61,195 nucleotides of DNA, from NCBI GenBank assembly GCA_938002655.1, contig CALLAC010000019.1:1-61195 (forward strand). Reading direction: 5' to 3'. A model generated the notes under the pieces. It was given only the letters and a program-made list of their open reading frames with translations. It ran no database searches and had not been told where the DNA came from. The DNA is from an uncultured Cytophagales bacterium. GTDB taxonomy: Bacteria; Bacteroidota; Bacteroidia; Cytophagales; Thermonemataceae. Shown in pieces: positions 1 through 61,195 of the stretch. How positions within the stretch are numbered: position 1 is the stretch's first letter; every line of letters begins with the position of its first letter. Both the position numbers and the translations under genes were made by a program.

Positions 1-1552
1 CTAACTTTTCTTTATTTTTAGCTTCTTTTACTAATTCAAAATCGTTATCGCTTTCCCATTCAAACCATTGAATATGGTTTAGTCCAAAATCAGATAAGTT
101 GAGTTCTATTTTTAAGTCTTTAATCTTGACATTTTTAGCACTATTAGAGAAAGCATTATCTTGAACAGGGACATTATTTTTCAAATAATTGAGTAAAATA
201 TCATAAAAAATGGGTTTTAGCCATTCATTATTTTGTTTGTTAGGCACATCAGACAAAAGCAAACAAGCATACAAACGCAAAAACTGCTCTCTGTTAGTTT
301 TCTTATACTCGTCAAGCCTTGAAATAATACGATTGGCAATAACAGGCAAAAGATGTTTATTGGTATTATCTTTTTGCAATTTTCTGCGGTTAGCTTCATT
401 ACTAAAACTGTCGCAATGAATGATAAAACTAAAACCGTTAGTTTCATCTCCCATTGGAAAATACTTATAAAAATTAGGTGAAGCCTTTATTTTTTCACTT
501 TGTTTGTAATTCCGATAATAGCCAAATGAAACTTTGATATTGCACTCTTTGTATTCAGGATTTATTAAAGCAAATTCTTGTGAATCTTTTAGGATTTCAA
601 ATTCTTCTAAATCAAGGGTTTGTTTTCCAATATCTTCACCATTGATATAGACTTTTTGAAGCCTTTTTAGTGTATTCATTGAATATTGAACCCCTTTTTT
701 CAAGTCTTCGTAGTCTCTATCCAAAAGCTCTTTCTTGCCCTCTCCCAAACACAAGAAAAACATTGTTCCTTGTTTAAAGATATTTGAAAACTGCTTGAAA
801 TTATCTTTGAATACGTTGGTAAGACTTGCATTTAAGAAATCAATAAATTCATTGAGTTCTTCTTGGCTAAAAACTACTCTATCCTTAAATTGTAAATCTT
901 TGACTATTTCGTTTGGTTCTGCGGGAAAGTTCGTGAGAACGATTTTCAATAAATAAGGGGCATTTATGAAATCTTTATGTTGTTGTTCGTTTTTTGAACT
1001 TGGGAAGCAAGGTGTTATCTGCTTTTTGTACAGTAATGCTTGCAAGTCTTGAAATTTTGACCAACTAAACAGAATAGGTCCTTTATATTGTTCTACAAGT
1101 TCATTGACACCCTCATTTTTGCCCACTAATCTATGAACCAATTTGAAACCAATACCAAACCTTCCTATTTTATCACAAGTTTTTTTAGTTGTTTGAGCAA
1201 TGTTTAATACTGCTTTTAATCCTTCTATATCGAAAGGTTCACCGTTGTTGATAGCTAAAAAATATTTTTCGTCATAAAAGATATAAAAATGCGTTGAATT
1301 GCAATCTACTGCATTTTGTAGAAATTCATAAATGGCTTGCCCATCTTCTGCAATTTTCAGAATAGAGGGCAAGTAAGTTTTTATATCAGGCTTATCGCCG
1401 TGATACATTTCAAAAAAACCTTTAATCTTCTTTCCGTTCTCGGTATGATATGTACCAACAAAATTTTCATTATAACTTTGATTTTCTTTTTCTATATTTT
1501 TTACTTTGGTTTTATACCAAAAACGGAAAGATTTTGCACTTTTGATTTTCAT
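1..1552 (-). CDS. Sacsin-like GHKL ATPase, C-terminus cut by window edge
   Basis: An open frame starts at the ATG at 1552 and runs off the left edge, giving at least 517 residues with no stop. The N-terminus has the ATP-binding boxes of a GHKL (Hsp90-type) fold in the sacsin/NOV style. There is an E76-x3-N80 helix followed by D83, an NNGEPF loop at 102-107 in place of the usual DxGxG, and a glycine loop GRFGIGF at 130-136. The remaining part (about 150-517) matches no domain I can name. Proteins of this kind in bacteria are usually large, and some sit in defence islands. Defence is only an inference here, because the downstream neighbours lie outside the window. The downstream part could carry a nuclease or other effector domain. 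Confidence 0.75.
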   Translation of the reverse strand, partial: MKIKSAKSFRFWYKTKVKNIEKENQSYNENFVGTYHTENGKKIKGFFEMYHGDKPDIKTYLPSILKIAEDGQAIYEFLQNAVDCNSTHFYIFYDEKYFLAINNGEPFDIEGLKAVLNIAQTTKKTCDKIGRFGIGFKLVHRLVGKNEGVNELVEQYKGPILFSWSKFQDLQALLYKKQITPCFPSSKNEQQHKDFINAPYLLKIVLTNFPAEPNEIVKDLQFKDRVVFSQEELNEFIDFLNASLTNVFKDNFKQFSNIFKQGTMFFLCLGEGKKELLDRDYEDLKKGVQYSMNTLKRLQKVYINGEDIGKQTLDLEEFEILKDSQEFALINPEYKECNIKVSFGYYRNYKQSEKIKASPNFYKYFPMGDETNGFSFIIHCDSFSNEANRRKLQKDNTNKHLLPVIANRIISRLDEYKKTNREQFLRLYACLLLSDVPNKQNNEWLKPIFYDILLNYLKNNVPVQDNAFSNSAKNVKIKDLKIELNLSDFGLNHIQWFEWESDNDFELVKEAKNKEKL

Positions 1553-1607
1553 ATAACTATTATTTTAACGTAAGCTGTAGAGTTAAAAATTTGGTTTTTG
1601 TACTTGT

Positions 1608-1685
1608 TTAACCACCCCTTCATCACGTTGGCTTTGCTCACCAACCAAGCGGAGCCGAAGCATTGGAGAGGAACTTAGGGGGGCT
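1608..1685. repeat. REP-like palindromic element, intergenic copy
   Basis: This short element carries the 12-base core AGCGGAGCCGAA at 1648-1659. GGCTTTGCT and AGCGGAGCC around the loop pair fully if G-U pairs are allowed, inside an outer CCCC/GGGG pairing. It lies between the ATPase gene and the Uma2 gene. The same core recurs inside a coding gene at 4301-4312, which is the main reason to call it a dispersed repeat. No transposase is nearby. Confidence 0.45.
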
Positions 1686-1758
1686 AAAAAATTCTACTTT
1701 TTAAATATTTTAACCTATAATTCACGTTTTTTAAGAAAAGGTAATAAACTTCTCCATT

Positions 1759-2319
1759 TCATTTAAAAACTTCACTTCGTTTCACTTCAAAACCTGCAAG
1801 CAAGGCAGATTTGGCAATTTCTCCTTCTTCGCTACTCACAAAACTATGCAAAACATATTTCCCTTGCTCCAAACTGAAAACCTCTATTACCTGATTTGCA
1901 GGCTCTACAAGCCAATATTCCCGAACCCCAAATCGCTCATACAACTGAAATTTCTCTACGCTATCCCGATGAAACGTAGAAGGAGAAATAATCTCTACGA
2001 CCAAATCAGGCACACCTCGCAAGCCTCGTGAAGTAATTTTTTCCAAATGCTCCTTTGAAATAAATACAATATCCGGCTGCACGACCGTATACTCGTCTAA
2101 TATCACATCAAAAGGAGCATAAATTATTTGTCCTAAATCTTTGCTTTCTACAAAAAAATCAAAGACTTTAAAAGTTTTTTTAGAAATAATTTGATGTTCG
2201 AAACTTGGGGCAGGAGGCATAAAAATTTCATTATTGATAAGTTCTACACGAGTTTCCGATGGAAATTCTCGCAGTAAATCCGCATACGTCCGTATTTTTT
2301 CTATTGTTTGCATTTGCAA
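1759..2319 (-). CDS. Uma2 family (DUF820) endonuclease-like protein
   Basis: The 186-residue protein has the Uma2/DUF820 layout. The N-terminal half carries a PD-(D/E)xK-like core with VVQPDIVFIS near residues 80-90 and PDLVVEIISPST near 103-114. These are followed by the conserved YERFGVREYWLVEP segment near 127-140. The family is annotated as putative restriction-type endonucleases, but few members have a proven function. The gene has its own ATG (MQMQ start) and is 44 bases downstream of the RND permease on the same strand, so it could be the last gene of that transcript. Family assignment is firm; biological role is unknown. Confidence 0.9.
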   Translation of the reverse strand: MQMQTIEKIRTYADLLREFPSETRVELINNEIFMPPAPSFEHQIISKKTFKVFDFFVESKDLGQIIYAPFDVILDEYTVVQPDIVFISKEHLEKITSRGLRGVPDLVVEIISPSTFHRDSVEKFQLYERFGVREYWLVEPANQVIEVFSLEQGKYVLHSFVSSEEGEIAKSALLAGFEVKRSEVFK

Positions 2320-2363
2320 AGAAGTTTTAGTAAAAATAAAAAAAATTGGGCAAAAACGAAAAC

Positions 2364-5300
2364 CTATTTTCTATTTTTACTTATCCAAACAGGTAGGCAA
2401 ATCCATACAGCAAATAGCGAAACCAGCAATCCTCCGATGCTTCCCAAAGCCAAAGAAAACCAAAAAACTTCTTTATCTCCCTCCAAAAGAAAAGGTATAA
2501 ATCCCAAAATGCTTGTCAAAATGGTAATGCACACAGGTACAAACTTGTAAAAAGCAATTTTAAGCAACTGATACCCCGAACGCCTGCTTTGAGCCTGCCA
2601 CTCTACCAAAATAAAAATAGAAGCCGAAACTACCGTACCACTCAAAAGAATAAATGAAGCATAACCCCCTTGGTCAAAGTAGTAATTGCCTGCGTAAAAA
2701 ATTAAAAACAGACCAATAAACGAAACAGGAATGGTAAGCAAGGTAAAAAATGCCTTTCGGAAACTTTCAAAAGTAACGCTACATACCACGAAAATACCTG
2801 CAAAAACAATGGCTAAAAGCTCGTACTGACGCCTTTTTTGCTCTCTGCTCCAAAACTTAAAATCTTGTTGCGTAGCCTTATAGCCTGCGGGCATTTCTAA
2901 ACGCATTTCAGCAAGTTTTTTATCCAAAAACTCTTGTCCGAACTTATTGCTTCCCATATACTCAAACGATACCAAACGAATATACTCTCGGTTTTCTTTG
3001 TAAATAGCACTTTGGGAAAAGCTCTCTTTATTTTTTGTTAAAGTGTTCATTTTGAAAACTTTACCTCTACGAGCCTCTTGCAAAGGTTCTGCTGACATTG
3101 CTTGCAAGCTGAACTTTTCAGCCTCACGAGCCTTAATGAGCAAAGGCAAATATTTATTTTCTATGAGCAAAGCACCTTGCGGAGCTTTGGGCTTATTTTG
3201 CAAACGCAAAGCATTACTGACCTGATACGTATTTATTTGAGCTAACTGCATATCTTCATAAAGCAGTTCCCAACGAATTTCTCTGCTTTTTTTCTCAAAA
3301 TAGCTCATTCGTTCATTGGTATTTACCGCCTGAATACGCTTGTGTGTAAGCAATTTTTGAGCAAGAATTTCGGCTTGTTTTTCTAAGTTTTCAAAATTAT
3401 AGCCTCGCATTTCTACCCGAAACGAAGCCATTTGCTCGCCTGTGGCATTGCTAAAACCCTCCCCTACACCATACACCCGCCACGTAACACCGCCCATATC
3501 CAAAGAAAAAGCAATCAGACGACTCTTTAACTGATAAGGCAAAGAACTGCGTTCGGTATTTTTATCAAAATAAATGATAATCTGTGCGTATTGCGGCGAG
3601 TAGATATTTGTTACAAATTTTTCTAAACCTTTGTTTTCTTGTTGTACTTTTTTTAGATAGCCTTCCATTTTCAAAATCACTTCGTTCATTTGCTCGAGGG
3701 TTGTTCCCATAGGCATTTCGGCTTGTACGAAAAGTTGCGTACGTTCGAGATTTCTATACCCCGAATTTTCATATACATTGTAGGCAAAAAGACGAAGCGT
3801 TCCGCCCAAATACTTGTCTAATAAAGGTCGTATATTTTCTAAATACCATTCACTACCGAGTGTTTTATTGTACCATTCCCAGCCCTGCACCTGCGTAGGA
3901 AGCATAAATATGGGTGTTCCGAAGATAAGCACTACCAAAAGCGTGAAAGTTTTACGATAATTTTGTAAAAAATAAATCAAACGAGCATACCATGAAAATA
4001 TCTTGTAAGCTATTCGCTTTTTCCTGAAAGTTTGACTTTGCAATTGGTATTCTTGTGTCCTGTATTCTGTTTCCTGCTTATGCAATAATCTATACAAAGC
4101 AGGTGTAAAAATGGTTGCTACAATCAACGAAATAAATAAGTTGCAAGAAACAACTATCAAAAAATCTGTCAAATCCATTCGTTCTTTTTCGGGAAGAAAA
4201 AATACCAAACTCAGTGCCGCAATAACAGCAAACGTACTGCCCCACAAAGCTCTTGTAAGAGTATTTTCGGCCTCTTTCAACCGCTTTTCTTGGGGCGTTG
4301 AGCGGAGCCGAAACGCCCGAGAAAAGTGATGCAAAACCATTACAGCGTTATCAATGAGTAAGCCCAATGATACCGTGATACCTGCAAGCGTGTATAAGTG
4401 CACCGAAATTTTGAGAAAATACAAGACCAAGCTCAATAAAGTCACATTCACAAGCAAGCTACTTATCAGCACAAATACTTTTTTGAAGTTTCGGTACCAA
4501 AGCAAAACGAAAAGCAGTAAAATAGCTACGGCATAGCTTGCTCTTTGGTAATTTTTTTTAATTTCTTTGGCAAGATTTTCTACTTGATTGCTTTCTAAAA
4601 TAATCTGAAAGCTCGCAGGCAAGTTTTGCGATAGATATTTGATGCGACTTGCTAATTCTTCGGCAACTTTTATCTGATTTACCCCAGCCCGTGCATACAC
4701 AAGCAAACGCACCGAATTTAGTCCATTGATGCGAAAATAGCCTTGTGGTTCTTGTTCTTCGATGCCTATGGTAGCAAGGTGTTTGAGTAAAATTTTTTGT
4801 AAATTTTGCGTATTTCTATCGCCTATTTCAGCAATAACAATATTTTCCAAATCGGAAATTTTAGCATTGCTTGGAACTATTTGCAAAAAAAACTGCTGAT
4901 TGTTTTTTCGTACCAATCCGAGATATTCGTTTTGATAATTTTTTTGTATTTTTTCAAGAATTTCTTCGGGGCTAATCCGATAAGCAAGTAATTTTTCGGT
5001 ATCGTATTGAATAGAAATTTGCAAGTTTTCGGCTCCACTGATTTCTACTTTTTCTACACTTTTTTCTGCCAACAAAGCATTGAGAAAAGCCTCTTCTACC
5101 ACTTTTTTTATCTGATACGAAGCAATCGGAGCATTAACCGAATACACCAATAAAGGCATTTTTTCGCTATCTTCATCGGCACTCTGCATTACTTCGGGAT
5201 AAGAACAACCGACGGGTAATTTGGGGTAAATCTGCCGAATAATGGTGGCTACTTCAAAACGAGCCATCGCTAAATCTTTGGCATTTTCAAAATGCAAACT

Positions 5301-5552
5301 AATTACAGCCTGATTGTAACGAGAAACTGAACTGATTTTTTTCAGATGTGGAATTTGTGAAAAAGCATTTTCAAGAGGAGCTGTCAGCTTTTCTTCTATG
5401 GTGCTGGGGTCGGTTTGGGGCATTGCTACGCTTACTTGCAAGATAGGCTCGTAACGTGTAGGCATCAAATCCACAGAAAGTAAAGGCAAAACAGTCACTC
5501 CCGCCACCGAAAGCACCACAAAAACAAAAACTACACGAAACGGCGAAAGCAT
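2364..5552 (-). CDS. RND efflux permease, CusA/AcrB superfamily
   Basis: This 1062-residue inner-membrane proton antiporter has the normal RND length and duplicated layout: TM1 at about 7-25, a large periplasmic porter domain, a TM cluster at about 330-490, a second porter domain, and a TM cluster at the C-terminus. The TM4 motif LLIDNAVMV places a charged Asp at residue 401, equivalent to the AcrB proton-relay Asp407. The second position is Asn, as in many HAE1-type pumps. It starts 31 bases after the adaptor gene and is surely co-transcribed with it. Oddly, the loop after TM4 (residues about 410-425) is encoded by a palindromic repeat element. No TolC-type outer-membrane gene is in the window. 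The substrate cannot be predicted. Confidence 0.93.
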   Translation of the reverse strand: MLSPFRVVFVFVVLSVAGVTVLPLLSVDLMPTRYEPILQVSVAMPQTDPSTIEEKLTAPLENAFSQIPHLKKISSVSRYNQAVISLHFENAKDLAMARFEVATIIRQIYPKLPVGCSYPEVMQSADEDSEKMPLLVYSVNAPIASYQIKKVVEEAFLNALLAEKSVEKVEISGAENLQISIQYDTEKLLAYRISPEEILEKIQKNYQNEYLGLVRKNNQQFFLQIVPSNAKISDLENIVIAEIGDRNTQNLQKILLKHLATIGIEEQEPQGYFRINGLNSVRLLVYARAGVNQIKVAEELASRIKYLSQNLPASFQIILESNQVENLAKEIKKNYQRASYAVAILLLFVLLWYRNFKKVFVLISSLLVNVTLLSLVLYFLKISVHLYTLAGITVSLGLLIDNAVMVLHHFSRAFRLRSTPQEKRLKEAENTLTRALWGSTFAVIAALSLVFFLPEKERMDLTDFLIVVSCNLFISLIVATIFTPALYRLLHKQETEYRTQEYQLQSQTFRKKRIAYKIFSWYARLIYFLQNYRKTFTLLVVLIFGTPIFMLPTQVQGWEWYNKTLGSEWYLENIRPLLDKYLGGTLRLFAYNVYENSGYRNLERTQLFVQAEMPMGTTLEQMNEVILKMEGYLKKVQQENKGLEKFVTNIYSPQYAQIIIYFDKNTERSSLPYQLKSRLIAFSLDMGGVTWRVYGVGEGFSNATGEQMASFRVEMRGYNFENLEKQAEILAQKLLTHKRIQAVNTNERMSYFEKKSREIRWELLYEDMQLAQINTYQVSNALRLQNKPKAPQGALLIENKYLPLLIKAREAEKFSLQAMSAEPLQEARRGKVFKMNTLTKNKESFSQSAIYKENREYIRLVSFEYMGSNKFGQEFLDKKLAEMRLEMPAGYKATQQDFKFWSREQKRRQYELLAIVFAGIFVVCSVTFESFRKAFFTLLTIPVSFIGLFLIFYAGNYYFDQGGYASFILLSGTVVSASIFILVEWQAQSRRSGYQLLKIAFYKFVPVCITILTSILGFIPFLLEGDKEVFWFSLALGSIGGLLVSLFAVWICLPVWISKNRK
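4285..4325. repeat. REP-like palindrome inside RND permease coding sequence
   Basis: An imperfect palindrome with arms TTTTCTTGGGGCGTT and AACGCCCGAGAAAA encloses the core AGCGGAGCCGAA at 4301-4312, which is also found at 1648-1659. It is read in frame by the permease gene and encodes a basic cytoplasmic loop after TM4. It stands out as a local GC-rich stretch in an AT-rich gene. Confidence 0.55.
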
Positions 5553-5583
5553 CTTAATTGTCTATTTTTTTTGGAGCAGTTTA

Positions 5584-6657
5584 TTATTTTTTCTTTACTC
5601 TCACGGGCGAATCGTGGTTGAGTTGTAAATTATTGGAAATGATAACTTTTTCATTTTCTTTCAAGCCTTCCAAAATTTCTATTTCTTCGCCGTTGTCTAA
5701 GCCTGTTTGTACGTAGTGCCATTTGGCAAGTCCTTGTTCTTCGGTAAAAATCACTTTTTTACCGCTACGTATCACGATTGCCTGTTTGGGAATAACAAGA
5801 GCTTCTTTCTGCGGAACAAATACTTTTACCTGCAAATTTGCTCCTAAAAATACATTTTTGGGATTTTGCAAATCTAATTTTACCTTAAATAAGCCATTAT
5901 TTCCTACTTTGGGGTTGATTTCACTGATGATTGCCTGCATTTTACAAGTGCTTTCATTACAACCTAAAAGATTTACTTCGGCTTTTTGCCCGATTTTTAG
6001 GGTAGTTACTTCGGTTTCCAACACCTCAATAACAGCCTGCAAAGCACTGCTATACAAAGTGCAGACGGCTTGCGAAGGGCTGACGAAATTTCCTGCTTTG
6101 AGCGTAAGGTCGGCGATAGTACCTGCAAACGGAGCTTTGAGCGTAAGGAATTGCAGTTGTAATTCGGCTTCTTTAATTTGCAATTCGGCGGCTTGCACAC
6201 CTTTTCGGATTAAAATGCGTTCGTTGAGTTTAGGGTCTATGCCTCCCTCAGGCAAGGCAGGGTTTCCGCCGAAATCTATGAGTTCTTTGATGTATTCTTC
6301 ATAAGCAACGGCTTTTTGATTTTTGGCTTTCTGGAGGGCGAGTTGGGCTTCTCTATCGTCTAAAAGTGCTATGGCTTGCCCTGTTTGCACGAATTGTCCG
6401 TTTTGCACAAGCACTTGTTTTACATAGCCCGAAGTACGAAACTGTAAAACTGCTTGCTCACGAGCTTCTACTTTGCCATTGCTTTGGAGCGAGTAAGTAA
6501 AATTTTTACGCAAAGCAGGAGTTACTTCCACTTCCAGAACATCTTCCGAGAGTTTTTGTGGTGAGCTACTTTCTATTTCAGAACTTTCGGAATTAGACTG
6601 ACACGCACCAAGGCAAAGCAAGATAAACCAAATAAAGTTTTGCAGGTATTTCTTCAT
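5584..6657 (-). CDS. RND efflux periplasmic adaptor (HlyD/MFP family), lipoprotein
   Basis: The 357-residue membrane-fusion protein has a lipobox ending LCLGAC with Cys19 as the predicted lipidation site. The usual MFP order follows: a first half of the barrel-sandwich (biotinyl-lipoyl-like) domain at about 70-105, containing GYVKQVLVQNGQFVQTGQ; a short helical hairpin at about 105-165; the second lipoyl half with LKAPFAGTI at about 172-180; a beta-barrel; and a C-terminal membrane-proximal domain. It bridges the RND permease to an outer-membrane channel. It lies directly upstream of the CusA-like permease and 40 bases downstream of the last propeller gene of the cassette. A related second permease lies on the far side of that cassette. 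Confidence 0.93.
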   Translation of the reverse strand: MKKYLQNFIWFILLCLGACQSNSESSEIESSSPQKLSEDVLEVEVTPALRKNFTYSLQSNGKVEAREQAVLQFRTSGYVKQVLVQNGQFVQTGQAIALLDDREAQLALQKAKNQKAVAYEEYIKELIDFGGNPALPEGGIDPKLNERILIRKGVQAAELQIKEAELQLQFLTLKAPFAGTIADLTLKAGNFVSPSQAVCTLYSSALQAVIEVLETEVTTLKIGQKAEVNLLGCNESTCKMQAIISEINPKVGNNGLFKVKLDLQNPKNVFLGANLQVKVFVPQKEALVIPKQAIVIRSGKKVIFTEEQGLAKWHYVQTGLDNGEEIEILEGLKENEKVIISNNLQLNHDSPVRVKKK

Positions 6658-6697
6658 AAAAAGGTTTTATGAAGTGTAAAGATAAAAAAATTCTTAA

Positions 6698-7822
6698 TTA
6701 TTCTGCCACAAATTCTACCAAATCATAGACGAGTTCGTCTTCGTTATCGGTGAAACGCTGTATCCACATTCCTTCGGGGGTGAAGAAGATATTTGTCATT
6801 GAGTAATTAACTTTATGTGTTTCAAATAAAAGAACTTCGCCTATATTTGCAAAATTTTCATCAAATATACCCAAAAATCCTTTTGAATACTTATCTTTTT
6901 TTGATTTATTAGGTAATGGAATATCTATTGCTCTGTAAAATTCTTTTTTGTAGGGATTATAGTAAATATTAAAGTAAGAGGGGTTACTATTAAATATTTC
7001 AGTATTTTCTTGTGGATTTTCGACACGTTTATTTATTGAAGGGATTTCTACAAAATTTGGCGAATTTAATTTTTTCTCTTCTACTATATGATAATTCTCA
7101 TCAGTTATTTGAATGCTTTGATTGGCAAAAAAACCATAAATAAACTTTTTTTTATCTTCTAAAAATATTCTACTATAAAAACTATGTCCTAACGCAAATT
7201 TTTTTTCCTTATATAATTTAGGAAAGCTCATCGCATACTTAAAATTTTTTGTATTTAAGTCTAAAATGATACTTAGTGCTTTTCTATTATAGTAGCTATC
7301 TTTGTATGGATTATCGTCTGGATAAGAAGCAATGTGTAATTTTTTATCTAAAAACACAGGAGGACAATTAAAAGGAAATATATTTGGCAAAGCAGTAGCA
7401 GATGAATGTTTTTTCTGTTTAATAAGAGAGTATTTTTCTTTGACATTTCCTTCTTGATTTATCAGGAAAACCTTGTATTGATAGCTGTTCACTACAAAAA
7501 TGGTATCATCATTATGATATAAAAATTGATGTATATTGCCAATTGCATTATCTCCTTCATTGGCAAATTTTATTCTCTGAGATAGCCTTTTTTGTTGTAT
7601 ATCGTATAAATCCAAAGAATTGATTTTTTTGTTGATAAAAGCTAAATATTTATCTTTTATTACTTGTGGATTAGAAAGTTGATTAGTTGTAAGGCTATCC
7701 AAAGATATTGAAATGGTTCTTGTTACTTTTATTTTATTTTTAAATGATTTTTTATCAAAATCTTTTGATTGACAAGATACAAAAAAAGTAAGTACAAGTA
7801 AAATATAACTTTTACTATTCAT
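6698..7822 (-). CDS. Cassette unit A: beta-propeller lipoprotein (DUF4221-like)
   Basis: The 374-residue exported lipoprotein has a lipobox ending FFVSC with Cys17. The rest is all-beta repeats with recurring blade-like motifs (NSLDLYDIQ, DDTIFVVNSYQYKVFLINQEGNV), consistent with the DUF4221 family of Bacteroidota propeller lipoproteins. The C-terminus PEGMWIQRFTDNEDELVYD is nearly identical to that of unit B, and the last 89 bases of both genes differ at one position. The middle of the two proteins is much more diverged. The gene follows peptide A after a 66-base gap containing a hairpin. Related Bacteroidota propellers often neighbour small NVEALA-type peptides. A binding partner relationship is an inference; molecular function is unknown. 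Confidence 0.8.
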   Translation of the reverse strand: MNSKSYILLVLTFFVSCQSKDFDKKSFKNKIKVTRTISISLDSLTTNQLSNPQVIKDKYLAFINKKINSLDLYDIQQKRLSQRIKFANEGDNAIGNIHQFLYHNDDTIFVVNSYQYKVFLINQEGNVKEKYSLIKQKKHSSATALPNIFPFNCPPVFLDKKLHIASYPDDNPYKDSYYNRKALSIILDLNTKNFKYAMSFPKLYKEKKFALGHSFYSRIFLEDKKKFIYGFFANQSIQITDENYHIVEEKKLNSPNFVEIPSINKRVENPQENTEIFNSNPSYFNIYYNPYKKEFYRAIDIPLPNKSKKDKYSKGFLGIFDENFANIGEVLLFETHKVNYSMTNIFFTPEGMWIQRFTDNEDELVYDLVEFVAE

Positions 7823-7848
7823 AATGAAACTTTTTAATCAAAAAGTAG

Positions 7849-7877
7849 AAAGGCTAAAAATTATAATTCTAGCCTTT
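7849..7877 (-). terminator. Unit A hairpin between peptide and propeller
   Basis: An 8-bp stem AAAGGCTA/TAGCCTTT with a 13-base loop lies 12 bases after the peptide A stop codon. On the transcript it is followed by a U-rich stretch (CUACUUUUUG). It looks like an intrinsic terminator or attenuator that would make more peptide message than propeller message. Confidence 0.6.
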
Positions 7878-7888
7878 TTTCATTTATA

Positions 7889-8113
7889 TTAAGGGGTGAT
7901 TACTATATCATCTAAGCAATCACTTCCACCGTTCACACAACCATAATAATTTGTTCCAAGAATTGTAAAATCCACCCAAGTTCTATTATTCCCGTTTGGT
8001 GGGTCGCTGATATCAATTGATTTCTTTTGTCCCTCCACTTTTTGTGGAGCAAAAATAACAAAATTTGCTAGCACCACCGCCAGCACGCCGAGTTTTTTGA
8101 GTTTGTTTTTCAT
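7889..8113 (-). CDS. Cassette unit A: small exported peptide with two Cys
   Basis: This 74-residue precursor is the only cassette peptide with a normal ATG. Its signal peptide (about residues 1-29) has a charged KNKLKK start, a hydrophobic core GVLAVVLANFVIFA and the ending PQKVEGQ. The mature part is about 45 residues, with an NRTWVDF segment, two Cys in YYGCVNGGSDC and an acidic end DDIVITP. It resembles peptide B across its mature region (DIS, N-R-x-W, YGC...C, VxTP). By size, export signal and pairing with a propeller lipoprotein it looks like an NVEALA-type Bacteroidota peptide, but the NVEALA motif itself is absent. Activity is unknown. Confidence 0.75.
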   Translation of the reverse strand: MKNKLKKLGVLAVVLANFVIFAPQKVEGQKKSIDISDPPNGNNRTWVDFTILGTNYYGCVNGGSDCLDDIVITP

Positions 8114-8185
8114 TGCCGTAAAATTTTAATGTGAAACAAAAATTTAACGGCAGCAAATGAAAAAAATCACATTTCCAAATTTTTT
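8114..8185 (-). promoter_or_regulatory. Unit A conserved leader
   Basis: This is one of four long copies of a leader that precedes the cassette peptides. It includes a stem-loop at 8115-8151 (GCCGTTAAATTTT pairing with AAAATTTTACGGC with one mismatch), ending just before the ATG. It also holds the shared TTTCACATT loop and a GGAAATGTGATTTTTT stretch upstream. The conservation outside the coding region suggests shared transcriptional or translational control. No exact TAnnTTTG promoter element is present. Confidence 0.6.
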
Positions 8186-8201
8186 GAGTGTTTTTTTATT
8201 T

Positions 8202-8231
8202 TGGGGACAGATCGCAACCAGTCCCTGCAAT
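8202..8231. repeat. GGGACAG palindromic repeat, copy 1
   Basis: The palindromic sequence GGGACAG-ATCGCAACC-AGTCCCTGCAAT lies 12 bases downstream of the unit B propeller stop codon. A clearly related element is at 14531-14560 and a decayed one at about 9800-9834. All three mark the junction between one gene's end and the next leader, so they may be boundaries of the duplicated unit or small mobile palindromes. A terminator role is also possible. Confidence 0.45.
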
Positions 8232-8242
8232 TTTACGTATTT

Positions 8243-9364
8243 TTATTCTGCCACAAATTCTACCAAATCATAGACGAGTTCGTCTTCGTTATCGGTGAGA
8301 CGCTGTATCCACATTCCTTCGGGGGTGAAGAAGGGTTGTAGTATATTGTATTTTTTTTTGTCGTTTATTAAAAAATCTCCAATAATTTTAAAATTTTTAT
8401 CTAAAACAATTACACCCAATTTTTCAATCTGCTTATCTTGTTGTTGTACCTTTAAAGAGAAAAAACGATAAATAAGATCTTTGTACGAGTCGTAATGTAT
8501 AAAATTAAAAAAAGAAAGTTTATTGGCTATTATATTATTTGACGTTTCATCTAAAATTTCTTTCTTTAGGTTTTCTACCTTTTTTAAATATTTACTATTA
8601 GCTATATATGATTTTTTATTTTTGTGTTCATAGTCATATACTATAATATTTTCATCAGCAAAAAAACTATAAAAAAAACTTTTTTTACTGGTAGAAAATG
8701 CTCTCGAAAAAGAACTAAGGGCATAAGGATATATTTTATTTTTGTAAATATCGGGAAATCCTACTTTTATGTCAAAAAAGTGATTTTCAGTATTTAATAC
8801 AATTAAGTTTTGCTCCTTTTCATAATAATCTTTTTGAAATGGATTGCTATCAGGAACTGAAGAGATATATAGATTTTTTTTGAAAAAAACCATTTTATGC
8901 CAAGGAAAGGGGTCAGGCATTGCTGTTTCTTTGCCAACTTTATTCTTCAGTAAATTGTACTTGGTTATTATTTTTCCTTTATCATTTACCAAGAAAACTT
9001 TATAGCCGTAACAATTCAATAGAAAAATAGAATCTTGTGTATGCACTAAAAAATCATTTATAACCCCAACACCATCAATTCCTTCTTTTTTTAAAATTAT
9101 CCTTTTTTGCAAAATTCCACCATCTTTGAAATCATATACATCAATTGATGTATTTTTTTGATTGAGTATAAATAGTTTATTATCTAATTTTTGAGAAACA
9201 GTGAATACTTGAGGTGTAACACTGTCAATATCAATTTTTAAGCTCTTTATTACTTTAAATCTACCATCTTTTAACTCTTTATTTGCATCTCTGCAAGAAA
9301 GTAGCAATAGGAAAAAGGCTAATAAAATACTTGTTTTAAAGAAAACTACTTTGGTGATTTTCAT
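8243..9364 (-). CDS. Cassette unit B: beta-propeller lipoprotein (DUF4221-like)
   Basis: The 373-residue lipoprotein has a long signal ending LLLLSC with Cys24. It is homologous to the unit A propeller along its length: both share blades such as TSIDVYDFK/NSLDLYDIQ, DSIFLLNCYGYKVFLVND, a PDSNPF/PDDNPY loop, SFFYSFFADENI/KFIYGFFANQSI and the near-identical C-terminal 29 residues. The body is diverged while the 3' 89 bases are almost identical, which points to gene conversion or a recent partial duplication. It follows peptide B after a 110-base gap with a 13-bp hairpin. Role unknown; by context it is the surface-anchored partner of peptide B. Confidence 0.8.
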   Translation of the reverse strand: MKITKVVFFKTSILLAFFLLLLSCRDANKELKDGRFKVIKSLKIDIDSVTPQVFTVSQKLDNKLFILNQKNTSIDVYDFKDGGILQKRIILKKEGIDGVGVINDFLVHTQDSIFLLNCYGYKVFLVNDKGKIITKYNLLKNKVGKETAMPDPFPWHKMVFFKKNLYISSVPDSNPFQKDYYEKEQNLIVLNTENHFFDIKVGFPDIYKNKIYPYALSSFSRAFSTSKKSFFYSFFADENIIVYDYEHKNKKSYIANSKYLKKVENLKKEILDETSNNIIANKLSFFNFIHYDSYKDLIYRFFSLKVQQQDKQIEKLGVIVLDKNFKIIGDFLINDKKKYNILQPFFTPEGMWIQRLTDNEDELVYDLVEFVAE

Positions 9365-9420
9365 CTCAATCGTTCAAATATAAATAATATAAGTACAAGA
9401 TAATATTGGTGCTTAACTTA

Positions 9421-9462
9421 ATGAAACCTTGAATATTCCAGAAAAAGTTTTCAAGGTTTCAT
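9421..9462 (-). terminator. Unit B hairpin between peptide and propeller
   Basis: A perfect 13-bp stem ATGAAACCTTGAA/TTCAAGGTTTCAT with a 16-base loop begins 13 bases after the peptide B stop. It sits at the same place as the hairpins of the other four units but has an unrelated sequence. The following bases (UUAAGUUAAG) are not a clean U-tract, so attenuation or RNA stabilisation is as likely as termination. Confidence 0.6.
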
Positions 9463-9474
9463 AAGATCATAAAG

Positions 9475-9675
9475 CTATGGGGTAACCACTACATCAGCCA
9501 TACAGTTACCACCTGTACTTCTGCAACCATAAAAATTAAAGATGCCCACATAGATATCTATCCAAACTCTGTTGTCTTGATCAGGATTTTCACTTATGTC
9601 AATTGGGATTGTCCCCTGTCCCTCCACTTTTTGCGGAGCAAAAATAACAAAATTTGCTAGCAGCACCGCCAGCAT
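9475..9675 (-). CDS. Cassette unit B: small exported peptide with two Cys
   Basis: The frame from ATG at 9675 gives 66 residues. They start MLAVLLANFVIFAPQKVEGQ (signal region), followed by a mature part with NRVWIDIYV, two Cys in FYGCRSTGGNC and the end ADVVVTP. It is the closest relative of peptide A. Read upstream in the same frame, the codons spell GNKNKKLG, the charged n-region expected of the signal peptide, but the ATG seen in copy A is ATA here and out of frame. The start at 9675 is therefore uncertain, and true initiation may be non-canonical. It pairs with the unit B propeller. Confidence 0.7.
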   Translation of the reverse strand: MLAVLLANFVIFAPQKVEGQGTIPIDISENPDQDNRVWIDIYVGIFNFYGCRSTGGNCMADVVVTP

Positions 9676-9783
9676 GCCGAGTTTTTTGTTTTTATTGCCG
9701 TAGAATTTTAATGTGAAACAAAAATTTAACAGCTATAAAGCAAAAAAAAATCACATTTCCAAATTTTTGGGGAAATATTTTTT
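9676..9783 (-). promoter_or_regulatory. Unit B conserved leader
   Basis: This copy of the cassette leader has the stem-loop at 9697-9733 with the shared TTTCACATT loop. A dyad CCAAA-AA-TTTGG flanked by ATTT/AAAT lies near 9758-9780 and could be an operator. Most of the block matches units C and E base for base. Confidence 0.6.
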
Positions 9784-9799
9784 GTGTTTTTGGTGATTT

Positions 9800-9834
9800 T
9801 GTAGGGAAAAACGGAAATAAACTGTCCTTTTACA
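9800..9834. repeat. Possible decayed GGGACAG palindrome
   Basis: GTAGGGA and CTGTCCTTTTACA flank a diverged centre, matching the ends of the elements at 8202-8231 and 14531-14560. It sits about 50 bases downstream of the unit C propeller stop. The match is weak. Confidence 0.25.
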
Positions 9835-9883
9835 TTTATTAGCAATCTTTATTTTTTTTGAGATAATTGTCTCTTAATTTCTA

Positions 9884-11005
9884 TCACTCAATAGGTTTCA
9901 TTTTTATCAATATTAGATTAGGATTTTCAGGTTTATCTACCGATTTTTTACTAAAAGATTTAGATAAATTTATCTGAAAAGGACTATGAACTAGTTTTTT
10001 CAAATATACATCTTCAATAAACACAGCCGCCACAAAGTAATCTTCAAAAGTACCCACTATTCTAGGCATAACAGATTCGTAAGTAATATCATTATTTTCG
10101 GCATCATCAGCTTTAAATAAGATACTTTTCTTACTCTTTTTATCATAGTATACAATATGATACACTTGATTATACAAAAAAGCAAAGTAAATGTATTGAT
10201 TTGTTTCAAAGTAATATTTTATTCTTCCCATTTTATTAGATGGAAAATTTCTATCTTTATTTTTCATTATTTGTTTCGCTTCTTCTTTGCCTATTTTCTT
10301 ATCTCCAAAATCTATGAAAACGTGAGGAATAAGTCTATTATTTTTTATAGCATAAATTGTATCGTTGAGATAATGCCTATAAAGTATTTTTTCATTCATA
10401 GCTTGTAGCGGTTGAATAAAGCTCAAAGGATGTAAACTATCTTTTCTGAACAATTCTAGTATTTTTTTATGGTTGCTATCTACTGCAATTAAGTCAAATT
10501 CTTGTCCGATAAAAGCTTTTATAGGATAATTAACACAAAAATTGGTAGCTACGAATGATAATCGCTCTTTTCGTAAAAACTTTCCTGAGTAAGAATAATA
10601 CATGAGATTAGGAGTTGAGTGTATAATTAAATGTTTAGATTTTCTATCTATGTCAAAATCAGATATGTGTTCAAATTCTCCCTCTGCTCCACCGCCAGCT
10701 TGTAAATGATATAAATATTTACCAGAGGTATCAAAAACCATAACTCCTCTAAAAAGATAAGTATCTAAAACGAAAATCTTGTCCCCGTCTATTTGAACTT
10801 TGTCTATCGACCTGATTATCAGTGAAGAATCTCTAGTTTCCAGAGAAATGTATTTAATATCTTCAATGAAACTTGATAATTTTTCGTTCTTATTCAAGTT
10901 CTTTATATCAACTGGTACTACTAAAATTGATTCGGATAATTCTTTTTTTTCTTGTTTACAAGCAAATAAGGCAAGAAATATCAAGCTAAATCCTAATTTT
11001 TTCAT
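9884..11005 (-). CDS. Cassette unit C: 6-bladed beta-propeller lipoprotein
   Basis: The 373-residue lipoprotein (lipobox LALFAC, Cys16) has the layout of the 6-bladed beta-propeller family (PF17170 type). It opens with SFIEDIKYISLETRDSSLI, then a calcium-like or blade segment DKIFVLDTYLFRGVMVFDTSGKY and the typical GGGAEGEFEHISDFDID stretch. It is clearly homologous to the unit E propeller over its whole length and only distantly like units A and B. It follows peptide C by 79 bases with a hairpin in the gap. Members of this family are common Bacteroidota surface or periplasmic lipoproteins of unknown ligand. Confidence 0.82.
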   Translation of the reverse strand: MKKLGFSLIFLALFACKQEKKELSESILVVPVDIKNLNKNEKLSSFIEDIKYISLETRDSSLIIRSIDKVQIDGDKIFVLDTYLFRGVMVFDTSGKYLYHLQAGGGAEGEFEHISDFDIDRKSKHLIIHSTPNLMYYSYSGKFLRKERLSFVATNFCVNYPIKAFIGQEFDLIAVDSNHKKILELFRKDSLHPLSFIQPLQAMNEKILYRHYLNDTIYAIKNNRLIPHVFIDFGDKKIGKEEAKQIMKNKDRNFPSNKMGRIKYYFETNQYIYFAFLYNQVYHIVYYDKKSKKSILFKADDAENNDITYESVMPRIVGTFEDYFVAAVFIEDVYLKKLVHSPFQINLSKSFSKKSVDKPENPNLILIKMKPIE

Positions 11006-11028
11006 ATAAAATTAAACAAGGTTTAAAG

Positions 11029-11055
11029 ACATACTAAAATTTTATTTTAGTATGT
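11029..11055 (-). terminator. Unit C hairpin between peptide and propeller
   Basis: A perfect 11-bp stem ACATACTAAAA/TTTTAGTATGT with a 5-base loop lies 30 bases after the peptide C stop. On the transcript it is followed by CUUUAAAC. Same position as in the other units, unrelated sequence. Confidence 0.6.
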
Positions 11056-11084
11056 TTAGAGTTTCGTATATTGTTTCGGAAAAA

Positions 11085-11291
11085 CTAAAACCAACCACCG
11101 TAGCAATCTGACATATCACCACACTTACAAAGCACACCTGTTCCTCCTCTTACACAAACTTGCCGCTCACCTGTAAACCATCCTTCACAATCAATTATTT
11201 TTACTCTACATTCTTTATCATCTGTTTGTTTCTGCCCTTCCACTTTTTGTGGAGCAAAAATAACAAAATTTGCCAGCACTACCGCCAGCAC
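11085..11291 (-). CDS. Cassette unit C: six-Cys exported peptide
   Basis: From a GTG at 11291 the product is 68 residues: signal segment MLAVVLANFVIFAPQKVEGQ, then a Cys-rich mature part. The six Cys lie in ECRVKIIDC, QVCVRGG, VLCKCGDMSDC and the end is YGGWF. The pattern C-x6-C, VCV-K/R-GG, C-x-CG-x-MS-x-C, GGW is shared with peptide E. The GTG is the only canonical start, because an in-frame TAA lies at 11325-11327 and no ATG, GTG or TTG occurs between. Three disulfides are possible after export. It resembles NVEALA-type Cys-rich peptides by context, not by motif. Confidence 0.72.
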   Translation of the reverse strand: MLAVVLANFVIFAPQKVEGQKQTDDKECRVKIIDCEGWFTGERQVCVRGGTGVLCKCGDMSDCYGGWF

Positions 11292-11398
11292 GCCGAGTTT
11301 TTTGTTTTTATTGCCGTAGAAATTTTAATGTGAAACAAAAATTTAACAGCTACAAAGCAAAAAAAATCACATTTCCAAATTTTTGGGGAAATATTTTT
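11292..11398 (-). promoter_or_regulatory. Unit C conserved leader
   Basis: This cassette leader copy has the stem-loop at 11313-11350 and the upstream ATTTCCCCAAAAATTTGGAAAT dyad split around 11371-11392. It has one base more than copy B near the stem, which places a stop codon in the peptide frame and restricts where translation can start. Confidence 0.6.
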
Positions 11399-11413
11399 AT
11401 TATTTTTTCATAA

Positions 11414-12454
11414 TTATATTTTAAGATGAAATTCATAAATGTTATACGTAACGTTTCCTTGTAAATACAGTACATCATTTTGGCTATCTACGTGCAGAGC
11501 ATCAAAATGAATAGCATCATCTTCAGTATTAGTTTTTATTTTCAATATTTTATGCAATTTGACTTCAAGTTTGCTTTCATCTACATTAAAAACCAGAATA
11601 TGCCTTGCATGTTTTCTATTAGTACCTATTCTATCAGTAAAAGTAGCATACAACTTCCCGTTTGCATAGAAGCTATTCATAAAAAGATTCCTTACATTTT
11701 GCCTTGTTGCTGGTGAAAGACTTACATCTCTTTGCATAGAATCTATAGCTCTTTGAATGGGTTCGTAGTGAGATATATTGATACGTTTTAAAAGTTCACC
11801 CGTAGAAGTATTGTAGAAATCCAAATAGCCCCAAGTTCGGCTCAAAGCGATGATTTTCTGATTTCCTGTAAGCTGAATATGTTTGTAATGAGCAATCAAA
11901 TTATTTGTTTCAATAGGAAATTTTTCACCAAACCATTTCAGGGTTTTTCCTTGCGAATTGATTTTCAGAATACTTTTACCTTCTTCATCAGGCTCGGAAG
12001 ATAGGTAAAAATTACCTAAACTATCTCTTGCCCAAACCGAACCAAAGACAGATTTTGCTTCTATTTTACAACTACCTATGTACAGACCATTTTTACTATG
12101 GTAAGCATTTATTTTAAAGCTTGCATCTTCAACGAATAATGTATCGTTACGAACTAAAATATTCAAGGGATAGCGAAGCTCATCGGGGGCATCACCTTTT
12201 TTGGCTATTGTATAGATAGGCTCGTACTTTCTATTAGTTACAATTATACGTGCATTGGCTTCATCACAAAATATAATCAAATCTTTGTATGTGTGAATTT
12301 TGACTTTTTTGAAAAATAGGGTATCAGCAATTTTTGAAATTACTTTGGCAGGTTTGAGCGTATCTAATAAAATGGTTTTACTCTCCCTTTTGCTTTGCAA
12401 GTTGCAAGAAATAGCAATGAAAAGGAAAAAAAGAAAAAAAGTAATTGTAGGCAT
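11414..12454 (-). CDS. Cassette unit D: divergent beta-propeller lipoprotein
   Basis: The 346-residue lipoprotein (lipobox FIAISC, Cys17) is predicted all-beta. It has propeller-like repeats such as KDLIIFCDEANARIIVTN, an IAKKGDAPDELRYPL stretch typical of 6-bladed propeller lipoproteins (compare GxGPgEf), NDTLFVEDASF and a C-terminal NDVLYLQGNVTYNIYEF. It is not closely related to either the A/B or the C/E propellers, and its partner peptide D is also of a different class. It lies 50 bases downstream of peptide D. The BF3164/TolB-like lipoprotein group is a possible home. Function is unknown. Confidence 0.75.
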   Translation of the reverse strand: MPTITFFLFFLFIAISCNLQSKRESKTILLDTLKPAKVISKIADTLFFKKVKIHTYKDLIIFCDEANARIIVTNRKYEPIYTIAKKGDAPDELRYPLNILVRNDTLFVEDASFKINAYHSKNGLYIGSCKIEAKSVFGSVWARDSLGNFYLSSEPDEEGKSILKINSQGKTLKWFGEKFPIETNNLIAHYKHIQLTGNQKIIALSRTWGYLDFYNTSTGELLKRINISHYEPIQRAIDSMQRDVSLSPATRQNVRNLFMNSFYANGKLYATFTDRIGTNRKHARHILVFNVDESKLEVKLHKILKIKTNTEDDAIHFDALHVDSQNDVLYLQGNVTYNIYEFHLKI

Positions 12455-12468
12455 ATCTTTAAGAAATT

Positions 12469-12498
12469 AAACTTGTGAAGAAACTTCTTTACAAGTTT
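12469..12498 (-). terminator. Unit D hairpin between peptide and propeller
   Basis: An 8-bp stem AAACTTGT/ACAAGTTT with partial inner pairing (AAGAA/TTCTT) begins about 6 bases after the peptide D stop. It is weaker than those of units B, C and E but in the same position. Confidence 0.5.
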
Positions 12499-12504
12499 TG
12501 ATTT

Positions 12505-12717
12505 TTAAGATTTTGTTTTGGGTTGTCTTCCTCCTCCACAAGAAGCAGTATTAGAACTTCCATTATGATTGGTACAAGTTACAAAGCCATCGCCTGCATG
12601 ACAACTATGACTGCCACTACAACTAACCGTACCACCATTCGCACAACTTGCACTTGCAGTACAAGCGATAGCACTTATACTATCCGTAAAAAAACTTGTT
12701 GCCAATAGAAATAGCAA
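12505..12717 (-). CDS. Cassette unit D: Ser/Gly/Cys-rich exported peptide
   Basis: The frame read from a TTG at 12717 gives 70 residues. Upstream codons in the same frame spell the GNKNKKLGV n-region shared with the other units, so the real start is unclear. The hydrophobic segment LLFLLATSFFTDSISAIA ends near the mature part, which has six Cys in a rhythm of C-x5-C and C-x4-5-C (IACTASASC, VSCSGSHSC, VTC, ASCGGG). It ends in a basic PKTKS tail. The VSCSG...C pattern recalls small secreted Cys-rich Bacteroidota proteins, from memory only. It differs from the other four peptides, as does its propeller. Confidence 0.62.
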   Translation of the reverse strand: MLFLLATSFFTDSISAIACTASASCANGGTVSCSGSHSCHAGDGFVTCTNHNGSSNTASCGGGRQPKTKS

Positions 12718-12770
12718 AACCCCGAGTTTTTTGTTTTTATTGCCGTAAAGTTTTAATGTAAAACTTCAAC
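12718..12770 (-). promoter_or_regulatory. Unit D short leader with covarying stem
   Basis: Only the start-proximal part of the cassette leader is kept here (ACATTAAAACTTTACGGCAAT). The upstream arm has changed so that AAGTTTT still pairs with AAAACTT (12748-12766). This keeps a small stem next to the start although the long leader of the other units is gone. Confidence 0.45.
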
Positions 12771-12834
12771 TATTTTCTAAAATTCTGTATCTTGTTTCTT
12801 TTTTTCTTACTGCAAACTATACCTAGCCAATCTT

Positions 12835-13965
12835 TTATTTTAATTTTAACAAAACTAAGTTCGGATTATGAATATCGTTTGGCTCACCTTTGTTCTGAAA
12901 AGATTTGATTACTTTTATAGAAAATTTATTAAGATTGATATTTTTCAAGTCTAAAACAGTCTGTTGAGCATCTACTACTGCAATCAGCTGATTTTCGTGA
13001 GTGCCTACAACATAAGGCAAGGTTTCTTCTAAAGTTATATCGTTTTGTTTTTTTGCATTTCCTTTGATTATTTGTGTATTTTTCTTTCTTTTATCATAAA
13101 AAGCAACGTAAATCATTCCGTTATAGTCAAAAGTAAAATAAACAATATCTTTTGTATCGAAGAAATATTTGATATGCCCCATTTTACCTTCGGGCATTTT
13201 CGTAATATTGTTTTTTATCATATTTTCTATTTCTTTTTGGGTAAGTTTTTTATCCTGAAAATCTATGATAGCATATTTTTCTAACTTTTCTTGATTGACT
13301 ATGTAAACAGTATCATTGAAACTATGACGAAATAATATTCCTTTTTCTTGAACTTGAAAAGGCTGTATAAATTTGAGTGGGTGAATTTTATTTTTATCGA
13401 AATATTTTGAAAGAATTTTTCCTTCGTAATCTGTTACAATCAATCCATATTCTTGTCCGATGAATGTATTGATTTCACCATTGGTTTCAAAATCGCTTGC
13501 TAAAAAGTCTAATTTCTTATCGCTTAAAAACTTACCTTCGTACGAGTAATACAATAGTTTAGGGGTAGAAAAAATGATAAGTTGTTTTCTTTTTTTATCT
13601 ACACTCATGCCTGATATATGTGTAAATTCTCCTTCTGCTCCGCCACCTATTTTTTTAGAAAACAAAAATTTCCCTGATGTATCAAAAGCCATTACCCCTT
13701 GAAATCTGAATTTATCTAGAATAAATATCTTATCATCATCAATGATGACTTTATCTATTTCTAAAAGAACATTTGCAGAGTCTTTCGTTTCAAGTTTGAT
13801 AGGTTTTACATCTTCTATTAAATCTGAATAGTTAAGCGTAGTTGTAATTTGCTCGGTACTTAAAGGAATTTGCAAAATAGATGAATTTATTACTTTTTCA
13901 CGTGATTGTGAGCAAGCAGAAAAAATAAACAATACGCTCAAAAAAAATAAATTACTTTTATTCAT
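12835..13965 (-). CDS. Cassette unit E: 6-bladed beta-propeller lipoprotein
   Basis: The 376-residue lipoprotein (lipobox IFSAC, Cys18) is a full-length homologue of the unit C propeller. Both share SDLIEDVKPIKLETKDS, DDKIFILDKFRFQGVMAFD, GGGAEGEFTHISGMSVD and STPKLLYYSYEGKFL. The similarity spreads over the whole gene with many substitutions, so this is an older duplication than the 3' ends of A and B. The gap to peptide E is 222 bases, the longest in the cassette, and could hold its own promoter, though I see no clear TAnnTTTG element. It is the first propeller in transcription order. Confidence 0.82.
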   Translation of the reverse strand: MNKSNLFFLSVLFIFSACSQSREKVINSSILQIPLSTEQITTTLNYSDLIEDVKPIKLETKDSANVLLEIDKVIIDDDKIFILDKFRFQGVMAFDTSGKFLFSKKIGGGAEGEFTHISGMSVDKKRKQLIIFSTPKLLYYSYEGKFLSDKKLDFLASDFETNGEINTFIGQEYGLIVTDYEGKILSKYFDKNKIHPLKFIQPFQVQEKGILFRHSFNDTVYIVNQEKLEKYAIIDFQDKKLTQKEIENMIKNNITKMPEGKMGHIKYFFDTKDIVYFTFDYNGMIYVAFYDKRKKNTQIIKGNAKKQNDITLEETLPYVVGTHENQLIAVVDAQQTVLDLKNINLNKFSIKVIKSFQNKGEPNDIHNPNLVLLKLK

Positions 13966-14131
13966 TTTATTTTTAAGTTTTGGTTATTAGTAATTTTTTA
14001 GGTTTAATTTGTGATATAGAAACTGGATTTAGAGCGTTGTATATGTTAGATAGAATAAAACTTTTGCCTCAAACGCTTGAACATCTAAACTCAAACAAAA
14101 TTTGAACGTAAATAATTACAGTTATTAAAAA

Positions 14132-14177
14132 ATGCCCACTTTTTCAATGATTAGTAAATAGTAAAAAAAGTGGGCAT
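14132..14177 (-). terminator. Unit E intrinsic terminator after peptide gene
   Basis: A perfect 13-bp stem ATGCCCACTTTTT/AAAAAGTGGGCAT starts 10 bases after the peptide E stop and is followed on the transcript by UUUUUU. This is the clearest intrinsic terminator of the cassette. It should uncouple most peptide transcription from the downstream propeller. Confidence 0.75.
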
Positions 14178-14187
14178 AAAGCAACTA

Positions 14188-14400
14188 TTATTTCCACCAA
14201 CCACCAAAACAAGGGCTCATTTCTCCACAATTACAACTATATTCTATGTCTCCTCCTTTCACACAAACTAGTCTATCACCTGTTCCTATCCCAGGACAAT
14301 CAATTTTTATGGTAGTGCAACCAGAACCGCCTCCTGTCTTCTGCCCCTCCATTTTTTGCGGAGCAAAAATAACAAAATTTGCTAGCACTACCGCCAGCAC
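14188..14400 (-). CDS. Cassette unit E: six-Cys exported peptide
   Basis: Read from a GTG at 14400 the product has 70 residues. The signal region is MLAVVLANFVIFAPQKMEGQ. The mature part opens with TGGGSGC and has six Cys in GCTTIKIDC, LVCVKGG, YSCNCGEMSPC, ending FGGWWK. It is homologous to peptide C, with the same Cys spacing and the same GGW ending. As in units B-D, the conserved upstream codons GNKNKKLG lie in frame but have no ATG. It pairs with the unit E propeller, itself homologous to the unit C propeller. Disulfide-bonded, surface or secreted product is an inference. Confidence 0.72.
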   Translation of the reverse strand: MLAVVLANFVIFAPQKMEGQKTGGGSGCTTIKIDCPGIGTGDRLVCVKGGDIEYSCNCGEMSPCFGGWWK

Positions 14401-14513
14401 GCCGAGTTTTTTGTTTTTATTGCCGTAAAGTTTTAATGTGAAACCAAAATTTAACGGCTACAAAGCAAAAAAAAAAAAAATCACATTTCCAAATTTTTGG
14501 GGAAATATTTTTT
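14401..14513 (-). promoter_or_regulatory. Unit E conserved leader
   Basis: This leader is the first in transcription order. It has a stem-loop at 14422-14458 (GCCGTTAAATTTT with AAAACTTTACGGC, two mismatches) and a 13-A run. The ATTTCCCC-AAAAA-TTTGGAAAT dyad is at about 14483-14506. It begins soon after the repeat at 14531-14560. Confidence 0.6.
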
Positions 14514-14530
14514 ATGTTTTTGTCATTTCT

Positions 14531-14560
14531 TAGGGACAGGTTGCGACCTTTTCCTACAAT
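14531..14560. repeat. GGGACAG palindromic repeat, copy 2
   Basis: TAGGGACAG-GTTGCGACC-TTTTCCTACAAT is similar to 8202-8231 and lies nine bases downstream of the RND permease stop codon. A near-palindromic form would be GGGACAGGTTGCGACCTGTCCC. It marks the upstream edge of the peptide/propeller cassette and may also end RND transcription. Confidence 0.45.
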
Positions 14561-14568
14561 AAATTTAT

Positions 14569-17500
14569 TTATTTTTTCGCTAAAAATCTATATGCCAACG
14601 ATACAAAAAACAAAGATGTAAATGTTCCGAAACTCAAACCTCCGATAATAGCCAATACGAAAGGTCTTTGCAAATCGCCACCGATGCCCGTATCAAAAAG
14701 AAAAGGTACAAGAGCTAAAATATTTGTAAGCGAAGTCATTAGTACAGGTTTAAAACAAATTTCACCCGCTTTGCTGATGGCTTCATCAAAACTCATTCCT
14801 TCTTTACGCAAACGATTGATAGTATCAATTTTCAAAATGGCTTCATTATCAATAATTCCGAGCATCACCACCAGCCCAATCGCCGACATCACGTTCAGGC
14901 TTGCACCACCCAACCATACCCCCAACAAACTGCCCGTAAAACCCAACGGAAGCGTACAAAGCACTATCAAGGGTTGGCGAAGGCTCTCAAATTCTATCGT
15001 CAGAATAAGATAAAGCAAAGCCGTTGCAACCAATAAAATAATTCCTAATTCTTTCAAATTCTCTCTATTTTCAAAATATTGCCCCGAAAAATCTACTTGC
15101 CAAGTTTTTTCTTTGCTTTTCAAGAGAATTTCTTCGCTTGTCTCGTCTATTTTTTCCTCATTTTCTTTGCTAATTTCCAAACTATGAAAAACACCTATTT
15201 TATCGGCAGTAAGTGTTTTGTAAGTGTTTTCAAACTCGAACTTTACAAAAGATGCCAAAGGATACAAACTCGTACTATCTTTGCGAATAAACGATTTTTG
15301 TATTTTTTCTTCAAAATCTTCTTGGCTTTCTCCCAAACGAACAGGCAGAATGGTACCAAAGCTCCGAATATCAACAATTGCTTTGGCTGTAAATAGGCTT
15401 TTTAAGGCTTCAATAATTTGCTCACGACTTACCTGCTTGCTGATGAGCTCATCGTCAAGAATATGCACTTTCACTTGCGTTTCGCTTTGCAGACCTTTGC
15501 CCAAATTCAGATAATTGCTGTTCTGTTTTTCCAAAAAATCTTGCATTTCGGTAAAAGGAATAGGCAAGTTTTTTTGCAAGTTTCGGATTTTTATTTCGTA
15601 GTAAGGTGTATTTCTTGCAAAAACTAAATCAAACACGTTGGGGGCTTCACTTACTTCAAAGCGTGCTTGCGGGTAATTTCGCTTCAAAAAATACTGAATA
15701 TCTTTTATCAAAGATTTTTTATAGGAAAACTTCTTGAAATTGATATACACTTCCGCTTGTCCGAGATGTTGACTTTCTTTGCCAAATAAAAATTGGCTGA
15801 TTCCAATATCAGCTTCCGAGAAATCGGCAAATTTCTGATATTTTTCCAAAAATATTCGCACTCTATTTTCGTTTTCTTGCAAGCTAATGGGTTCGTTCCA
15901 ATTGATTTTGACTACTACATCGGTTCTTTTGATAGGTGGCAAGCCCTCGATAGGCAATAAAAAAGCAATGCTCAATCCTACAAATCCCGAGAGCAAAAAT
16001 ATCCAAAAACTCAAAACAGGTTTTCGGAGCAGAAATGTGTAGATTTTTTTATAGATTTTTAGCAGAAACAGATACAAACGGGTATCTTCTTTGGGCATTT
16101 TTTGCGATTTTTGGAAAAATAAAACATACAGCAAAGGCAAAAGTACGCAAGAAACTAAAAGCGAAGTTGCCAGAATTGCCCCAACGGAAATGGCTTGGTC
16201 TTTGGTAAAAGCCCCTGCCAAGCCGCTCAAAAACACAAGTGGCACAAACACGGCAAGCGTAGTAAGCCCCGAACTAAACAAGGGAGCAAACATTTCGGCA
16301 GTACCTTTTACGCAAGCCTCAAAAAGTGGTGTACCTTGCAAGCGTTTTTTGGAGATATTGTCAAAAATGATGATGGCATTATCAATCGTCATACCCAACC
16401 CCAAAGCCAAGCCCGAAAGCGAAACAATGTTGATAGAAGTGCCAAAAATCCAAAAAACCAGAAAACTTGTTACAAGCGAAGTAGGCAAAATAATGCCAAT
16501 AATGAAAGGAACTTGATAGTTTCCGATAAAAATAAATAAAATCAAAAAAGCAAACAAGCCTCCCCAAAGAAGGTCATTTTGCAGGTTACTAATGCCAGCC
16601 TCTAAAAGCGTGTATTGATTTTGGCTTAATTCGAAAGCTAAAAACGGATATTCTTTTTCCAAAATGCTTTTAGTTTCATAAATTTTGGGAATAAGTTTAT
16701 CCATTTGGGCATCGGCTTGCTTGTGGAGTGTAAGCACGATGCTATTTTGCAAGTTGCTTAGGTGGCTGGCTTGGGCTTGTTCGGCGGTTTCTTTTAACTC
16801 AGCAATTTCTTTCAGAGCAATTGCCTTGCCCGTAGCAGAGAGCACAAATATTTTTTCCAAATCGGCAATAGAAGTAGTTTGCGAACCGATTTTCACAAAA
16901 TAGCGATACTGCCCATCACGCACCGAAATAGCTCCTAAATCTTGGTTTGCTTCTTGAATAGCCTGAAATACTTGTTTTTCGGTTATTTGCAGAGCATCAA
17001 GCATAGTTGTTTTCAAATGAACGGCTATCATTTTGCGTTGCAATCCGTTCATATCTACCAGCGAAATACCTTCGAGGGCTTCGATGCGTTTTCGGATAAC
17101 TTTTTCTACCAATTCCGATACTTGCAGCAAATCTCCTTGTTTAGGCGTAATTTGCAGACGTATAATAGGCACATCTGCTGTATTCAAGCGAACCACTTGT
17201 GGGCGAGGTAAATTACGAGGCAAATTCTGGGTGAGCTGGTCTATTTTCTCGTTGGCTTCCAAATAAGCGTACTGCATTTGCGTTCCTTGCTCAAAAAACA
17301 GCTCTACTATGCCACTTTCAGCATTGGCTTGGCTACGTATATCTTTGATTTGTGGCAAGGAAAGCATCTTTTCGCGAATAAGACGCAAAATATTTTCTTC
17401 TATTTCGGCAGGCGAAGCATTCGGGTAGGTAATTTTGATGACAATCTGTGGCACATCGGTTTCAGGTAAAAGCGAAACCGGTAAATGCACAAAGGCAAGT

Positions 17501-17571
17501 AAACTAAAAACAATGAGTACCAAAAAACTCATCAATACGCCTACGGGGCGTTGGAGCAAGGAACGAAGCAT
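14569..17571 (-). CDS. RND efflux permease, HAE1/AcrB-like
   Basis: The 1000-residue permease has the standard RND fold: LLQRPVGVLMSFLVLIVFS as TM1, a porter domain with TYPNASPAEIEENI, TM4 with GMTIDNAIII placing the proton-relay Asp at residue 397, a second porter half, and C-terminal TMs with GVWLGGASLNVMSAIGLVVMLG. The second half-site motif is GIIDNEAIL. It lies 36 bases downstream of the coiled-coil genes and is followed by the peptide cassette, beyond which come the adaptor and another permease. Two different RND permeases with one adaptor is a known Bacteroidota arrangement, so all three may have formed one pump operon. Substrate unknown. Confidence 0.92.
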   Translation of the reverse strand: MLRSLLQRPVGVLMSFLVLIVFSLLAFVHLPVSLLPETDVPQIVIKITYPNASPAEIEENILRLIREKMLSLPQIKDIRSQANAESGIVELFFEQGTQMQYAYLEANEKIDQLTQNLPRNLPRPQVVRLNTADVPIIRLQITPKQGDLLQVSELVEKVIRKRIEALEGISLVDMNGLQRKMIAVHLKTTMLDALQITEKQVFQAIQEANQDLGAISVRDGQYRYFVKIGSQTTSIADLEKIFVLSATGKAIALKEIAELKETAEQAQASHLSNLQNSIVLTLHKQADAQMDKLIPKIYETKSILEKEYPFLAFELSQNQYTLLEAGISNLQNDLLWGGLFAFLILFIFIGNYQVPFIIGIILPTSLVTSFLVFWIFGTSINIVSLSGLALGLGMTIDNAIIIFDNISKKRLQGTPLFEACVKGTAEMFAPLFSSGLTTLAVFVPLVFLSGLAGAFTKDQAISVGAILATSLLVSCVLLPLLYVLFFQKSQKMPKEDTRLYLFLLKIYKKIYTFLLRKPVLSFWIFLLSGFVGLSIAFLLPIEGLPPIKRTDVVVKINWNEPISLQENENRVRIFLEKYQKFADFSEADIGISQFLFGKESQHLGQAEVYINFKKFSYKKSLIKDIQYFLKRNYPQARFEVSEAPNVFDLVFARNTPYYEIKIRNLQKNLPIPFTEMQDFLEKQNSNYLNLGKGLQSETQVKVHILDDELISKQVSREQIIEALKSLFTAKAIVDIRSFGTILPVRLGESQEDFEEKIQKSFIRKDSTSLYPLASFVKFEFENTYKTLTADKIGVFHSLEISKENEEKIDETSEEILLKSKEKTWQVDFSGQYFENRENLKELGIILLVATALLYLILTIEFESLRQPLIVLCTLPLGFTGSLLGVWLGGASLNVMSAIGLVVMLGIIDNEAILKIDTINRLRKEGMSFDEAISKAGEICFKPVLMTSLTNILALVPFLFDTGIGGDLQRPFVLAIIGGLSFGTFTSLFFVSLAYRFLAKK

Positions 17572-17607
17572 TATTTTTTATCTTTTTGCAAAAAATATTT
17601 GAAGCGA

Positions 17608-18093
17608 CTATAAGATACCTGCATTTTTCAGTATTTCCTGAAAACGAGCATCTATGGAGGCAATACTTTTGAGAGCAGTTTCCAATCGCTTTTCTTTCTC
17701 TTTTACCTCTTCAATTTCTTGACGTATCTTTTGGTTATCTTCTTTGATAGGTTTGAGCGAAACTTGCCTATCCCACACTACAAAGCCTATCAAACCAAAT
17801 ATACCCGTCAGTATCGCTATCATTACGTAAAGCAAAATGTCTGTTCGTTTGCTGGCTTCATCAAAACGTCCTTCTAAATTGCTTAATCGTTTTTCTACCT
17901 CCACCCTGAAATTTTGTTGCTCTTGCTTGATTTCCTTAATTTCTTGTTTGATTTCCTTGATTTCTTGCTTCATCTCCTTTGTTTCTTCTCGCATATTTTT
18001 TATTTCATTCAAAATGAGTTTTTCAGTTTCGCTTTGTGCAAAGGCAAAGGAAAACAAAAAGGCAAATAAAAGGAGCAAAGCAAATTTTTTCAT
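17608..18093 (-). CDS. Tandem coiled-coil membrane protein, copy 3
   Basis: The 161-residue protein starts with a signal peptide ending AFAQ. A charged coiled coil follows with repeats of KEMKQEIKEIKQEI (about residues 25-85), then one strong TM helix ILLYVMIAILTGIFGLIGFVVW (about 85-107). A basic VSLKPIKEDNQ segment and a second coiled coil (IRQEIEEVKEKEKRLETAL) complete it. It would sit in the inner membrane with one coiled coil on each side. It is the third of three near-identical genes and starts inside an ATGA overlap with the second. No family with known function is recognised; a membrane stalk or scaffold is only a guess. Confidence 0.8.
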   Translation of the reverse strand: MKKFALLLLFAFLFSFAFAQSETEKLILNEIKNMREETKEMKQEIKEIKQEIKEIKQEQQNFRVEVEKRLSNLEGRFDEASKRTDILLYVMIAILTGIFGLIGFVVWDRQVSLKPIKEDNQKIRQEIEEVKEKEKRLETALKSIASIDARFQEILKNAGIL

Positions 18094-18554
18094 AAAATCC
18101 CTGTATTTTTTAATATTTCCTGAAAACGAGCATCTATGGAGGCAATACTTTTGAGAGCAGTTTCCAATCGCTTTTCTTTCTCTTTTACCTCTTCAATTTC
18201 TTGGCGTATCTTTTGGTTATCTTCTTTGATAGGTTTGAGCGAAACCTGCCTATCCCACACCACAAAGCCTATCAAACCAAATACCCCCGTCAGTATCGCT
18301 ATCATTACGTAAAGCAAAATCTCTATTCGCTTGCCCATCTCATCAAAACGTTGATTGACACCTTCAAAACGAGTTTCTACTGCCGTGAGCCGTTTTTCTA
18401 CCTCCACCCTGAAATTTTGTTGCTCTTGCTTGATTTCCTTGATTTCTTGTTTGATTTCCTTGATTTCTTGCAAAATCAATTTCTCAGTTTCGCTTTGTGC
18501 AAAGGCAAAGGAACACAAAAAGGCAAATAAAAAAAGCAAAGCAAATTGTTTCAT
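18090..18554 (-). CDS. Tandem coiled-coil membrane protein, copy 2
   Basis: The 154-residue paralogue has the same order of signal peptide, coiled coil, single TM helix and second coiled coil. The second half (from the TM onward) is almost identical to copies 1 and 3. The first coiled coil has a shorter KEIKQEI run and an added VETRFEGVNQRFDEMGKR heptad stretch. It overlaps its neighbours by four bases (ATGA) on both sides, which indicates translational coupling. Copy differences lie mainly in the number of first-coil repeats. Confidence 0.8.
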   Translation of the reverse strand: MKQFALLFLFAFLCSFAFAQSETEKLILQEIKEIKQEIKEIKQEQQNFRVEVEKRLTAVETRFEGVNQRFDEMGKRIEILLYVMIAILTGVFGLIGFVVWDRQVSLKPIKEDNQKIRQEIEEVKEKEKRLETALKSIASIDARFQEILKNTGIL

Positions 18555-19057
18555 AAAATTCCTGTATTTTTCAATATTTCTTGAAAGCGAGTATCTATGG
18601 AGGCAATATTTTTGAGAGCCGTTTCCAATCGCTTTTCTTTCTCTTTTACCTCTTCAATTTCTTGGCGTATCTTTTGGTTATCTTCTTTGATAGGTTTCAG
18701 TGAAACTTGCCTATCCCACACCACAAAGCCTATCAAACCAAATACCCCCGTCAGTATCGCTATCATTACGTAAAGCAAAATCTCTATCCGCTTGCCCATC
18801 TCATCAAAACGCTGATTGACGCTTTCAAACCGTTGATTGACACCCTCAAAACGAGTTTCTACTGCCGTGAGCCGTTTTTCTACTTCTACCCTGAAAGTCT
18901 GTTGTTCCTGCTTGATTTCCTTGATTTCTTGCCTCATCTCTCTGATTTCTTCTCGCATATTTTTTATTTCATTCAAAATGAGCTTTTCAGTTTCGCTTTG
19001 TGCAAAAACCAAAGAAAACGAAAAGGTAAATAAAAAAAGCAAAGCAAATGGTTTCAT
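18551..19057 (-). CDS. Tandem coiled-coil membrane protein, copy 1
   Basis: The first paralogue in transcription order has 168 residues from the ATG at 19057. A TTG 12 bases further upstream is possible but gives a poor signal peptide. It has a signal peptide ending LVFAQ, a long first coiled coil with two copies of the RFE(G/S)VNQRF heptad unit, the shared TM helix and the shared C-terminal coil. It begins 12 bases after the gatB stop, so the trio is probably co-transcribed with gatB. It looks like a recent tandem expansion with coil-length variation. Confidence 0.8.
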   Translation of the reverse strand: MKPFALLFLFTFSFSLVFAQSETEKLILNEIKNMREEIREMRQEIKEIKQEQQTFRVEVEKRLTAVETRFEGVNQRFESVNQRFDEMGKRIEILLYVMIAILTGVFGLIGFVVWDRQVSLKPIKEDNQKIRQEIEEVKEKEKRLETALKNIASIDTRFQEILKNTGIL

Positions 19058-19069
19058 GCTTTCAATCAA

Positions 19070-20521
19070 TTATTGTAATTCTTTCATAAGCAATTGATTA
19101 GTAAGTTTGGGGTCTGCTTTACCTCCTGTGGCTTTCATCACTTCACCTACAAAAAGCCCTAATAGTCCTTTTTTACCTTTCTTGTATTCGTCAACTTTTT
19201 CGGGATATTTGGCAAGTACCTGCTTGATAAGTCCTAAAATCTCGTTTTCATTGCTTTCAATTACTAAGTTTTCTTCTTGGGCAATTTGCAAGGCTGTTTT
19301 GTTAGGATTTTCAAGCATTTTGGCAAAAACTTGCTTACCGATATGGTTGTTAATTTTTCCTTTATGAATTAAATTGATAAGCCCCGCAAGATTTTCCGCA
19401 GAAATGGGAAATTCTGTAATATCCATTGTGAGTTCATTCAAATAGGCTCTGACGGCTCCTAAAATCCAGTTAGCGGCGGCTTTTTTATTTTTAGTAAATT
19501 TACAAACCTCTTCAAAATACAGTGCCGTAGGTTTTTCATCGGTTAGTTGGGAGGCATCGTAGTCATTTAAGCCATAGACTTGGGTAAATTTATCATAAAG
19601 TTGGCCAGGCAGTGCAGGCATTTCTGCTCTGATGCGTTCAATCCATTGTGTATCGACAAATACAGGAGCTAAATCAGGTTCAGGAAAATAGCGATAGTCA
19701 TTAAGCGTTTCTTTGGTTCGCAAGCTATATGTTTCACCCGTAATAGCATCAAACATTCTAGTTTCTTGGGGAAAGCTTTCACCTTTTTGCAAAAGTTCGG
19801 TTTGCCTTTTAAATTCGTATTCGATAGCTCGTTTTACATTAGTAAAAGAGTTTAGGTTTTTCACTTCGATACGTGTACCAAATTTTTCGGTACCACGCAA
19901 ACGCACTGAAACATTGACATCACAACGTAATGAACCTTCTTCCATATTACCATCACAAATATCAAGATAGCGAACAAGTTTTCGTATTTCGTACAAATAC
20001 CAATAGGCTTCTTCGGGAGTACGAATATCTGGTTCAGAGACAATTTCTATCAATGGTACTCCTGCCCTATTCAGGTCAATGAAACTTTCATCAAAACCTT
20101 CGACATGTAAAGACTTACCTGCATCCTCTTCTATGTGTATGCGTGTAATACCTATCCATTTCTGACGATTATTTTCTTCTTTAACACTGATGAGTAGTTT
20201 TCCGTTTTTGCAAATAGGTGTTTTATCTTGAGTAATTTGATATCCTTTTGGCAGATCTGGATAAAAGTAGTTTTTTCGAGCAAAAATGGTGTACGGAGTA
20301 ATTTCACAATTCAGTGCCAGCCCCATACGAATAGCATAATCAAAAGTTTTTTTATTGACTTTGGGCAAAACGCCTGGATGTGCAAGTGTAATGACACTGA
20401 TGTTGGTATTGGGCAAATCACCATAGCTTGCTATTTCAGGAGCAAATGCTTTGGTTTGTGTTTTGAGCTGAGCATGCACTTCCAAACCTATTACAAGTTC
20501 ATATTTTTCTTGAATTTCCAT
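19070..20521 (-). CDS. gatB: Asp-tRNA(Asn)/Glu-tRNA(Gln) amidotransferase subunit B
   Basis: The 483-residue protein matches GatB at its usual length. Conserved landmarks include YELVIGLEVHAQL at the N-terminus, DLPKGYQITQ near 90-100, RIHIEEDAGKS, LIDLNRAGVPLIEIVSEPD and the MEEGSLRCDVNVS block. The C-terminal YqeY/tail domain ends GKADPKLTNQLL. With GatA and GatC it converts mischarged Glu-tRNA(Gln) and/or Asp-tRNA(Asn) by transamidation. GatA and GatC are not in the window, which is normal when the genes are unlinked. It has an ATG start and leads the strand that runs into the coiled-coil trio. Confidence 0.98.
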   Translation of the reverse strand: MEIQEKYELVIGLEVHAQLKTQTKAFAPEIASYGDLPNTNISVITLAHPGVLPKVNKKTFDYAIRMGLALNCEITPYTIFARKNYFYPDLPKGYQITQDKTPICKNGKLLISVKEENNRQKWIGITRIHIEEDAGKSLHVEGFDESFIDLNRAGVPLIEIVSEPDIRTPEEAYWYLYEIRKLVRYLDICDGNMEEGSLRCDVNVSVRLRGTEKFGTRIEVKNLNSFTNVKRAIEYEFKRQTELLQKGESFPQETRMFDAITGETYSLRTKETLNDYRYFPEPDLAPVFVDTQWIERIRAEMPALPGQLYDKFTQVYGLNDYDASQLTDEKPTALYFEEVCKFTKNKKAAANWILGAVRAYLNELTMDITEFPISAENLAGLINLIHKGKINNHIGKQVFAKMLENPNKTALQIAQEENLVIESNENEILGLIKQVLAKYPEKVDEYKKGKKGLLGLFVGEVMKATGGKADPKLTNQLLMKELQ

Positions 20522-20725
20522 AAATTTATACTTTATGATAATAGCTTCAAATTTAGCAATATTTCAATCCAACTTGCAATTTTTGTTATGGTTTTTGTTT
20601 TTTCGTTTTTATACTTTGAAATACAAAGTTTTTTATATTTCAAACAAAATTATTCTCAAAAAAATTGCAATCAATTTTTTACATATTTTGACTGCAAGTA
20701 AAAAATGAAGTAGATAGTCTTTCGA

Positions 20726-23608
20726 TTAAGAAGATTGTAATTTGTTTATCTCTTTTTGTAGCTTTTCAATACGCACTTGCAAGGCTTTTTCTTGTAACTT
20801 GAATGGCGTAATATCTACCCCTATTTGCAGAATACTCAATACTTTTCCTCCCTGATTTTTAATAGGGATAAAATGGCTATACACGACGAGTTCTTGTCCG
20901 TATTTGTCTTGGTATTTTTGCTCAACTACCTGCGAAATTCCCACTCTTACATTTCGCCACAACTCTAAGTAAGCAGGCGAATTAGCCTCTTCGGCTTCAA
21001 GAAATTCTTTATGCACTTTGCCAATAATTTCCTGACTTTCTAGTTGCATTAAATTGCAAAAAGTGGGGTTGGTTTGTGTAATCACTGCGTCCAAACTAAA
21101 CTCTACTCTTACAAACTTACTTTCTGCAAGGGCTTTATCGTATTGCTCTAAGGCAAAGAGTTTTTTACGGGCTTCTTCGGTTGTTTCTTGAAGGCTTTTG
21201 AGTTGTCTTTGCAATTGTTCTTCAGCTTCTTGGAGTTCAAGAAGTTGCAGACGCAAATTTTGTTCAGCAAACTTACGTTCTGAAATATCTCTACCAAAAA
21301 TAGACACACCTATTGCCTTTCCTTGGTCGTCTTGCATCGGATTGTAACGAAACTCATAGATTTTTTCGCCAATTTTTTCTTCCACAGCAAAATGTTCACC
21401 TAGTAATGCTCTGCTATAATTTTCTTTGAAACTAATAATTTCTTCGGCTTGTAAAAAGCCTAAAAAACTAACCCCAATGGTCAGTTTATTATAAGTTCTT
21501 TCGTAATGCCAACTTTTAGCAACTTCATTAAAAATCATCACCTTATAGTCTTTATCCAAAGCTAAGATATAATCTTCTGTATTATTGATAAGCCAATCCA
21601 TTTGTTCTTTTTGGCTTTTGGCATCAAACAATGCTCTTTTGAGTTCTTTTTCGTTTCTACGCATTTCTTCTTGGGTTGCCTCCAATTCTTCTACGTTTTG
21701 CCGCATTTCTTCTTCTTTTTCTCGCATTTCTTGGGTAAGCTGGCGAGATTCTTTTAAAAGCATTTGCGTTTGCAAGTTGCTAGTAACAGTGAAAATAGTA
21801 ATAGCAATACTTTCAGAAACTTTCTCGACAAATTCTACGCTCAAATCGTCAAAATACTCAAAAGAAGCAAGTTCTATAACTCCGAGCGTAATTTCATTGG
21901 TACGCAACGGAACAATTAGAATATTGTTCGGATTAGCTTCGCCCAAGCCAGAAGTGATGTGCATATAATTTTGTGGAATTTCACGAATGTTCAAAATATC
22001 TGCTTCCTGAAAAGATTGTCCGATTAGCCCCTCGCCTACTTTTACAGTTTTTTTCATCATTCTCGGACGATCGTAAGCATAACAAGCTACCATTTCCAAG
22101 ATTTTTTCACTTTCTTCGTTTTCGGTCGGTTTATTAAGATTTTTTAGTAAAAAAATTCCTCCTTGATTGGCATTGAGTTTCTTGACAAGATTGGTAATAA
22201 TATCCAAACACAAGGCTTCTATATTATCATTATTCTGACGCAAAATTTCCGCAAATTGCGTAAAACCATCTGTAAGCCATTTTTCTCGTTGCTCCTTTTC
22301 GGTAACCGCCTTCAGGTTGTTTCTCATTTCTAAAAGCGAGTTACCGAGTTCATCATCTTGACTTAAAGGTGTAAAATTTGCTCCAAATTCTCTGTTACCA
22401 ATGCTCAAAGCAAAATTTTTATAGCTTTCAAAACCATCAATCAGTTTATTAAGCGATTCTGCCATTACACCGATTTCATCTTGAGAAGAGACAGCGATTT
22501 TTTCTGTCTTTCGTCCTTCGGACATCAACTGCAAGTTATCAATAATTTTACGAATCGAGCTGGTAATATAGTTCACAATTGTACCAAAACCTAAAAGAAA
22601 CACTAAAAGAGCCAAAATAAAACCAATCAGTAGCGTATTACGAGCTCTTTCTAGGGATTCGTCTAGCAGTTGAGCTTCATCTATTGTCGCTCCTACAATC
22701 AATTCAAAAGGCTCATAATAAGTGAAATATGTCCATTTCCAGACCCCTTCTTCGTTGTTAGGATAACGATAGCGATACTTACCACGTTTATTTTTTTGAG
22801 CGTAATCAATAAATCGTTTTTCTGCATTTTTTCCCTCAAAAATAGGATGAATAACGTATTCCCCGCTAATATGCATAGCGAAAGGATAGCCTGAAATGTA
22901 ATATTTTTTTTCCTTAAACTTTTTTCGTAGAAAAGTTACATCTTTTTCTTTTACCCCCACATATATCATACCCTTGATTTCACCCTCTACACGCAAAGGC
23001 TCGTAGGCAACAATAAAGTACTCATTGTTTTGTAAAACTCTCCCCTTGAAGGTTTGCCCTCTTTCTATGGTTTGCACAATAGTATTTCCCGCAGACAAAT
23101 ATACACCCTCCATTCTTTTATTTGTTTTGGGGTTTATTTCAGTAGTTGCGATTCGCATATACCCCTCGGGTATTCTCTGAAAAATAGCTACCTGACTGCC
23201 CACCAGTGCCGCAATACTATCTACAATTTTACTATTCTCCTGTATCAAAACTCCCTCTAAAAACCATTTCTTTACTTCTACTATTTTTTGTGTTTGCGTA
23301 ACCTGATTGATAGCCACCATTTGTACTTTATCTTTCTGTTCCTGAATTGTTCCTATAGTTTTTACTTTACTAGAAGCTACTCGCAGAGCATTTTCCATTT
23401 CTCGTTGTTTAGCACGGTATTCAAGTTCTAAGAGTGTAACTAAATCTTCCAGTTGGCTATACATTCGGTTATCAACGCTTTGAATCGTACTTTCTCGGTC
23501 TGTGTTATAAATCCAGATTGCCAAGCCACTAAAAATTATAACTAATACCAGCGTTGCAAAAATTAGAAATTTAGCACTTAAATTAAGATTTCTGAAAAAC
23601 TTAAACAT
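20726..23608 (-). CDS. Membrane sensor: Cache-HAMP-GAF-PAS-PAS, no kinase domain
   Basis: The 960-residue protein has TM1 at about 14-33, a long extracytoplasmic double-Cache region (Cache_3/Cache_2 type, about 35-320), TM2 at about 322-343 and a HAMP linker. A GAF domain (about 460-620) contains VGEGLIGQSF. A long coiled coil follows, then a PAS domain with WLINNTEDYILALD and GRDISERKFAEQNL, another coil, and a last PAS domain ending GVDITPFKLQEKAL. The chain ends in a short coil with no H-box, HATPase, GGDEF or methyl-accepting region. It may signal by protein contact to a separate kinase or phosphatase. Such kinase-less sensors occur in Bacteroidota; the ligand is unknown. Confidence 0.88.
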   Translation of the reverse strand: MFKFFRNLNLSAKFLIFATLVLVIIFSGLAIWIYNTDRESTIQSVDNRMYSQLEDLVTLLELEYRAKQREMENALRVASSKVKTIGTIQEQKDKVQMVAINQVTQTQKIVEVKKWFLEGVLIQENSKIVDSIAALVGSQVAIFQRIPEGYMRIATTEINPKTNKRMEGVYLSAGNTIVQTIERGQTFKGRVLQNNEYFIVAYEPLRVEGEIKGMIYVGVKEKDVTFLRKKFKEKKYYISGYPFAMHISGEYVIHPIFEGKNAEKRFIDYAQKNKRGKYRYRYPNNEEGVWKWTYFTYYEPFELIVGATIDEAQLLDESLERARNTLLIGFILALLVFLLGFGTIVNYITSSIRKIIDNLQLMSEGRKTEKIAVSSQDEIGVMAESLNKLIDGFESYKNFALSIGNREFGANFTPLSQDDELGNSLLEMRNNLKAVTEKEQREKWLTDGFTQFAEILRQNNDNIEALCLDIITNLVKKLNANQGGIFLLKNLNKPTENEESEKILEMVACYAYDRPRMMKKTVKVGEGLIGQSFQEADILNIREIPQNYMHITSGLGEANPNNILIVPLRTNEITLGVIELASFEYFDDLSVEFVEKVSESIAITIFTVTSNLQTQMLLKESRQLTQEMREKEEEMRQNVEELEATQEEMRRNEKELKRALFDAKSQKEQMDWLINNTEDYILALDKDYKVMIFNEVAKSWHYERTYNKLTIGVSFLGFLQAEEIISFKENYSRALLGEHFAVEEKIGEKIYEFRYNPMQDDQGKAIGVSIFGRDISERKFAEQNLRLQLLELQEAEEQLQRQLKSLQETTEEARKKLFALEQYDKALAESKFVRVEFSLDAVITQTNPTFCNLMQLESQEIIGKVHKEFLEAEEANSPAYLELWRNVRVGISQVVEQKYQDKYGQELVVYSHFIPIKNQGGKVLSILQIGVDITPFKLQEKALQVRIEKLQKEINKLQSS

Positions 23609-23651
23609 ACCCAGAGCAGTTTGAAAAGTTGGAGCCGCAGTAGGCTAATTT

Positions 23652-24092
23652 TTATGCAAATTCAGGTATTTTTTCTAAAAAAGCAAAACCATTTTCAGAA
23701 AAAGACATCAAAGCATAAGAAATCCCATTGGTAAGCAGTACATAAGGAGCTTGCAAAGTCTGATTGTACAAAAAAGCCTGCTCACAAACTTCCTGCGAAA
23801 GACTAACATGCATTGCTTTACACTCTACGAGCATGAAAGGTTTGCCTTTTCTATCATAGATAACTATATCGGTACGTTTGACCTTCCGATGGCAGTAATG
23901 CCTCTTTTCAATCTGCATCAAGCTTTTGGGATACTGATACTGTTCAGAAAGCCAACACACCATTTGTTGCCTTACCCACTCTTCGGGAGTAAGCAAAACG
24001 TATTTTTTCCGAATAATATCAAAAATCCAAAGCTGTTCTGCTTTGCAAGTAATTTGATGTTGATATTCGGGCAAATCAAGATTTTGTATCAT
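23652..24092 (-). CDS. Small HsdR_N-type nuclease-domain protein
   Basis: The 146-residue protein consists of a single type I restriction R-subunit N-terminal-like domain (HSDR_N_2 type). A PD-(D/E)xK core is visible: TDIVIYDRKGKPFMLVECKA with Asp and the E-C-K triad. EEWVRQQMVCWL precedes it and QAPYVLLTNG follows. Full HsdR proteins are much longer with helicase domains, and here no helicase, HsdM or HsdS is nearby. Stand-alone proteins of this kind are widespread in Bacteroidota and their role is unsettled. Its ATG lies within the 3' end of the winged-helix gene (17-base overlap), so the two are translationally linked. Confidence 0.85.
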   Translation of the reverse strand: MIQNLDLPEYQHQITCKAEQLWIFDIIRKKYVLLTPEEWVRQQMVCWLSEQYQYPKSLMQIEKRHYCHRKVKRTDIVIYDRKGKPFMLVECKAMHVSLSQEVCEQAFLYNQTLQAPYVLLTNGISYALMSFSENGFAFLEKIPEFA

Positions 24093-24387
24093 ACTTGCCT
24101 TGTATAATTTTACTTAAAGCATCTAAATGCAATTTGAAAGAAATTTTACCTTTTTCGGTGATATGATACGAAGTATTTGATTTTTTCTTGATAAACTGTT
24201 TCTTGATTTCAATATAGCCTCCTTCTTCCAATACAGAAGCATTGCTGGACAGATTGCCGTCTGTTAGCCCCATAAGTTCTTTAATTTCATTGAAAGTAGC
24301 ACTTTTTTTATGTACCAGTACCGACATAATGCCCAAGCGAATTTTGTTATCAAAAGCCTTATTGATTTGTTTTAGCAGATCTTTCAT
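24076..24387 (-). CDS. Winged-helix transcriptional regulator (MarR/PadR-like)
   Basis: The 103-residue protein consists of one winged-helix domain. MKDLLKQINKAFDNKIRLGIMSVL is a typical first helix pair, followed by TFNEIKELMGLTDGNLSSNASVLEEGGYI as the recognition part and KKKSNTSYHITEKGK as the wing. It resembles the HTH_34/ArsR-like one-domain regulators that act as dimers. It overlaps the HsdR_N-like gene by 17 bases and is divergent from the sugar aminotransferase gene, whose promoter region it could control. No effector-binding domain is present. Confidence 0.87.
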   Translation of the reverse strand: MKDLLKQINKAFDNKIRLGIMSVLVHKKSATFNEIKELMGLTDGNLSSNASVLEEGGYIEIKKQFIKKKSNTSYHITEKGKISFKLHLDALSKIIQGKYDTKS

Positions 24388-24520
24388 AGAATTTTATTTT
24401 TACTTTTTTTTGCAAAGTAAAAAAAATATAAAAGTAATTCAAATCTTTTCAGTCATTTTTTTTGATTTGCTAAAAATATTGAAATTTGCTTATTTTGAAG
24501 CAATTTACTCAAAAGTATTT

Positions 24521-25651
24521 ATGCAAAAAATTCCTTTTAATAAGCCCTATTTTACAGGAAAAGAAACTGAATATATTCGGCAAGCCGTTGAAAATGAGCA
24601 CATTTCAGGAGATGGCTTTTTTACCAAAGAGTGCCACCGTTTTTTTCAAAACAAATATGGTTTTCAGAAATGTTTGCTTACTACCTCCTGCACCGATGCA
24701 TTAGAAATGAGTGCTATTTTACTTAATATTCAGGAGGGCGATGAGGTCATAGCTCCCAGTTATACTTTTGTAAGTACGGTAAATGCTTTTGTATTGCGAG
24801 GAGCAAAAATTGTTTTTGCTGATACCTATGCCTCACACCCCAACATCAATCCTGATGAAATTGAGCCACTTATTTCGCCGAAAACCAAAGCTATTGTAGT
24901 GGTTCATTACGCAGGAGTGGCTTGCGATATGGATAAAATTCTTTCTATTGCTCAAAAATATAACCTTTGGGTAGTAGAAGATGCCGCCCAAGCCATCGAT
25001 AGCTATTACAAAAATATTCCTTTGGGTAGTTTAGGACATTTGTCGGCTTTTTCTTTTCACGAAACCAAAAACATAGTATCAGGAGAAGGTGGAATGCTCG
25101 TAATCAATGATGAAAAATTTGCTAAAAGAGCTGAAATCATACGAGAAAAAGGCACCAACCGAAGTGCTTTTTTTCGTGGTGAAGTAGATAAATACGGATG
25201 GGTAGATATTGGCTCATCTTTTCTACCCTCCGATATTATTGCGGCTTTTTTGTATGCACAATTAGAAAATTTAGATAAAATTCAGGTAAGGCGAAAAGAA
25301 ATTTGGAATATTTACTACAAAGGTCTAAAAGATTTGGCTCAAAAAGGCAAAATACAACTGCCCTATCTCCCCGAGTATGCCTCTAACAACGCTCATTTAT
25401 TTTATATTGTTTGTAAAAATTTTGAAGAAAGAACTGCTTTGCTAAGCCAACTCAAAAATCAAGGTATTGGTGCTGTATTTCATTATCTTTCTTTACACAA
25501 ATCTCCTTTTTATGCAAGCAAACACGATGGCAGAGTTTTACCCTATACCGATAAATTTGCAGATTGCTTGTTACGCTTGCCCTTTTATTATGAAATTACC
25601 CCCGAAGAACAGGCAAGTGTTATTTCAGCTATACATGCATTTTACAACTAA
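24521..25651 (+). CDS. wecE: dTDP-4-amino-4,6-dideoxygalactose transaminase, WecE-like
   Basis: The 376-residue PLP enzyme of the DegT/DnrJ/EryC1 family closely follows WecE/RffA. It has SCTDALEMSAILLNIQEGDEVI near 52-75, PSYTFVSTVNAF, the VVHYAGVACDMD block, VEDAAQAI with the PLP-contacting Asp, SFHETKN with the Schiff-base Lys183, and REKGTNRSAFFRGEVDKY. It makes an amino sugar nucleotide for surface polysaccharide or lipid-linked oligosaccharide. I chose the ATG at 24521 because the frame upstream is non-coding in character and the first residues MQKIPFNKPY match the family start. Nearby envelope genes include a nucleotidyltransferase at 26420 and glycosyltransferases at 38905-41716. Confidence 0.93.
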   Translation: MQKIPFNKPYFTGKETEYIRQAVENEHISGDGFFTKECHRFFQNKYGFQKCLLTTSCTDALEMSAILLNIQEGDEVIAPSYTFVSTVNAFVLRGAKIVFADTYASHPNINPDEIEPLISPKTKAIVVVHYAGVACDMDKILSIAQKYNLWVVEDAAQAIDSYYKNIPLGSLGHLSAFSFHETKNIVSGEGGMLVINDEKFAKRAEIIREKGTNRSAFFRGEVDKYGWVDIGSSFLPSDIIAAFLYAQLENLDKIQVRRKEIWNIYYKGLKDLAQKGKIQLPYLPEYASNNAHLFYIVCKNFEERTALLSQLKNQGIGAVFHYLSLHKSPFYASKHDGRVLPYTDKFADCLLRLPFYYEITPEEQASVISAIHAFYN

Positions 25652-25748
25652 ATAAATTAGCTAAAAATGGCTATCTGCAAAAATCAGATTTCATAAACAA
25701 AATTTATAGGCAAAAGAGCAAGAAAAGTAAATTCTTTTGCCAGAAAAA

Positions 25749-25779
25749 TTGCAATTACGGTAGTTTGGTATTATTTTTG
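25749..25779 (+). promoter_or_regulatory. Bacteroidota-type promoter for exported protein gene
   Basis: A TTG at 25749-25751 and TATTTTTG at 25772-25779 (consensus TAnnTTTG) are separated by 20 bases, close to the usual -33/-7 spacing. The gene starts 34 bases further downstream. Confidence 0.55.
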
Positions 25780-25812
25780 ATAAGTTTTTAGTATAACGTA
25801 AAAATTAACTCG

Positions 25813-26325
25813 ATGAAAAAAATTTTCAGTATCTGTTTTGTAGCTGTTTTGCTGGTAGCAGGAATGGCTCTCGATGTACAAGCTCAAAAGAAAAAGAAAA
25901 GTAAAAAAAGCGATGACTCCGATATTTCTAGCAATGTAGCAGCTGCAAATATTTCTAATGAGTCATTACTTTTAGGCAAATGGAAATTTGATGTAGAACA
26001 TTTTAAAGAAACGATGAAGAAAGAAGTTGATAGCCTGCGTAATACCGACCCTGAAAAAGCCTCTGAAATGGAAGCAAATATAAAAATACTTGGAAGTATG
26101 CTCAGCGCTATGACCATAGAATACAAAAAAGGCGGCGAAATGGAAACTTCTATCATGGGAAATACAAAGAAAGGCAGCTGGCATTTGGAAGATAACGGCA
26201 AAATACTTGTTCAAAAAAATAAAGATAATGAAAGCAAGTCTCGAATTATTGAAATTACAAGCTCCAAACTTGTACTAGAATCTAGCGAAGGAGAAGATAA
26301 AATTCAAATTCAGTTAATCAAATAA
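25813..26325 (+). CDS. Exported lipocalin-like small protein
   Basis: The 170-residue protein has a clear signal peptide ending DVQAQ (about residue 24). A strongly basic KKKKSKKSDDSD linker follows, then a small predicted beta domain. The pattern LLGKWKFDVEHF, AMTIEYKKGGEMETS, GNTKKGSWHLEDNGKILV and KLVLES resembles lipocalin-like (DUF4923/Lipocalin_4-type) Bacteroidota proteins, in which the G-x-W stretch opens the barrel. Family assignment is by pattern only. It is a single-gene unit with its own promoter and a strong terminator after it. Confidence 0.75.
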   Translation: MKKIFSICFVAVLLVAGMALDVQAQKKKKSKKSDDSDISSNVAAANISNESLLLGKWKFDVEHFKETMKKEVDSLRNTDPEKASEMEANIKILGSMLSAMTIEYKKGGEMETSIMGNTKKGSWHLEDNGKILVQKNKDNESKSRIIEITSSKLVLESSEGEDKIQIQLIK

Positions 26326-26341
26326 CTCAATGAAAAGCTTC

Positions 26342-26372
26342 AAAAAAGCCTCTTTTTTAAGAGGCTTTTTTT
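26342..26372 (+). terminator. Intrinsic terminator
   Basis: The stem AAAAGCCTC/GAGGCTTTT with an eight-base loop, followed by a T-run, lies 17 bases after the exported-protein stop codon. It is a textbook intrinsic terminator and isolates that gene from the nucleotidyltransferase downstream. Confidence 0.85.
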
Positions 26373-26419
26373 GTTATTTTGTAAAGAAAATTATTACTTT
26401 TACGACAATTTGAGTACTT

Positions 26420-27415
26420 ATGAAAGTGATTATTCCTGTTGCAGGAGCAGGTATGCGTCTGAGACCGCATACGCACACCCAACCCAAAACACTCGTTCCT
26501 ATTGCAGGCAAGCCTATACTTGCTCATATCATTGACGATTTGCACAATACGGGTTTTGAGCAGTTCGTTTTTGTACTCGGCTATTTAGGAGATAAGGTAG
26601 AAGAGTTTATCAAAAATCACTATCAAAATCAAATTCAAGCAGAATTTGTATACCAAGAGCCAAGAGAAGGCTCAGCTCATGCCCTTTGGATAGCTAAACA
26701 CACCTACGAAAAAGAAAACGAAATATTGATAGTTTTAGGAGATACTATTGCCATACTAGATTATTCGAAACTACTCAAAAATAAACATTCTATAATTTGT
26801 GTACAAAAAGTTAGCAATCCTACACAATTTGGCATTGCTCAAATAGGCAAAAAAGGTGAAGTAATCAGTTTAGTAGAAAAACCTAAAATTCCGAAATCCA
26901 ATTGGGCGATTGTGGGGGTGTATAAAATCAAAAATATTCCTCTATTCTTGCAGAGCATTGAGCAACTTTTTGAACGCAAACAGAAAAATCAAAACGAGTA
27001 TTACCTCACCGATGCCATAATGAATATGATAGAAGCAGGTGAAACAATTCTTACTATGCCTGTAACGCATTGGTACGATTGTGGCAAACGTGAAACCTTA
27101 CTGGAAGCCAATGCCATTCTGCTCAATAAACCTGAATTTCAAAATTATCAAAATCTTCAATTTCCTGAAAGTGTAATTATTCCCCCTGTAAGTATCGGGA
27201 AAAATTGTATTATCAAAGGTTCAATCATAGGACCCAATGTAGCTATCGGTGAAGAAAGTATTTTGGAGAATAGTATAGTCAAAAACTCTATCATTGGCTC
27301 GTATAGTGAAATTACAAATATACTTCTGCAAAATTCTATTATCGGTAACGATAGCTCGGTAAAGGGCGAAAACTATGTTTTGAATATCGGCGATAATGCA
27401 GAAATAAATTTGTAA
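26420..27415 (+). CDS. Sugar-phosphate nucleotidyltransferase with left-handed beta-helix
   Basis: The 331-residue protein starts with the nucleotidyltransferase signature KVIIPVAGAGMRLRPHTHTQPKTL and IAGKPILAHIIDDL. A GDTIA metal/nucleotide motif is near residue 111 and VEKPKIPKSNWAIVGVY near 152. The last 80 residues are hexapeptide repeats (IGKNCIIKGSIIGPNVAIGEES), a left-handed beta-helix as in GlmU-like enzymes. It probably activates a hexose-1-phosphate with UTP or TTP; glucose-1-phosphate thymidylyl- or uridylyltransferase is likely, but the exact substrate cannot be read from the sequence. It ends two bases from the convergent Sua5/YciO gene. Confidence 0.88.
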   Translation: MKVIIPVAGAGMRLRPHTHTQPKTLVPIAGKPILAHIIDDLHNTGFEQFVFVLGYLGDKVEEFIKNHYQNQIQAEFVYQEPREGSAHALWIAKHTYEKENEILIVLGDTIAILDYSKLLKNKHSIICVQKVSNPTQFGIAQIGKKGEVISLVEKPKIPKSNWAIVGVYKIKNIPLFLQSIEQLFERKQKNQNEYYLTDAIMNMIEAGETILTMPVTHWYDCGKRETLLEANAILLNKPEFQNYQNLQFPESVIIPPVSIGKNCIIKGSIIGPNVAIGEESILENSIVKNSIIGSYSEITNILLQNSIIGNDSSVKGENYVLNIGDNAEINL

Positions 27416-27417
27416 GC

Positions 27418-28050
27418 TTAGAGATACTCGTCCAAATTACCCGCTCCTTGACGTATAATTTCAAAGTCATCATTTGTACAATCTACGATAGTAGAAGGTT
27501 GTATACCTCCCATGCCTCCGTCAATGATAATATCTACTTGGTTTTTGAATTTCTCGTAAATTAGCTCAGGGTCGTTGATGTAATTGATGCTCTCGCCTTC
27601 GTCGTTATGCAAAGAAGTCGTAATAATAGGATTGCCTAATTCTAAAACTATTTGGCGAGGAATAGGGTGATTAGGGATACGAATACCTACGGTTTTGCGA
27701 TTGTTGTCTAAAATTTTAGGGACTTTATTGGTTGCAGGAAGTACAAAAGTAAAAGCTCCGGGCAAAGCCTTTTTCATCAGGCGAAAAGTAGCATTGCTCA
27801 AATTGCGAGCATATTCCGAAATATGGCTCAAATCGTAGCAAATAAAAGCTAAATTCGCTTTTTTAGGATTGATTTGCTTTACCTGACAAATTCGTTCTAT
27901 GGCACGGCTGTTGTGCAAATCGCAACCCAATCCGTAAATGGTATCCGTAGGGTAAATGATAATACCTCCTTCTTGCAAGCAATCCACTACTTGTTTGATT
28001 TTGCGAGGTTCAGGGTTTTTGGGGTGTATGGGCAAAAAAAGTGCAGGCAT
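27418..28050 (-). CDS. Sua5/YciO/YrdC family L-threonylcarbamoyladenylate synthase-like
   Basis: The 210-residue protein has a YrdC fold. KQVVDCLQEGGIIIYPTDTIYGLGCDL gives the substrate-binding start, then KQINPKKANLAFICYDL, KKALPGAFTFVLPAT, VGIRIPNHPI and a C-terminal STIVDCT. TsaC/Sua5 enzymes make threonylcarbamoyl-AMP for the t6A modification of tRNAs. This one has the KKANLAF form (instead of KRP..P) that is typical of the YciO branch, so it could be a YciO-type protein with weaker or different activity. It is convergent with the nucleotidyltransferase gene. Confidence 0.88.
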   Translation of the reverse strand: MPALFLPIHPKNPEPRKIKQVVDCLQEGGIIIYPTDTIYGLGCDLHNSRAIERICQVKQINPKKANLAFICYDLSHISEYARNLSNATFRLMKKALPGAFTFVLPATNKVPKILDNNRKTVGIRIPNHPIPRQIVLELGNPIITTSLHNDEGESINYINDPELIYEKFKNQVDIIIDGGMGGIQPSTIVDCTNDDFEIIRQGAGNLDEYL

Positions 28051-28083
28051 AATATTTTTTCAATTTAGCAAATAGCTTCAAAA

Positions 28084-29400
28084 TTACAAAGAAAAAGTTT
28101 CTTGGTAAGTCTTTTTGGAAGGAATAAAAACAAGTATGAGCAAGCCTACAACAAACAACAAAAGTAGTGCTAGCACACTATTTCGCATAGAACCTGTAAG
28201 ATGATGAACCATTCCATAAACAAAAATGCCCAGAGCGGTGGATATTTTGTCAGTAGCATCATAAAAGCTGAAAAAAGAGGCTGTGTCGGTGGTTTGGGGC
28301 ATTAGTTTGGCATAAGTAGCTCTCGAAAGCGATTGTATCCCTCCCATTACTAGCCCTACTACTCCTGCAAGAGCATAAAAACTTATCTCATTTTTTACAA
28401 AATAAGCCCAAATGCAAATGATTATCCATATTCCTACGGCTACACGCAACGAAAATGTATTACCTTCTTTTTCTGAAATTTTTGAAAAAAAATAAGAGCC
28501 TGCCACTGCTACCAATTGGATAATCAGAACTACTATTATCAGCGATTGTTGCTCTAAACTAATCTCTTCTTTGGCAAAAAAAGTAGCCAAATACATTACC
28601 GTTTGCAAAGCCATATTGTAAAAAAAGAAAGCCACAAGAAAGCGTTTGAGATAGGGCAGTGTCTGTAATTTTTTCCAAACCCAATTAAGTTCTTTAAAGC
28701 CATTGAGTAGCCAACTGCCTTCTGCTTTTTTCTGATAAACATTTTTAGGCATAAAATAAAAGCTGTATTGAGCAAAACCCAGCCACCAAATTCCCGTCAG
28801 GGCAAAAGAAATTCTCGGTGCAAGTGTAGCATCTTGAATACCTAACTTTTCGCGAAAAATGATAAGAGCAAGAGAAAAAATAAGCAAAATTACACTGCCA
28901 ATATACCCGCGAGCAAAGGCTTTGGCACTCAGAGCATCAAATTTATCCTCAGTAGCTATATCAGGCATATAAGAATTATTGAAAACAATACTTCCCGCAT
29001 AACCAATCAGACCTAACATATAACCTAAAATGCCCCAATGCAAAGATTGTATATCTTTGAAAAAAAACAACATCACACAAGCCATCGAACCCATTATACA
29101 AAAAAACTGCATAAATCCTTTTTTCTTTCCGCTGTAATCGGCAATAGCTGAAAGAAAAGGACTTAAAAAAGCTATCAACAAAAAAGCCAACGAAGCTGTA
29201 TATTCAAAAAGTACGGTATTTTTCAGTGTAAAGCTTGCAAAACTGATGATATTTGAACCATCAGGAGTGCGGGCAACACTCTCGCTATACCCAGGAAATA
29301 CCGCCGAAGCAATTACAAGTGAAAAAGCCGAGTTTGCCCAATCGTACATTGTCCAGGCATTGAGTATGCGAGGGTTATTTTTGGAAAAGTCAGTAGTCAT
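28084..29400 (-). CDS. MFS transporter, UMF1 (Atg22-like) family
   Basis: The 438-residue membrane protein has about 12 TM helices. The N-terminal NAWTMYDWANSAFSLVI motif is diagnostic of the UMF1 family of MFS permeases, common in Bacteroidota. SPFLSAIADYSGKKKGFM is the loop 2-3 MFS signature and GGIQSLSRATYAKLMP a later conserved block. Eukaryotic Atg22 relatives export amino acids from vacuoles; the bacterial substrate is not known. It stands alone 33 bases upstream of the Sua5/YciO gene on the same strand, so the two may be co-transcribed. Confidence 0.92.
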   Translation of the reverse strand: MTTDFSKNNPRILNAWTMYDWANSAFSLVIASAVFPGYSESVARTPDGSNIISFASFTLKNTVLFEYTASLAFLLIAFLSPFLSAIADYSGKKKGFMQFFCIMGSMACVMLFFFKDIQSLHWGILGYMLGLIGYAGSIVFNNSYMPDIATEDKFDALSAKAFARGYIGSVILLIFSLALIIFREKLGIQDATLAPRISFALTGIWWLGFAQYSFYFMPKNVYQKKAEGSWLLNGFKELNWVWKKLQTLPYLKRFLVAFFFYNMALQTVMYLATFFAKEEISLEQQSLIIVVLIIQLVAVAGSYFFSKISEKEGNTFSLRVAVGIWIIICIWAYFVKNEISFYALAGVVGLVMGGIQSLSRATYAKLMPQTTDTASFFSFYDATDKISTALGIFVYGMVHHLTGSMRNSVLALLLLFVVGLLILVFIPSKKTYQETFSL

Positions 29401-29537
29401 AAAAACGGAAAGAGTTCAGCCAAACTTATGAAAATATCCATTCAGAGCAAAATTTTTAATGTAAAACTATTATGAAAAAGATAACGAATTTTGTTTCAGT
29501 ATCTCGGTATTTTTGCCTAATTTTGTAAGTATTTCCA

Positions 29538-29724
29538 TAAAAAATTCAACTCAACACCTCAAAAAAGAAGATGCACACAAACTCTCTCAAACTATACAAG
29601 AAGCCGAAAATCAAATCTTGCTTTACTACCAAAACGATACTGCAAAGTAAAAAAACGCTCAAACTGATTGCCGTCGTAATCTTCAAAGATAAAATATTCG
29701 CAGAAAAAGTGCTTTTGCTATAAA
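29538..29724 (+). pseudogene. Possible decayed gene fragment upstream of parC
   Basis: The stretch between the MFS gene and parC (29401-29775) has no intact gene. Within it, one frame reads KNSTQHLKKEDAHKLSQ...ENQILLYYQNDTAK then stops, and another reads KKTLKLIAVVIFKDKIFAEKVLLL then stops. Both have coding-like composition but no start codon, and they would join only across a frameshift. The likely reading is a degraded gene. The end of the interval holds a parC promoter element. Confidence 0.3.
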
Positions 29725-29749
29725 AAACTTTCTATTTCCTAAAATCCAT

Positions 29750-29757
29750 TAACTTTG
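29750..29757 (+). promoter_or_regulatory. Promoter -7 element for parC
   Basis: TAACTTTG matches the TAnnTTTG -7 consensus exactly and lies 18 bases before the parC ATG. No good -33 TTG is visible at normal spacing. Confidence 0.45.
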
Positions 29758-29775
29758 CAAGCAAAATTTTAAGCT

Positions 29776-32274
29776 ATGACGAAAGAATTAATACCTATTA
29801 GCGATTTATTCGAAAATTGGTTTTTAGATTATGCTTCGTACGTAATTTTAGAGCGTGCTATTCCGGCTATGGAAGACGGCTTAAAACCTGTTCAAAGACG
29901 CATTTTGCACGCCATGTATCAAACAGATGACGGCAGGTACAATAAAGTTGCCAATATCATTGGGCAAGCTATGCAGTACCACCCTCACGGCGATGCGGCA
30001 ATTTCGGAGGCAATAATTGGGCTGGGGCAAAAAGATTTACTCATTGATACACAAGGCAACTGGGGCGATATACGTACAGGCGATAGTGCCGCCGCAAGTC
30101 GTTATATTGAGGCTCGTCTCACCAAATTTGCTTTGGAAGTGGCTTTCAATCCTGCCATCACCGAGTGGCAACTTTCTTATGACGGTAGGAAAAAAGAACC
30201 TATTTCCTTGCCAATGAAGTTTCCTTTACTTTTGGCACAAGGCGTAGAGGGAATTGCTGTAGGGCTTTCTACTAAAATTTTACCACATAATTTTTGCGAA
30301 CTCATTGAAGCTTCTATTGATATTCTCAAAGGTAAAAACACACAAATTCTACCCGACTTCCCTACGGGGGGCATCATGGATGTAAGCGATTACAAGTCGG
30401 GAGCAAGAGGCGGAAAGATACGCATTAGAGCAAAAATTGAAAAAATTGATAATAAAACAATTGTCATTCGTGAGATTCCTTATGGCACTACTACCACTAG
30501 CCTCATAGAATCGGTGCTGAAAGCTGTAGAACAAGGCAAAATTAAAATCAAAAACATCGTAGACAATACTGCCAAAGAAGTGGAAATTCTTATCACCTTG
30601 CCACAAGGCGTCGAACCCGAAATTACCATTGATGCTCTCTATGCTTTTACCGATTGTGAAATTTCTGTTTCCCCCAATGCCTGCGTAATCGTTGATAAAA
30701 AGCCTATTTTTACAAGTGTTGATGAGATTTTGAGAATTTATACTTTAAACACCAAAGAACTTTTAAGAAAAGAACTTGCCTTGCAAAAAAATACTTTGCA
30801 AGAGAAAATTTTGGCTTTGAGTTTGGAAAAAATTTTTATCGAGCAAAAAATTTACCGAAAAATTGAAGAAGCCGAAACTTGGGAGGCTATTCTTGAAACT
30901 ATACGCACTCATATTGAGCCTTTTACACAAAACTTTTTCAGAACTATTACAGAGCAAGACATTACCAAGCTTACTGAAATCAAAATCAAACGAATTTCTA
31001 AATACGATAGCCAAAAAGCCGAACAAGAACTTCAAAAACTGCAAAACGATTTAGAAGAAACAGAAAACAATCTTGCCAATCTGAACGACTACGCTATTGT
31101 CTACTTCAAAAACCTACTCAAAAAATACGGAAAAGGAAGAGAGCGAAAAACCACCATAGCAACCTTCAGCACTATTCAGGCAACTCAAGTAGTGGCAAAT
31201 AATACCAAGCTGTATGTCAATAGAGCCGATGGCTTTGTGGGCTATGGCTTGAAGAAAGATGAATTTGTTTGCGATTGTGCCGATATCGATGATATTATTG
31301 TGTTCCGTGCCGATGGCAAATTTCTAGTCACTAAAATTGCAGAAAAAACTTTCGTAGGCAAAGATATTATCCATGTAGCAGTTTTCAACAAAAACGACAA
31401 CCGAATGACCTACAATATGGCTTACCGCGATGGGCTAGCAGGAAATACTTACGTAAAACGCTTTCAGATAGGAGGCATTACGAGAGATAGAGAGTACGAC
31501 CTAACCAAAGGCGAAGCTAAATCAAAGGTTTTGTATTTTTCAGAAAACCCTAACGGCGAAGCTGAAAAAATACGTATTACGCTTTCTGCCAATTGTAAAG
31601 CTAAAAACAAGGTTTTTGAATACGATTTTGCTACGCTCGACATCAAGGGCAGAAATAGCATAGGAAACATTCTTACCAAATACCCCGTGAAAAAAATTGA
31701 AAAAATTTCGGAAGGTATTTCTACACTTGGTAAGTTGCAAATCTGGTACGATACCCTTACAGGCGAACTAAATACGCAAAACAAAGGCGTTTTATTAGGA
31801 GGCTTTGAAGGAGAAGATAAAATTCTGGTTATTTACAAAGATGGCAGTTACGAAATCAAAAGCTACGACCTACGCCGTTTTAACCCCCTGCAAGTAGCTT
31901 TGGTTGAAAAATTTAACCCTGAAAAAGTGCTTTCCTGTATTTATTTCAGTGGCGAACATAGGCAATATTTTGTAAAACGCTTCCGTATCGAAACCTCCAC
32001 ACAAGACAAAATTTTCAGCTTTATCAACGAGCATCCTGCTTCGCAAATGCTACTGATTAGTACCGAACCTGAGCCGCAAGTAAAAATTAAATATCAAAAG
32101 GCAGGTGAAAAAGTTTTGAGCGAATTTGTGTATGATTTAGATATTTTGGCAGAAGTAAAAGGCTGGAAAGCCGTAGGAAATAAACTGCCCATACAAAATT
32201 TCAAAGAAATTACGTTCTTGCAACCTTGTAGACAAGCAAGTATCCAAGAAAATGGAGTAGATTTGTTTGGATAA
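29776..32274 (+). CDS. parC: DNA topoisomerase IV subunit A
   Basis: The 832-residue type IIA topoisomerase A subunit has LDYASYVILERAIPAMEDGLKPVQRRIL at the N-terminus, the QAMQYHPHGDAAI quinolone-region block and AAASRYIEARL with the active-site Tyr110. A breakage-reunion domain and coiled coil run to about residue 450, and a C-terminal beta-pinwheel (about 470-830) follows. It lacks the GyrA box (QRRGGKG), which together with the YASYVILERAIP start supports ParC over GyrA. ParE is not in the window. The gene starts at ATG 29776 and ends four bases before the convergent recG stop. Confidence 0.93.
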   Translation: MTKELIPISDLFENWFLDYASYVILERAIPAMEDGLKPVQRRILHAMYQTDDGRYNKVANIIGQAMQYHPHGDAAISEAIIGLGQKDLLIDTQGNWGDIRTGDSAAASRYIEARLTKFALEVAFNPAITEWQLSYDGRKKEPISLPMKFPLLLAQGVEGIAVGLSTKILPHNFCELIEASIDILKGKNTQILPDFPTGGIMDVSDYKSGARGGKIRIRAKIEKIDNKTIVIREIPYGTTTTSLIESVLKAVEQGKIKIKNIVDNTAKEVEILITLPQGVEPEITIDALYAFTDCEISVSPNACVIVDKKPIFTSVDEILRIYTLNTKELLRKELALQKNTLQEKILALSLEKIFIEQKIYRKIEEAETWEAILETIRTHIEPFTQNFFRTITEQDITKLTEIKIKRISKYDSQKAEQELQKLQNDLEETENNLANLNDYAIVYFKNLLKKYGKGRERKTTIATFSTIQATQVVANNTKLYVNRADGFVGYGLKKDEFVCDCADIDDIIVFRADGKFLVTKIAEKTFVGKDIIHVAVFNKNDNRMTYNMAYRDGLAGNTYVKRFQIGGITRDREYDLTKGEAKSKVLYFSENPNGEAEKIRITLSANCKAKNKVFEYDFATLDIKGRNSIGNILTKYPVKKIEKISEGISTLGKLQIWYDTLTGELNTQNKGVLLGGFEGEDKILVIYKDGSYEIKSYDLRRFNPLQVALVEKFNPEKVLSCIYFSGEHRQYFVKRFRIETSTQDKIFSFINEHPASQMLLISTEPEPQVKIKYQKAGEKVLSEFVYDLDILAEVKGWKAVGNKLPIQNFKEITFLQPCRQASIQENGVDLFG

Positions 32275-32278
32275 AGAA

Positions 32279-34381
32279 TCAAGAAATTCTTGCCCAATTG
32301 GTAGAGCTTTTTTTGAGACTTTCAAGTTGATGCTTGATGCAGGCATTTTTGTAAAGTTTTAGCTCGGTATCTTCTTGCAGAATAGCGAAGGCAGTTTGGC
32401 GAGCTTTCTCCAAAATAGGGGCATCTTTGGCAAGGTCTGCGATAAGAAGGTCTAAAATACCACTTTGTTGCGTACCCATCAGGTCACCAGGACCGCGTAA
32501 GCGAAGGTCTGTATTAGCAATTTCAAAACCATCGTTGGTTTCTACCATAATCTTGATACGCTCGCGAGCCTCTTTGGAAAGCTCGTATTTCGTCATCAGG
32601 ATACAATACGATTGCTCTGAACCTCTCCCTACTCTACCCCGCAACTGATGAAGTTGCGAAAGCCCAAAGCGTTCGGCATTTTCAATAACCATAATAGAAG
32701 CATTAGGAACATTTACTCCTACTTCTATGACAGTGGTAGCAACCATAATTTGGGTTTCGCCACGAGCAAAGCGTTGCATTTCGTAATCTTTCTCTTTGGG
32801 CTTCATTTGTCCATGAACAATACTAATAGCATATTCAGGAAAAGCCCTTTTAATGCTTTCGTAGCCGTCCATAAGGTTTTTGAGGTCTAATTTTTCCGAT
32901 TCTTCAATCAGCGGATAGACGAAATATGCTTGCCTACCTTTTCGGATTTCTTCACGAATAAAACCGAATACTTTGAAGCGATGAGCATCGTAACGATGCA
33001 CAGTACGCACAGGCTTTCTGCCTGGTGGCAATTCGTCAATGATAGAAACATCTAAATCGCCGTAGAGTGTCATAGCAAGGGTACGAGGAATGGGGGTAGC
33101 TGTCATTACGAGTACATGGGGGAAAACAGCCTGATTTTTATGCCATAGCTTGGAGCGTTGCTCAACTCCAAAGCGGTGCTGTTCATCAATAATAGCGAGC
33201 CCCAAATTTTTGAATTTTACTTTTTCTTCAATGAGAGCGTGTGTACCTATCAAGATTTTCATATCGCCGCTCTGCAAATAGTCGTGTATAAGTTTTCGGT
33301 TGCCTCCTGTACTTGAACCTGTGAGAATATCAATGGGAATATTGAGTTTATCGGCATATTTTTTAAGCCCTTGGTAGTGTTGTTCGGCAAGGATTTCGGT
33401 AGGAGCCATTAAGCAAGCCTGAAAGCCATTGCCTACGGCTAGAAGCATTGCAATAAAAGCCACTACTGTTTTTCCGCTTCCTACATCGCCTTGCAAAAGA
33501 CGATTCATTTGCTTGCCCGAGGTTACATCTTTGTAAATTTCGCGAATTACACGTTTTTGGGCATCTGTAAGGTCAAATTCTAAATGATTTTTATAAAATT
33601 CTGTAACAAGGCTGGTATCTTTGCAGATAAAACCCTGATAATATTCTTTGCGATATAAGTTTTGCCGAATAAGTCGTAATTGTGTGTAGAAAAGTTCTTC
33701 AAATTTGAGCCTGTATTCAGCTTTTTTTAAAAGTTCGATACTTTTAGGAAAGTGAATGTTTGCAATAGCTTCTTTTTTAGAAATGAGTTGATGTTGTTGT
33801 AAAACTTCTTCGGGTAAAGTTTCGCGTATGTGTCTGATGGCTTCGGGTAATACTCCTCGTATGATTTTGGAAAAAGCTTTGCTATCTAAGCCTTTTTGCT
33901 TCATTTTTTCCGTAGTATGATACACGGGAAAAAGTGTACCTTGTTCTTTAATTTCTTGGGAATTATAGATTTGAATTTCGGGGTGCGGCAAAGTGATTTT
34001 GCCATTAAACTCGTTAGGTTTGCCAAAGGCAATGTATTCTTGATTGATTTGAATAAATTTTTTGATGCCTACAATGCCTTTGAACCAAACCAGTTCCAAA
34101 TCGCCTGTTTCATCTCGCAGATAAGCAATAAAACGCTGTTTGCTTCCCTCACCTAGGGTTTCAGTAAATTTTATTTTGCCTTTCACCTGAATGTATGGCA
34201 TATCAGCACGAATTTCAGAGACTTTGTGAAACTGCGAGCGGTCTTCGTGGCGAAAAGGGTAATGCTGTATAAGGTCGGCAATGGTGAATATTTTGAGCTC
34301 TTTTTTAAGAATATCAGCTCGCTGTGGTCCAATACCTTTTACGTATTCTATGGAATTTTCAAAATAATTATTGTGGTTCAT
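32279..34381 (-). CDS. recG: ATP-dependent DNA helicase RecG
   Basis: The 700-residue superfamily 2 helicase regresses stalled replication forks. The wedge/OB domain occupies about 1-200 (KGIGPQRADILKKEL start). Motif I GDVGSGKT has Lys304, motif II is DEQH at 399-402, and motif III is ATPIPRT. The C-terminal helicase lobe has TTVIEVGVNVPNAS and QLRGRVGRG, followed by the TRG-type end with LRGPGDLMGTQQSG. Length is normal. It is convergent with parC with only four bases between stops, so transcription must end inside or across the neighbouring gene. Confidence 0.97.
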   Translation of the reverse strand: MNHNNYFENSIEYVKGIGPQRADILKKELKIFTIADLIQHYPFRHEDRSQFHKVSEIRADMPYIQVKGKIKFTETLGEGSKQRFIAYLRDETGDLELVWFKGIVGIKKFIQINQEYIAFGKPNEFNGKITLPHPEIQIYNSQEIKEQGTLFPVYHTTEKMKQKGLDSKAFSKIIRGVLPEAIRHIRETLPEEVLQQHQLISKKEAIANIHFPKSIELLKKAEYRLKFEELFYTQLRLIRQNLYRKEYYQGFICKDTSLVTEFYKNHLEFDLTDAQKRVIREIYKDVTSGKQMNRLLQGDVGSGKTVVAFIAMLLAVGNGFQACLMAPTEILAEQHYQGLKKYADKLNIPIDILTGSSTGGNRKLIHDYLQSGDMKILIGTHALIEEKVKFKNLGLAIIDEQHRFGVEQRSKLWHKNQAVFPHVLVMTATPIPRTLAMTLYGDLDVSIIDELPPGRKPVRTVHRYDAHRFKVFGFIREEIRKGRQAYFVYPLIEESEKLDLKNLMDGYESIKRAFPEYAISIVHGQMKPKEKDYEMQRFARGETQIMVATTVIEVGVNVPNASIMVIENAERFGLSQLHQLRGRVGRGSEQSYCILMTKYELSKEARERIKIMVETNDGFEIANTDLRLRGPGDLMGTQQSGILDLLIADLAKDAPILEKARQTAFAILQEDTELKLYKNACIKHQLESLKKSSTNWARIS

Positions 34382-34434
34382 AGATTTTTGAGCCTAAATG
34401 AGCCAAAAATAAGATTTTTAGGCTAAAAATAGAG

Positions 34435-35460
34435 TTATCCTGCTTGCTGTTTTTCGTTTTCTGTTTTCTTTTTATTTACAAACCATACCAATACAAAAGC
34501 CAACCCTCCAAAAATAAGTACTACAAGTGTTTGCACAATATGCATAAAAGTTCCTATGGTACTGCTCAACATAACATTTTGCTGAGGATTAGGGGCAATT
34601 TGGTAGCTTTCTAGGGTTTTACCTACAAGCAAATTGTAAGCTCCTATGCCTCCTTGTACAGGCAAAGCCATACCTATTCCGCCCATTACCAAAATAGCAA
34701 GTGCTTGCAAAGGATTGAGAGAAGCCGTTTCGGGTCTGATAAAGAAAAGTACATAAGACATCAAATAATACATTCCCCAAATCAGCAGAGTGTAAAAAAT
34801 GAATAAAGGTTTATTTTGCACCCCCCTGAAACTTATAATTCCTTGCCAAACGCCTTTCAAAAAACTTCCTAAACGACTTTGCAGGAAAATACGGATTTTT
34901 TTTCTCAAAACATATATCGCTATTGCTCCTAAAACCAGCAATACACTACCTACAAGAGCAATCCAATATAATTTTTCTACTGATACTTTTCTAAAAAGCC
35001 CTCCCCAAGATTCTGAAAAAATCTGACTAATACGCCCAAATTCCAAAGCCAGCACCAAAAGTACCAAAGCTAGCAATATGAAAATATCTATTATTCTTTC
35101 AGTAACCACTGTACCAAAAGTAATTTGAGCAGGAACTCTTTCCATTTTTTGCAAAACACCACAGCGAGCTACTTCACCTGCTCTTGGCAAGGCTAAATTA
35201 GTCAGATAACCCACCATAACTGCCAAAAACGAAGGGAATGCTCTCACTTTGTAGCCCAAAGGAGCAAGCAACATACAAGAACGCACTCCTCTGGCCCAAT
35301 GGCTAATGAGAGCAAACGCCGCCGAAAGCAAAAGCCAAAGCGGATTGGCTTCGGTAAAGGATTTTTTTAGTTCATTCCAATCTAAATTTGGCACTATCAA
35401 AAAATAAAAAAGGGCAATGCCTATGCCCAAAGGTAAGATATACGATAGAATTTTTTTCAT
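34435..35460 (-). CDS. YbhN/LPG-synthase-like flippase-domain membrane protein
   Basis: The 341-residue integral membrane protein has eight or nine predicted TM helices and the UPF0104/lysylphosphatidylglycerol synthase TM-region pattern. GYLTNLALPRAGEVARCGVL near residues 83-102 and VTERIIDIFILLALVLLVLA near 118-137 are the diagnostic blocks. The C-terminal MGGIGMALPVQGGIGAYNLLVGKTL is also typical. There is no MprF-type cytosolic aminoacyl-transferase domain, so lysyl transfer is not expected. Relatives are thought to move lipid-linked molecules. It is transcribed after the small hypothetical gene and murC on the same strand. Confidence 0.88.
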   Translation of the reverse strand: MKKILSYILPLGIGIALFYFLIVPNLDWNELKKSFTEANPLWLLLSAAFALISHWARGVRSCMLLAPLGYKVRAFPSFLAVMVGYLTNLALPRAGEVARCGVLQKMERVPAQITFGTVVTERIIDIFILLALVLLVLALEFGRISQIFSESWGGLFRKVSVEKLYWIALVGSVLLVLGAIAIYVLRKKIRIFLQSRLGSFLKGVWQGIISFRGVQNKPLFIFYTLLIWGMYYLMSYVLFFIRPETASLNPLQALAILVMGGIGMALPVQGGIGAYNLLVGKTLESYQIAPNPQQNVMLSSTIGTFMHIVQTLVVLIFGGLAFVLVWFVNKKKTENEKQQAG

Positions 35461-35468
35461 AGCCTTTG

Positions 35469-35918
35469 CTAAAAGTATTTTCGGTTCAGGATTTCGCTAA
35501 CAATAATTGCTTGTTTTAAAGTGTCTTTGTTTTTGAGCAATTTGGCAAAAGGCGATTGCCTTTCTTTGTGCAATTGATATGGCAAAAAGTGCTGGCTGCC
35601 TTTTCTCTGCTCGTCGGTTAGTCCTTTTTCAGCATTTACTATATCCAAAACTTTCTTTGGCTGAGCTTGTTGCTTAGTAGCTGGCAATTTTTTTTGAATT
35701 TCTTTTTCTAACTCTGAAAATTGTTTGGTTGCTTGTTTGAGCCAATCATCAAGGGTAGATTTAGTATTTTTGTTTTGAGTAGGTTGAGATTTTTTGGGTA
35801 AAGTTTCTTGGGCAGGAGCAGGCTGGGTTTCTTCGGTTTCTTTATTCCCCCCAAAAATACGCACCAAAAAGATAATAATTGCAATAATGTAGGGTAAAAG
35901 TTCAAATAGAATATCCAT
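35469..35918 (-). CDS. Hypothetical single-TM protein between murC and flippase gene
   Basis: From the ATG at 35918 the product has 149 residues. Longer starts would run into the murC 3' end. An N-terminal TM helix (LLPYIIAIIIFLVRIFG) is followed by a Pro/Gln/Lys-rich linker, a short helical stretch DDWLKQATKQFSELEKEIQKKL and a conserved-looking C-terminal block LKNKDTLKQAIIVSEILNRKYF. The last block recalls a Bacteroidota-specific hypothetical family. No function is recognised. Its position downstream of murC suggests an envelope role, which is an inference. Confidence 0.72.
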   Translation of the reverse strand: MDILFELLPYIIAIIIFLVRIFGGNKETEETQPAPAQETLPKKSQPTQNKNTKSTLDDWLKQATKQFSELEKEIQKKLPATKQQAQPKKVLDIVNAEKGLTDEQRKGSQHFLPYQLHKERQSPFAKLLKNKDTLKQAIIVSEILNRKYF

Positions 35919-35976
35919 GGTTTCATGCTTTTCTTTTTCAAACTTACAAAAAGATTTGTAAGATTGCAAAGAAAGT

Positions 35977-37344
35977 TTATTTTTTTTCCAAAACCTGACG
36001 GATAGGCTGTACGAGCCTATCAATATCGCCTGCTCCTATGGTTGCAACTACTTCGCAATCAAGTACTTGTAAAATAACTGGTAAATTTTCTTTGGTACAA
36101 AGTAATTTTTCAGTTGTTTGAGCTTTTTCTAGTAGCATTTTGGAATGTACGCCTTCAATGGGTTTTTCGCGTGCAGGATAAATATCCAGAAGAATGAGCC
36201 TATCGGCAAGCGAAAGAGCCTGCGAAAATTCATTTGCAAAATCACGGGTACGCGTGTAGAGATGTGGCTGAAAAATAGCCGTAATGTGCTTTTCGGGATA
36301 AAGCATACGCACTGCCGTCAAGAAAGCACGAATTTCTTCGGGGTGATGAGCGTAATCATCTATTTGAATAATCTTATCAGTTTTCAAAATATATTCAAAA
36401 CGCCTTTTTACCCCCTTGAATTCTGCAATACCTTTACAAATAATTTCATCGGGAATTTGTAGATTTTGAGCTACTGCAATAGCGGCAAGAGCATTCAAAA
36501 TATTATGATAGCCTGGCACCTGCAAATGTATATTTTCTAAAATACTTTGCGGAGTAAGCACATCAAAGACAAAATTTCCTTCCTGTATACGGATATTTTT
36601 TGCTTGATATTCACCTTTTTGCAATCCAAAAGTAGCCGTATAAATTTGATTTTCAATTTTCAGAGGCAAGCCATTTTTATAGAACAAAACGCCATTAGAC
36701 TTGATTTTTCTGACAAACATTTCAAAAGCCTCTTGTACTGCCGAAGAGTTTTGGTAAATATCCAGATGATCGGCATCGGTAGCTGTGATGATAGCAATGT
36801 TAGGGTTTAAGGTCAGAAAAGACCTATCGTATTCATCGGCTTCTACAACTACGTAAGCATTGGGTTTGTTGCTTAAAAGTAAATTGCTGGCGTAGTTTTG
36901 CGTAATACCCCCCACAAAAGCCGTTACAGGTTTGTGAGCAAAAACAAGTAAATGAGCTACCATCGAAGTCGTAGTTGTTTTGCCGTGTGTGCCTGCAATA
37001 GCAATTGTAAAATTATCTTGAGTAATAAGCCCCAAAGCCTCTGAACGCTTGAGAATTCTGTAATCATTTTCTCTGAAAAACTGCAAAAACGGGCTCTCCT
37101 GCCAAACCGCAGGTGTATAAACAACCAGCGTATTTTCTGTTGTAAAGTGATTTGGAATAAGACGAATATCTTCTTCAAATACAACTGGTATATTTTCGCT
37201 GATAAGTTCTTGGGTAATTTGAGAAGGAGTTTTATCGTAACCTGCAACACAAAAATGATTTGCTTTGAACCACCTTGCCAATGCACTCATTCCTATACCA
37301 CCTATCCCAACAAAATAAACATTCTTAAACGTATTTAACTTCAT
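35977..37344 (-). CDS. murC: UDP-N-acetylmuramate--L-alanine ligase
   Basis: The 455-residue Mur ligase adds L-Ala to UDP-MurNAc. From the ATG at 37344 it starts MKLNTFKNVYFVGIGGIGMSALA, the UDP-binding glycine motif. The ATP loop AGTHGKTTTTSM has Lys122. EADEYDRSFL and TATDADHLDIY follow, then VKRRFEYI and DDYAHHPEEI typical of MurC. An upstream extension in the same frame is rejected because it precedes the normal N-terminus. There are no other mur genes nearby, unlike a standard dcw cluster, so murC sits alone among unrelated genes. Confidence 0.97.
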   Translation of the reverse strand: MKLNTFKNVYFVGIGGIGMSALARWFKANHFCVAGYDKTPSQITQELISENIPVVFEEDIRLIPNHFTTENTLVVYTPAVWQESPFLQFFRENDYRILKRSEALGLITQDNFTIAIAGTHGKTTTTSMVAHLLVFAHKPVTAFVGGITQNYASNLLLSNKPNAYVVVEADEYDRSFLTLNPNIAIITATDADHLDIYQNSSAVQEAFEMFVRKIKSNGVLFYKNGLPLKIENQIYTATFGLQKGEYQAKNIRIQEGNFVFDVLTPQSILENIHLQVPGYHNILNALAAIAVAQNLQIPDEIICKGIAEFKGVKRRFEYILKTDKIIQIDDYAHHPEEIRAFLTAVRMLYPEKHITAIFQPHLYTRTRDFANEFSQALSLADRLILLDIYPAREKPIEGVHSKMLLEKAQTTEKLLCTKENLPVILQVLDCEVVATIGAGDIDRLVQPIRQVLEKK

Positions 37345-37399
37345 TTGCAAATTTTCTTTTTGCAAAAATAATATAGCTGTTTTGAAAAGTACAAAATTT

Positions 37400-38830
37400 C
37401 TACACAAAATTTACATTTTCATCAGAAAGAGCGTTTGTTCTTTTTACATCGTCAAATAACAAATTGATAGGGAAAAACAAACTAGCCTTGGTACCTTTAC
37501 CTTCTTTACTTTGTATTTGCATGAAACCATCATATCTTTTCATTAGGTTTTGTACTAAGTTTAGTCCTAACCCTGTTCCTTTTTCACACAAAGTACCTTT
37601 GCTTGAAAACAATATTCCATTAGAAATTTTTAGTAAATTTTCAGGTGAAATTCCTTTACCTTCGTCTTCGATATAGATTTGTAGAAAACTCTCACTTACA
37701 TAAGTTCCTACCACTATTTTTCCACGTTGGTACGAAAACTTCACTGCATTAGAAAACAAGTTACGTAACATTATAAGTAGCTCCTGCTCATCGCAAAAAA
37801 AACATTTATCATTGGTTGAAGATATTTCGAAATGTATTTCTATTTCTTTGTACTTAGCAATAATCTGCAATTCCTCAAAAGACTTGCATAAAAAATCATT
37901 TATTTTAATTCTTTTCAAAGAAGGTCTGCTACTATCTATTTGACTTTTTGCCCAGTAAAGTAGATTATCCACCAAGTTTGTTACATAATTGAAATTCTGA
38001 TACATATCGGGTAACAAATCTTTCAAGCTTTCAACAGGATATTCATTTTTATAGGCTAACTCTACTAAAGTTTTTGATGAGCACAGAGGACTTCGCAAAT
38101 CGTGAGCTATGATAGAAAAAAGTCTATCTTTGGATTGACTCAAGATGGTAAGTTCCTTATTTTTTTCTTCTAACTCTTTTGAATAATCAGCGAGAATTGA
38201 ATTCTTTTGCATGATGAGTTTCTCCTTAATTTCAAGATTTTTGATGCTTTCATCATAACTTTTCTTAACAATCCAAATTATCATAAAAATCGTATAGGTG
38301 AGAATAATATGTGTGGCAGTCATATCAACGAAAATGTACAGCTTTTCATCTGGATAGGATGTTATTAGTTCAGGAAAGAAGTATTCCGTAATAGCAAGTA
38401 GTAAAATAGCCAAAAGAATCAGAACAATTGCTTTCCATTGCCACTTCATAGGTAAGAGTAAGGGAACGATAGCTCCCAAAATTATAAAATACAAAGGAAC
38501 ACGGTTTTGCATCCCACCAACCTCAAAATAAAAATAAGCAAGCAAAAGTGCAGTAAATACAAAAAATAAGATATTGGCTTGGAAAAATTTCTCTCTATGA
38601 AAAGCAAGATAGTAAATGCCCACATACACGAAAATACTTGCTACACAAAGCCAACCTATCAGCGTTGAGCCAATTGAAAAATTGATAGGAATAATCACTA
38701 AAAGATTCAAAACCGCCATCCAGAAGATGGTATAGAAAATTTTTTCTTTAAAAGAAAAAATAGTTTTAGGTCTAAAAAATTTAATGATTTGAACAAATTT
38801 TAGCATTTTGCAAGGTAAAATTACACTCAT
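37400..38830 (-). CDS. Membrane sensor histidine kinase
   Basis: The 476-residue protein has six or so N-terminal TM helices (about 28-195), a coiled linker, and a kinase core. The H-box is SIIAHDLRSP with His243, the N-box LRNLFSNAVKFSYQ, the G1 box IEDEGKGISPE and the G2 box GTGLGLNLVQ. There is no periplasmic sensor domain and no receiver domain, so it should sense membrane or intramembrane cues and pass phosphate to an unlinked response regulator. An alternative ATG at 38806 would remove eight residues. It is divergent from the glycosyltransferase at 38905. Confidence 0.9.
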   Translation of the reverse strand: MSVILPCKMLKFVQIIKFFRPKTIFSFKEKIFYTIFWMAVLNLLVIIPINFSIGSTLIGWLCVASIFVYVGIYYLAFHREKFFQANILFFVFTALLLAYFYFEVGGMQNRVPLYFIILGAIVPLLLPMKWQWKAIVLILLAILLLAITEYFFPELITSYPDEKLYIFVDMTATHIILTYTIFMIIWIVKKSYDESIKNLEIKEKLIMQKNSILADYSKELEEKNKELTILSQSKDRLFSIIAHDLRSPLCSSKTLVELAYKNEYPVESLKDLLPDMYQNFNYVTNLVDNLLYWAKSQIDSSRPSLKRIKINDFLCKSFEELQIIAKYKEIEIHFEISSTNDKCFFCDEQELLIMLRNLFSNAVKFSYQRGKIVVGTYVSESFLQIYIEDEGKGISPENLLKISNGILFSSKGTLCEKGTGLGLNLVQNLMKRYDGFMQIQSKEGKGTKASLFFPINLLFDDVKRTNALSDENVNFV

Positions 38831-38904
38831 GTAAAAAATTTTTTCAAAAATTTTCTGTAAGCAAATATAAAAATATTGAACTAATAGTTTTTCTTTACAA
38901 AGCT

Positions 38905-40029
38905 ATGAAAATAATTTACCTACACCAATATTTTAAGTTACCTACTGAAAGCGGCTCACATCGCTCTTGGTATATTGCTAATGAAATGCAGAAAAAAGGA
39001 TTAAGAGTTGAGATTTTATCTATGCACAATAAACCCAGTAAATACGAAAGAAAAATTTCTGAAAAAATAAAAATACATTATTTAGGTGTTCGTTACAATC
39101 AAAAAATGAGTGTTTGGCGTCGTATTTTATCTTTCACGGAATTTATGCTTAAAGCTACAAAAAAATCTTTTCAAATGCAAGAAATTTCTCTTATTTATGC
39201 AACTTCTACCCCTCTTTCAGTAGGATTGTTAGCACTTTTTTTAAAGAAAATCAAGAAAACTCCTTATATTTTTGAAATAAGAGATTTGTGGCCTCTTGTG
39301 CCTATAGAAATGGGTTATGTAAAAAACAAAACTTTTCAGAAATTTCTTTTTTGGCTTGAAAAAAAGATTTATGAACATGCGGAAAAGATTGTTGTACTTT
39401 CACCGACTATGCAGGAATATGTACAGAAAATAGTACCTGAAAAACCAATTTTACACGTGCCCAATATGTCGGATTGTGAAGTATTTTTTCCTCAAAACAA
39501 GAAAAAAGAAAACGATCCCTTTCGAATAGTTTATTTTGGCAGCATGGGCAAAGCCAATGCTTTGGAAAGACTCCTACAAGTAGCCGAAAAACACCCCGAA
39601 ATAGAATTTTGGTTCATTGGCGAAGGCTCCGAAAAAAAGAAATTGCAGAAAATTGCTCCTCAAAATGTGTATTTTTTTGCAGGCAAACCCAAACACGAAC
39701 TCAACGAAATGCTTGCGTATGTAGATGCCTTCTACGTAAGTTTTGCCGAGTACAAATCTTTGGAAACCTGCAGTCCGAATAAATTTTTTGATGGTATTGC
39801 AGCAGGGAAATTATGTATTACCAACACCAAAGGCTGGATAAAAAAGTTAGTAGAACAATACGAGTGCGGGTTTTATGCAGGCTCAGCCCGTGAATTTGGA
39901 GAAAAAATTCAGCCTTTTTTACAAAATAAGAACCTTCTACAAACTTTTCAGGCCAATGCTCGCAAACTTGCCGAAACACAGTTCGACAAAAACCTGCTCT
40001 GTCAAAAACTTATCGACTTTCTTTTCTGA
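38905..40029 (+). CDS. Glycosyltransferase family 4 protein (WbuB/WcaI-like)
   Basis: The 374-residue GT-B enzyme starts KIIYLHQYFKLPTESGSHRSWYIANEM, the usual GT4 N-lobe with acceptor-binding loop. It has IFEIRDLWPLVPIEMG as in WbuB-type N-acetylfucosaminyl transferases, KIVVLSPTM and a C-lobe with RIVYFGSMGKANALERLL, WFIGEGSEKKKL and a final SPNKFFDGIAAGK (donor-binding E/D-x7-E region altered). It probably builds a surface polysaccharide or O-antigen. Its last 20 bases overlap the 3' end of the convergent membrane glycosyltransferase gene. Confidence 0.9.
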   Translation: MKIIYLHQYFKLPTESGSHRSWYIANEMQKKGLRVEILSMHNKPSKYERKISEKIKIHYLGVRYNQKMSVWRRILSFTEFMLKATKKSFQMQEISLIYATSTPLSVGLLALFLKKIKKTPYIFEIRDLWPLVPIEMGYVKNKTFQKFLFWLEKKIYEHAEKIVVLSPTMQEYVQKIVPEKPILHVPNMSDCEVFFPQNKKKENDPFRIVYFGSMGKANALERLLQVAEKHPEIEFWFIGEGSEKKKLQKIAPQNVYFFAGKPKHELNEMLAYVDAFYVSFAEYKSLETCSPNKFFDGIAAGKLCITNTKGWIKKLVEQYECGFYAGSAREFGEKIQPFLQNKNLLQTFQANARKLAETQFDKNLLCQKLIDFLF

Positions 40030-41716
40030 AAATTTCTACCCAATCTGTTTCTACCAATTTTTGATAATTTTCTAAACGAAGTTTATTAGGAAGCGTTTTA
40101 TCTAAAATTATCCAATCGTAGGCTTTATCTTTGAAGCTGTAATCTATCCATATTTTCCATTTTTCTTGCAAATTGTAAAAAGCTAATAAATTCTGATAAA
40201 TCAAATCGTTGCTGAATATTTTCTCGTTTGCTTTAAATTGTAAAGTTTTTATTTTTTGAAAGCAATCTATATATGCCGAATGAGATTGAGGATAAGTGTA
40301 AATCTGATAAATTTGCGAAGCAATCAAAACTGAAATTATAAAAGTCAAAGATGTATTTTGCCAAAATCGGGAAACGCGTGTCAGAAAGTCTTCCAAAATT
40401 ATCACCATCGGAATAGCCATGGTTACCCAAGCACGTAGAGGCAAAAGTTTTTGTTGTAAAATCATTAAAGCTATTGCAAAAATCATTAAGAATAGCCAAA
40501 ATTGTGTTTGCAAAGAAGTTTTAGCTAAATTTTTTAGCTCTAACCCAAGTAATACGAACAAGAATACCCCAAACACTAAATAAGATCCTTCTATTCCTAT
40601 CCAAAAATCTGCAAACCCTTGCCAATATGCCCCAAAAAACTCTCTGAACTGCCTACCTGCTTCATTCTGCCAAGAAGTAGCGAAAAGATTTTCAGCACCA
40701 TTGAGTAACAAAATAGGCAAATACAAGAAAAATACTGCTAACAAAATTATTAAAACGGGAAACATCAAATTTCTGAACATGAGTCTTTTATTATCTTTGA
40801 ATTTTAGTAAAATAACAAGCGTCATTGAAAGCAAAAAACCTGCAAAATAATATAGAAAAAGTGGTATCGTATAAAAACCTGCAACACTGGCAAAAACAAG
40901 AACAATTTTTTCTAAAACAGTTCTTTTGTTTTTTTGCACTTTTTCAAGAATTTGCAAAAGAGCATTTCCGCTAAGCCAAACCCAAAGTGTAAGCAACAGA
41001 TACCCTCTTCCACTTACGCTATATGCCTGTATCGGTGAAAGCAAGGTAAAAATAAGTACCAAAGCCAGCGATACCCCAAAAGAATTCCTTTGTAGAAAAA
41101 AACGAAATAGCAAAATTTGTAAAAAAAGTAAGCAAAGCATTGAAGGTAAGCGAATTGCCCACAATTTGTTTTCAAAAAAGTCTTCCCAAAGGCTTACCCA
41201 AAGATTAAGCAAAATATGATTATTAGGGTTGGGATAATAAAGTGCTGAAACCCAGAACCCTTTACTTGAAAAATGAACATAGCTAAAAGCCTCGTCAATA
41301 TGTATTATCTTGAAATTAAGCAAAAAGCTGTTATACAGAAGACTTGCAAGCAACAAAATAATAGCTATTATTTTCTGAATTTTGTTCATTTTTTGTAGTG
41401 GATAGCAAAAAAATAATACTTTTAGCAGAAAATCTTGCTTGAGCGTTTCAAGAAAACTTTGTAGTTGCAGGGTTTTCGTTTTTATCCAAAAACTTATCAA
41501 AGCCAAAAGCAAGCCCGCAAGAGTGCTGAAAATTTGAATATGCCGAAAGTTTTGAGAAGTAAGAATTTGAGAAGTAAGTTTTTTCCATTGAACTTCATCG
41601 AAAGGGTAGCTATGGGCTATCCAAGTTAAGACACTTTCATAAGAAATCTGCCAAACTGCCAATGAAAAAGTAAAAAATATCAAGCCTAAAACTAAAAAAA
41701 TAACCTTCAGTAACAT
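40010..41716 (-). CDS. GT39/ArnT-like membrane glycosyltransferase
   Basis: The 568-residue protein has about 11 TM helices. An NFKIIHIDEAFSYVHFSSKGF segment carries the acidic DE pair that GT-C enzymes of the PMT/ArnT group have in their first extracytoplasmic loop, followed by NPNNHILLNLWVSLWEDFF and ENKLWAIRLPSM. The C-terminal 100 residues are soluble. GT39-type enzymes transfer sugars from lipid-linked donors to proteins or lipids at the periplasmic face. Donor and acceptor are not predictable here. The stop codon region overlaps the end of the GT4 gene by 20 bases on the other strand. Confidence 0.78.
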   Translation of the reverse strand: MLLKVIFLVLGLIFFTFSLAVWQISYESVLTWIAHSYPFDEVQWKKLTSQILTSQNFRHIQIFSTLAGLLLALISFWIKTKTLQLQSFLETLKQDFLLKVLFFCYPLQKMNKIQKIIAIILLLASLLYNSFLLNFKIIHIDEAFSYVHFSSKGFWVSALYYPNPNNHILLNLWVSLWEDFFENKLWAIRLPSMLCLLFLQILLFRFFLQRNSFGVSLALVLIFTLLSPIQAYSVSGRGYLLLTLWVWLSGNALLQILEKVQKNKRTVLEKIVLVFASVAGFYTIPLFLYYFAGFLLSMTLVILLKFKDNKRLMFRNLMFPVLIILLAVFFLYLPILLLNGAENLFATSWQNEAGRQFREFFGAYWQGFADFWIGIEGSYLVFGVFLFVLLGLELKNLAKTSLQTQFWLFLMIFAIALMILQQKLLPLRAWVTMAIPMVIILEDFLTRVSRFWQNTSLTFIISVLIASQIYQIYTYPQSHSAYIDCFQKIKTLQFKANEKIFSNDLIYQNLLAFYNLQEKWKIWIDYSFKDKAYDWIILDKTLPNKLRLENYQKLVETDWVEIFRKESR

Positions 41717-41763
41717 TTGGCAAGCAATTTGCTGAATTTTTTAACAAAAAAATCACATTGATT

Positions 41764-41795
41764 TTGATTGAGTTTCACTAAAAAAACTAACTTTG
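41764..41795 (+). promoter_or_regulatory. Bacteroidota-type promoter for Ppx/GppA gene
   Basis: TAACTTTG at 41788-41795 matches the -7 consensus TAnnTTTG, with TTG at 41764-41766 (21-base gap) or 41768-41770 (17-base gap) as -33 candidates. It lies 11 bases before the chosen ATG at 41807. Confidence 0.55.
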
Positions 41796-41806
41796 CAGTC
41801 GTTTTT

Positions 41807-42805
41807 ATGAACACTCTGCACTCATATCGCCCCAAAATAAAAGATTATTCGGATACTACCAAAAATATTGCCGCTATTGATATCGGCACCAATACAGCTC
41901 ATTTGCTTATAGTAGAATTGCCTACTGAGCGGCAAATTTTTACTCCTTTTCGCATTTTGCACAAAGAAAAAATTGCCACGAAAATTGGTGAAGGAGGTAT
42001 CAGTTACGGATTTATCACCCAAGCCGCCCAAGAACGTCTGCTCAAAGCCCTTCATCAGTTTTGTGAAGTTTTGCAATATTATGAAATATCCCCCCAAAAT
42101 GCCCAAACTATTGCAACAAGTGCTTTTCGTAATGCATCTAACCAAAAAGAAATTATTGAAACTATACGCGAGCAGACAGGTTTGCAAGTGCAAGTTATTT
42201 CGGGTGATCAAGAAGCAGAACTTATTTATTATGGTGTAAAAGCCGCTCTCAAAATCGGAAAAGGCAATGCCCTCATTATGGATATTGGCGGTGGTAGTGT
42301 AGAATTTATTGTATGCAATGCCGAAAAAATGCTATGGAAACAAAGTTTTGAAATCGGGGCTCAAAGGCTTTTGGATAGATTTATGCAAGATGAAAAAATT
42401 ACCCATGCAGAACGCCAAGCTCTTCATGATTTTTTAGAACAAGCTCTTTCCCCTCTTTCCGAAATACTAAAAATTTATCCTATTGAAGTGCTGATTGGCT
42501 GTTCGGGAACCTTTGATACGATTGACGACATCAATCATATCAAAAAGCATCAGAAATTAGACTACCATGCCAAAGAAAGTGCTTTCACACGAGCCGAATT
42601 TGAAGTTATTTTTCAGGAATTTTTAGAAAAAAACCATGCCGAAAGGCTCGCCATACCTGGTATGACCCCCATGCGTGCCGATATGATTGTCGTTGCCTCT
42701 TGCCTTTTGGACTTTGTGCTTAGCAAATATCATATCTCACAAATTCGCGTTTCGCATTATTCGCTTAAAGAAGGAGCTATTTACAAGTTTTTGCAAAATT
42801 ACTGA
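41807..42805 (+). CDS. Ppx/GppA family exopolyphosphatase
   Basis: From the ATG at 41807 the protein has 332 residues. An in-frame TTG upstream is rejected because the promoter lies between it and the ATG. It has the ASKHA sugar-kinase-like fold: phosphate-1 loop AAIDIGTNTAHLLIVEL, connect motif TSAFRNASN, phosphate-2 IMDIGGGSVEFIV and IGCSGTFDTID. The short length equals the N-terminal catalytic pair of domains only, as in many Bacteroidota Ppx-like proteins. It hydrolyses polyphosphate and/or pppGpp, but the sequence does not separate these. It precedes dnaE by 60 bases. Confidence 0.9.
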   Translation: MNTLHSYRPKIKDYSDTTKNIAAIDIGTNTAHLLIVELPTERQIFTPFRILHKEKIATKIGEGGISYGFITQAAQERLLKALHQFCEVLQYYEISPQNAQTIATSAFRNASNQKEIIETIREQTGLQVQVISGDQEAELIYYGVKAALKIGKGNALIMDIGGGSVEFIVCNAEKMLWKQSFEIGAQRLLDRFMQDEKITHAERQALHDFLEQALSPLSEILKIYPIEVLIGCSGTFDTIDDINHIKKHQKLDYHAKESAFTRAEFEVIFQEFLEKNHAERLAIPGMTPMRADMIVVASCLLDFVLSKYHISQIRVSHYSLKEGAIYKFLQNY

Positions 42806-42865
42806 ATCCACTTTGCATAAAAACTATTTTTCCCGAAATTAGCACTTTCAAAATCATTCTTTTCT

Positions 42866-45800
42866 ATGTCTCAAATTATCCCTTTTGTGCATTTGCACTG
42901 CCATACGCAATTTTCATTGCTCGACGGAGCGGCAAGCATCAAGGAAATGATGAAAAAAGCTAAAAACGATGGTATGAGAGCCCTTGCCCTCACCGACCAC
43001 GGCAATATGTTCGGGGCTTTTAAGTTTGTAGCCGAAGCCAACGCCCAAGGATTAAAGCCTATTGTAGGTTGCGAATTTTACCTTGTCAAAGACCGCTTTC
43101 AAAAAAATTTCAAAAAAGGCGAAAAAGATAAGCGTTACCACCAATTGCTCCTTGCCAAAAATGCCGAAGGATACAAAAATCTTTCTAAACTTTGCTCTTT
43201 GGGGTTTATTGAAGGTTATTATGCCAAATACCCTCGTATTGATAAAGAACTGATTTTGAAGTATCATAAAGGGCTTATCGCTACTTCTTGCTGTTTGGGT
43301 GCCGAAATTCCACAGGCTATCATGTACGAAAGCGAAGAAAAAGCCGAAGAACTGCTCCAATGGTGGATTGATGTTTTTGGTGAAGATTATTACATCGAAC
43401 TCCAACGCCATCATATCGAAAATGTCAATGGCAAAGGCATGAGCCAAGAAGATGTCAATCAAGTATTATTGCATTTTGCCAAAAAATATAACCTGAAAGT
43501 AATTGCTACGAACGATTCGCACTATGTAGATGAAAAAGATGCCGCCGCTCACGATATTTTGCTTTGCATCAACACAGGTGCCAAAGTTTCAGACCCCAAA
43601 GCCACAGACGAAGAAAGTAGTAAAGGGCGTTTTGCCTTTCCTAATAGTGAGTTTTATCTGAAAACTCAAGCAGAAATGAATGCCCTCTTTGCTGATGTGC
43701 CTGCCGCCTTAGATTTTACAAACGAAATCTATGATAAAGTAGAAAATCTCAAGCTCAAACGCGATATTCTTATGCCAAACTATCCTTTGCCTGCTGGCTT
43801 TCAGTCGCAATACGAATATTTGCGTTATCTGACCTTTCAAGGTGCCCAACAAAAATATGGAACCCTCACTCCCGAAATAGAACAGCGTCTCAACTACGAA
43901 TTAGAAGTAATGCATAAAATGGGCTTTGAAGGCTACTTTCTCATTGTACAAGACTTCATCAATGCGGCAAGAAAACTGGGCGTGTGGGTAGGTACAGGCA
44001 GAGGCTCGGCGGCAGGCTCGGCAGTAGCTTATTGTATTGGCATTACCAATATAGACCCCCTAGCCTATAATCTGCTTTTTGAACGTTTCTTAAATCCCGA
44101 ACGTATTTCTATGCCTGATATTGATACTGATTTTGACGACGAGGGCAGGCAAAAAGTCATTGATTATGTGGTAGAAAAATATGGCAGAAACCAAGTGGCA
44201 TCTATCATTACCTATGGCACCATGGCGGCAAAAATGGCTATCAAAGATGTAGGCAGGGTCCTCGAACTACCGCTCACCGAAACCAATGAACTTGCCAAAC
44301 TCATTTCCGACAAACCAGGCACCAAGCTCAAAGATGAATACGAAAAACCTGAAATCAAAGCTATTTTAGCCGAAGATAGCCTTCGCAGTCGTGTCTTGAA
44401 AGAAGCATTAGTTTTAGAAGGCTCGGTACGCAATCGTGGCGTGCATGCCGCTGGTATCATCATTGCTCCCGATGATATTACCAACTACATTCCCGTTTGT
44501 ACTGACCCCCAAACACCTCTGCTAATTACACAATTTGATGGAAAAGTGATTGAAGAGGCAGGCATGCTCAAAATGGATTTTTTAGGACTGAAAACACTCA
44601 CTATCCTACGCGATGCCATTGATTTAATTCAAAGAAATCATAATATAAAAATTGATATTGATAAAATCCCCCTTGACGATAAAAAGACCTTCGAGCTTTA
44701 TCAAAAAGGCAATACCATTGGCACGTTCCAGTTCGAATCCGAAGGCATGCAAACTTGGCTTCGTAAGCTCAAACCTACCCATATTGAAGATTTGATTGCT
44801 ATGAATGCCTTGTACCGCCCAGGTCCTATGGATTTTATTCCCGTGTATATCAATCGTAAATACGGCAAAGAACCCGTAGAATATCCTCACCCCCTTTTAG
44901 AACCTATCTTGAAGCACACCTACGGAATTATGGTGTATCAGGAGCAAATTATGCAGACAGCTCAAATTATTGCGGGTTATACACTTGGCGGAGCCGATTT
45001 GTTGCGGAGAGCTATGGGGAAAAAAGACAAAGAGAAAATGGCAAAAGAACGCGACAAGTTTGTCAAAGGAGCCAAAGAACTCAACAATATTGACGAGAAA
45101 AAAGCCAATGAAATTTTTGATATCATGGAGCGTTTTGCCGAATATGGTTTCAATCGTTCTCACTCGGCGGCTTATTCACTAATTGCCTTTCAAACGGCTT
45201 ATCTGAAAGCACACTATCCCGCTGAATATATGGCTTCGGTGCTTACACACGCTATGGGCAACATTGAAAAAATTACTTTTTTCCTTGAAGAGTGCAAACG
45301 GCAAAACATTCAAGTTTTAGGACCTGATATCAACGAAAGTACCGACAAGTTCAGCGTAAATAAAAAAAGACAAATCCGTTTCGGATTAGCCGCTATCAAA
45401 GGAGCTGGCGAAGTTGCCGTAGCCAATATTATTGAAGAAAGACAAAAAAACGGCGATTTTAAGTCCATTTTTGATTTTGTAGAACGAGTAAACTTGCAAG
45501 CTGTCAATAAACGTGCTCTGGAAAGCCTAGTACAGGCTGGCTGTTTTGATTGCTTCAAAGAAATTCCTCGTGAAGCTTATTTTGCCAAAGAAAAAGAAGA
45601 AGAACTCACTTTTATTGAAAAACTAATTCGGTATGGCAATGCTATTCAGGCAGAAAAAAACAACGCCCAGCAGTCGCTTTTTGGTAACGGTACAGCCCAA
45701 CTCATTCCAATGCCCAAAATACCCAAAAATTTTACTACTTGGAGCCATCTAGAACGCCTAAACAAAGAAAAAGAAGTAGTAGGTTTTTACGTATCGGGGC

Positions 45801-46408
45801 ATCCGCTCAATGCTTACAAACTTGAACTACAAAAGTTTACCTCTTGTCGCCTGAAAGATATTTTCAAACCCAAAAGCGAAGAAAACCCTGAACCTTTTTA
45901 CAAAGATAAAGAAATTGCTATTGCAGGTATTGTGACTGAATTGCATACCAAACAAGCCAAAAACGGCAATTATTTTGTCACTTTCAAATTAGAAGACTAT
46001 GATGGTAGTTTGCAAATAAGCCTTTTCGGTTCGGATTATGCCAAATTCTCGCCTTTTATCAAACAAGATGCCCTTTTGTTTATCAAAGGCAAAATCCAAA
46101 AACGCTACCATAGCGAAGAGTATGAGTTTAGAGTTCAAAGCATTGATTTTCTGGCAGATGCTCGCGAAAAACTCATCAAAAGTCTTATTTTACACATAGA
46201 TTTACTATATCTTTCAGACCATTTAGTAGCCGAATTAGAAATGCTTTTGCAAGAAAATAAGGGCAAAGTCCCTATCAAAATGATATTGTGGGATAGTGAA
46301 GAAAATATACAAGTGCAAACCTTTTCCCGAAAATACACTGTAAATCTTGAAACCCAACTTCTAGAAAGTTTGGAACAACTCGAAGGCATAAAAGTAGGTA
46401 TTATGTAG
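42866..46408 (+). CDS. dnaE: DNA polymerase III subunit alpha
   Basis: The 1180-residue replicative polymerase starts with a PHP domain (FVHLHCHTQFSLLDGA, LTDHGNMFG). The polymerase core has GTGRGSAAGSAVAYC and PDIDTDFDDEGRQ with catalytic Asp418 and Asp420. It continues with TFQFESEGMQTWLRKLKP, YRPGPMDFIPVYINRKYG and the tandem HhH region. A C-terminal OB domain IAIAGIVTELHTKQAKNGN follows. The PHP metal ligands seem intact (HxH, DH), so a PHP exonuclease activity is possible. Length and order fit the DnaE1 type that replicates the Bacteroidota chromosome. Confidence 0.98.
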   Translation: MSQIIPFVHLHCHTQFSLLDGAASIKEMMKKAKNDGMRALALTDHGNMFGAFKFVAEANAQGLKPIVGCEFYLVKDRFQKNFKKGEKDKRYHQLLLAKNAEGYKNLSKLCSLGFIEGYYAKYPRIDKELILKYHKGLIATSCCLGAEIPQAIMYESEEKAEELLQWWIDVFGEDYYIELQRHHIENVNGKGMSQEDVNQVLLHFAKKYNLKVIATNDSHYVDEKDAAAHDILLCINTGAKVSDPKATDEESSKGRFAFPNSEFYLKTQAEMNALFADVPAALDFTNEIYDKVENLKLKRDILMPNYPLPAGFQSQYEYLRYLTFQGAQQKYGTLTPEIEQRLNYELEVMHKMGFEGYFLIVQDFINAARKLGVWVGTGRGSAAGSAVAYCIGITNIDPLAYNLLFERFLNPERISMPDIDTDFDDEGRQKVIDYVVEKYGRNQVASIITYGTMAAKMAIKDVGRVLELPLTETNELAKLISDKPGTKLKDEYEKPEIKAILAEDSLRSRVLKEALVLEGSVRNRGVHAAGIIIAPDDITNYIPVCTDPQTPLLITQFDGKVIEEAGMLKMDFLGLKTLTILRDAIDLIQRNHNIKIDIDKIPLDDKKTFELYQKGNTIGTFQFESEGMQTWLRKLKPTHIEDLIAMNALYRPGPMDFIPVYINRKYGKEPVEYPHPLLEPILKHTYGIMVYQEQIMQTAQIIAGYTLGGADLLRRAMGKKDKEKMAKERDKFVKGAKELNNIDEKKANEIFDIMERFAEYGFNRSHSAAYSLIAFQTAYLKAHYPAEYMASVLTHAMGNIEKITFFLEECKRQNIQVLGPDINESTDKFSVNKKRQIRFGLAAIKGAGEVAVANIIEERQKNGDFKSIFDFVERVNLQAVNKRALESLVQAGCFDCFKEIPREAYFAKEKEEELTFIEKLIRYGNAIQAEKNNAQQSLFGNGTAQLIPMPKIPKNFTTWSHLERLNKEKEVVGFYVSGHPLNAYKLELQKFTSCRLKDIFKPKSEENPEPFYKDKEIAIAGIVTELHTKQAKNGNYFVTFKLEDYDGSLQISLFGSDYAKFSPFIKQDALLFIKGKIQKRYHSEEYEFRVQSIDFLADAREKLIKSLILHIDLLYLSDHLVAELEMLLQENKGKVPIKMILWDSEENIQVQTFSRKYTVNLETQLLESLEQLEGIKVGIM

Positions 46409-46558
46409 TTTGAAATTCAAAGTTGTTTGAAAATATTTATCTTATATTTTATCAATAGCCAAAGCAAACAAAAGTTCAAAATTTTGGTTAAAAACGTACT
46501 TTTGCTTCATTTGCATACGAAGCCAAAATCAAAACATTTGCAAAAAGTAAACAAAATA

Positions 46559-47461
46559 ATGCTGAAAATAGCTTGGAGTTCGGTATATCGTCATCCTTTG
46601 CCCGAAGGGCATCGATTTCCTATGATAAAATACGACCTTATCCCCGAGCAACTACTCTATGAAGGTTCTGCAAGCAGTGAGAACTTTTTTTCACCTTGCC
46701 CTGTCAAGGAAAGATACATCATCAACACACATTCAGTAAGTTATTGGGAAAAACTCAAACAGCTCAAACTTTCCTCTTCCGAAATCCGCAGAACAGGTTT
46801 TCCGCTTTCTAAAAGTTTAGTTGAACGAGAAATCATCATTGCACAAGGCACCATAGAGTGTGCTTTATATGCCCAAACGTATGGCGTAGCAATGAACGTA
46901 GCAGGTGGTACACATCATGCCTTCACCAACAGAGGCGAAGGCTTCTGCTTGCTCAATGATGTAGCAATAGCCAGCAACTATTTGATAGAAAACAATTTAG
47001 CAAAACGTATTTTAATTGTAGATCTAGATGTTCATCAGGGTAATGGCACTGCCGAAATTTTTAAAAGCAACCGACAGGTTTTTACTTTTAGTATGCACGG
47101 CGAAAAAAACTATCCTCTGCAAAAAGAACAATCAGATTTGGATATCCCCTTACCCGATGGAATAACAGACGAGCCTTATCTGCAAATTTTACAGAACACT
47201 CTGCCCCAACTATTAGAAAAACATCAGCCCGAATTTATTTTTTATATTTCAGGGGTAGACGTACTACATACCGATAAGCTGGGCAGATTGGGTTTGAGTT
47301 TGGAAGGCTGTAAAGCTCGTGACCGATTTGTTCTAGAAACTTGCAAGCGTAATCAAATTCCAATTGCCATTAGTATGGGAGGTGGATACTCCGAACGCCT
47401 TGCCGATATTGTAGAAGCCCACTGCAATACGTTCCGCCTTGCCCAAGAAATTTTTTTCTAA
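46559..47461 (+). CDS. Histone deacetylase-family protein (AcuC-like)
   Basis: The 300-residue zinc deacetylase starts at ATG 46559 (MLKIAWSSVYRHPLPEGHRFP). The frame extends further upstream but is non-coding in character there. Active-site residues are visible: GGTHHAF with His119-His120, VDLDVHQGNGT with Asp155/Asp157/His159 as metal ligands and charge relay, SGVDVLHTDKLG with the second metal Asp, and SMGGGYS near the C-terminus. Bacterial members act on acetylated proteins, polyamines or acetoin-related substrates. Here the substrate is unknown. It follows dnaE after 150 bases with no clear terminator. Confidence 0.92.
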   Translation: MLKIAWSSVYRHPLPEGHRFPMIKYDLIPEQLLYEGSASSENFFSPCPVKERYIINTHSVSYWEKLKQLKLSSSEIRRTGFPLSKSLVEREIIIAQGTIECALYAQTYGVAMNVAGGTHHAFTNRGEGFCLLNDVAIASNYLIENNLAKRILIVDLDVHQGNGTAEIFKSNRQVFTFSMHGEKNYPLQKEQSDLDIPLPDGITDEPYLQILQNTLPQLLEKHQPEFIFYISGVDVLHTDKLGRLGLSLEGCKARDRFVLETCKRNQIPIAISMGGGYSERLADIVEAHCNTFRLAQEIFF

Positions 47462-47524
47462 AAAACCAATCTCTTTCCGAGCAATTTTTCTAATTTCCAA
47501 GGCTCATTGTTCAAATTTTTGCTT

Positions 47525-48925
47525 ATGAATATCAACATTCGCTTTTTGGGAGCTTCACAAGAAGTTACAGGTTCTAAATTTTTACTGGAAGTAGATGCGT
47601 TTAAAATATTGATAGACTGCGGTTTGTTTCAAGGAAAAAAAGAGTTACGCCTGCTGAACTGGTCAGATTTTCCCATGGCTCCTGCTGAAATAGACTGTAT
47701 CTTGCTTACACACGCTCACATAGACCATACGGGCTATTTGCCTCGCTTGGTAAAACAAGGCTATACAAATCCTATTCACTGCACCCACCCCACCCTTGAC
47801 TTGGTAAAAATTTTGCTTTTAGATTCAGCCAAATTGCAAGAAGAAGAAGCAATGTATGCCAGTAAAAAAGGGTATTCTAAACATAACCCACCTGAACCCC
47901 TCTACAATGAAAAAGATGCCCAAAAAGTATTTCCACTGCTTATCAGCCACTCTTTCAGACAATGGGTAAAAATTAGCGATACCATTGAAATTCGTTTCCA
48001 AACCGCAGGACATATTCTGGGGGCTTCTATCATTGAAGTTCTGCTTAAAGGAGAAAAAGAAAGTAAAAAAATAGTATTTTCAGGCGATTTGGGCAGATAC
48101 CAAGACCCTCTGATGCCTCCACCTACACCCATTCAAGAAGCTGATATTTTACTTGTTGAATCTACCTATGGCAACCGAGATAATATTGATGTTTTTCCTG
48201 AAAAAGAATTAGGCAGAATAGTCAGGCAAACCTTAAAGAATGGTTGTTTGGTTATTCCTGCTTTTAGCGTTGGCAGAACGCAAAGCGTTTTGTATTATCT
48301 TACCCAACTTCTTGATAAACAAGAAATACCTAGTGCCCCCATCTTTGTAGATAGCCCCATGGCGATAGATGTAACCGAACTTTACGATAAACATGACGAC
48401 TGCCACTCGCTTGCCAAAGAAGTTTTTCAGCAAGAACCTAACTTTCTCAAACACCCCAATATTCATTATTACCAAAGCCAAGAGCAATCTATTTCGCTGA
48501 ATGAAATCAGAAAAGGAGCTATTATTATTTCAGCAAGCGGAATGGCAACAGGAGGCAGAATTTTGCATCATCTTTACAACCGATTGCCCAATAGCCAAGA
48601 TACGATTTTATTTGTAGGCTACCAATCAGAAGGAACAAGAGGCAGAGATTTGCTAGAAGGCAAGGAATTTGTCAAAATTTTTGGCTCATACGTACCTGTA
48701 AAAGCTCAAATTGAATATATTGCGGGGCTTTCTGCCCATGCCGACCAAGAAGAGCTCTTGCAATGGCTTTCAAATTTCAGGCAAAGCCCTAAAATTACTT
48801 TCATCATTCACGGAGAAAAAGAAGCCTCTCAAACGCTCGCCTCCTTAATTCAAGAAAAATTTCAATGGAAAAACGTGGTAATCCCCAATTATCTAGAAGG
48901 TTTTGTGCTTTTCAGAGGTATTTAG
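47525..48925 (+). CDS. Beta-CASP metallo-beta-lactamase RNA nuclease-like protein
   Basis: The 466-residue protein begins MNINIRFLGASQEVTGSKFLLE, a hallmark of the bacterial CPSF73/Ysh1-like group. The metal site HAHIDH is at residues 63-68. The third ligand region is QTAGHILGASII, FSGDLGRY gives the fourth, and the beta-CASP cap has VIPAFSVGRTQSVL. Motif C SAHADQEEL and the last FIIHGEKEAS complete the set. These enzymes are expected to be RNA endo- or exonucleases. An in-frame TTG 18 bases upstream is rejected in favour of the ATG. Confidence 0.92.
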   Translation: MNINIRFLGASQEVTGSKFLLEVDAFKILIDCGLFQGKKELRLLNWSDFPMAPAEIDCILLTHAHIDHTGYLPRLVKQGYTNPIHCTHPTLDLVKILLLDSAKLQEEEAMYASKKGYSKHNPPEPLYNEKDAQKVFPLLISHSFRQWVKISDTIEIRFQTAGHILGASIIEVLLKGEKESKKIVFSGDLGRYQDPLMPPPTPIQEADILLVESTYGNRDNIDVFPEKELGRIVRQTLKNGCLVIPAFSVGRTQSVLYYLTQLLDKQEIPSAPIFVDSPMAIDVTELYDKHDDCHSLAKEVFQQEPNFLKHPNIHYYQSQEQSISLNEIRKGAIIISASGMATGGRILHHLYNRLPNSQDTILFVGYQSEGTRGRDLLEGKEFVKIFGSYVPVKAQIEYIAGLSAHADQEELLQWLSNFRQSPKITFIIHGEKEASQTLASLIQEKFQWKNVVIPNYLEGFVLFRGI

Positions 48926-48993
48926 AAAAATACTACAAATGACGTATATCATTTTCGGGCTTTTTGAACTAATTTGGTAGAAATTTCAAAGTT

Positions 48994-50001
48994 ATGCTAA
49001 AAGCCATTTGTAGTATAATATTGAGCTTATTTTTGGTGAGTACCAATGCTCAAAAAAGCAAAAACAAACCCAAAATCCGTGTAAGCATTTGGGAATTTTA
49101 TGATGTTCGCACTTTTCCAAAAGAAAATATTTTTATCAACCCTCTTGAAACCCTGAATGGTAAGGATGATGATAAAAATGGTTTCATAGATGATGTCTAT
49201 GGTATAGGTTTTGATTACCAAGAACAACCCACTTTGCACGAATACACTCCTACTTACGACACAGTAGGGAAAGTATTATTACGTTATTTTCATGGAACAG
49301 CAGTGGCAAGCGTTGTGCTACGCAATAACCCTGATGTGGAACTAGTAGGCGTTGGATTTTTGAAATACGTAGATAGACCTTACGAACCCAAATGGTTAGA
49401 AAATATCAAAAAAAGGCTTTTGGGCAATCCCGAAACAGACGTAGCTTTGCTTGATAAGCTCTTTCGTACTTCTGTTGCGTATTTTAAAAAGTATAACGTA
49501 AAAGTTGTAAATATTAGTTGGTCTGCTCATACCGATTTTTTCAAAAAATTTCTTGACGATTTAGGTATTTATAGCAATGAAAACTTTGAAAAAATGAAAA
49601 AATGGATGCAACTATTTCACAATAGCCTCTATAAAGTTTTTAAAGAAAATCCTGATATTTTTTTTGTTATAGCGGCGGGTAATGAAAACAGAGACATCGA
49701 TGAATGCTTTGCCGTTCCTGCGATTATAGATTTGCCCAATACTATCACCGTTGGAGGATTGGACAAAACAGGCAGGCAAAAAGCCAATTTTTCCAACTAT
49801 GGAAAAAATGTAAAGGTATTTGCTACTGCCATCTATAATCAACTACAGATTTCGCCTACGCACGTTCTTCCAGATGCCGAAGGAACTTCTTTTGCCGCAC
49901 CAGTGGTTACAGCTTATGTAGCTTGTCAGCTTGCTAAAGGCAAGAATTTTAAGCAAATCAAGAATGAACTCATTGCCCAAAAGTATATCATTTCAAAGTA
50001 A
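48994..50001 (+). CDS. Exported S8 subtilase-like protein lacking the usual Asp block
   Basis: The 335-residue protein has a signal peptide ending STNAQ. The S8 family His motif HGTAVASVV has His100, AAGNENRD is the oxyanion Asn block, and GTSFAAPVV has Ser299. The Bacteroidota-type calcium-like insert NGKDDDKNGFIDDVYG is present. However the strand that normally carries the catalytic Asp (VIDSG-x-D) reads IRVSIWEFYDV, with no Asp-Ser/Thr-Gly. The protease may be inactive, use another acidic residue (Glu or Asp in WEFYD), or act as a binding protein. No C-terminal sorting domain is visible. Confidence 0.85.
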   Translation: MLKAICSIILSLFLVSTNAQKSKNKPKIRVSIWEFYDVRTFPKENIFINPLETLNGKDDDKNGFIDDVYGIGFDYQEQPTLHEYTPTYDTVGKVLLRYFHGTAVASVVLRNNPDVELVGVGFLKYVDRPYEPKWLENIKKRLLGNPETDVALLDKLFRTSVAYFKKYNVKVVNISWSAHTDFFKKFLDDLGIYSNENFEKMKKWMQLFHNSLYKVFKENPDIFFVIAAGNENRDIDECFAVPAIIDLPNTITVGGLDKTGRQKANFSNYGKNVKVFATAIYNQLQISPTHVLPDAEGTSFAAPVVTAYVACQLAKGKNFKQIKNELIAQKYIISK

Positions 50002-50030
50002 GATGTAAATTTCATGAAAAAGTGCCATTG

Positions 50031-50069
50031 GGCTTGTCAGATTTTTAGAATCTGACAAGCCTATTTTTT
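50031..50069 (+). terminator. Intrinsic terminator after the subtilase gene
   Basis: A perfect 13-bp stem GGCTTGTCAGATT/AATCTGACAAGCC with a 5-base loop is followed by TATTTTTT. It lies 29 bases after the stop codon. Confidence 0.9.
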
Positions 50070-50182
50070 GAGATAATCAGATTAAGTCTTAAAACTCTAA
50101 AAAATAAGCACAAATCCAATGCATATCCTAATATGCTCAATTTCAAAAAATTCGGCATATTTTTTTCTTTTTTTTGTCAAAT

Positions 50183-50217
50183 TTATTTGGATTTAGTCTA
50201 AATAAGTTTTTATTTTG
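50183..50217 (+). promoter_or_regulatory. Palindromic operator overlapping promoter of metal-uptake operon
   Basis: A 9-5-9 inverted repeat TTATTTGGA-TTTAG-TCTAAATAA (8 of 9 pairs) lies at 50183-50205. A TTTG at 50186-50189 and a near-consensus TATTTTG at 50211-50217 have -33/-7-like spacing, so a bound repressor would cover the promoter. The position ahead of imelysin and TonB receptor genes makes Fur-type iron repression the first hypothesis. This is inference. Confidence 0.55.
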
Positions 50218-50258
50218 GGTCAAATTTCAGTTCAATCTAAAAAATAAAATGTTTAGTT

Positions 50259-51392
50259 ATGGTACGAGTAACCTATCTTTTTAGCTTTATTTTACTTTTT
50301 TTTGCTTCTTGCAAGAAAAAAGAAAGCCCTCGCCCCGATTTAATAATTCCAAGTACTTACGATGGGGCAAATTTCGACATCAATGCTTCTGTACAAGCGG
50401 CTGTGCTTGATCGGCTTGCCTCGCTTACTCGTGAAGCTCAAAAAGGGCGTAACCCTTCGGTTGTAGTCAACAAAACGGATTTGGATAATCTGTTTCGAGC
50501 AGGAAATCCTAGTTTGGCAAGTATAATTACCAGCTATTACAAAGCTCGTTTGGAAGGCACAGGCGGTTGGTTTGAAGAACTCGCAAAAGCTAGCGGGCAA
50601 GGTACGTACTCTCCGGGTCCCCCCACAGGCGAAGGTGGCGTACTTGGTGGCTATTTGTTTGATGAAAATGGTTTAGAAATTGAACAACTCATTGAAAAAG
50701 GACAGTTTGGAGCAACCCTCTACAAACACGCCCTTGATCTTATTGATGCAGGCAATTTCGATGAAGCTTTCGTAGATAAACTACTTGCCATTTACGGAGC
50801 AAAACCCAACTTTGCTAATTCAGGCTCTAACAACGTACCTGCCAATGCAAGAGATAGATTTGCGGCAAATTATGCAGCACGCCGCAGTGATATAAATGAT
50901 AACAATAGCCTGTACATACAAATCAAAAATCAGTTTATCAAATTGCAAGCCGCAGTGCGGGCTGGCTCTGCCTACAATCAAGAACGCAACGAAGCCATTT
51001 CCCAAATTAAATTGCTTTGGGAAAAAGCTATTGCCGCTACGGCTATCAACTATTGCCATAGCGTTATTGCTACTTTGAGCCAAACCAACCCTACCGATGC
51101 CCAAAAAGGTTCAGCTCTACACGCCCTCGGCGAAGCTATCGGCTTTATTCACGGATTTAGAACTATTCCACAAAATCATAAAAAAATTACTGATGCACAA
51201 ATCGATGAAATTCTGCTACTTTTCAATGCACCCAGCAACGCCACACCTACTTGTTACCTGTTTGTAACTGATGCTATCAATCAGCTTCCTAAGCTACAAC
51301 AAGCCATTGCCAAACTACAAAATATTTACGGCTTTACAAATGCCGAAATAGAAAGTTTCAAAAACAATTGGGTGGCTTTGCAAAGTCGTTAA
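50259..51392 (+). CDS. DUF4856 lipoprotein
   Basis: The 377-residue lipoprotein has lipobox LLFFASC (Cys18). Its mostly helical body shows DUF4856 features: PSTYDGANFDINASVQ near residues 31-48, GGVLGGYLFDENGLEIEQLIEKGQFGA near 126-152 and WEKAIAATAINYCHSVIATL later, with GEAIGFIHGFRTIP. DUF4856 proteins are typically encoded next to imelysins, as here (66 bases upstream). They are thought to take part in iron or other metal acquisition at the cell surface, without a proven mechanism. It is the first gene of the four-gene operon. Confidence 0.9.
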   Translation: MVRVTYLFSFILLFFASCKKKESPRPDLIIPSTYDGANFDINASVQAAVLDRLASLTREAQKGRNPSVVVNKTDLDNLFRAGNPSLASIITSYYKARLEGTGGWFEELAKASGQGTYSPGPPTGEGGVLGGYLFDENGLEIEQLIEKGQFGATLYKHALDLIDAGNFDEAFVDKLLAIYGAKPNFANSGSNNVPANARDRFAANYAARRSDINDNNSLYIQIKNQFIKLQAAVRAGSAYNQERNEAISQIKLLWEKAIAATAINYCHSVIATLSQTNPTDAQKGSALHALGEAIGFIHGFRTIPQNHKKITDAQIDEILLLFNAPSNATPTCYLFVTDAINQLPKLQQAIAKLQNIYGFTNAEIESFKNNWVALQSR

Positions 51393-51458
51393 GCTCTCTT
51401 TCTCCCTCTCTTTTGAAAGAGAGGGGCATTTTTTCTTGAATTTCAAAATTTTTGCCAA

Positions 51459-52553
51459 ATGAAAAAATTTATTGCAATAGCACTATTAGGAATACTTGCC
51501 TTTGCCTGCAAGAAAAAAAATTCCGAACCCTCCGAACGCTTCGATAGAAGCAAAATGCTTGAAAATTTTGCCCAAAACCTCATCAGACCTGCTTTTGAGG
51601 ATTTAAAAAACCAGGTGATTACCTTGAAAACCGCTGCTGAAAACTTTGTACAAAATACCAATTTACAAAATTTGCAAGCTCTTCAGAGTGCTTGGGAAAG
51701 TGCCTATACAGCTTGGCAATATGCCAACGCTTACAACTTCGGTCCCGCAGGCGAGCAAGGATTACGCAAAGCTCTTGTAGAAGAAATAGGTACTTTCCCT
51801 GTTTCAGAAACTAAAATTGAAAATGCCATTGCAAATGGTAACCCTAATTTGAGCGATTTCAATCGTGATGCCCGTGGCTTTTTAGCAATAGAATATCTGA
51901 TTTTTGACTTGAACGGCAACAATGATAATATTTTGAACAATTTTGCCTCCGCTAATCGCAAAAATTTCTTGATAGGTGTTGTAAATAACATCCAAATGCG
52001 GATTGAGGAAGTTGCTCTTGCCTGGAACGGCAGTTATTTTGATGAATTTATTCGTAACAATGGCACAGATGCAGGAAGCAGTACCTCACAACTCTATAAT
52101 GAATTTATCAAAAGTTTTGAAAGTATCAAGAACTACAAAGTAGGCTTACCTTTGGGCAAACGTCCTGGGCAAATCCAAGCCGAACCCACGCGACTAGAAG
52201 CCTACTATTCGGGCAAAACGCTTCAAATGATAGGTGAGCATCTGAAAGCTATTCAAAACATTTGGTACGGTACAGATAAAAACGGCAACGATGGCATAGG
52301 CTTCAAAGAATATCTGCAAAGCGTAGAAGGTGGAGCCGCTCTTATTGCCGCTACCGAAACGCAATGGTCAGCAGTATTGAATGCCTACAATGCTATTCCA
52401 CAAAGCCCACGTATCTCCGAACAAATTCTTAATAGCCCTGCCGCTTTTGATAAACTCTTTACCGAACTTCAAAAGCATACCCGCTTTTTCAAAAGCGATA
52501 TGAGTTCTCTTTTAGGAATTACCATTACGTATAGCAGTGGCGATGGAGACTGA
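51459..52553 (+). CDS. Imelysin family lipoprotein
   Basis: The 364-residue lipoprotein has lipobox LAFAC (Cys17) and a helical imelysin (peptidase M75/EfeO-like) body. ALQSAWESAYTAWQ is the conserved helix near 75-88. The GxHxxE motif site reads GFLAIE at residues 140-145, so the His is a Leu while the Glu remains. Imelysins and EfeO-like proteins bind iron at the cell surface or in the periplasm. The altered motif suggests a different metal site. The gene overlaps the HTTM gene by 11 bases and is coupled to it. Confidence 0.9.
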   Translation: MKKFIAIALLGILAFACKKKNSEPSERFDRSKMLENFAQNLIRPAFEDLKNQVITLKTAAENFVQNTNLQNLQALQSAWESAYTAWQYANAYNFGPAGEQGLRKALVEEIGTFPVSETKIENAIANGNPNLSDFNRDARGFLAIEYLIFDLNGNNDNILNNFASANRKNFLIGVVNNIQMRIEEVALAWNGSYFDEFIRNNGTDAGSSTSQLYNEFIKSFESIKNYKVGLPLGKRPGQIQAEPTRLEAYYSGKTLQMIGEHLKAIQNIWYGTDKNGNDGIGFKEYLQSVEGGAALIAATETQWSAVLNAYNAIPQSPRISEQILNSPAAFDKLFTELQKHTRFFKSDMSSLLGITITYSSGDGD

Positions 52554-53874
52554 GCATTTTCACAAAATCAGAAAGTACAACAAATTGGCTATGAGAAAGT
52601 TTGTTAGTTATCTTACAGCCCCTATTCCTGCGTATCCTTTGGGGGTTTTTCGGTTGGTATTTGGCTTGTTGATGGTATTTGGCACGGTGCGTTTTATGGT
52701 ACTGGGCTGGATAGAAGAGCACTACACCGAGCCCCTCTTTCATTTCAAATATTGGGGCTTCGAGTGGATAGAACCTCTGCCTCGTATTGCTCTTTATGGT
52801 ATACATTTTCTGATGATTGCCGCCGCTTTAGGTGTTGCACTGGCAACCAAAGCTCTGTATCGCCTTTCGGCTATTACGCTTTTTCTTACTTTTACTTATA
52901 CCGAACTTATTGACCTTACTTACTACCTCAATCATTATTACTTTGTAAGTTTAATCTGCTTACTGCTTTGCCTAATACCCTCTCCTCCACCTGTATTAAA
53001 AAAAGGTTATTTGGTACCTCGTTGGGCAATTGGCATATTCAGATTTCAAATTACTATTGTTTATGTGTATGCAGGGCTTGCCAAAATCAATTACGATTGG
53101 CTTATAGAAGCCCTGCCTCTCAAAATTTGGCTCCCTGCCAACGACAAGCTACCTATCATTGGCGAAATTTTCAGTTGGTCTATTACTCCTTATTTATTTT
53201 CTTGGGCAGGAATGATATACGACTGTACTATTCCATTTTTTTTGATGTATCGTAAAACTCGCTTGGTAGCATATCTTGCCGTCATTGTATTTCATACGCT
53301 TGTCGGATTGTTGTTTCAGATTGGTATTTTCCCGCTGATAATGATAGGTGGTACTCTGATTTTCTTTGAATTTGAGACAAACACTTTGAAAAGTCCTGTT
53401 TTACATCTCAGAAAGCAAACCTTATCGTGGGCAATAGCTGTTTTCTTGTTTGTATTTTTTACGTTTCAATTATTGTTTCCTTGGCGATATCTCCTTTACA
53501 AAGGCAATTTGTTTTGGACAGAAGAGGGTTACCGCTTTTCGTGGCGAGTAATGCTAATGGAAAAAGCCGGAACAGCAACTTTTTACATAAAAGATACTTG
53601 CACTGGACGCGAAGGGGTTGTCAATAACCGTGAATTTCTCAATGACCACCAAGAAAAACAAATGGCCATGCAACCCGATATGATTTTGCAGTTTGCTCAC
53701 TTTCTTGGCAAATATTACGAAAAACAAGGGCTTTGCAAGCCACAAGTACGTGCCGAAGTGTATGTCACACTTAATGGACGCCCTAGCCAATTGCTTATTG
53801 ACCCAAACCTGAACTTAATGAACGAAAAGGATACTTTCGCCTCCAAAAAATGGATTATACACCATCAGCCATAG
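52543..53874 (+). CDS. HTTM-domain membrane protein (gamma-carboxylase-like)
   Basis: From the ATG at 52543 the protein has 443 residues; a start at 52591 (MRKFVSYL) is equally plausible. It has several TM helices with the HTTM pattern: IPAYPLGVFRLVFGLLMVFGT, YYLNHYYFVSLICLLLCLIP and VYVYAGLAKINYDWL. The last includes Lys181, equivalent to the catalytic-region Lys of vitamin K-dependent gamma-glutamyl carboxylase. A C-terminal soluble part (about 310-443) resembles the lumenal region. In Bacteroidota, HTTM genes often accompany imelysin and TonB receptor genes. Whether it carboxylates a partner is unknown. Confidence 0.87.
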   Translation: METEHFHKIRKYNKLAMRKFVSYLTAPIPAYPLGVFRLVFGLLMVFGTVRFMVLGWIEEHYTEPLFHFKYWGFEWIEPLPRIALYGIHFLMIAAALGVALATKALYRLSAITLFLTFTYTELIDLTYYLNHYYFVSLICLLLCLIPSPPPVLKKGYLVPRWAIGIFRFQITIVYVYAGLAKINYDWLIEALPLKIWLPANDKLPIIGEIFSWSITPYLFSWAGMIYDCTIPFFLMYRKTRLVAYLAVIVFHTLVGLLFQIGIFPLIMIGGTLIFFEFETNTLKSPVLHLRKQTLSWAIAVFLFVFFTFQLLFPWRYLLYKGNLFWTEEGYRFSWRVMLMEKAGTATFYIKDTCTGREGVVNNREFLNDHQEKQMAMQPDMILQFAHFLGKYYEKQGLCKPQVRAEVYVTLNGRPSQLLIDPNLNLMNEKDTFASKKWIIHHQP

Positions 53875-53931
53875 TTTTTATGGCAAGAAAAACATTTTTG
53901 TCAGTAAATAAAACAAGTAAACTCAACTGCT

Positions 53932-56343
53932 ATGCGTTACAAAATTGTATTAGGATTGTTTTGCTGGCCTTTACTTATTTGTGGGCAAGCATATTTTAGT
54001 ATTTCGGGCAAAGTTATCTCTCCTCGAAATATACCATTGGAAGGCGGAATAGTTGCCTTGCAAGGCACTAATTTTCAAACTCCTATTCGTGAAGATGGCA
54101 GTTTTGTACTGAATCGAGTACCTATGGGAAGTTATAGGCTCATAGCATTTGATAAAACAAGCAAAATAGCCTATCAGGCTATTGAACTAAAAAGTGATTT
54201 GTTTTTGAATATTATTCTGGAAAGTTTTGAAGATGAAATTGAAGCTATCACTGTACAAGCTGAAAAAGAACGCCTTTTCGGACTTGCACGTCTGAAAAGT
54301 ATTGAAAACTTTGGCATTTATGAAGGTAAAAAAAGCGAAGTAATTGAAATGGAAAATCTGACTGCCAATTTTGCTACCAACAATGCTCGGCAAATTTTTT
54401 CGCGTATCACAGGCTTGAACATCTGGGAAAGCGACCAAGCAGGTTTGCAGTTGGGCATCGGAGGCAGAGGCTTGAACCCCAACCGAACTTCACACTTCAA
54501 TGTTCGGCAAAATGGTTATGATATCTCCGCAGATGCATTGGGCTATCCCGAATCGTACTATACGCCTCCTGCCGAAGCACTGGAACGCATCGAAATTGTA
54601 CGAGGTACTGCTTCGCTACAATATGGCACACAATTTGGTGGTATGCTCAATTTCAAATTCAAACGTGGAAGCCAAAAAAAAATAGAGCTTACTAGCCGCC
54701 AAACTTTGGGTTCATGGGGGTTTTTCAGTACTTTCAACAGCCTTGGCGGCACTATTGGCAAACTAAATTATTACACTTACTACCTACACAAACAAGGCAA
54801 AGGTTTTCGCCCTAATTCTGATTTTAGCTATCATAATTTTTACACTTCCTTGGAATACAATTTTTCTGAAAAACTTTCCGCTACTCTACAAATAACCCAA
54901 ATGAATTATCTTGCAAAACAACCTGGCGGACTTACTGACAAGAATTTTCAAGAAAACCCGCGTCAGTCTTTACGAGAAAGAAATTGGTTCGGTGTATATT
55001 GGAATTTGTTTGCACTGCTATTTACGTACAAGCTCAACGAAAACAGCCAAATCAATATCCGTAATTTCGGCTTGCTTGCTCAACGACTTGCCTTAGGCAA
55101 TTTAGAGCGTGCCAACGTAGCCGATTTCGGCAAAGAACGAACACTCATCGCAGGGCAGTTTCAAAACTTGGGCTCTGAAATACGATTTCTACACCAATAC
55201 AAACTCGCTAAACAAAAACAAAACCTCTTGCTCGGAGCAAGAATTTATCAAGGCAATAGTACCGCCAAACAAGGTTTGGGCACAAACGGCTCCGATGCCA
55301 ATTTTACTTTCTTACACCCCGATGATGTAGAAGACTCTGACTACCGCTTTCCTAATGCCAACTATGCTTTTTTTGCTGAAAACATTTTTCAAATCAATGA
55401 CAAATGGAGCATTACGCCAGGCTTGCGTTACGAGAATATCCAAACTTTTGCCGAAGGCTTTTACAAACGCTATGTAAAAGATGGAGCAGGTAATATTATA
55501 GTGCAAAACAAAATTTCTGAAAATTTAGAACGCAAACGCAATTTCGTATTCGCAGGCATAGGTGTTAGCTGTAAAATAAAGCCCCAAACCGAATTGTATG
55601 CCAATTTTTCACAAAATTACCGAGCTATCAATTTCACTGATTTACGCATCAACAATCCGAATCTACGCATAGACCCTAACATTCAAGACGAAAAAGGCTT
55701 TACCGCCGATTTAGGCTTGCGAAGCAAAGCTCACCAATTATTTAATTACGAAGTTACGCTATTTCTGCTGAAATACAGAGGCAAAATCGGGCAAGTTTTG
55801 CGTACCGATACCATTTTATTCAACGATTATCGCTTTCGTACTAATGTTTCCGATGCCCGTAACTTAGGCATAGAGGCTTTTGGAGAATTTTCGCTTTTGC
55901 CACTTTTCGGTAAAGAAAATTACACATGGAAATGGGCTGTATTTACCAATTTTGCACTCATCAATGCTCGTTACATACGCACCCAAGAAACTGCTATCCG
56001 CAACCGAAAAGTAGAAATGGTACCACCCATTACTTTACGATTGGGAAACACACTGCAATACAAACATTTCAGTACTACTTTGCAATACGCCTATACTGCA
56101 CAGCATTTTTCCGATGCTACCAACACCTACCGAACAGCTTCTGCCATCGAGGGGGTTATTCCTGCGTATCAAGTTGTAGATTGGTCTGTGGCTTATGCTT
56201 GGAAACTATTTCGTGCCGAATTTTCTGTAAATAATCTTCTGAACGAAAAATACTTTACTCGCCGAGCCGAAGGCTATCCAGGTCCGGGCATTATTCCTGC
56301 CAATGGCAGAGGATTTTATGGAACGCTGCAAATCAAATGGTAA
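53932..56343 (+). CDS. TonB-dependent receptor, FecA-like
   Basis: The 803-residue outer-membrane receptor has a signal peptide ending ICGQ. A CarboxypepD_reg-like beta domain occupies about 24-100, a plug domain with NARQIFSRITGLNIWES and GIGGRGLNPNRTSHFNVRQNGYDI about 130-240, and a 22-strand barrel the remainder. The barrel ends NEKYFTRRAEGYPGPGIIP...GTLQIKW with a C-terminal Trp, an acceptable outer-membrane insertion signal. The plug and the ADALGYPESYYTPP block resemble Fe(III)-dicitrate receptors. It is the last gene of the operon, 57 bases after the HTTM gene. Iron chelate uptake is likely but the ligand is not certain. Confidence 0.92.
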   Translation: MRYKIVLGLFCWPLLICGQAYFSISGKVISPRNIPLEGGIVALQGTNFQTPIREDGSFVLNRVPMGSYRLIAFDKTSKIAYQAIELKSDLFLNIILESFEDEIEAITVQAEKERLFGLARLKSIENFGIYEGKKSEVIEMENLTANFATNNARQIFSRITGLNIWESDQAGLQLGIGGRGLNPNRTSHFNVRQNGYDISADALGYPESYYTPPAEALERIEIVRGTASLQYGTQFGGMLNFKFKRGSQKKIELTSRQTLGSWGFFSTFNSLGGTIGKLNYYTYYLHKQGKGFRPNSDFSYHNFYTSLEYNFSEKLSATLQITQMNYLAKQPGGLTDKNFQENPRQSLRERNWFGVYWNLFALLFTYKLNENSQINIRNFGLLAQRLALGNLERANVADFGKERTLIAGQFQNLGSEIRFLHQYKLAKQKQNLLLGARIYQGNSTAKQGLGTNGSDANFTFLHPDDVEDSDYRFPNANYAFFAENIFQINDKWSITPGLRYENIQTFAEGFYKRYVKDGAGNIIVQNKISENLERKRNFVFAGIGVSCKIKPQTELYANFSQNYRAINFTDLRINNPNLRIDPNIQDEKGFTADLGLRSKAHQLFNYEVTLFLLKYRGKIGQVLRTDTILFNDYRFRTNVSDARNLGIEAFGEFSLLPLFGKENYTWKWAVFTNFALINARYIRTQETAIRNRKVEMVPPITLRLGNTLQYKHFSTTLQYAYTAQHFSDATNTYRTASAIEGVIPAYQVVDWSVAYAWKLFRAEFSVNNLLNEKYFTRRAEGYPGPGIIPANGRGFYGTLQIKW

Positions 56344-56418
56344 AATTCACAGAAACATAAAACAAAAATTACAAAAAACACTTGGCTCGAACAAAAGAAA
56401 AGTTTATTTTTGAAATTT

Positions 56419-59367
56419 ATGCCAAGTATTTTTACTATGAAAGTAGTTACTTCACAACCTTTTCAAATAGTTTATTCACTATTCAACCACCAATTTTTAG
56501 GATATCTGATAGCTCCTTTTGTGGTGCAAATCAATAGCAGAGGCGAACTAACTTTTTCCTATCAAGCTCTTTCTACAAAAACTGCCCGAGAGTTTCAGAA
56601 AAAATTAGACGAAAATGATTTCAAAATTATCAAATACACCGATACCATTCAGCCCGAATACATTGTAAGTAAATTTTACAACAAACGTATTCACCCCAAC
56701 GAGTTTTTCTTGAAAATATATGACAAAACCAAAGGCGATAAAAACCTCACAACACTCATCGATGAGTTCGTAGATAGCCGAATCGGCGAAATTCTCAAAC
56801 TTATTCAAATGCACCAAAAACCCTTTTTTGTAATGGGAACCGACGGTAACCCCACCTGGAAACCTATTCAGATTGCACAAAGTCCTGTTTCGGTGCTGTT
56901 TCATTTTCTTAGAAATGAAACAGAAACTCACTATTTTCCTACTCTTCTCTACGAAGGCAAAAAACTTAACTTTCAGTTCAAAGATGCACACGTTTTGTGT
57001 AACCAGCGGGCTTGGTTGCTTTTAGAAAATACTTTGTACTACTTCAAACAAAATATTGATGGCAACAAATTAAGACCTTTTCTACAAAAATGGTATATCA
57101 ATATCCCTCGGAATATAGAGGAAAATTATTTTCAAAAATTTGTTCTGCCACTGATAGCTTCTTTTGATGTTTCTGCAAAAGGAAGCGGTTTTGAAATTAT
57201 CACTGAAAGTTTTGCTCCGCAGGCAATTTTACGAATTAGCTCAGTTTGCAAAGTGGCAGAAAACAATCTCTTTGATACCGTAAACCAAGCCGTAGAGCAG
57301 GAAGCAGATTTTTTGTTCGAGTTATTTTTCCGCTATGGTTCTTATGTATTTGCCGCCGAAAATGACTACAAGCCTGCTTTCGTGAAATTAGAAAAACACC
57401 AAAACGGATATATTTTTCGCAAAATCATCAAAAATAAAGTCTTTGAGCAAAATACTTTTGAGTTTCTGAAAAATAAAAACTTGGAAATTAGCCGAGGAAA
57501 GCTCCATTTGCCACCTGAAAAAGCTCTGCAATGGCTTAGAAAAAATGCTGAAAACCTACTTAGCGAGCAAATTATCTTAGAACAAAACTTCGATAATGGC
57601 AAAAAGTACTTTTTTGGTAAAAGTTTTATCTCGCTGAAAGCTACCGAAAAAGCCGATTGGCTGGATTTAAAAGCCATTATTCGTTTCGGAGAATATGAAA
57701 TTCCTTTCATAAAATTGCGTCCTTACATTGTAGAAAATATTAAAGAGTTTCCCCTGCCCAATGGTGAGATAGCTCTTATCCCCGATGAATGGTTCAGCCG
57801 TTATAGCGATATTTTCTACTTGGCTCAAAGCGAAAATAATGAAATTAAGTTAGAAAAATATCATTTACCTATTCTGCAAGCATTCTCTGATAGCCACGAA
57901 CTTGAGTTAAATATTGAAGAGAAATTGAAGAATTTGCTCTCCCAAGAAATACAAGATTATCCTTTGCCGCAAGGCTTGAAAGCAACTTTGCGAAACTATC
58001 AAAAAACAGGCTATAATTGGCTCTGCTTTCTATCTGAAAACCGATTGGGCGGATTTTTGGCAGATGATATGGGTCTAGGAAAAACTTTACAAACCCTTGC
58101 CCTCCTTCAGCACGAAAAAGAAAAAAAAGCCACCAAACCCTCTCTTGTAGTAATGCCTACCTCGCTTTTATACAACTGGGAACTTGAAGCCAAGAAATTT
58201 GTACCTCACTTGCAGATTGTCAGTTATACAGGCTCGCAAAGAGAGCAAAAATTACCTTTTTTACACAAATTTGATGTAATTTTTACCTCTTATGGCGTAG
58301 TGAGAATGGATATTGAAGCACTTTCTAAAATGGCTTTCAACTATGTAATTTTAGACGAGTCGCAAGCTATCAAGAACCCACAATCTTACACTTCGCAAGC
58401 TGTATCTTTGCTCAAAGCTGAAAAAAGACTTTTGCTTACTGGTACCCCTTTGGAAAATAGCCTTTTAGATTTGTGGTCGCAGATGAATTTTGCTAACCCT
58501 GGTTTGTTGGGCGATCAATCTTTTTTCAAAAAAAACTTTCTCAGACCCATCGAAAAAGGAGAAAATACAGCACAAATAGAAAAATTACAGAAAATTATCA
58601 GACCTTTCATTTTGCGTCGTACCAAAGAGCAAGTTGCTACCGAACTGCCCCCAAAAATGGAGCATATTGCTTTTTGCCAGATGAGTACCGAACAAGCTAA
58701 AATTTATGAAGAAACTAAATCAAAATATCGCAATCAGATTTTGGAACAAATAGAAAAATTTGGAGTAGCTCAATCTCACTTTGTGATTCTCAAAGCTCTT
58801 ACCGAATTGCGTCAGATTGCCAATCACCCACAGCTTATAGACAAGAATTTTCAAGGCATTTCAGGCAAAATGGAAGATGTAACCTACAAATTACAAATGC
58901 TTCTATGCGAAAATAAAAAAGTACTGATTTTTAGCCAATTTGTGAAACACTTGGCTATTTTTCGCAAATATCTAGAAGAAAATCATATTCGATATGCTTA
59001 TTTAGATGGCACTACTACCAACAGACAAGAGCAAGTCAATGATTTTCAGCAAAATCCTCACACGTCTGTTTTTCTCATTTCGCTCAAAGCAGGTGGCACA
59101 GGGCTAAATCTTACTGCTGCAGAGTATGTTTTCTTACTAGACCCTTGGTGGAATCCCGCCGTAGAAGCTCAAGCCATTGATAGAGCCTATCGGATAGGAC
59201 AAACCAAAAGCGTAATTGCCTACAAATTTATCACACACAGTAGTGTCGAAGAAAAAATCTTGCTCTTGCAAGAACGCAAAAAAGCTCTCTTCCAAAATCT
59301 GATAAATGCCGAAAAAGGGTTCTTGAAGTATTTTTCTGCCGAAGATATTGCTTTCATGTTGAGCTAA
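56419..59367 (+). CDS. SNF2-family DEAD/DEAH helicase
   Basis: The 982-residue protein has a non-catalytic N-terminal half (about 1-510) that may contain SWIM-like or HepA-type leader sequence but no CxCx-type zinc ligands I can see. A Snf2 ATPase follows: DDMGLGKT with Lys555, MPTSLLYNWELE, DESQ at 646-649, LLTGTPLENSLLDLWSQ and PFILRRTKEQV. The helicase C-lobe has VFLISLKAGGTGLNLTAAEYV and EAQAIDRAYRIGQ. It matches bacterial stand-alone HepA-like remodellers. I chose the first ATG at 56419; the ATG at 56437 is also possible. It is followed by its own terminator. Confidence 0.92.
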   Translation: MPSIFTMKVVTSQPFQIVYSLFNHQFLGYLIAPFVVQINSRGELTFSYQALSTKTAREFQKKLDENDFKIIKYTDTIQPEYIVSKFYNKRIHPNEFFLKIYDKTKGDKNLTTLIDEFVDSRIGEILKLIQMHQKPFFVMGTDGNPTWKPIQIAQSPVSVLFHFLRNETETHYFPTLLYEGKKLNFQFKDAHVLCNQRAWLLLENTLYYFKQNIDGNKLRPFLQKWYINIPRNIEENYFQKFVLPLIASFDVSAKGSGFEIITESFAPQAILRISSVCKVAENNLFDTVNQAVEQEADFLFELFFRYGSYVFAAENDYKPAFVKLEKHQNGYIFRKIIKNKVFEQNTFEFLKNKNLEISRGKLHLPPEKALQWLRKNAENLLSEQIILEQNFDNGKKYFFGKSFISLKATEKADWLDLKAIIRFGEYEIPFIKLRPYIVENIKEFPLPNGEIALIPDEWFSRYSDIFYLAQSENNEIKLEKYHLPILQAFSDSHELELNIEEKLKNLLSQEIQDYPLPQGLKATLRNYQKTGYNWLCFLSENRLGGFLADDMGLGKTLQTLALLQHEKEKKATKPSLVVMPTSLLYNWELEAKKFVPHLQIVSYTGSQREQKLPFLHKFDVIFTSYGVVRMDIEALSKMAFNYVILDESQAIKNPQSYTSQAVSLLKAEKRLLLTGTPLENSLLDLWSQMNFANPGLLGDQSFFKKNFLRPIEKGENTAQIEKLQKIIRPFILRRTKEQVATELPPKMEHIAFCQMSTEQAKIYEETKSKYRNQILEQIEKFGVAQSHFVILKALTELRQIANHPQLIDKNFQGISGKMEDVTYKLQMLLCENKKVLIFSQFVKHLAIFRKYLEENHIRYAYLDGTTTNRQEQVNDFQQNPHTSVFLISLKAGGTGLNLTAAEYVFLLDPWWNPAVEAQAIDRAYRIGQTKSVIAYKFITHSSVEEKILLLQERKKALFQNLINAEKGFLKYFSAEDIAFMLS

Positions 59368-59396
59368 AAATGATTTTCCTGACAAAAATCATTTTT
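59366..59396 (+). terminator. AT-rich hairpin terminator after SNF2 gene
   Basis: A perfect 12-bp stem AAAAATGATTTT/AAAATCATTTTT with a seven-base loop starts inside the stop codon, and the right arm ends in a T-run. It would work on either strand. Confidence 0.7.
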
Positions 59397-59415
59397 CTGT
59401 TTGAAAAACAAATAT

Positions 59416-59423
59416 TAACTTTG
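59416..59423 (+). promoter_or_regulatory. Promoter -7 element for trhO
   Basis: TAACTTTG matches TAnnTTTG exactly, 48 bases before the trhO ATG. No -33 TTG lies at the normal distance. Confidence 0.4.
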
Positions 59424-59471
59424 CAAAAAGGTTACCACTCTGTTTGAAGCAGAGCTAAACACAAGGTTGAT

Positions 59472-60467
59472 ATGGAAAATCAAAATCTTACCCAAGGGCA
59501 AGAGTATTGGGTGCTTTTGTATTATTGCTATACCCACATTGCCGACCCCGAAGCCTATCGTGAAGAGCATCATTTATTTTGCATCGAAAATGGCATTTTA
59601 GGGCGTATCATTATTGCTCACGAAGGGCTGAATGGTACGGTTTCTGGCACCAAAGAAGCCTGTCAGAAGTATATGAACTATGTTCTCTCTGATGAACGCT
59701 TCAAGAACACTGATTTTAAGATTGAAAAAGTACAAGGACACACCTTTACGAAAATTCATGTAAGAGTAAAGCCTGAAATTGTACATTCTGGCTTACGCCA
59801 CATAGACCCTACCCAAAAAACAGGTATTCATCTTTCTCCCGAAGATTTCAAAAAACTCAAAAACGACCCTGATGTAATCCTTTTAGATGCTCGTTCCAAT
59901 TATGAACACAAACTTGGACGATTCAAAAATGCTATAACACTTGATATCGAAAACTTCCGAGAATTTCCCGAAAAAGTAAAAGAAATTTTTCCTCTGCTAA
60001 AAGGTAAAAAAATTATTACTTACTGCACTGGTGGTATCAAATGCGAAAAAGCAAGTGCTTATCTTTTGGAGCAAGGCTTCGAAAACGTTTATCAATTGCA
60101 CGGCGGCATTATTAAATATGGTTTGGAAGCAGGCGGCGAAGATTTTGAAGGCAAATGTTATGTTTTTGATAACCGCATCGCTGTGAATGTCAATAAGGTA
60201 AATCCCAAAGTAATTTCTCATTGCTACATTTGCGGCACCGAATGTGATAGAATGATTAATTGTGCCAATCCGCATTGTAACAACCATGTTCCCATTTGCG
60301 AAAAATGCGGCTGGGAGTACGAAGGTGCTTGCTCAATAGAATGTAAAAACCACCCCGACAAACGCCCCTACGATGGTACAGGTTACTACCAAAAAAAGAC
60401 CAATGGCTACAATCCTTATAAAGGTTGGAAACGAACACGTAAAATTGATGTTCAGAAGTCAGGATAA
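59472..60467 (+). CDS. trhO: tRNA uridine(34) hydroxylase (rhodanese family)
   Basis: The 331-residue protein of the UPF0176/YceA family has an N-terminal ferredoxin-like domain with IIAHEGLNGTVSG. A central rhodanese domain (about 125-220) carries the active-site loop YCTGGIKCEKA with Cys185. The C-terminal Cys-rich segment SHCYICGTECDRMINCANPHC resembles a zinc-binding site. TrhO adds oxygen to U34 of certain tRNAs to give 5-hydroxyuridine. It is a single-gene unit. Confidence 0.95.
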   Translation: MENQNLTQGQEYWVLLYYCYTHIADPEAYREEHHLFCIENGILGRIIIAHEGLNGTVSGTKEACQKYMNYVLSDERFKNTDFKIEKVQGHTFTKIHVRVKPEIVHSGLRHIDPTQKTGIHLSPEDFKKLKNDPDVILLDARSNYEHKLGRFKNAITLDIENFREFPEKVKEIFPLLKGKKIITYCTGGIKCEKASAYLLEQGFENVYQLHGGIIKYGLEAGGEDFEGKCYVFDNRIAVNVNKVNPKVISHCYICGTECDRMINCANPHCNNHVPICEKCGWEYEGACSIECKNHPDKRPYDGTGYYQKKTNGYNPYKGWKRTRKIDVQKSG

Positions 60468-60828
60468 TTGCCCCCTTTTCAACAATACTCAATATTCTTT
60501 TTTGTGATGATTTCTTGCAAAAACATTACCGATTTGTTTAATGCAAATTTTTAGGTAAAACATTGCCTTACAAGGTTTTTAGAGCCATGCCTTTATTTTT
60601 ATGCAAATTTACGTGTTCTATCTTGATTTTAATCGGTTATTTGTTTTGGTCTCATACACACCAACGGTTCGCCTCTACATGCAGGCAACAGGGCTTTCAA
60701 GCACTAAACTTCCTACAAAGAGCTGAACTTCAAATTTACCACTCTGCTGTTCTACGAAGTACAAAACCCTTGCTTGCGTGTGGGTGATGTTTGCGGTCGG
60801 CTTTCTGTTTCTGTCAGTAGTTTCATTC
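60468..60828. other. Gene-free junction before metal-resistance genes
   Basis: No supported gene, hairpin or RNA lies in these 361 bases. A 74-codon open frame at 60563-60787 has an unconvincing protein sequence and no family. Composition shifts from AT-rich chromosomal style to more mixed sequence after about 60640 (words such as TTCGCCTCTACATGCAGGC and GCGTGTGGGTGATG). This could be the edge of an integrated element. No target-site duplication or tRNA is visible. Confidence 0.4.
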
Positions 60829-61038
60829 TTAGTTACAGCAATTTGTCTTGGCTTGGATTGGCGGGCATTTTACCGTTCCGTAACTGCAATAAACACAGCA
60901 TTCGCCCTGTTTTGGCTTTAAAACTTTTTTGCAGTTTTCACACTCGTAAAAATATTGGCAAGCGTCTGTCGGCATTGTTTCTTCTTTTTTATGTCCGCAG
61001 TCGGGGCAAGTGATTGCTGATTGCAGTATCATGTTCAT
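60829..61038 (-). CDS. GDCCVxC-type small Cys-rich (metal resistance-linked) protein
   Basis: The 69-residue protein has a zinc-ribbon-like start (ITCPDCGHKK, ECENCKKVL) and the motif GECCVYCSYGTVKCPP, close to the GDCCVxC family named for this signature. It ends in NCCN. All 12 Cys could bind metal or be redox-active. Relatives often sit next to mercury transport and heavy-metal-associated (MerP-like) genes and some family members are selenoproteins; here the positions are plain Cys. Its ATG overlaps the stop of the upstream metal-binding gene by ATGA, so they are coupled. Role in mercury or other metal handling is inferred from context. Confidence 0.8.
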   Translation of the reverse strand: MNMILQSAITCPDCGHKKEETMPTDACQYFYECENCKKVLKPKQGECCVYCSYGTVKCPPIQAKTNCCN

Positions 61039-61195
61039 TTAACTTCCTTTTTGTCTGTTACTGAATAGCCTATCTTTTCAATAGCTTTTTTAATTTCGTC
61101 AATGTCAGTTTGTGTTTTGTCAAATTCAATGATTGCGTTTCCGTTTTCATAAGAAACAGTCGTCTTAACTATTCCTGTCAATTTATTTACTTCAC
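61035..61195 (-). CDS. Heavy-metal-associated (MerP/CopZ-like) protein, N-terminus cut
   Basis: Only the last 53 residues are in the window. They match the second half of an HMA domain or of a MerP/CopZ-like metal chaperone: LTGIVKTTVSYENGNAIIEFDKTQTDIDEI followed by KKAIEKIGYSVTDKK. The CxxC metal loop would lie in the missing N-terminal part. It is immediately upstream of the GDCCVxC gene, whose ATG shares the stop (ATGA). It may be fused to a MerT-like transporter beyond the edge, as often seen in Bacteroidota. Confidence 0.7.
   Translation of the reverse strand, partial: EVNKLTGIVKTTVSYENGNAIIEFDKTQTDIDEIKKAIEKIGYSVTDKKEVK

Follow-up and report, generated by a model that had tools for sequence, protein, structure and literature searches.

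A tandem array of small peptides and β-propeller lipoproteins within an RND efflux operon of a Raineya-genus bacterium

To our knowledge, no function has been described for either the DUF4221 or the NVEALA family, and no paper naming either was found in the open-licence PMC literature. In NVEALA (PF14055) systems, a short cysteine-containing peptide with a signal-like start is encoded in the slot just before a DUF4221 or DUF5128 lipoprotein. The array reported here has the same layout; however, its peptides lack the NVEALA segment, and the array as a whole lies inside an RND operon. RND pumps have mostly been studied as drug and metal pumps. Contact-dependent and bacteriocin systems have orphan immunity arrays, to which the long tandem runs of a presumed protective gene without its partner in one family of relatives (f20) can be likened, although no known toxin domain is present here.

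Two further systems resemble the locus in fold or in route. A profile of the cassette propellers matches the DUF4221 structure 3s9j (BVU_1028), which is listed with no function, over nearly its full length (7e-71), and the same structure ranks first when a low-confidence model of propeller 1 (pLDDT 62) is searched with Foldseek, followed at ranks 2 to 14 by BtuG-type surface propellers. BtuG proteins, the B12-binding surface propellers of Bacteroides, share the lipid-anchored propeller fold but differ in sequence (8-13% identity) and in ligand, which for the cassette propeller is proposed to be a peptide. PMC6143338 describes BtuG as a lipoprotein of the cell surface with very tight ligand binding. 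For the route, the review PMC5985334 describes a Sec-exported peptide with two disulfides, STII, that leaves the periplasm through the tripartite pump MacAB-TolC. The order of events proposed here (Sec, signal cleavage, disulfides, and a tripartite pump drawing from the periplasm) is alike; MacAB is an ABC transporter, whereas the permeases here are of the RND type. The likeness is one of route.

Organization of the array

The window, that is, the whole stretch of 61,195 nucleotides analyzed, comes from a Raineya-genus member of the Bacteroidota, kin to hot-spring Raineya. Positions 6698-14513 hold five tandem units on the minus strand, where all features of the window given below also lie. 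Five peptide and five lipoprotein ORFs alternate in the ORF listing, bearing out the five-unit array described in an earlier note on this DNA, and every unit reads leader, peptide, hairpin, and propeller lipoprotein. The array is embedded in an RND efflux operon (2364-17571) in the order permease 1, array, adaptor, permease 2. Permease 1 (R1 clade, 1,000 aa, 14569-17571) is directly upstream; directly downstream is the periplasmic adaptor (5584-6657), which scores 169.9 bits against the TIGR01730 cut-off of 94.9, followed by permease 2 (1,062 aa, 2364-5552), placed in the R2 clade by clade comparison. The earlier note mentions neither this operon nor the CxxC lipoprotein that relatives have, nor does it mention that four units have lost their start codon.

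Peptide 1 (74 aa, 7889-8113) has 2 Cys and an intact ATG. The ORFs and a comparison of starts indicate that the ancestral ATG is lost from peptides 2 (66-aa frame, 2 Cys, with an inner ATG; 9475-9675), 3 (68-aa frame, 6 Cys; 11085-11291), 4 (70-aa frame, 6 Cys; 12505-12717), and 5 (70-aa frame, 6 Cys; 14188-14400). The proposal of a small signal-peptide-bearing peptide in each unit thus holds for the five ORFs of 66-74 aa, but a normal start remains in unit 1 only. Signal peptides were recognized by inspection together with a hydrophobicity rule, and a rule of our own making was used to call short signal-like ORFs. Unit 4 deviates from the others in having its own signal sequence and its own peptide type. 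No window peptide reached a Pfam cut-off, and PF14055 gave no match at E up to 1, in line with the reported absence of the NVEALA motif. Immunity, toxin, and bacteriocin models were likewise without a match, both in the Pfam search of the window and in profile scans of 72 collected peptides, for which the NCBIfam scan returned three weak matches only.

All five lipoprotein ORFs carry a lipobox-like Cys. Propellers 1 (374 aa, 6698-7822; Pfam 1.9e-26; nearest solved structure 3s9j) and 2 (373 aa, 8243-9364; 1.1e-21) belong to DUF4221 (PF13970), with 93.9 and 78.2 bits against a gathering threshold of 23.4 and matches that span most of the domain. Propellers 3 (373 aa, 9884-11005; 1.7e-38) and 5 (376 aa, 12835-13965; 8.8e-37) belong to the DUF5128 6-bladed propellers (PF17170), with 133.1 and 127.4 bits against 22.9. 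Lipoprotein 4 (346 aa, 11414-12454) is divergent and propeller-like: it has no Pfam match, aligns in part with the DUF5128 profile (hhalign 84%, 170 columns), and gave an AlphaFold model too poor for use (pLDDT 44). The earlier description of five lipid-anchored propellers of 346-376 aa is borne out, with lipoprotein 4 as the divergent member.

A hairpin separates peptide from propeller in all five units, as had been noted, at 7823-7888 (z -4.31), 9365-9474 (z -2.04), 11006-11084 (z -3.29), 12455-12504 (z -2.64), and 13966-14187 (z -2.48) for units 1 to 5. Upstream of each peptide is a leader, which in unit 1 (8114-8181) comprises a putative promoter-like region and 5' UTR. Over about 150 bp, the unit-1 leader has 86-88% DNA identity with the leaders of units 2 (9676-9765), 3 (11292-11381), and 5 (14401-14513, with a run of 14 T); the part it shares with unit 4 is a short block of about 35 bp (12718-12764; 92% over 45-80 of the query). 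Across the array, near-identical unit ends flank diverged cores. Near-identity holds for the leader and signal blocks and, between units 1 and 2, also for the tails, where one block at the C-terminal ends of propellers 1 and 2 agrees at 59 of 60 bases; the bodies are mostly near 50-60%.

Start-codon lesion in units 2 to 5

The leaders of units 2-5 carry the same lesion at the same place, an ATG changed to ATA plus a 7-bp deletion. Because the four units share it, the ancestral start is kept in unit 1 only. The frames of units 2-5 open solely at an inner ATG, GTG, or TTG, without the Lys-rich n-region, and on sequence grounds four of the five copies seem to be without a normal start signal. A lesion shared in this way suggests that peptides 2-5 are probably silent or weakly made in this strain. 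Conversion or exchange may have carried it from unit to unit together with the leader block. In Raineya orbicola (G001), all three peptides found have an intact ATG. All five propeller frames are intact, and probably silent peptides beside intact propellers are what one would expect of protective propellers and costly peptides.

One intact unit beside four with an identical lesion, together with near-identical blocks around diverged bodies, would also fit an arrangement in which unit 1 is the expression site and units 2-5 are silent variant cassettes, with recombination between the near-identical leader/signal and tail blocks bringing other mature peptides and propellers to the intact start. 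We consider this improbable. The intact starts of the R. orbicola units mean that such an arrangement is not a conserved device; moreover, units 2-5 retain a promoter-like leader, and the weaker constraint in units 3 and 5 (dN/dS 0.55) is as expected of decay. The unit-1 peptide, compared with its R. orbicola counterpart, is under purifying selection (dN/dS about 0.1).

Peptide-propeller pairs in other genomes

A peptide lies just upstream of 67 of 254 DUF4221/DUF5128 propellers but of 11 of 771 other genes; for DUF4221 outside family f20, the count is 38 of 56 sampled propellers. Family f20 itself is rich in peptide-less propellers. The earlier note had named two outcomes that would speak against its reading: peptides found next to such propellers in no other genome, and peptide frames free of purifying selection. 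Given the recurrent pairing and the constraint on the unit-1 peptide, neither applies. Its statement that NVEALA-type peptides neighbour propeller lipoproteins is also seen in two genomes (G290, G398), directly upstream of DUF4221/DUF5128. In our Cytophagales-heavy sample, PF14055 matches only 5 of the 72 collected peptides; absence of the motif is therefore the usual state in this sample.

The peptides are highly variable, with a mean column identity of 12% and several paralogues per locus, and they vary together with their propellers. The correlation is 0.69 within genomes (null 0.04) and 0.41 between genomes (null 0.13), and in each case 0 of 2000 shuffles reached it. Signal peptides track the propeller less (0.35 within and 0.20 between genomes). 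Signals are more alike among the peptides, while mature parts follow the propeller. Such co-diversification is also the outcome of linked operon inheritance without contact. Peptide 3 resembles a peptide of another genome (G037) whose partner is a DUF5128 propeller (E 1.1e-4). The notion of a polymorphic secreted-peptide system is supported in part, by the pairing, the purifying selection, and the diversification of the peptides; the suggestion that five repeats are unusual is not borne out as worded, as one relative (G444) carries nine peptide-propeller pairs in 36 kb among the stretches fetched.

Hairpins recur as well, in 54 of 59 peptide-propeller gaps against 47 of 150 controls. Tandem duplication of propellers without peptides is common in f20, as would be the case if the array were an ordinary paralogue expansion of unrelated neighbours with no joint function. 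That account, already disfavoured, is very unlikely: several families and classes show the pairing, the hairpin placement, and the co-variation of peptide with propeller, and the mature parts follow the propeller, the signals being more uniform. The propeller-only runs of f20, up to 14 genes long with gaps of mostly a few bases, look like orphan-immunity arrays. From the parts and their linkage we infer a function, and we see an even chance that a Bacteroidota module which makes and exports small disulfide-type peptides, with the propeller as cognate partner, has expanded locally to give the array.

The likeness of propeller 1 to BtuG-type propellers, and the tight binding ascribed to the latter, raise the possibility of a propeller on the outer face that, like BtuG with vitamin B12, captures a peptide, here one made by the same strain, and so serves self recognition or quorum sensing; LuxR-type regulators were noticed in two cassette loci (G555, G444). 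We regard such a pheromone-receptor pair as possible, if somewhat unlikely. The regulators occur in those two loci only, the model is of low confidence, and no TonB-dependent transporter or B12 or TonB gene was recognized when window genes around the array were scanned. In addition, the acidic share at positions +2 to +6 after the lipid Cys of peptide-bearing DUF4221 is 0.12 (lipobox called in 45 of 52), compared with 0.09 in adaptors (21 of 24), 0.14 in CxxC lipoproteins (32 of 34), and 0.19 in peptide-less DUF4221 (153 of 171). These residues do not clearly resemble a strong surface-export signal.

RND permeases, CxxC lipoproteins, and a possible export route

Both window permeases are of the AcrB family by PF00873; against the named RND subfamilies of NCBIfam (MdtB/C, AcrB, CusA, and others), permease 1 reaches at best 459 of 1250 bits and permease 2 at best 252 of 1250, both below the curated cut-off. 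Cassette-linked R1 permeases score 421-1584 bits to the window permease and cassette-linked R2 permeases 613-1284, against at most 259 and 157, respectively, for the other same-family RNDs compared. Near peptide-bearing cassettes, permeases of these clades are present in 15 of 26 genomes, and the adaptor recurs there too; among control regions, 0 of 18 have such a permease. The permeases were unseen in the fetched stretches of the other 11, two of which (G041, G043) have R1 nearby by coordinates, leaving 9. By region, the clades accompany 16 of 39 peptide-bearing against 5 of 55 peptide-less regions (P 3.6e-4); the second batch (10/19 against 3/36, P 4.9e-4) agrees, and the first alone (6/20 against 2/19, P 0.24) is not significant. 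Of 390 genomes, 61 have both the R1 clade and DUF4221 (70 and 68 positives, kinship not corrected). R1 pumps of f20 are also often apart from peptides: the 1.5-kb flanks of f20 R1 loci held no clear Cys peptide in 21 of 21, and one of all 28 R1 loci looked at has one (L260). Frames at L254, L263, and L280 were rejected as peptides, since they look like chance frames or cut genes.

In relatives, 25 of 63 peptide-bearing propellers are followed directly by a gene for a CxxC lipoprotein, against 5 of 183 peptide-less ones; none was found in the window array. A lipobox Cys, an invariant CxxC, and a thiol-oxidoreductase match place it among thioredoxin-like lipoproteins. C16, C53, and C56 are invariant in 25 aligned members (chosen from 34 found), the best PDB match of the profile is the thiol oxidoreductase 8t4c (1.3e-5), with a cytochrome c second (7e-4), and none of seven members scanned has a Pfam family above cut-off.

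AcrZ reportedly modulates or gates AcrB. The linkage to one RND subfamily pair and the CxxC lipoprotein as third gene could accordingly mean that the peptides serve the pump or envelope, by gating the permeases as AcrZ does or by reporting thiol or envelope stress to the propeller. This seems unlikely, because the peptides are far more variable and more numerous per locus than expected of a pump subunit, and propeller arrays also occur without peptides or pump nearby. The recurrence of the peptide-propeller pair in many relatives, often near one kind of pump, suggests an undescribed peptide-export system. In such a system, Sec would export the precursor, which would be cleaved in the periplasm; the CxxC lipoprotein, or else a general enzyme, would oxidize its cysteines; and the RND tripartite pump would pick up the peptide from the periplasm and expel it. 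The propeller would bind the peptide cognate to it, acting most likely as an immunity or retention factor, otherwise as a receptor, and the hairpin would allow more peptide than propeller to be made. More tentatively, and short of calling it probable, we propose an undescribed peptide-warfare or signalling system, scattered across Bacteroidota, with variable disulfide peptides, two-step export by Sec and a dedicated double-RND pump, cognate propellers, a frequent thiol-oxidoreductase lipoprotein, propeller-only banks of orphan immunity genes, and, in this Raineya genome, four of the five peptides disarmed at the start codon with all propellers retained.

Once DUF4221 and NVEALA are linked to the hairpin, the CxxC lipoprotein, and the RND clade pair, these orphan families become open to testing as an operon, and an unnamed RND subfamily gains a substrate hypothesis. 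Should the pairing of peptides with propellers be one to one, the loci would offer a ready panel of peptide-binding specificities. One genome with no DUF4221 match (G007) encodes a peptide, a propeller-like lipoprotein, an adaptor, R1, and R2 in a single run.

Array composition and the state of its peptide genes

The window corresponds to contig 19 in a 44-contig genome of 2.64 Mb, and all five minus-strand units of the array reported in the earlier note (6698-14513) are present as described. Every DUF4221 and DUF5128 match of the genome falls within this array (two each; genome-wide search at E 0.001). The two-Cys peptides 1 and 2 sit ahead of DUF4221 propellers and the six-Cys peptides 3 and 5 ahead of DUF5128 propellers; unit 4 is the odd one out, with a different signal sequence, peptide, and lipoprotein. 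AlphaFold returned no usable model of lipoprotein 4 (pLDDT 44). A model of propeller 1, built from 4 sequences (pLDDT 62), matched the DUF4221 structure 3s9j first and BtuG-type surface propellers thereafter. VIA-align also ranked 3s9j top (Z 11.8, rmsd 5.4, 225 aligned), with unrelated propellers close behind, and the propeller family profile matched it at 7e-71. A DUF6520 identity for peptide 1 was rejected (E 0.1, under the family cut-off).

Kinship assignment places the contigs of Raineya orbicola SPSPC-11 in the same genus as the window genome; R. orbicola, a cultured member of the Bacteroidetes, is described as slightly thermophilic and as originating from a hot spring in Portugal (PMC5982127). 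A related-locus search built on a 4-sequence alignment matched only the two R. orbicola loci, a 12-sequence alignment having no conserved stretch. In pairwise profiles, the leader and signal region are near-identical among units, as is the final propeller stretch of units 1 and 2 (59/60 bases in one block), while unit bodies mostly share ~50-60% identity. The units thus seem to swap or retain common ends while their cores diverge.

Alignment with three R. orbicola leaders revealed a lesion common to units 2-5, in which the start ATG has become ATA and 7 bp are deleted; unit 1 keeps the ancestral ATG, as do all three of the R. orbicola units found. No in-frame ATG, GTG, or TTG lies upstream before a stop in units 2-5. 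The openings left in frame are an inner ATG (unit 2), GTG (units 3 and 5), and TTG (unit 4), all of which cost the signal peptide its lysine-rich beginning; the peptide frames themselves remain open. Initiation at the non-standard ATA was rejected, as this codon lies in a different frame from the peptide and a frameshift would also be required. An assembly error is improbable given the identical change in four copies with differing downstream sequence. Because unit 4 carries the lesion despite its otherwise different signal, the leader block appears to have spread among units by conversion or exchange.

Compared with its counterpart in R. orbicola, the peptide of unit 1 gave a dN/dS of 0.12 (mature part, 0.09), with synonymous sites near saturation; this is close to permease 1 (0.07) and below propeller 1 (0.18). 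The earlier note had named a lack of purifying selection as a refuting result; peptide 1 does show such selection and is thus a real gene under constraint. Unit 2 and the nearest R. orbicola peptide gave 0.16 over the whole frame, the mature part being saturated, and the start-less peptides of units 3 and 5 gave 0.55. Expression of peptides 2-5 may be weak or absent, or these genes may have been lost recently.

T runs of 7, 9, 8, and 14 occupy a matching leader place in units 1, 2, 3, and 5 (about 8157, 9749, 11366, and 14485), and two R. orbicola leaders have runs of about 14 and 11; such length variation could render expression phase-variable. On R. orbicola contig 40 (L084, 6587-7642), a propeller ends in a TPPPTPPQRGGG tail and shows an in-frame loss of the shared C-terminus, as would follow from insertion of a small repeat.

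Pairing, hairpin, and co-variation in other genomes

We searched 59 relatives (DUF4221 in 12, DUF5128 in 15), a phylum sample of 395 genomes (DUF4221 in 14 at E 1e-12), and an order sample of 390 genomes (DUF4221 in 70), and analyzed 20 + 19 + 60 stretches around matches plus 18 control stretches. Peptides were called by a home-made rule: an ATG start, 40-125 aa, a hydrophobic run early in the sequence, Lys/Arg close to the start, and ≥2 Cys after the run, with the ORF ending ≤450 bp upstream of the propeller. Propellers with <600 bp of upstream sequence were left out of the pairing count. Since the rule requires ATG, window units 2-5 were scored as peptide-less in the pairing, region, and f20 counts.

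The adjacency predicted in the earlier note holds elsewhere: a peptide precedes 67/254 propellers (DUF4221, 52/223; DUF5128, 15/31) versus 11/771 other genes and 5/168 other lipobox-like genes, in stretches picked from matches, often several per genome, with kinship ignored. The low overall rate reflects family f20, whose DUF4221 propellers mostly lack a peptide (14/167 with one, versus 38/56 elsewhere) and often stand alone or form peptide-less runs of as many as 14 genes, most of them separated by just a few bases. One peptide call, in G617, is probably a cut lipoprotein; it was excluded when pairs and hairpins were counted and the region table was compiled, and is still included in 67/254, 14/167, 25/63, and 45/52 (the last being lipobox calls among peptide-bearing DUF4221 propellers). 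Among the f20 loci L213-L226, runs comprise 3-14 such propellers without peptides, likewise closely spaced; four of the five listed lie at one syntenic place near apparent carotenoid genes (named by inspection), and propeller copy number varies between species. Matches of 2/72 peptides to the AimP lysogeny peptide (best 7.7e-4) and of one peptide to a cytochrome (0.0083) were judged to be chance.

Many relatives have a third cassette gene encoding a ~150-aa lipoprotein with an invariant CxxC, found directly after 25/63 peptide-bearing versus 5/183 peptide-less propellers; the window array is without it. None of seven such lipoproteins reached the cut-off in a Pfam scan. Against the PDB, their profile matched the thiol-disulfide oxidoreductases 8t4c (1.3e-5) and 2lja (0.0013); one cytochrome c ranked between the two.

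Every window unit has a hairpin within the peptide-propeller gap. Fifty-nine such gaps, 35-280 bp long (relatives, 54; window, 5), were folded with 40-200 shuffles each, alongside 150 randomly chosen gaps between other same-strand genes in the stretches analyzed. A z below -2 was obtained for 54/59 peptide-propeller gaps (median -4.3) versus 47/150 controls (median -1.1; Mann-Whitney P 9e-14), and this excess makes a stem-loop 3' of the peptide gene a recurrent part of the cassette design. It would act as a partial terminator or RNA-stabilizing stem, raising peptide above propeller.

Across 72 pairs in 26 genomes (65 elsewhere, 5 in the window, and 2 from R. orbicola added by hand), mature-peptide similarity tracks that of the adjacent propeller (r 0.41 between genomes, 0.69 within). 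Reshuffling partners inside genomes lowered r to 0.13 and 0.04, and 0/2000 shuffles reached the observed values; without Raineya, the trend stays (0.42 versus 0.13). Signal peptides track propellers less (0.20 between, 0.35 within; reached by 65 and 1 of 2000 shuffles). This co-variation is consistent with cognate pairs, although linked inheritance alone would yield much of it. As an example spanning families, peptide 3 is similar to a peptide of G037 (E 1.1e-4) whose partner, a DUF5128 propeller, is the top match outside the genus for both propellers 3 and 5. The picture for peptide 5 is less clear: a G239 peptide from a DUF4221 unit (0.12) was marginally closer outside the genus than the G037 one (0.08). 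A homologous pair for peptide 4 and protein 4 in G041 is only suggestive (E 0.0036 and, in a single comparison, 0.008).

Linkage to RND pump genes

RND permease 1 (14569-17571) borders the array on one side, and an RND adaptor (5584-6657) with permease 2 (2364-5552) borders it on the other. In R. orbicola, this gene order is split over two contigs, one with permease 1 and one with adaptor and permease 2, both carrying cassettes towards the contig end. Cassette-adjacent permeases of other families mostly belong to the same two clades, with scores of 421-1584 (R1) and 613-1284 bits (R2) against the window proteins. Other RNDs from the same family that were compared reached at most 259 and 157 bits; one cassette-region permease in G491 and one in G730 belong to neither clade.

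Among regions of at least 8 kb, an R1/R2 permease occurs in 16/39 peptide-bearing versus 5/55 peptide-less regions (Fisher P 3.6e-4). The first batch of stretches alone gave 6/20 versus 2/19 (P 0.24) and the second 10/19 versus 3/36 (P 4.9e-4); control regions had 0/18, two containing pieces of other RNDs. Per genome, R1/R2 lies near peptide-bearing cassettes in 15/26, and in two of the remaining 11 (G041 and G043) coordinates place R1 some 4 kb away from a DUF4221 gene, leaving 9. Order-wide, with kinship ignored, R1 (E 1e-180) occurs in 68/390 genomes and DUF4221 in 70/390, with both in 61; outside f20, the figures are 15 and 19 genomes, 10 shared, again with kinship ignored. G007 has R1, R2, and the adaptor with no DUF4221 match; ahead of its adaptor are genes for a Cys peptide of 63 aa and for a lipoprotein that resembles the propellers (hhalign 95%). 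No clear peptide lay within 1.5 kb of the 21 f20 R1 loci examined, so this pump clade also has other settings.

Adjoining permease 1 are two short similar proteins (17608-18093 and 18551-19069) with signal-like starts and weak coiled-coil matches, and the region is flanked by a Uma2 endonuclease-like gene (1759-2319) and a short HSDR_N-domain gene (23652-24092). At L139 in G216, an ABC transporter pair (named by inspection), adaptor, and outer membrane efflux protein lie across the propellers' other side.

A proposed export route

Beyond what was observed, namely the parts and their order, the hairpin, selection on peptide 1, co-variation, and pump linkage, we propose that the precursor would be exported by Sec, cleaved near VEG/VEA-Q as read off the sequence, and disulfide-bonded; the RND pump would then expel the peptide from the periplasm, and the propeller would bind its own cognate peptide. 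A described parallel is STII, a two-disulfide peptide for which the review PMC5985334 describes Sec export, Dsb oxidation, and expulsion by MacAB-TolC, likened there to the way RND pumps are proposed to take up substrates from the periplasm. We lean towards the propeller being an immunity factor rather than a receptor, because propellers outlive peptides: four starts are lost here with no propeller frame broken, and f20 has long propeller-only runs.

The families and folds are already known by name. No description of the assembled peptide-propeller-pump module was found in the literature searched, NVEALA and DUF4221 included; in PMC10434189, the RND and propeller mentions are expression-table rows pointing out no such operon. 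We class the module with systems of secreted peptide, partner, and exporter, and keep a more radical reading open.

G444 and G515 carry macrolide-type glycosyltransferases (UDPGT/EryCIII-like) within their cassettes, and in G515 and G737 the adaptor is adjoined by DUF6734 genes (L175, L184, and L182); peptide modification is a possible role for both. LuxR-type (GerE) regulators lie within two cassette loci (L180, 5751-6401; L175, 7843-8055).
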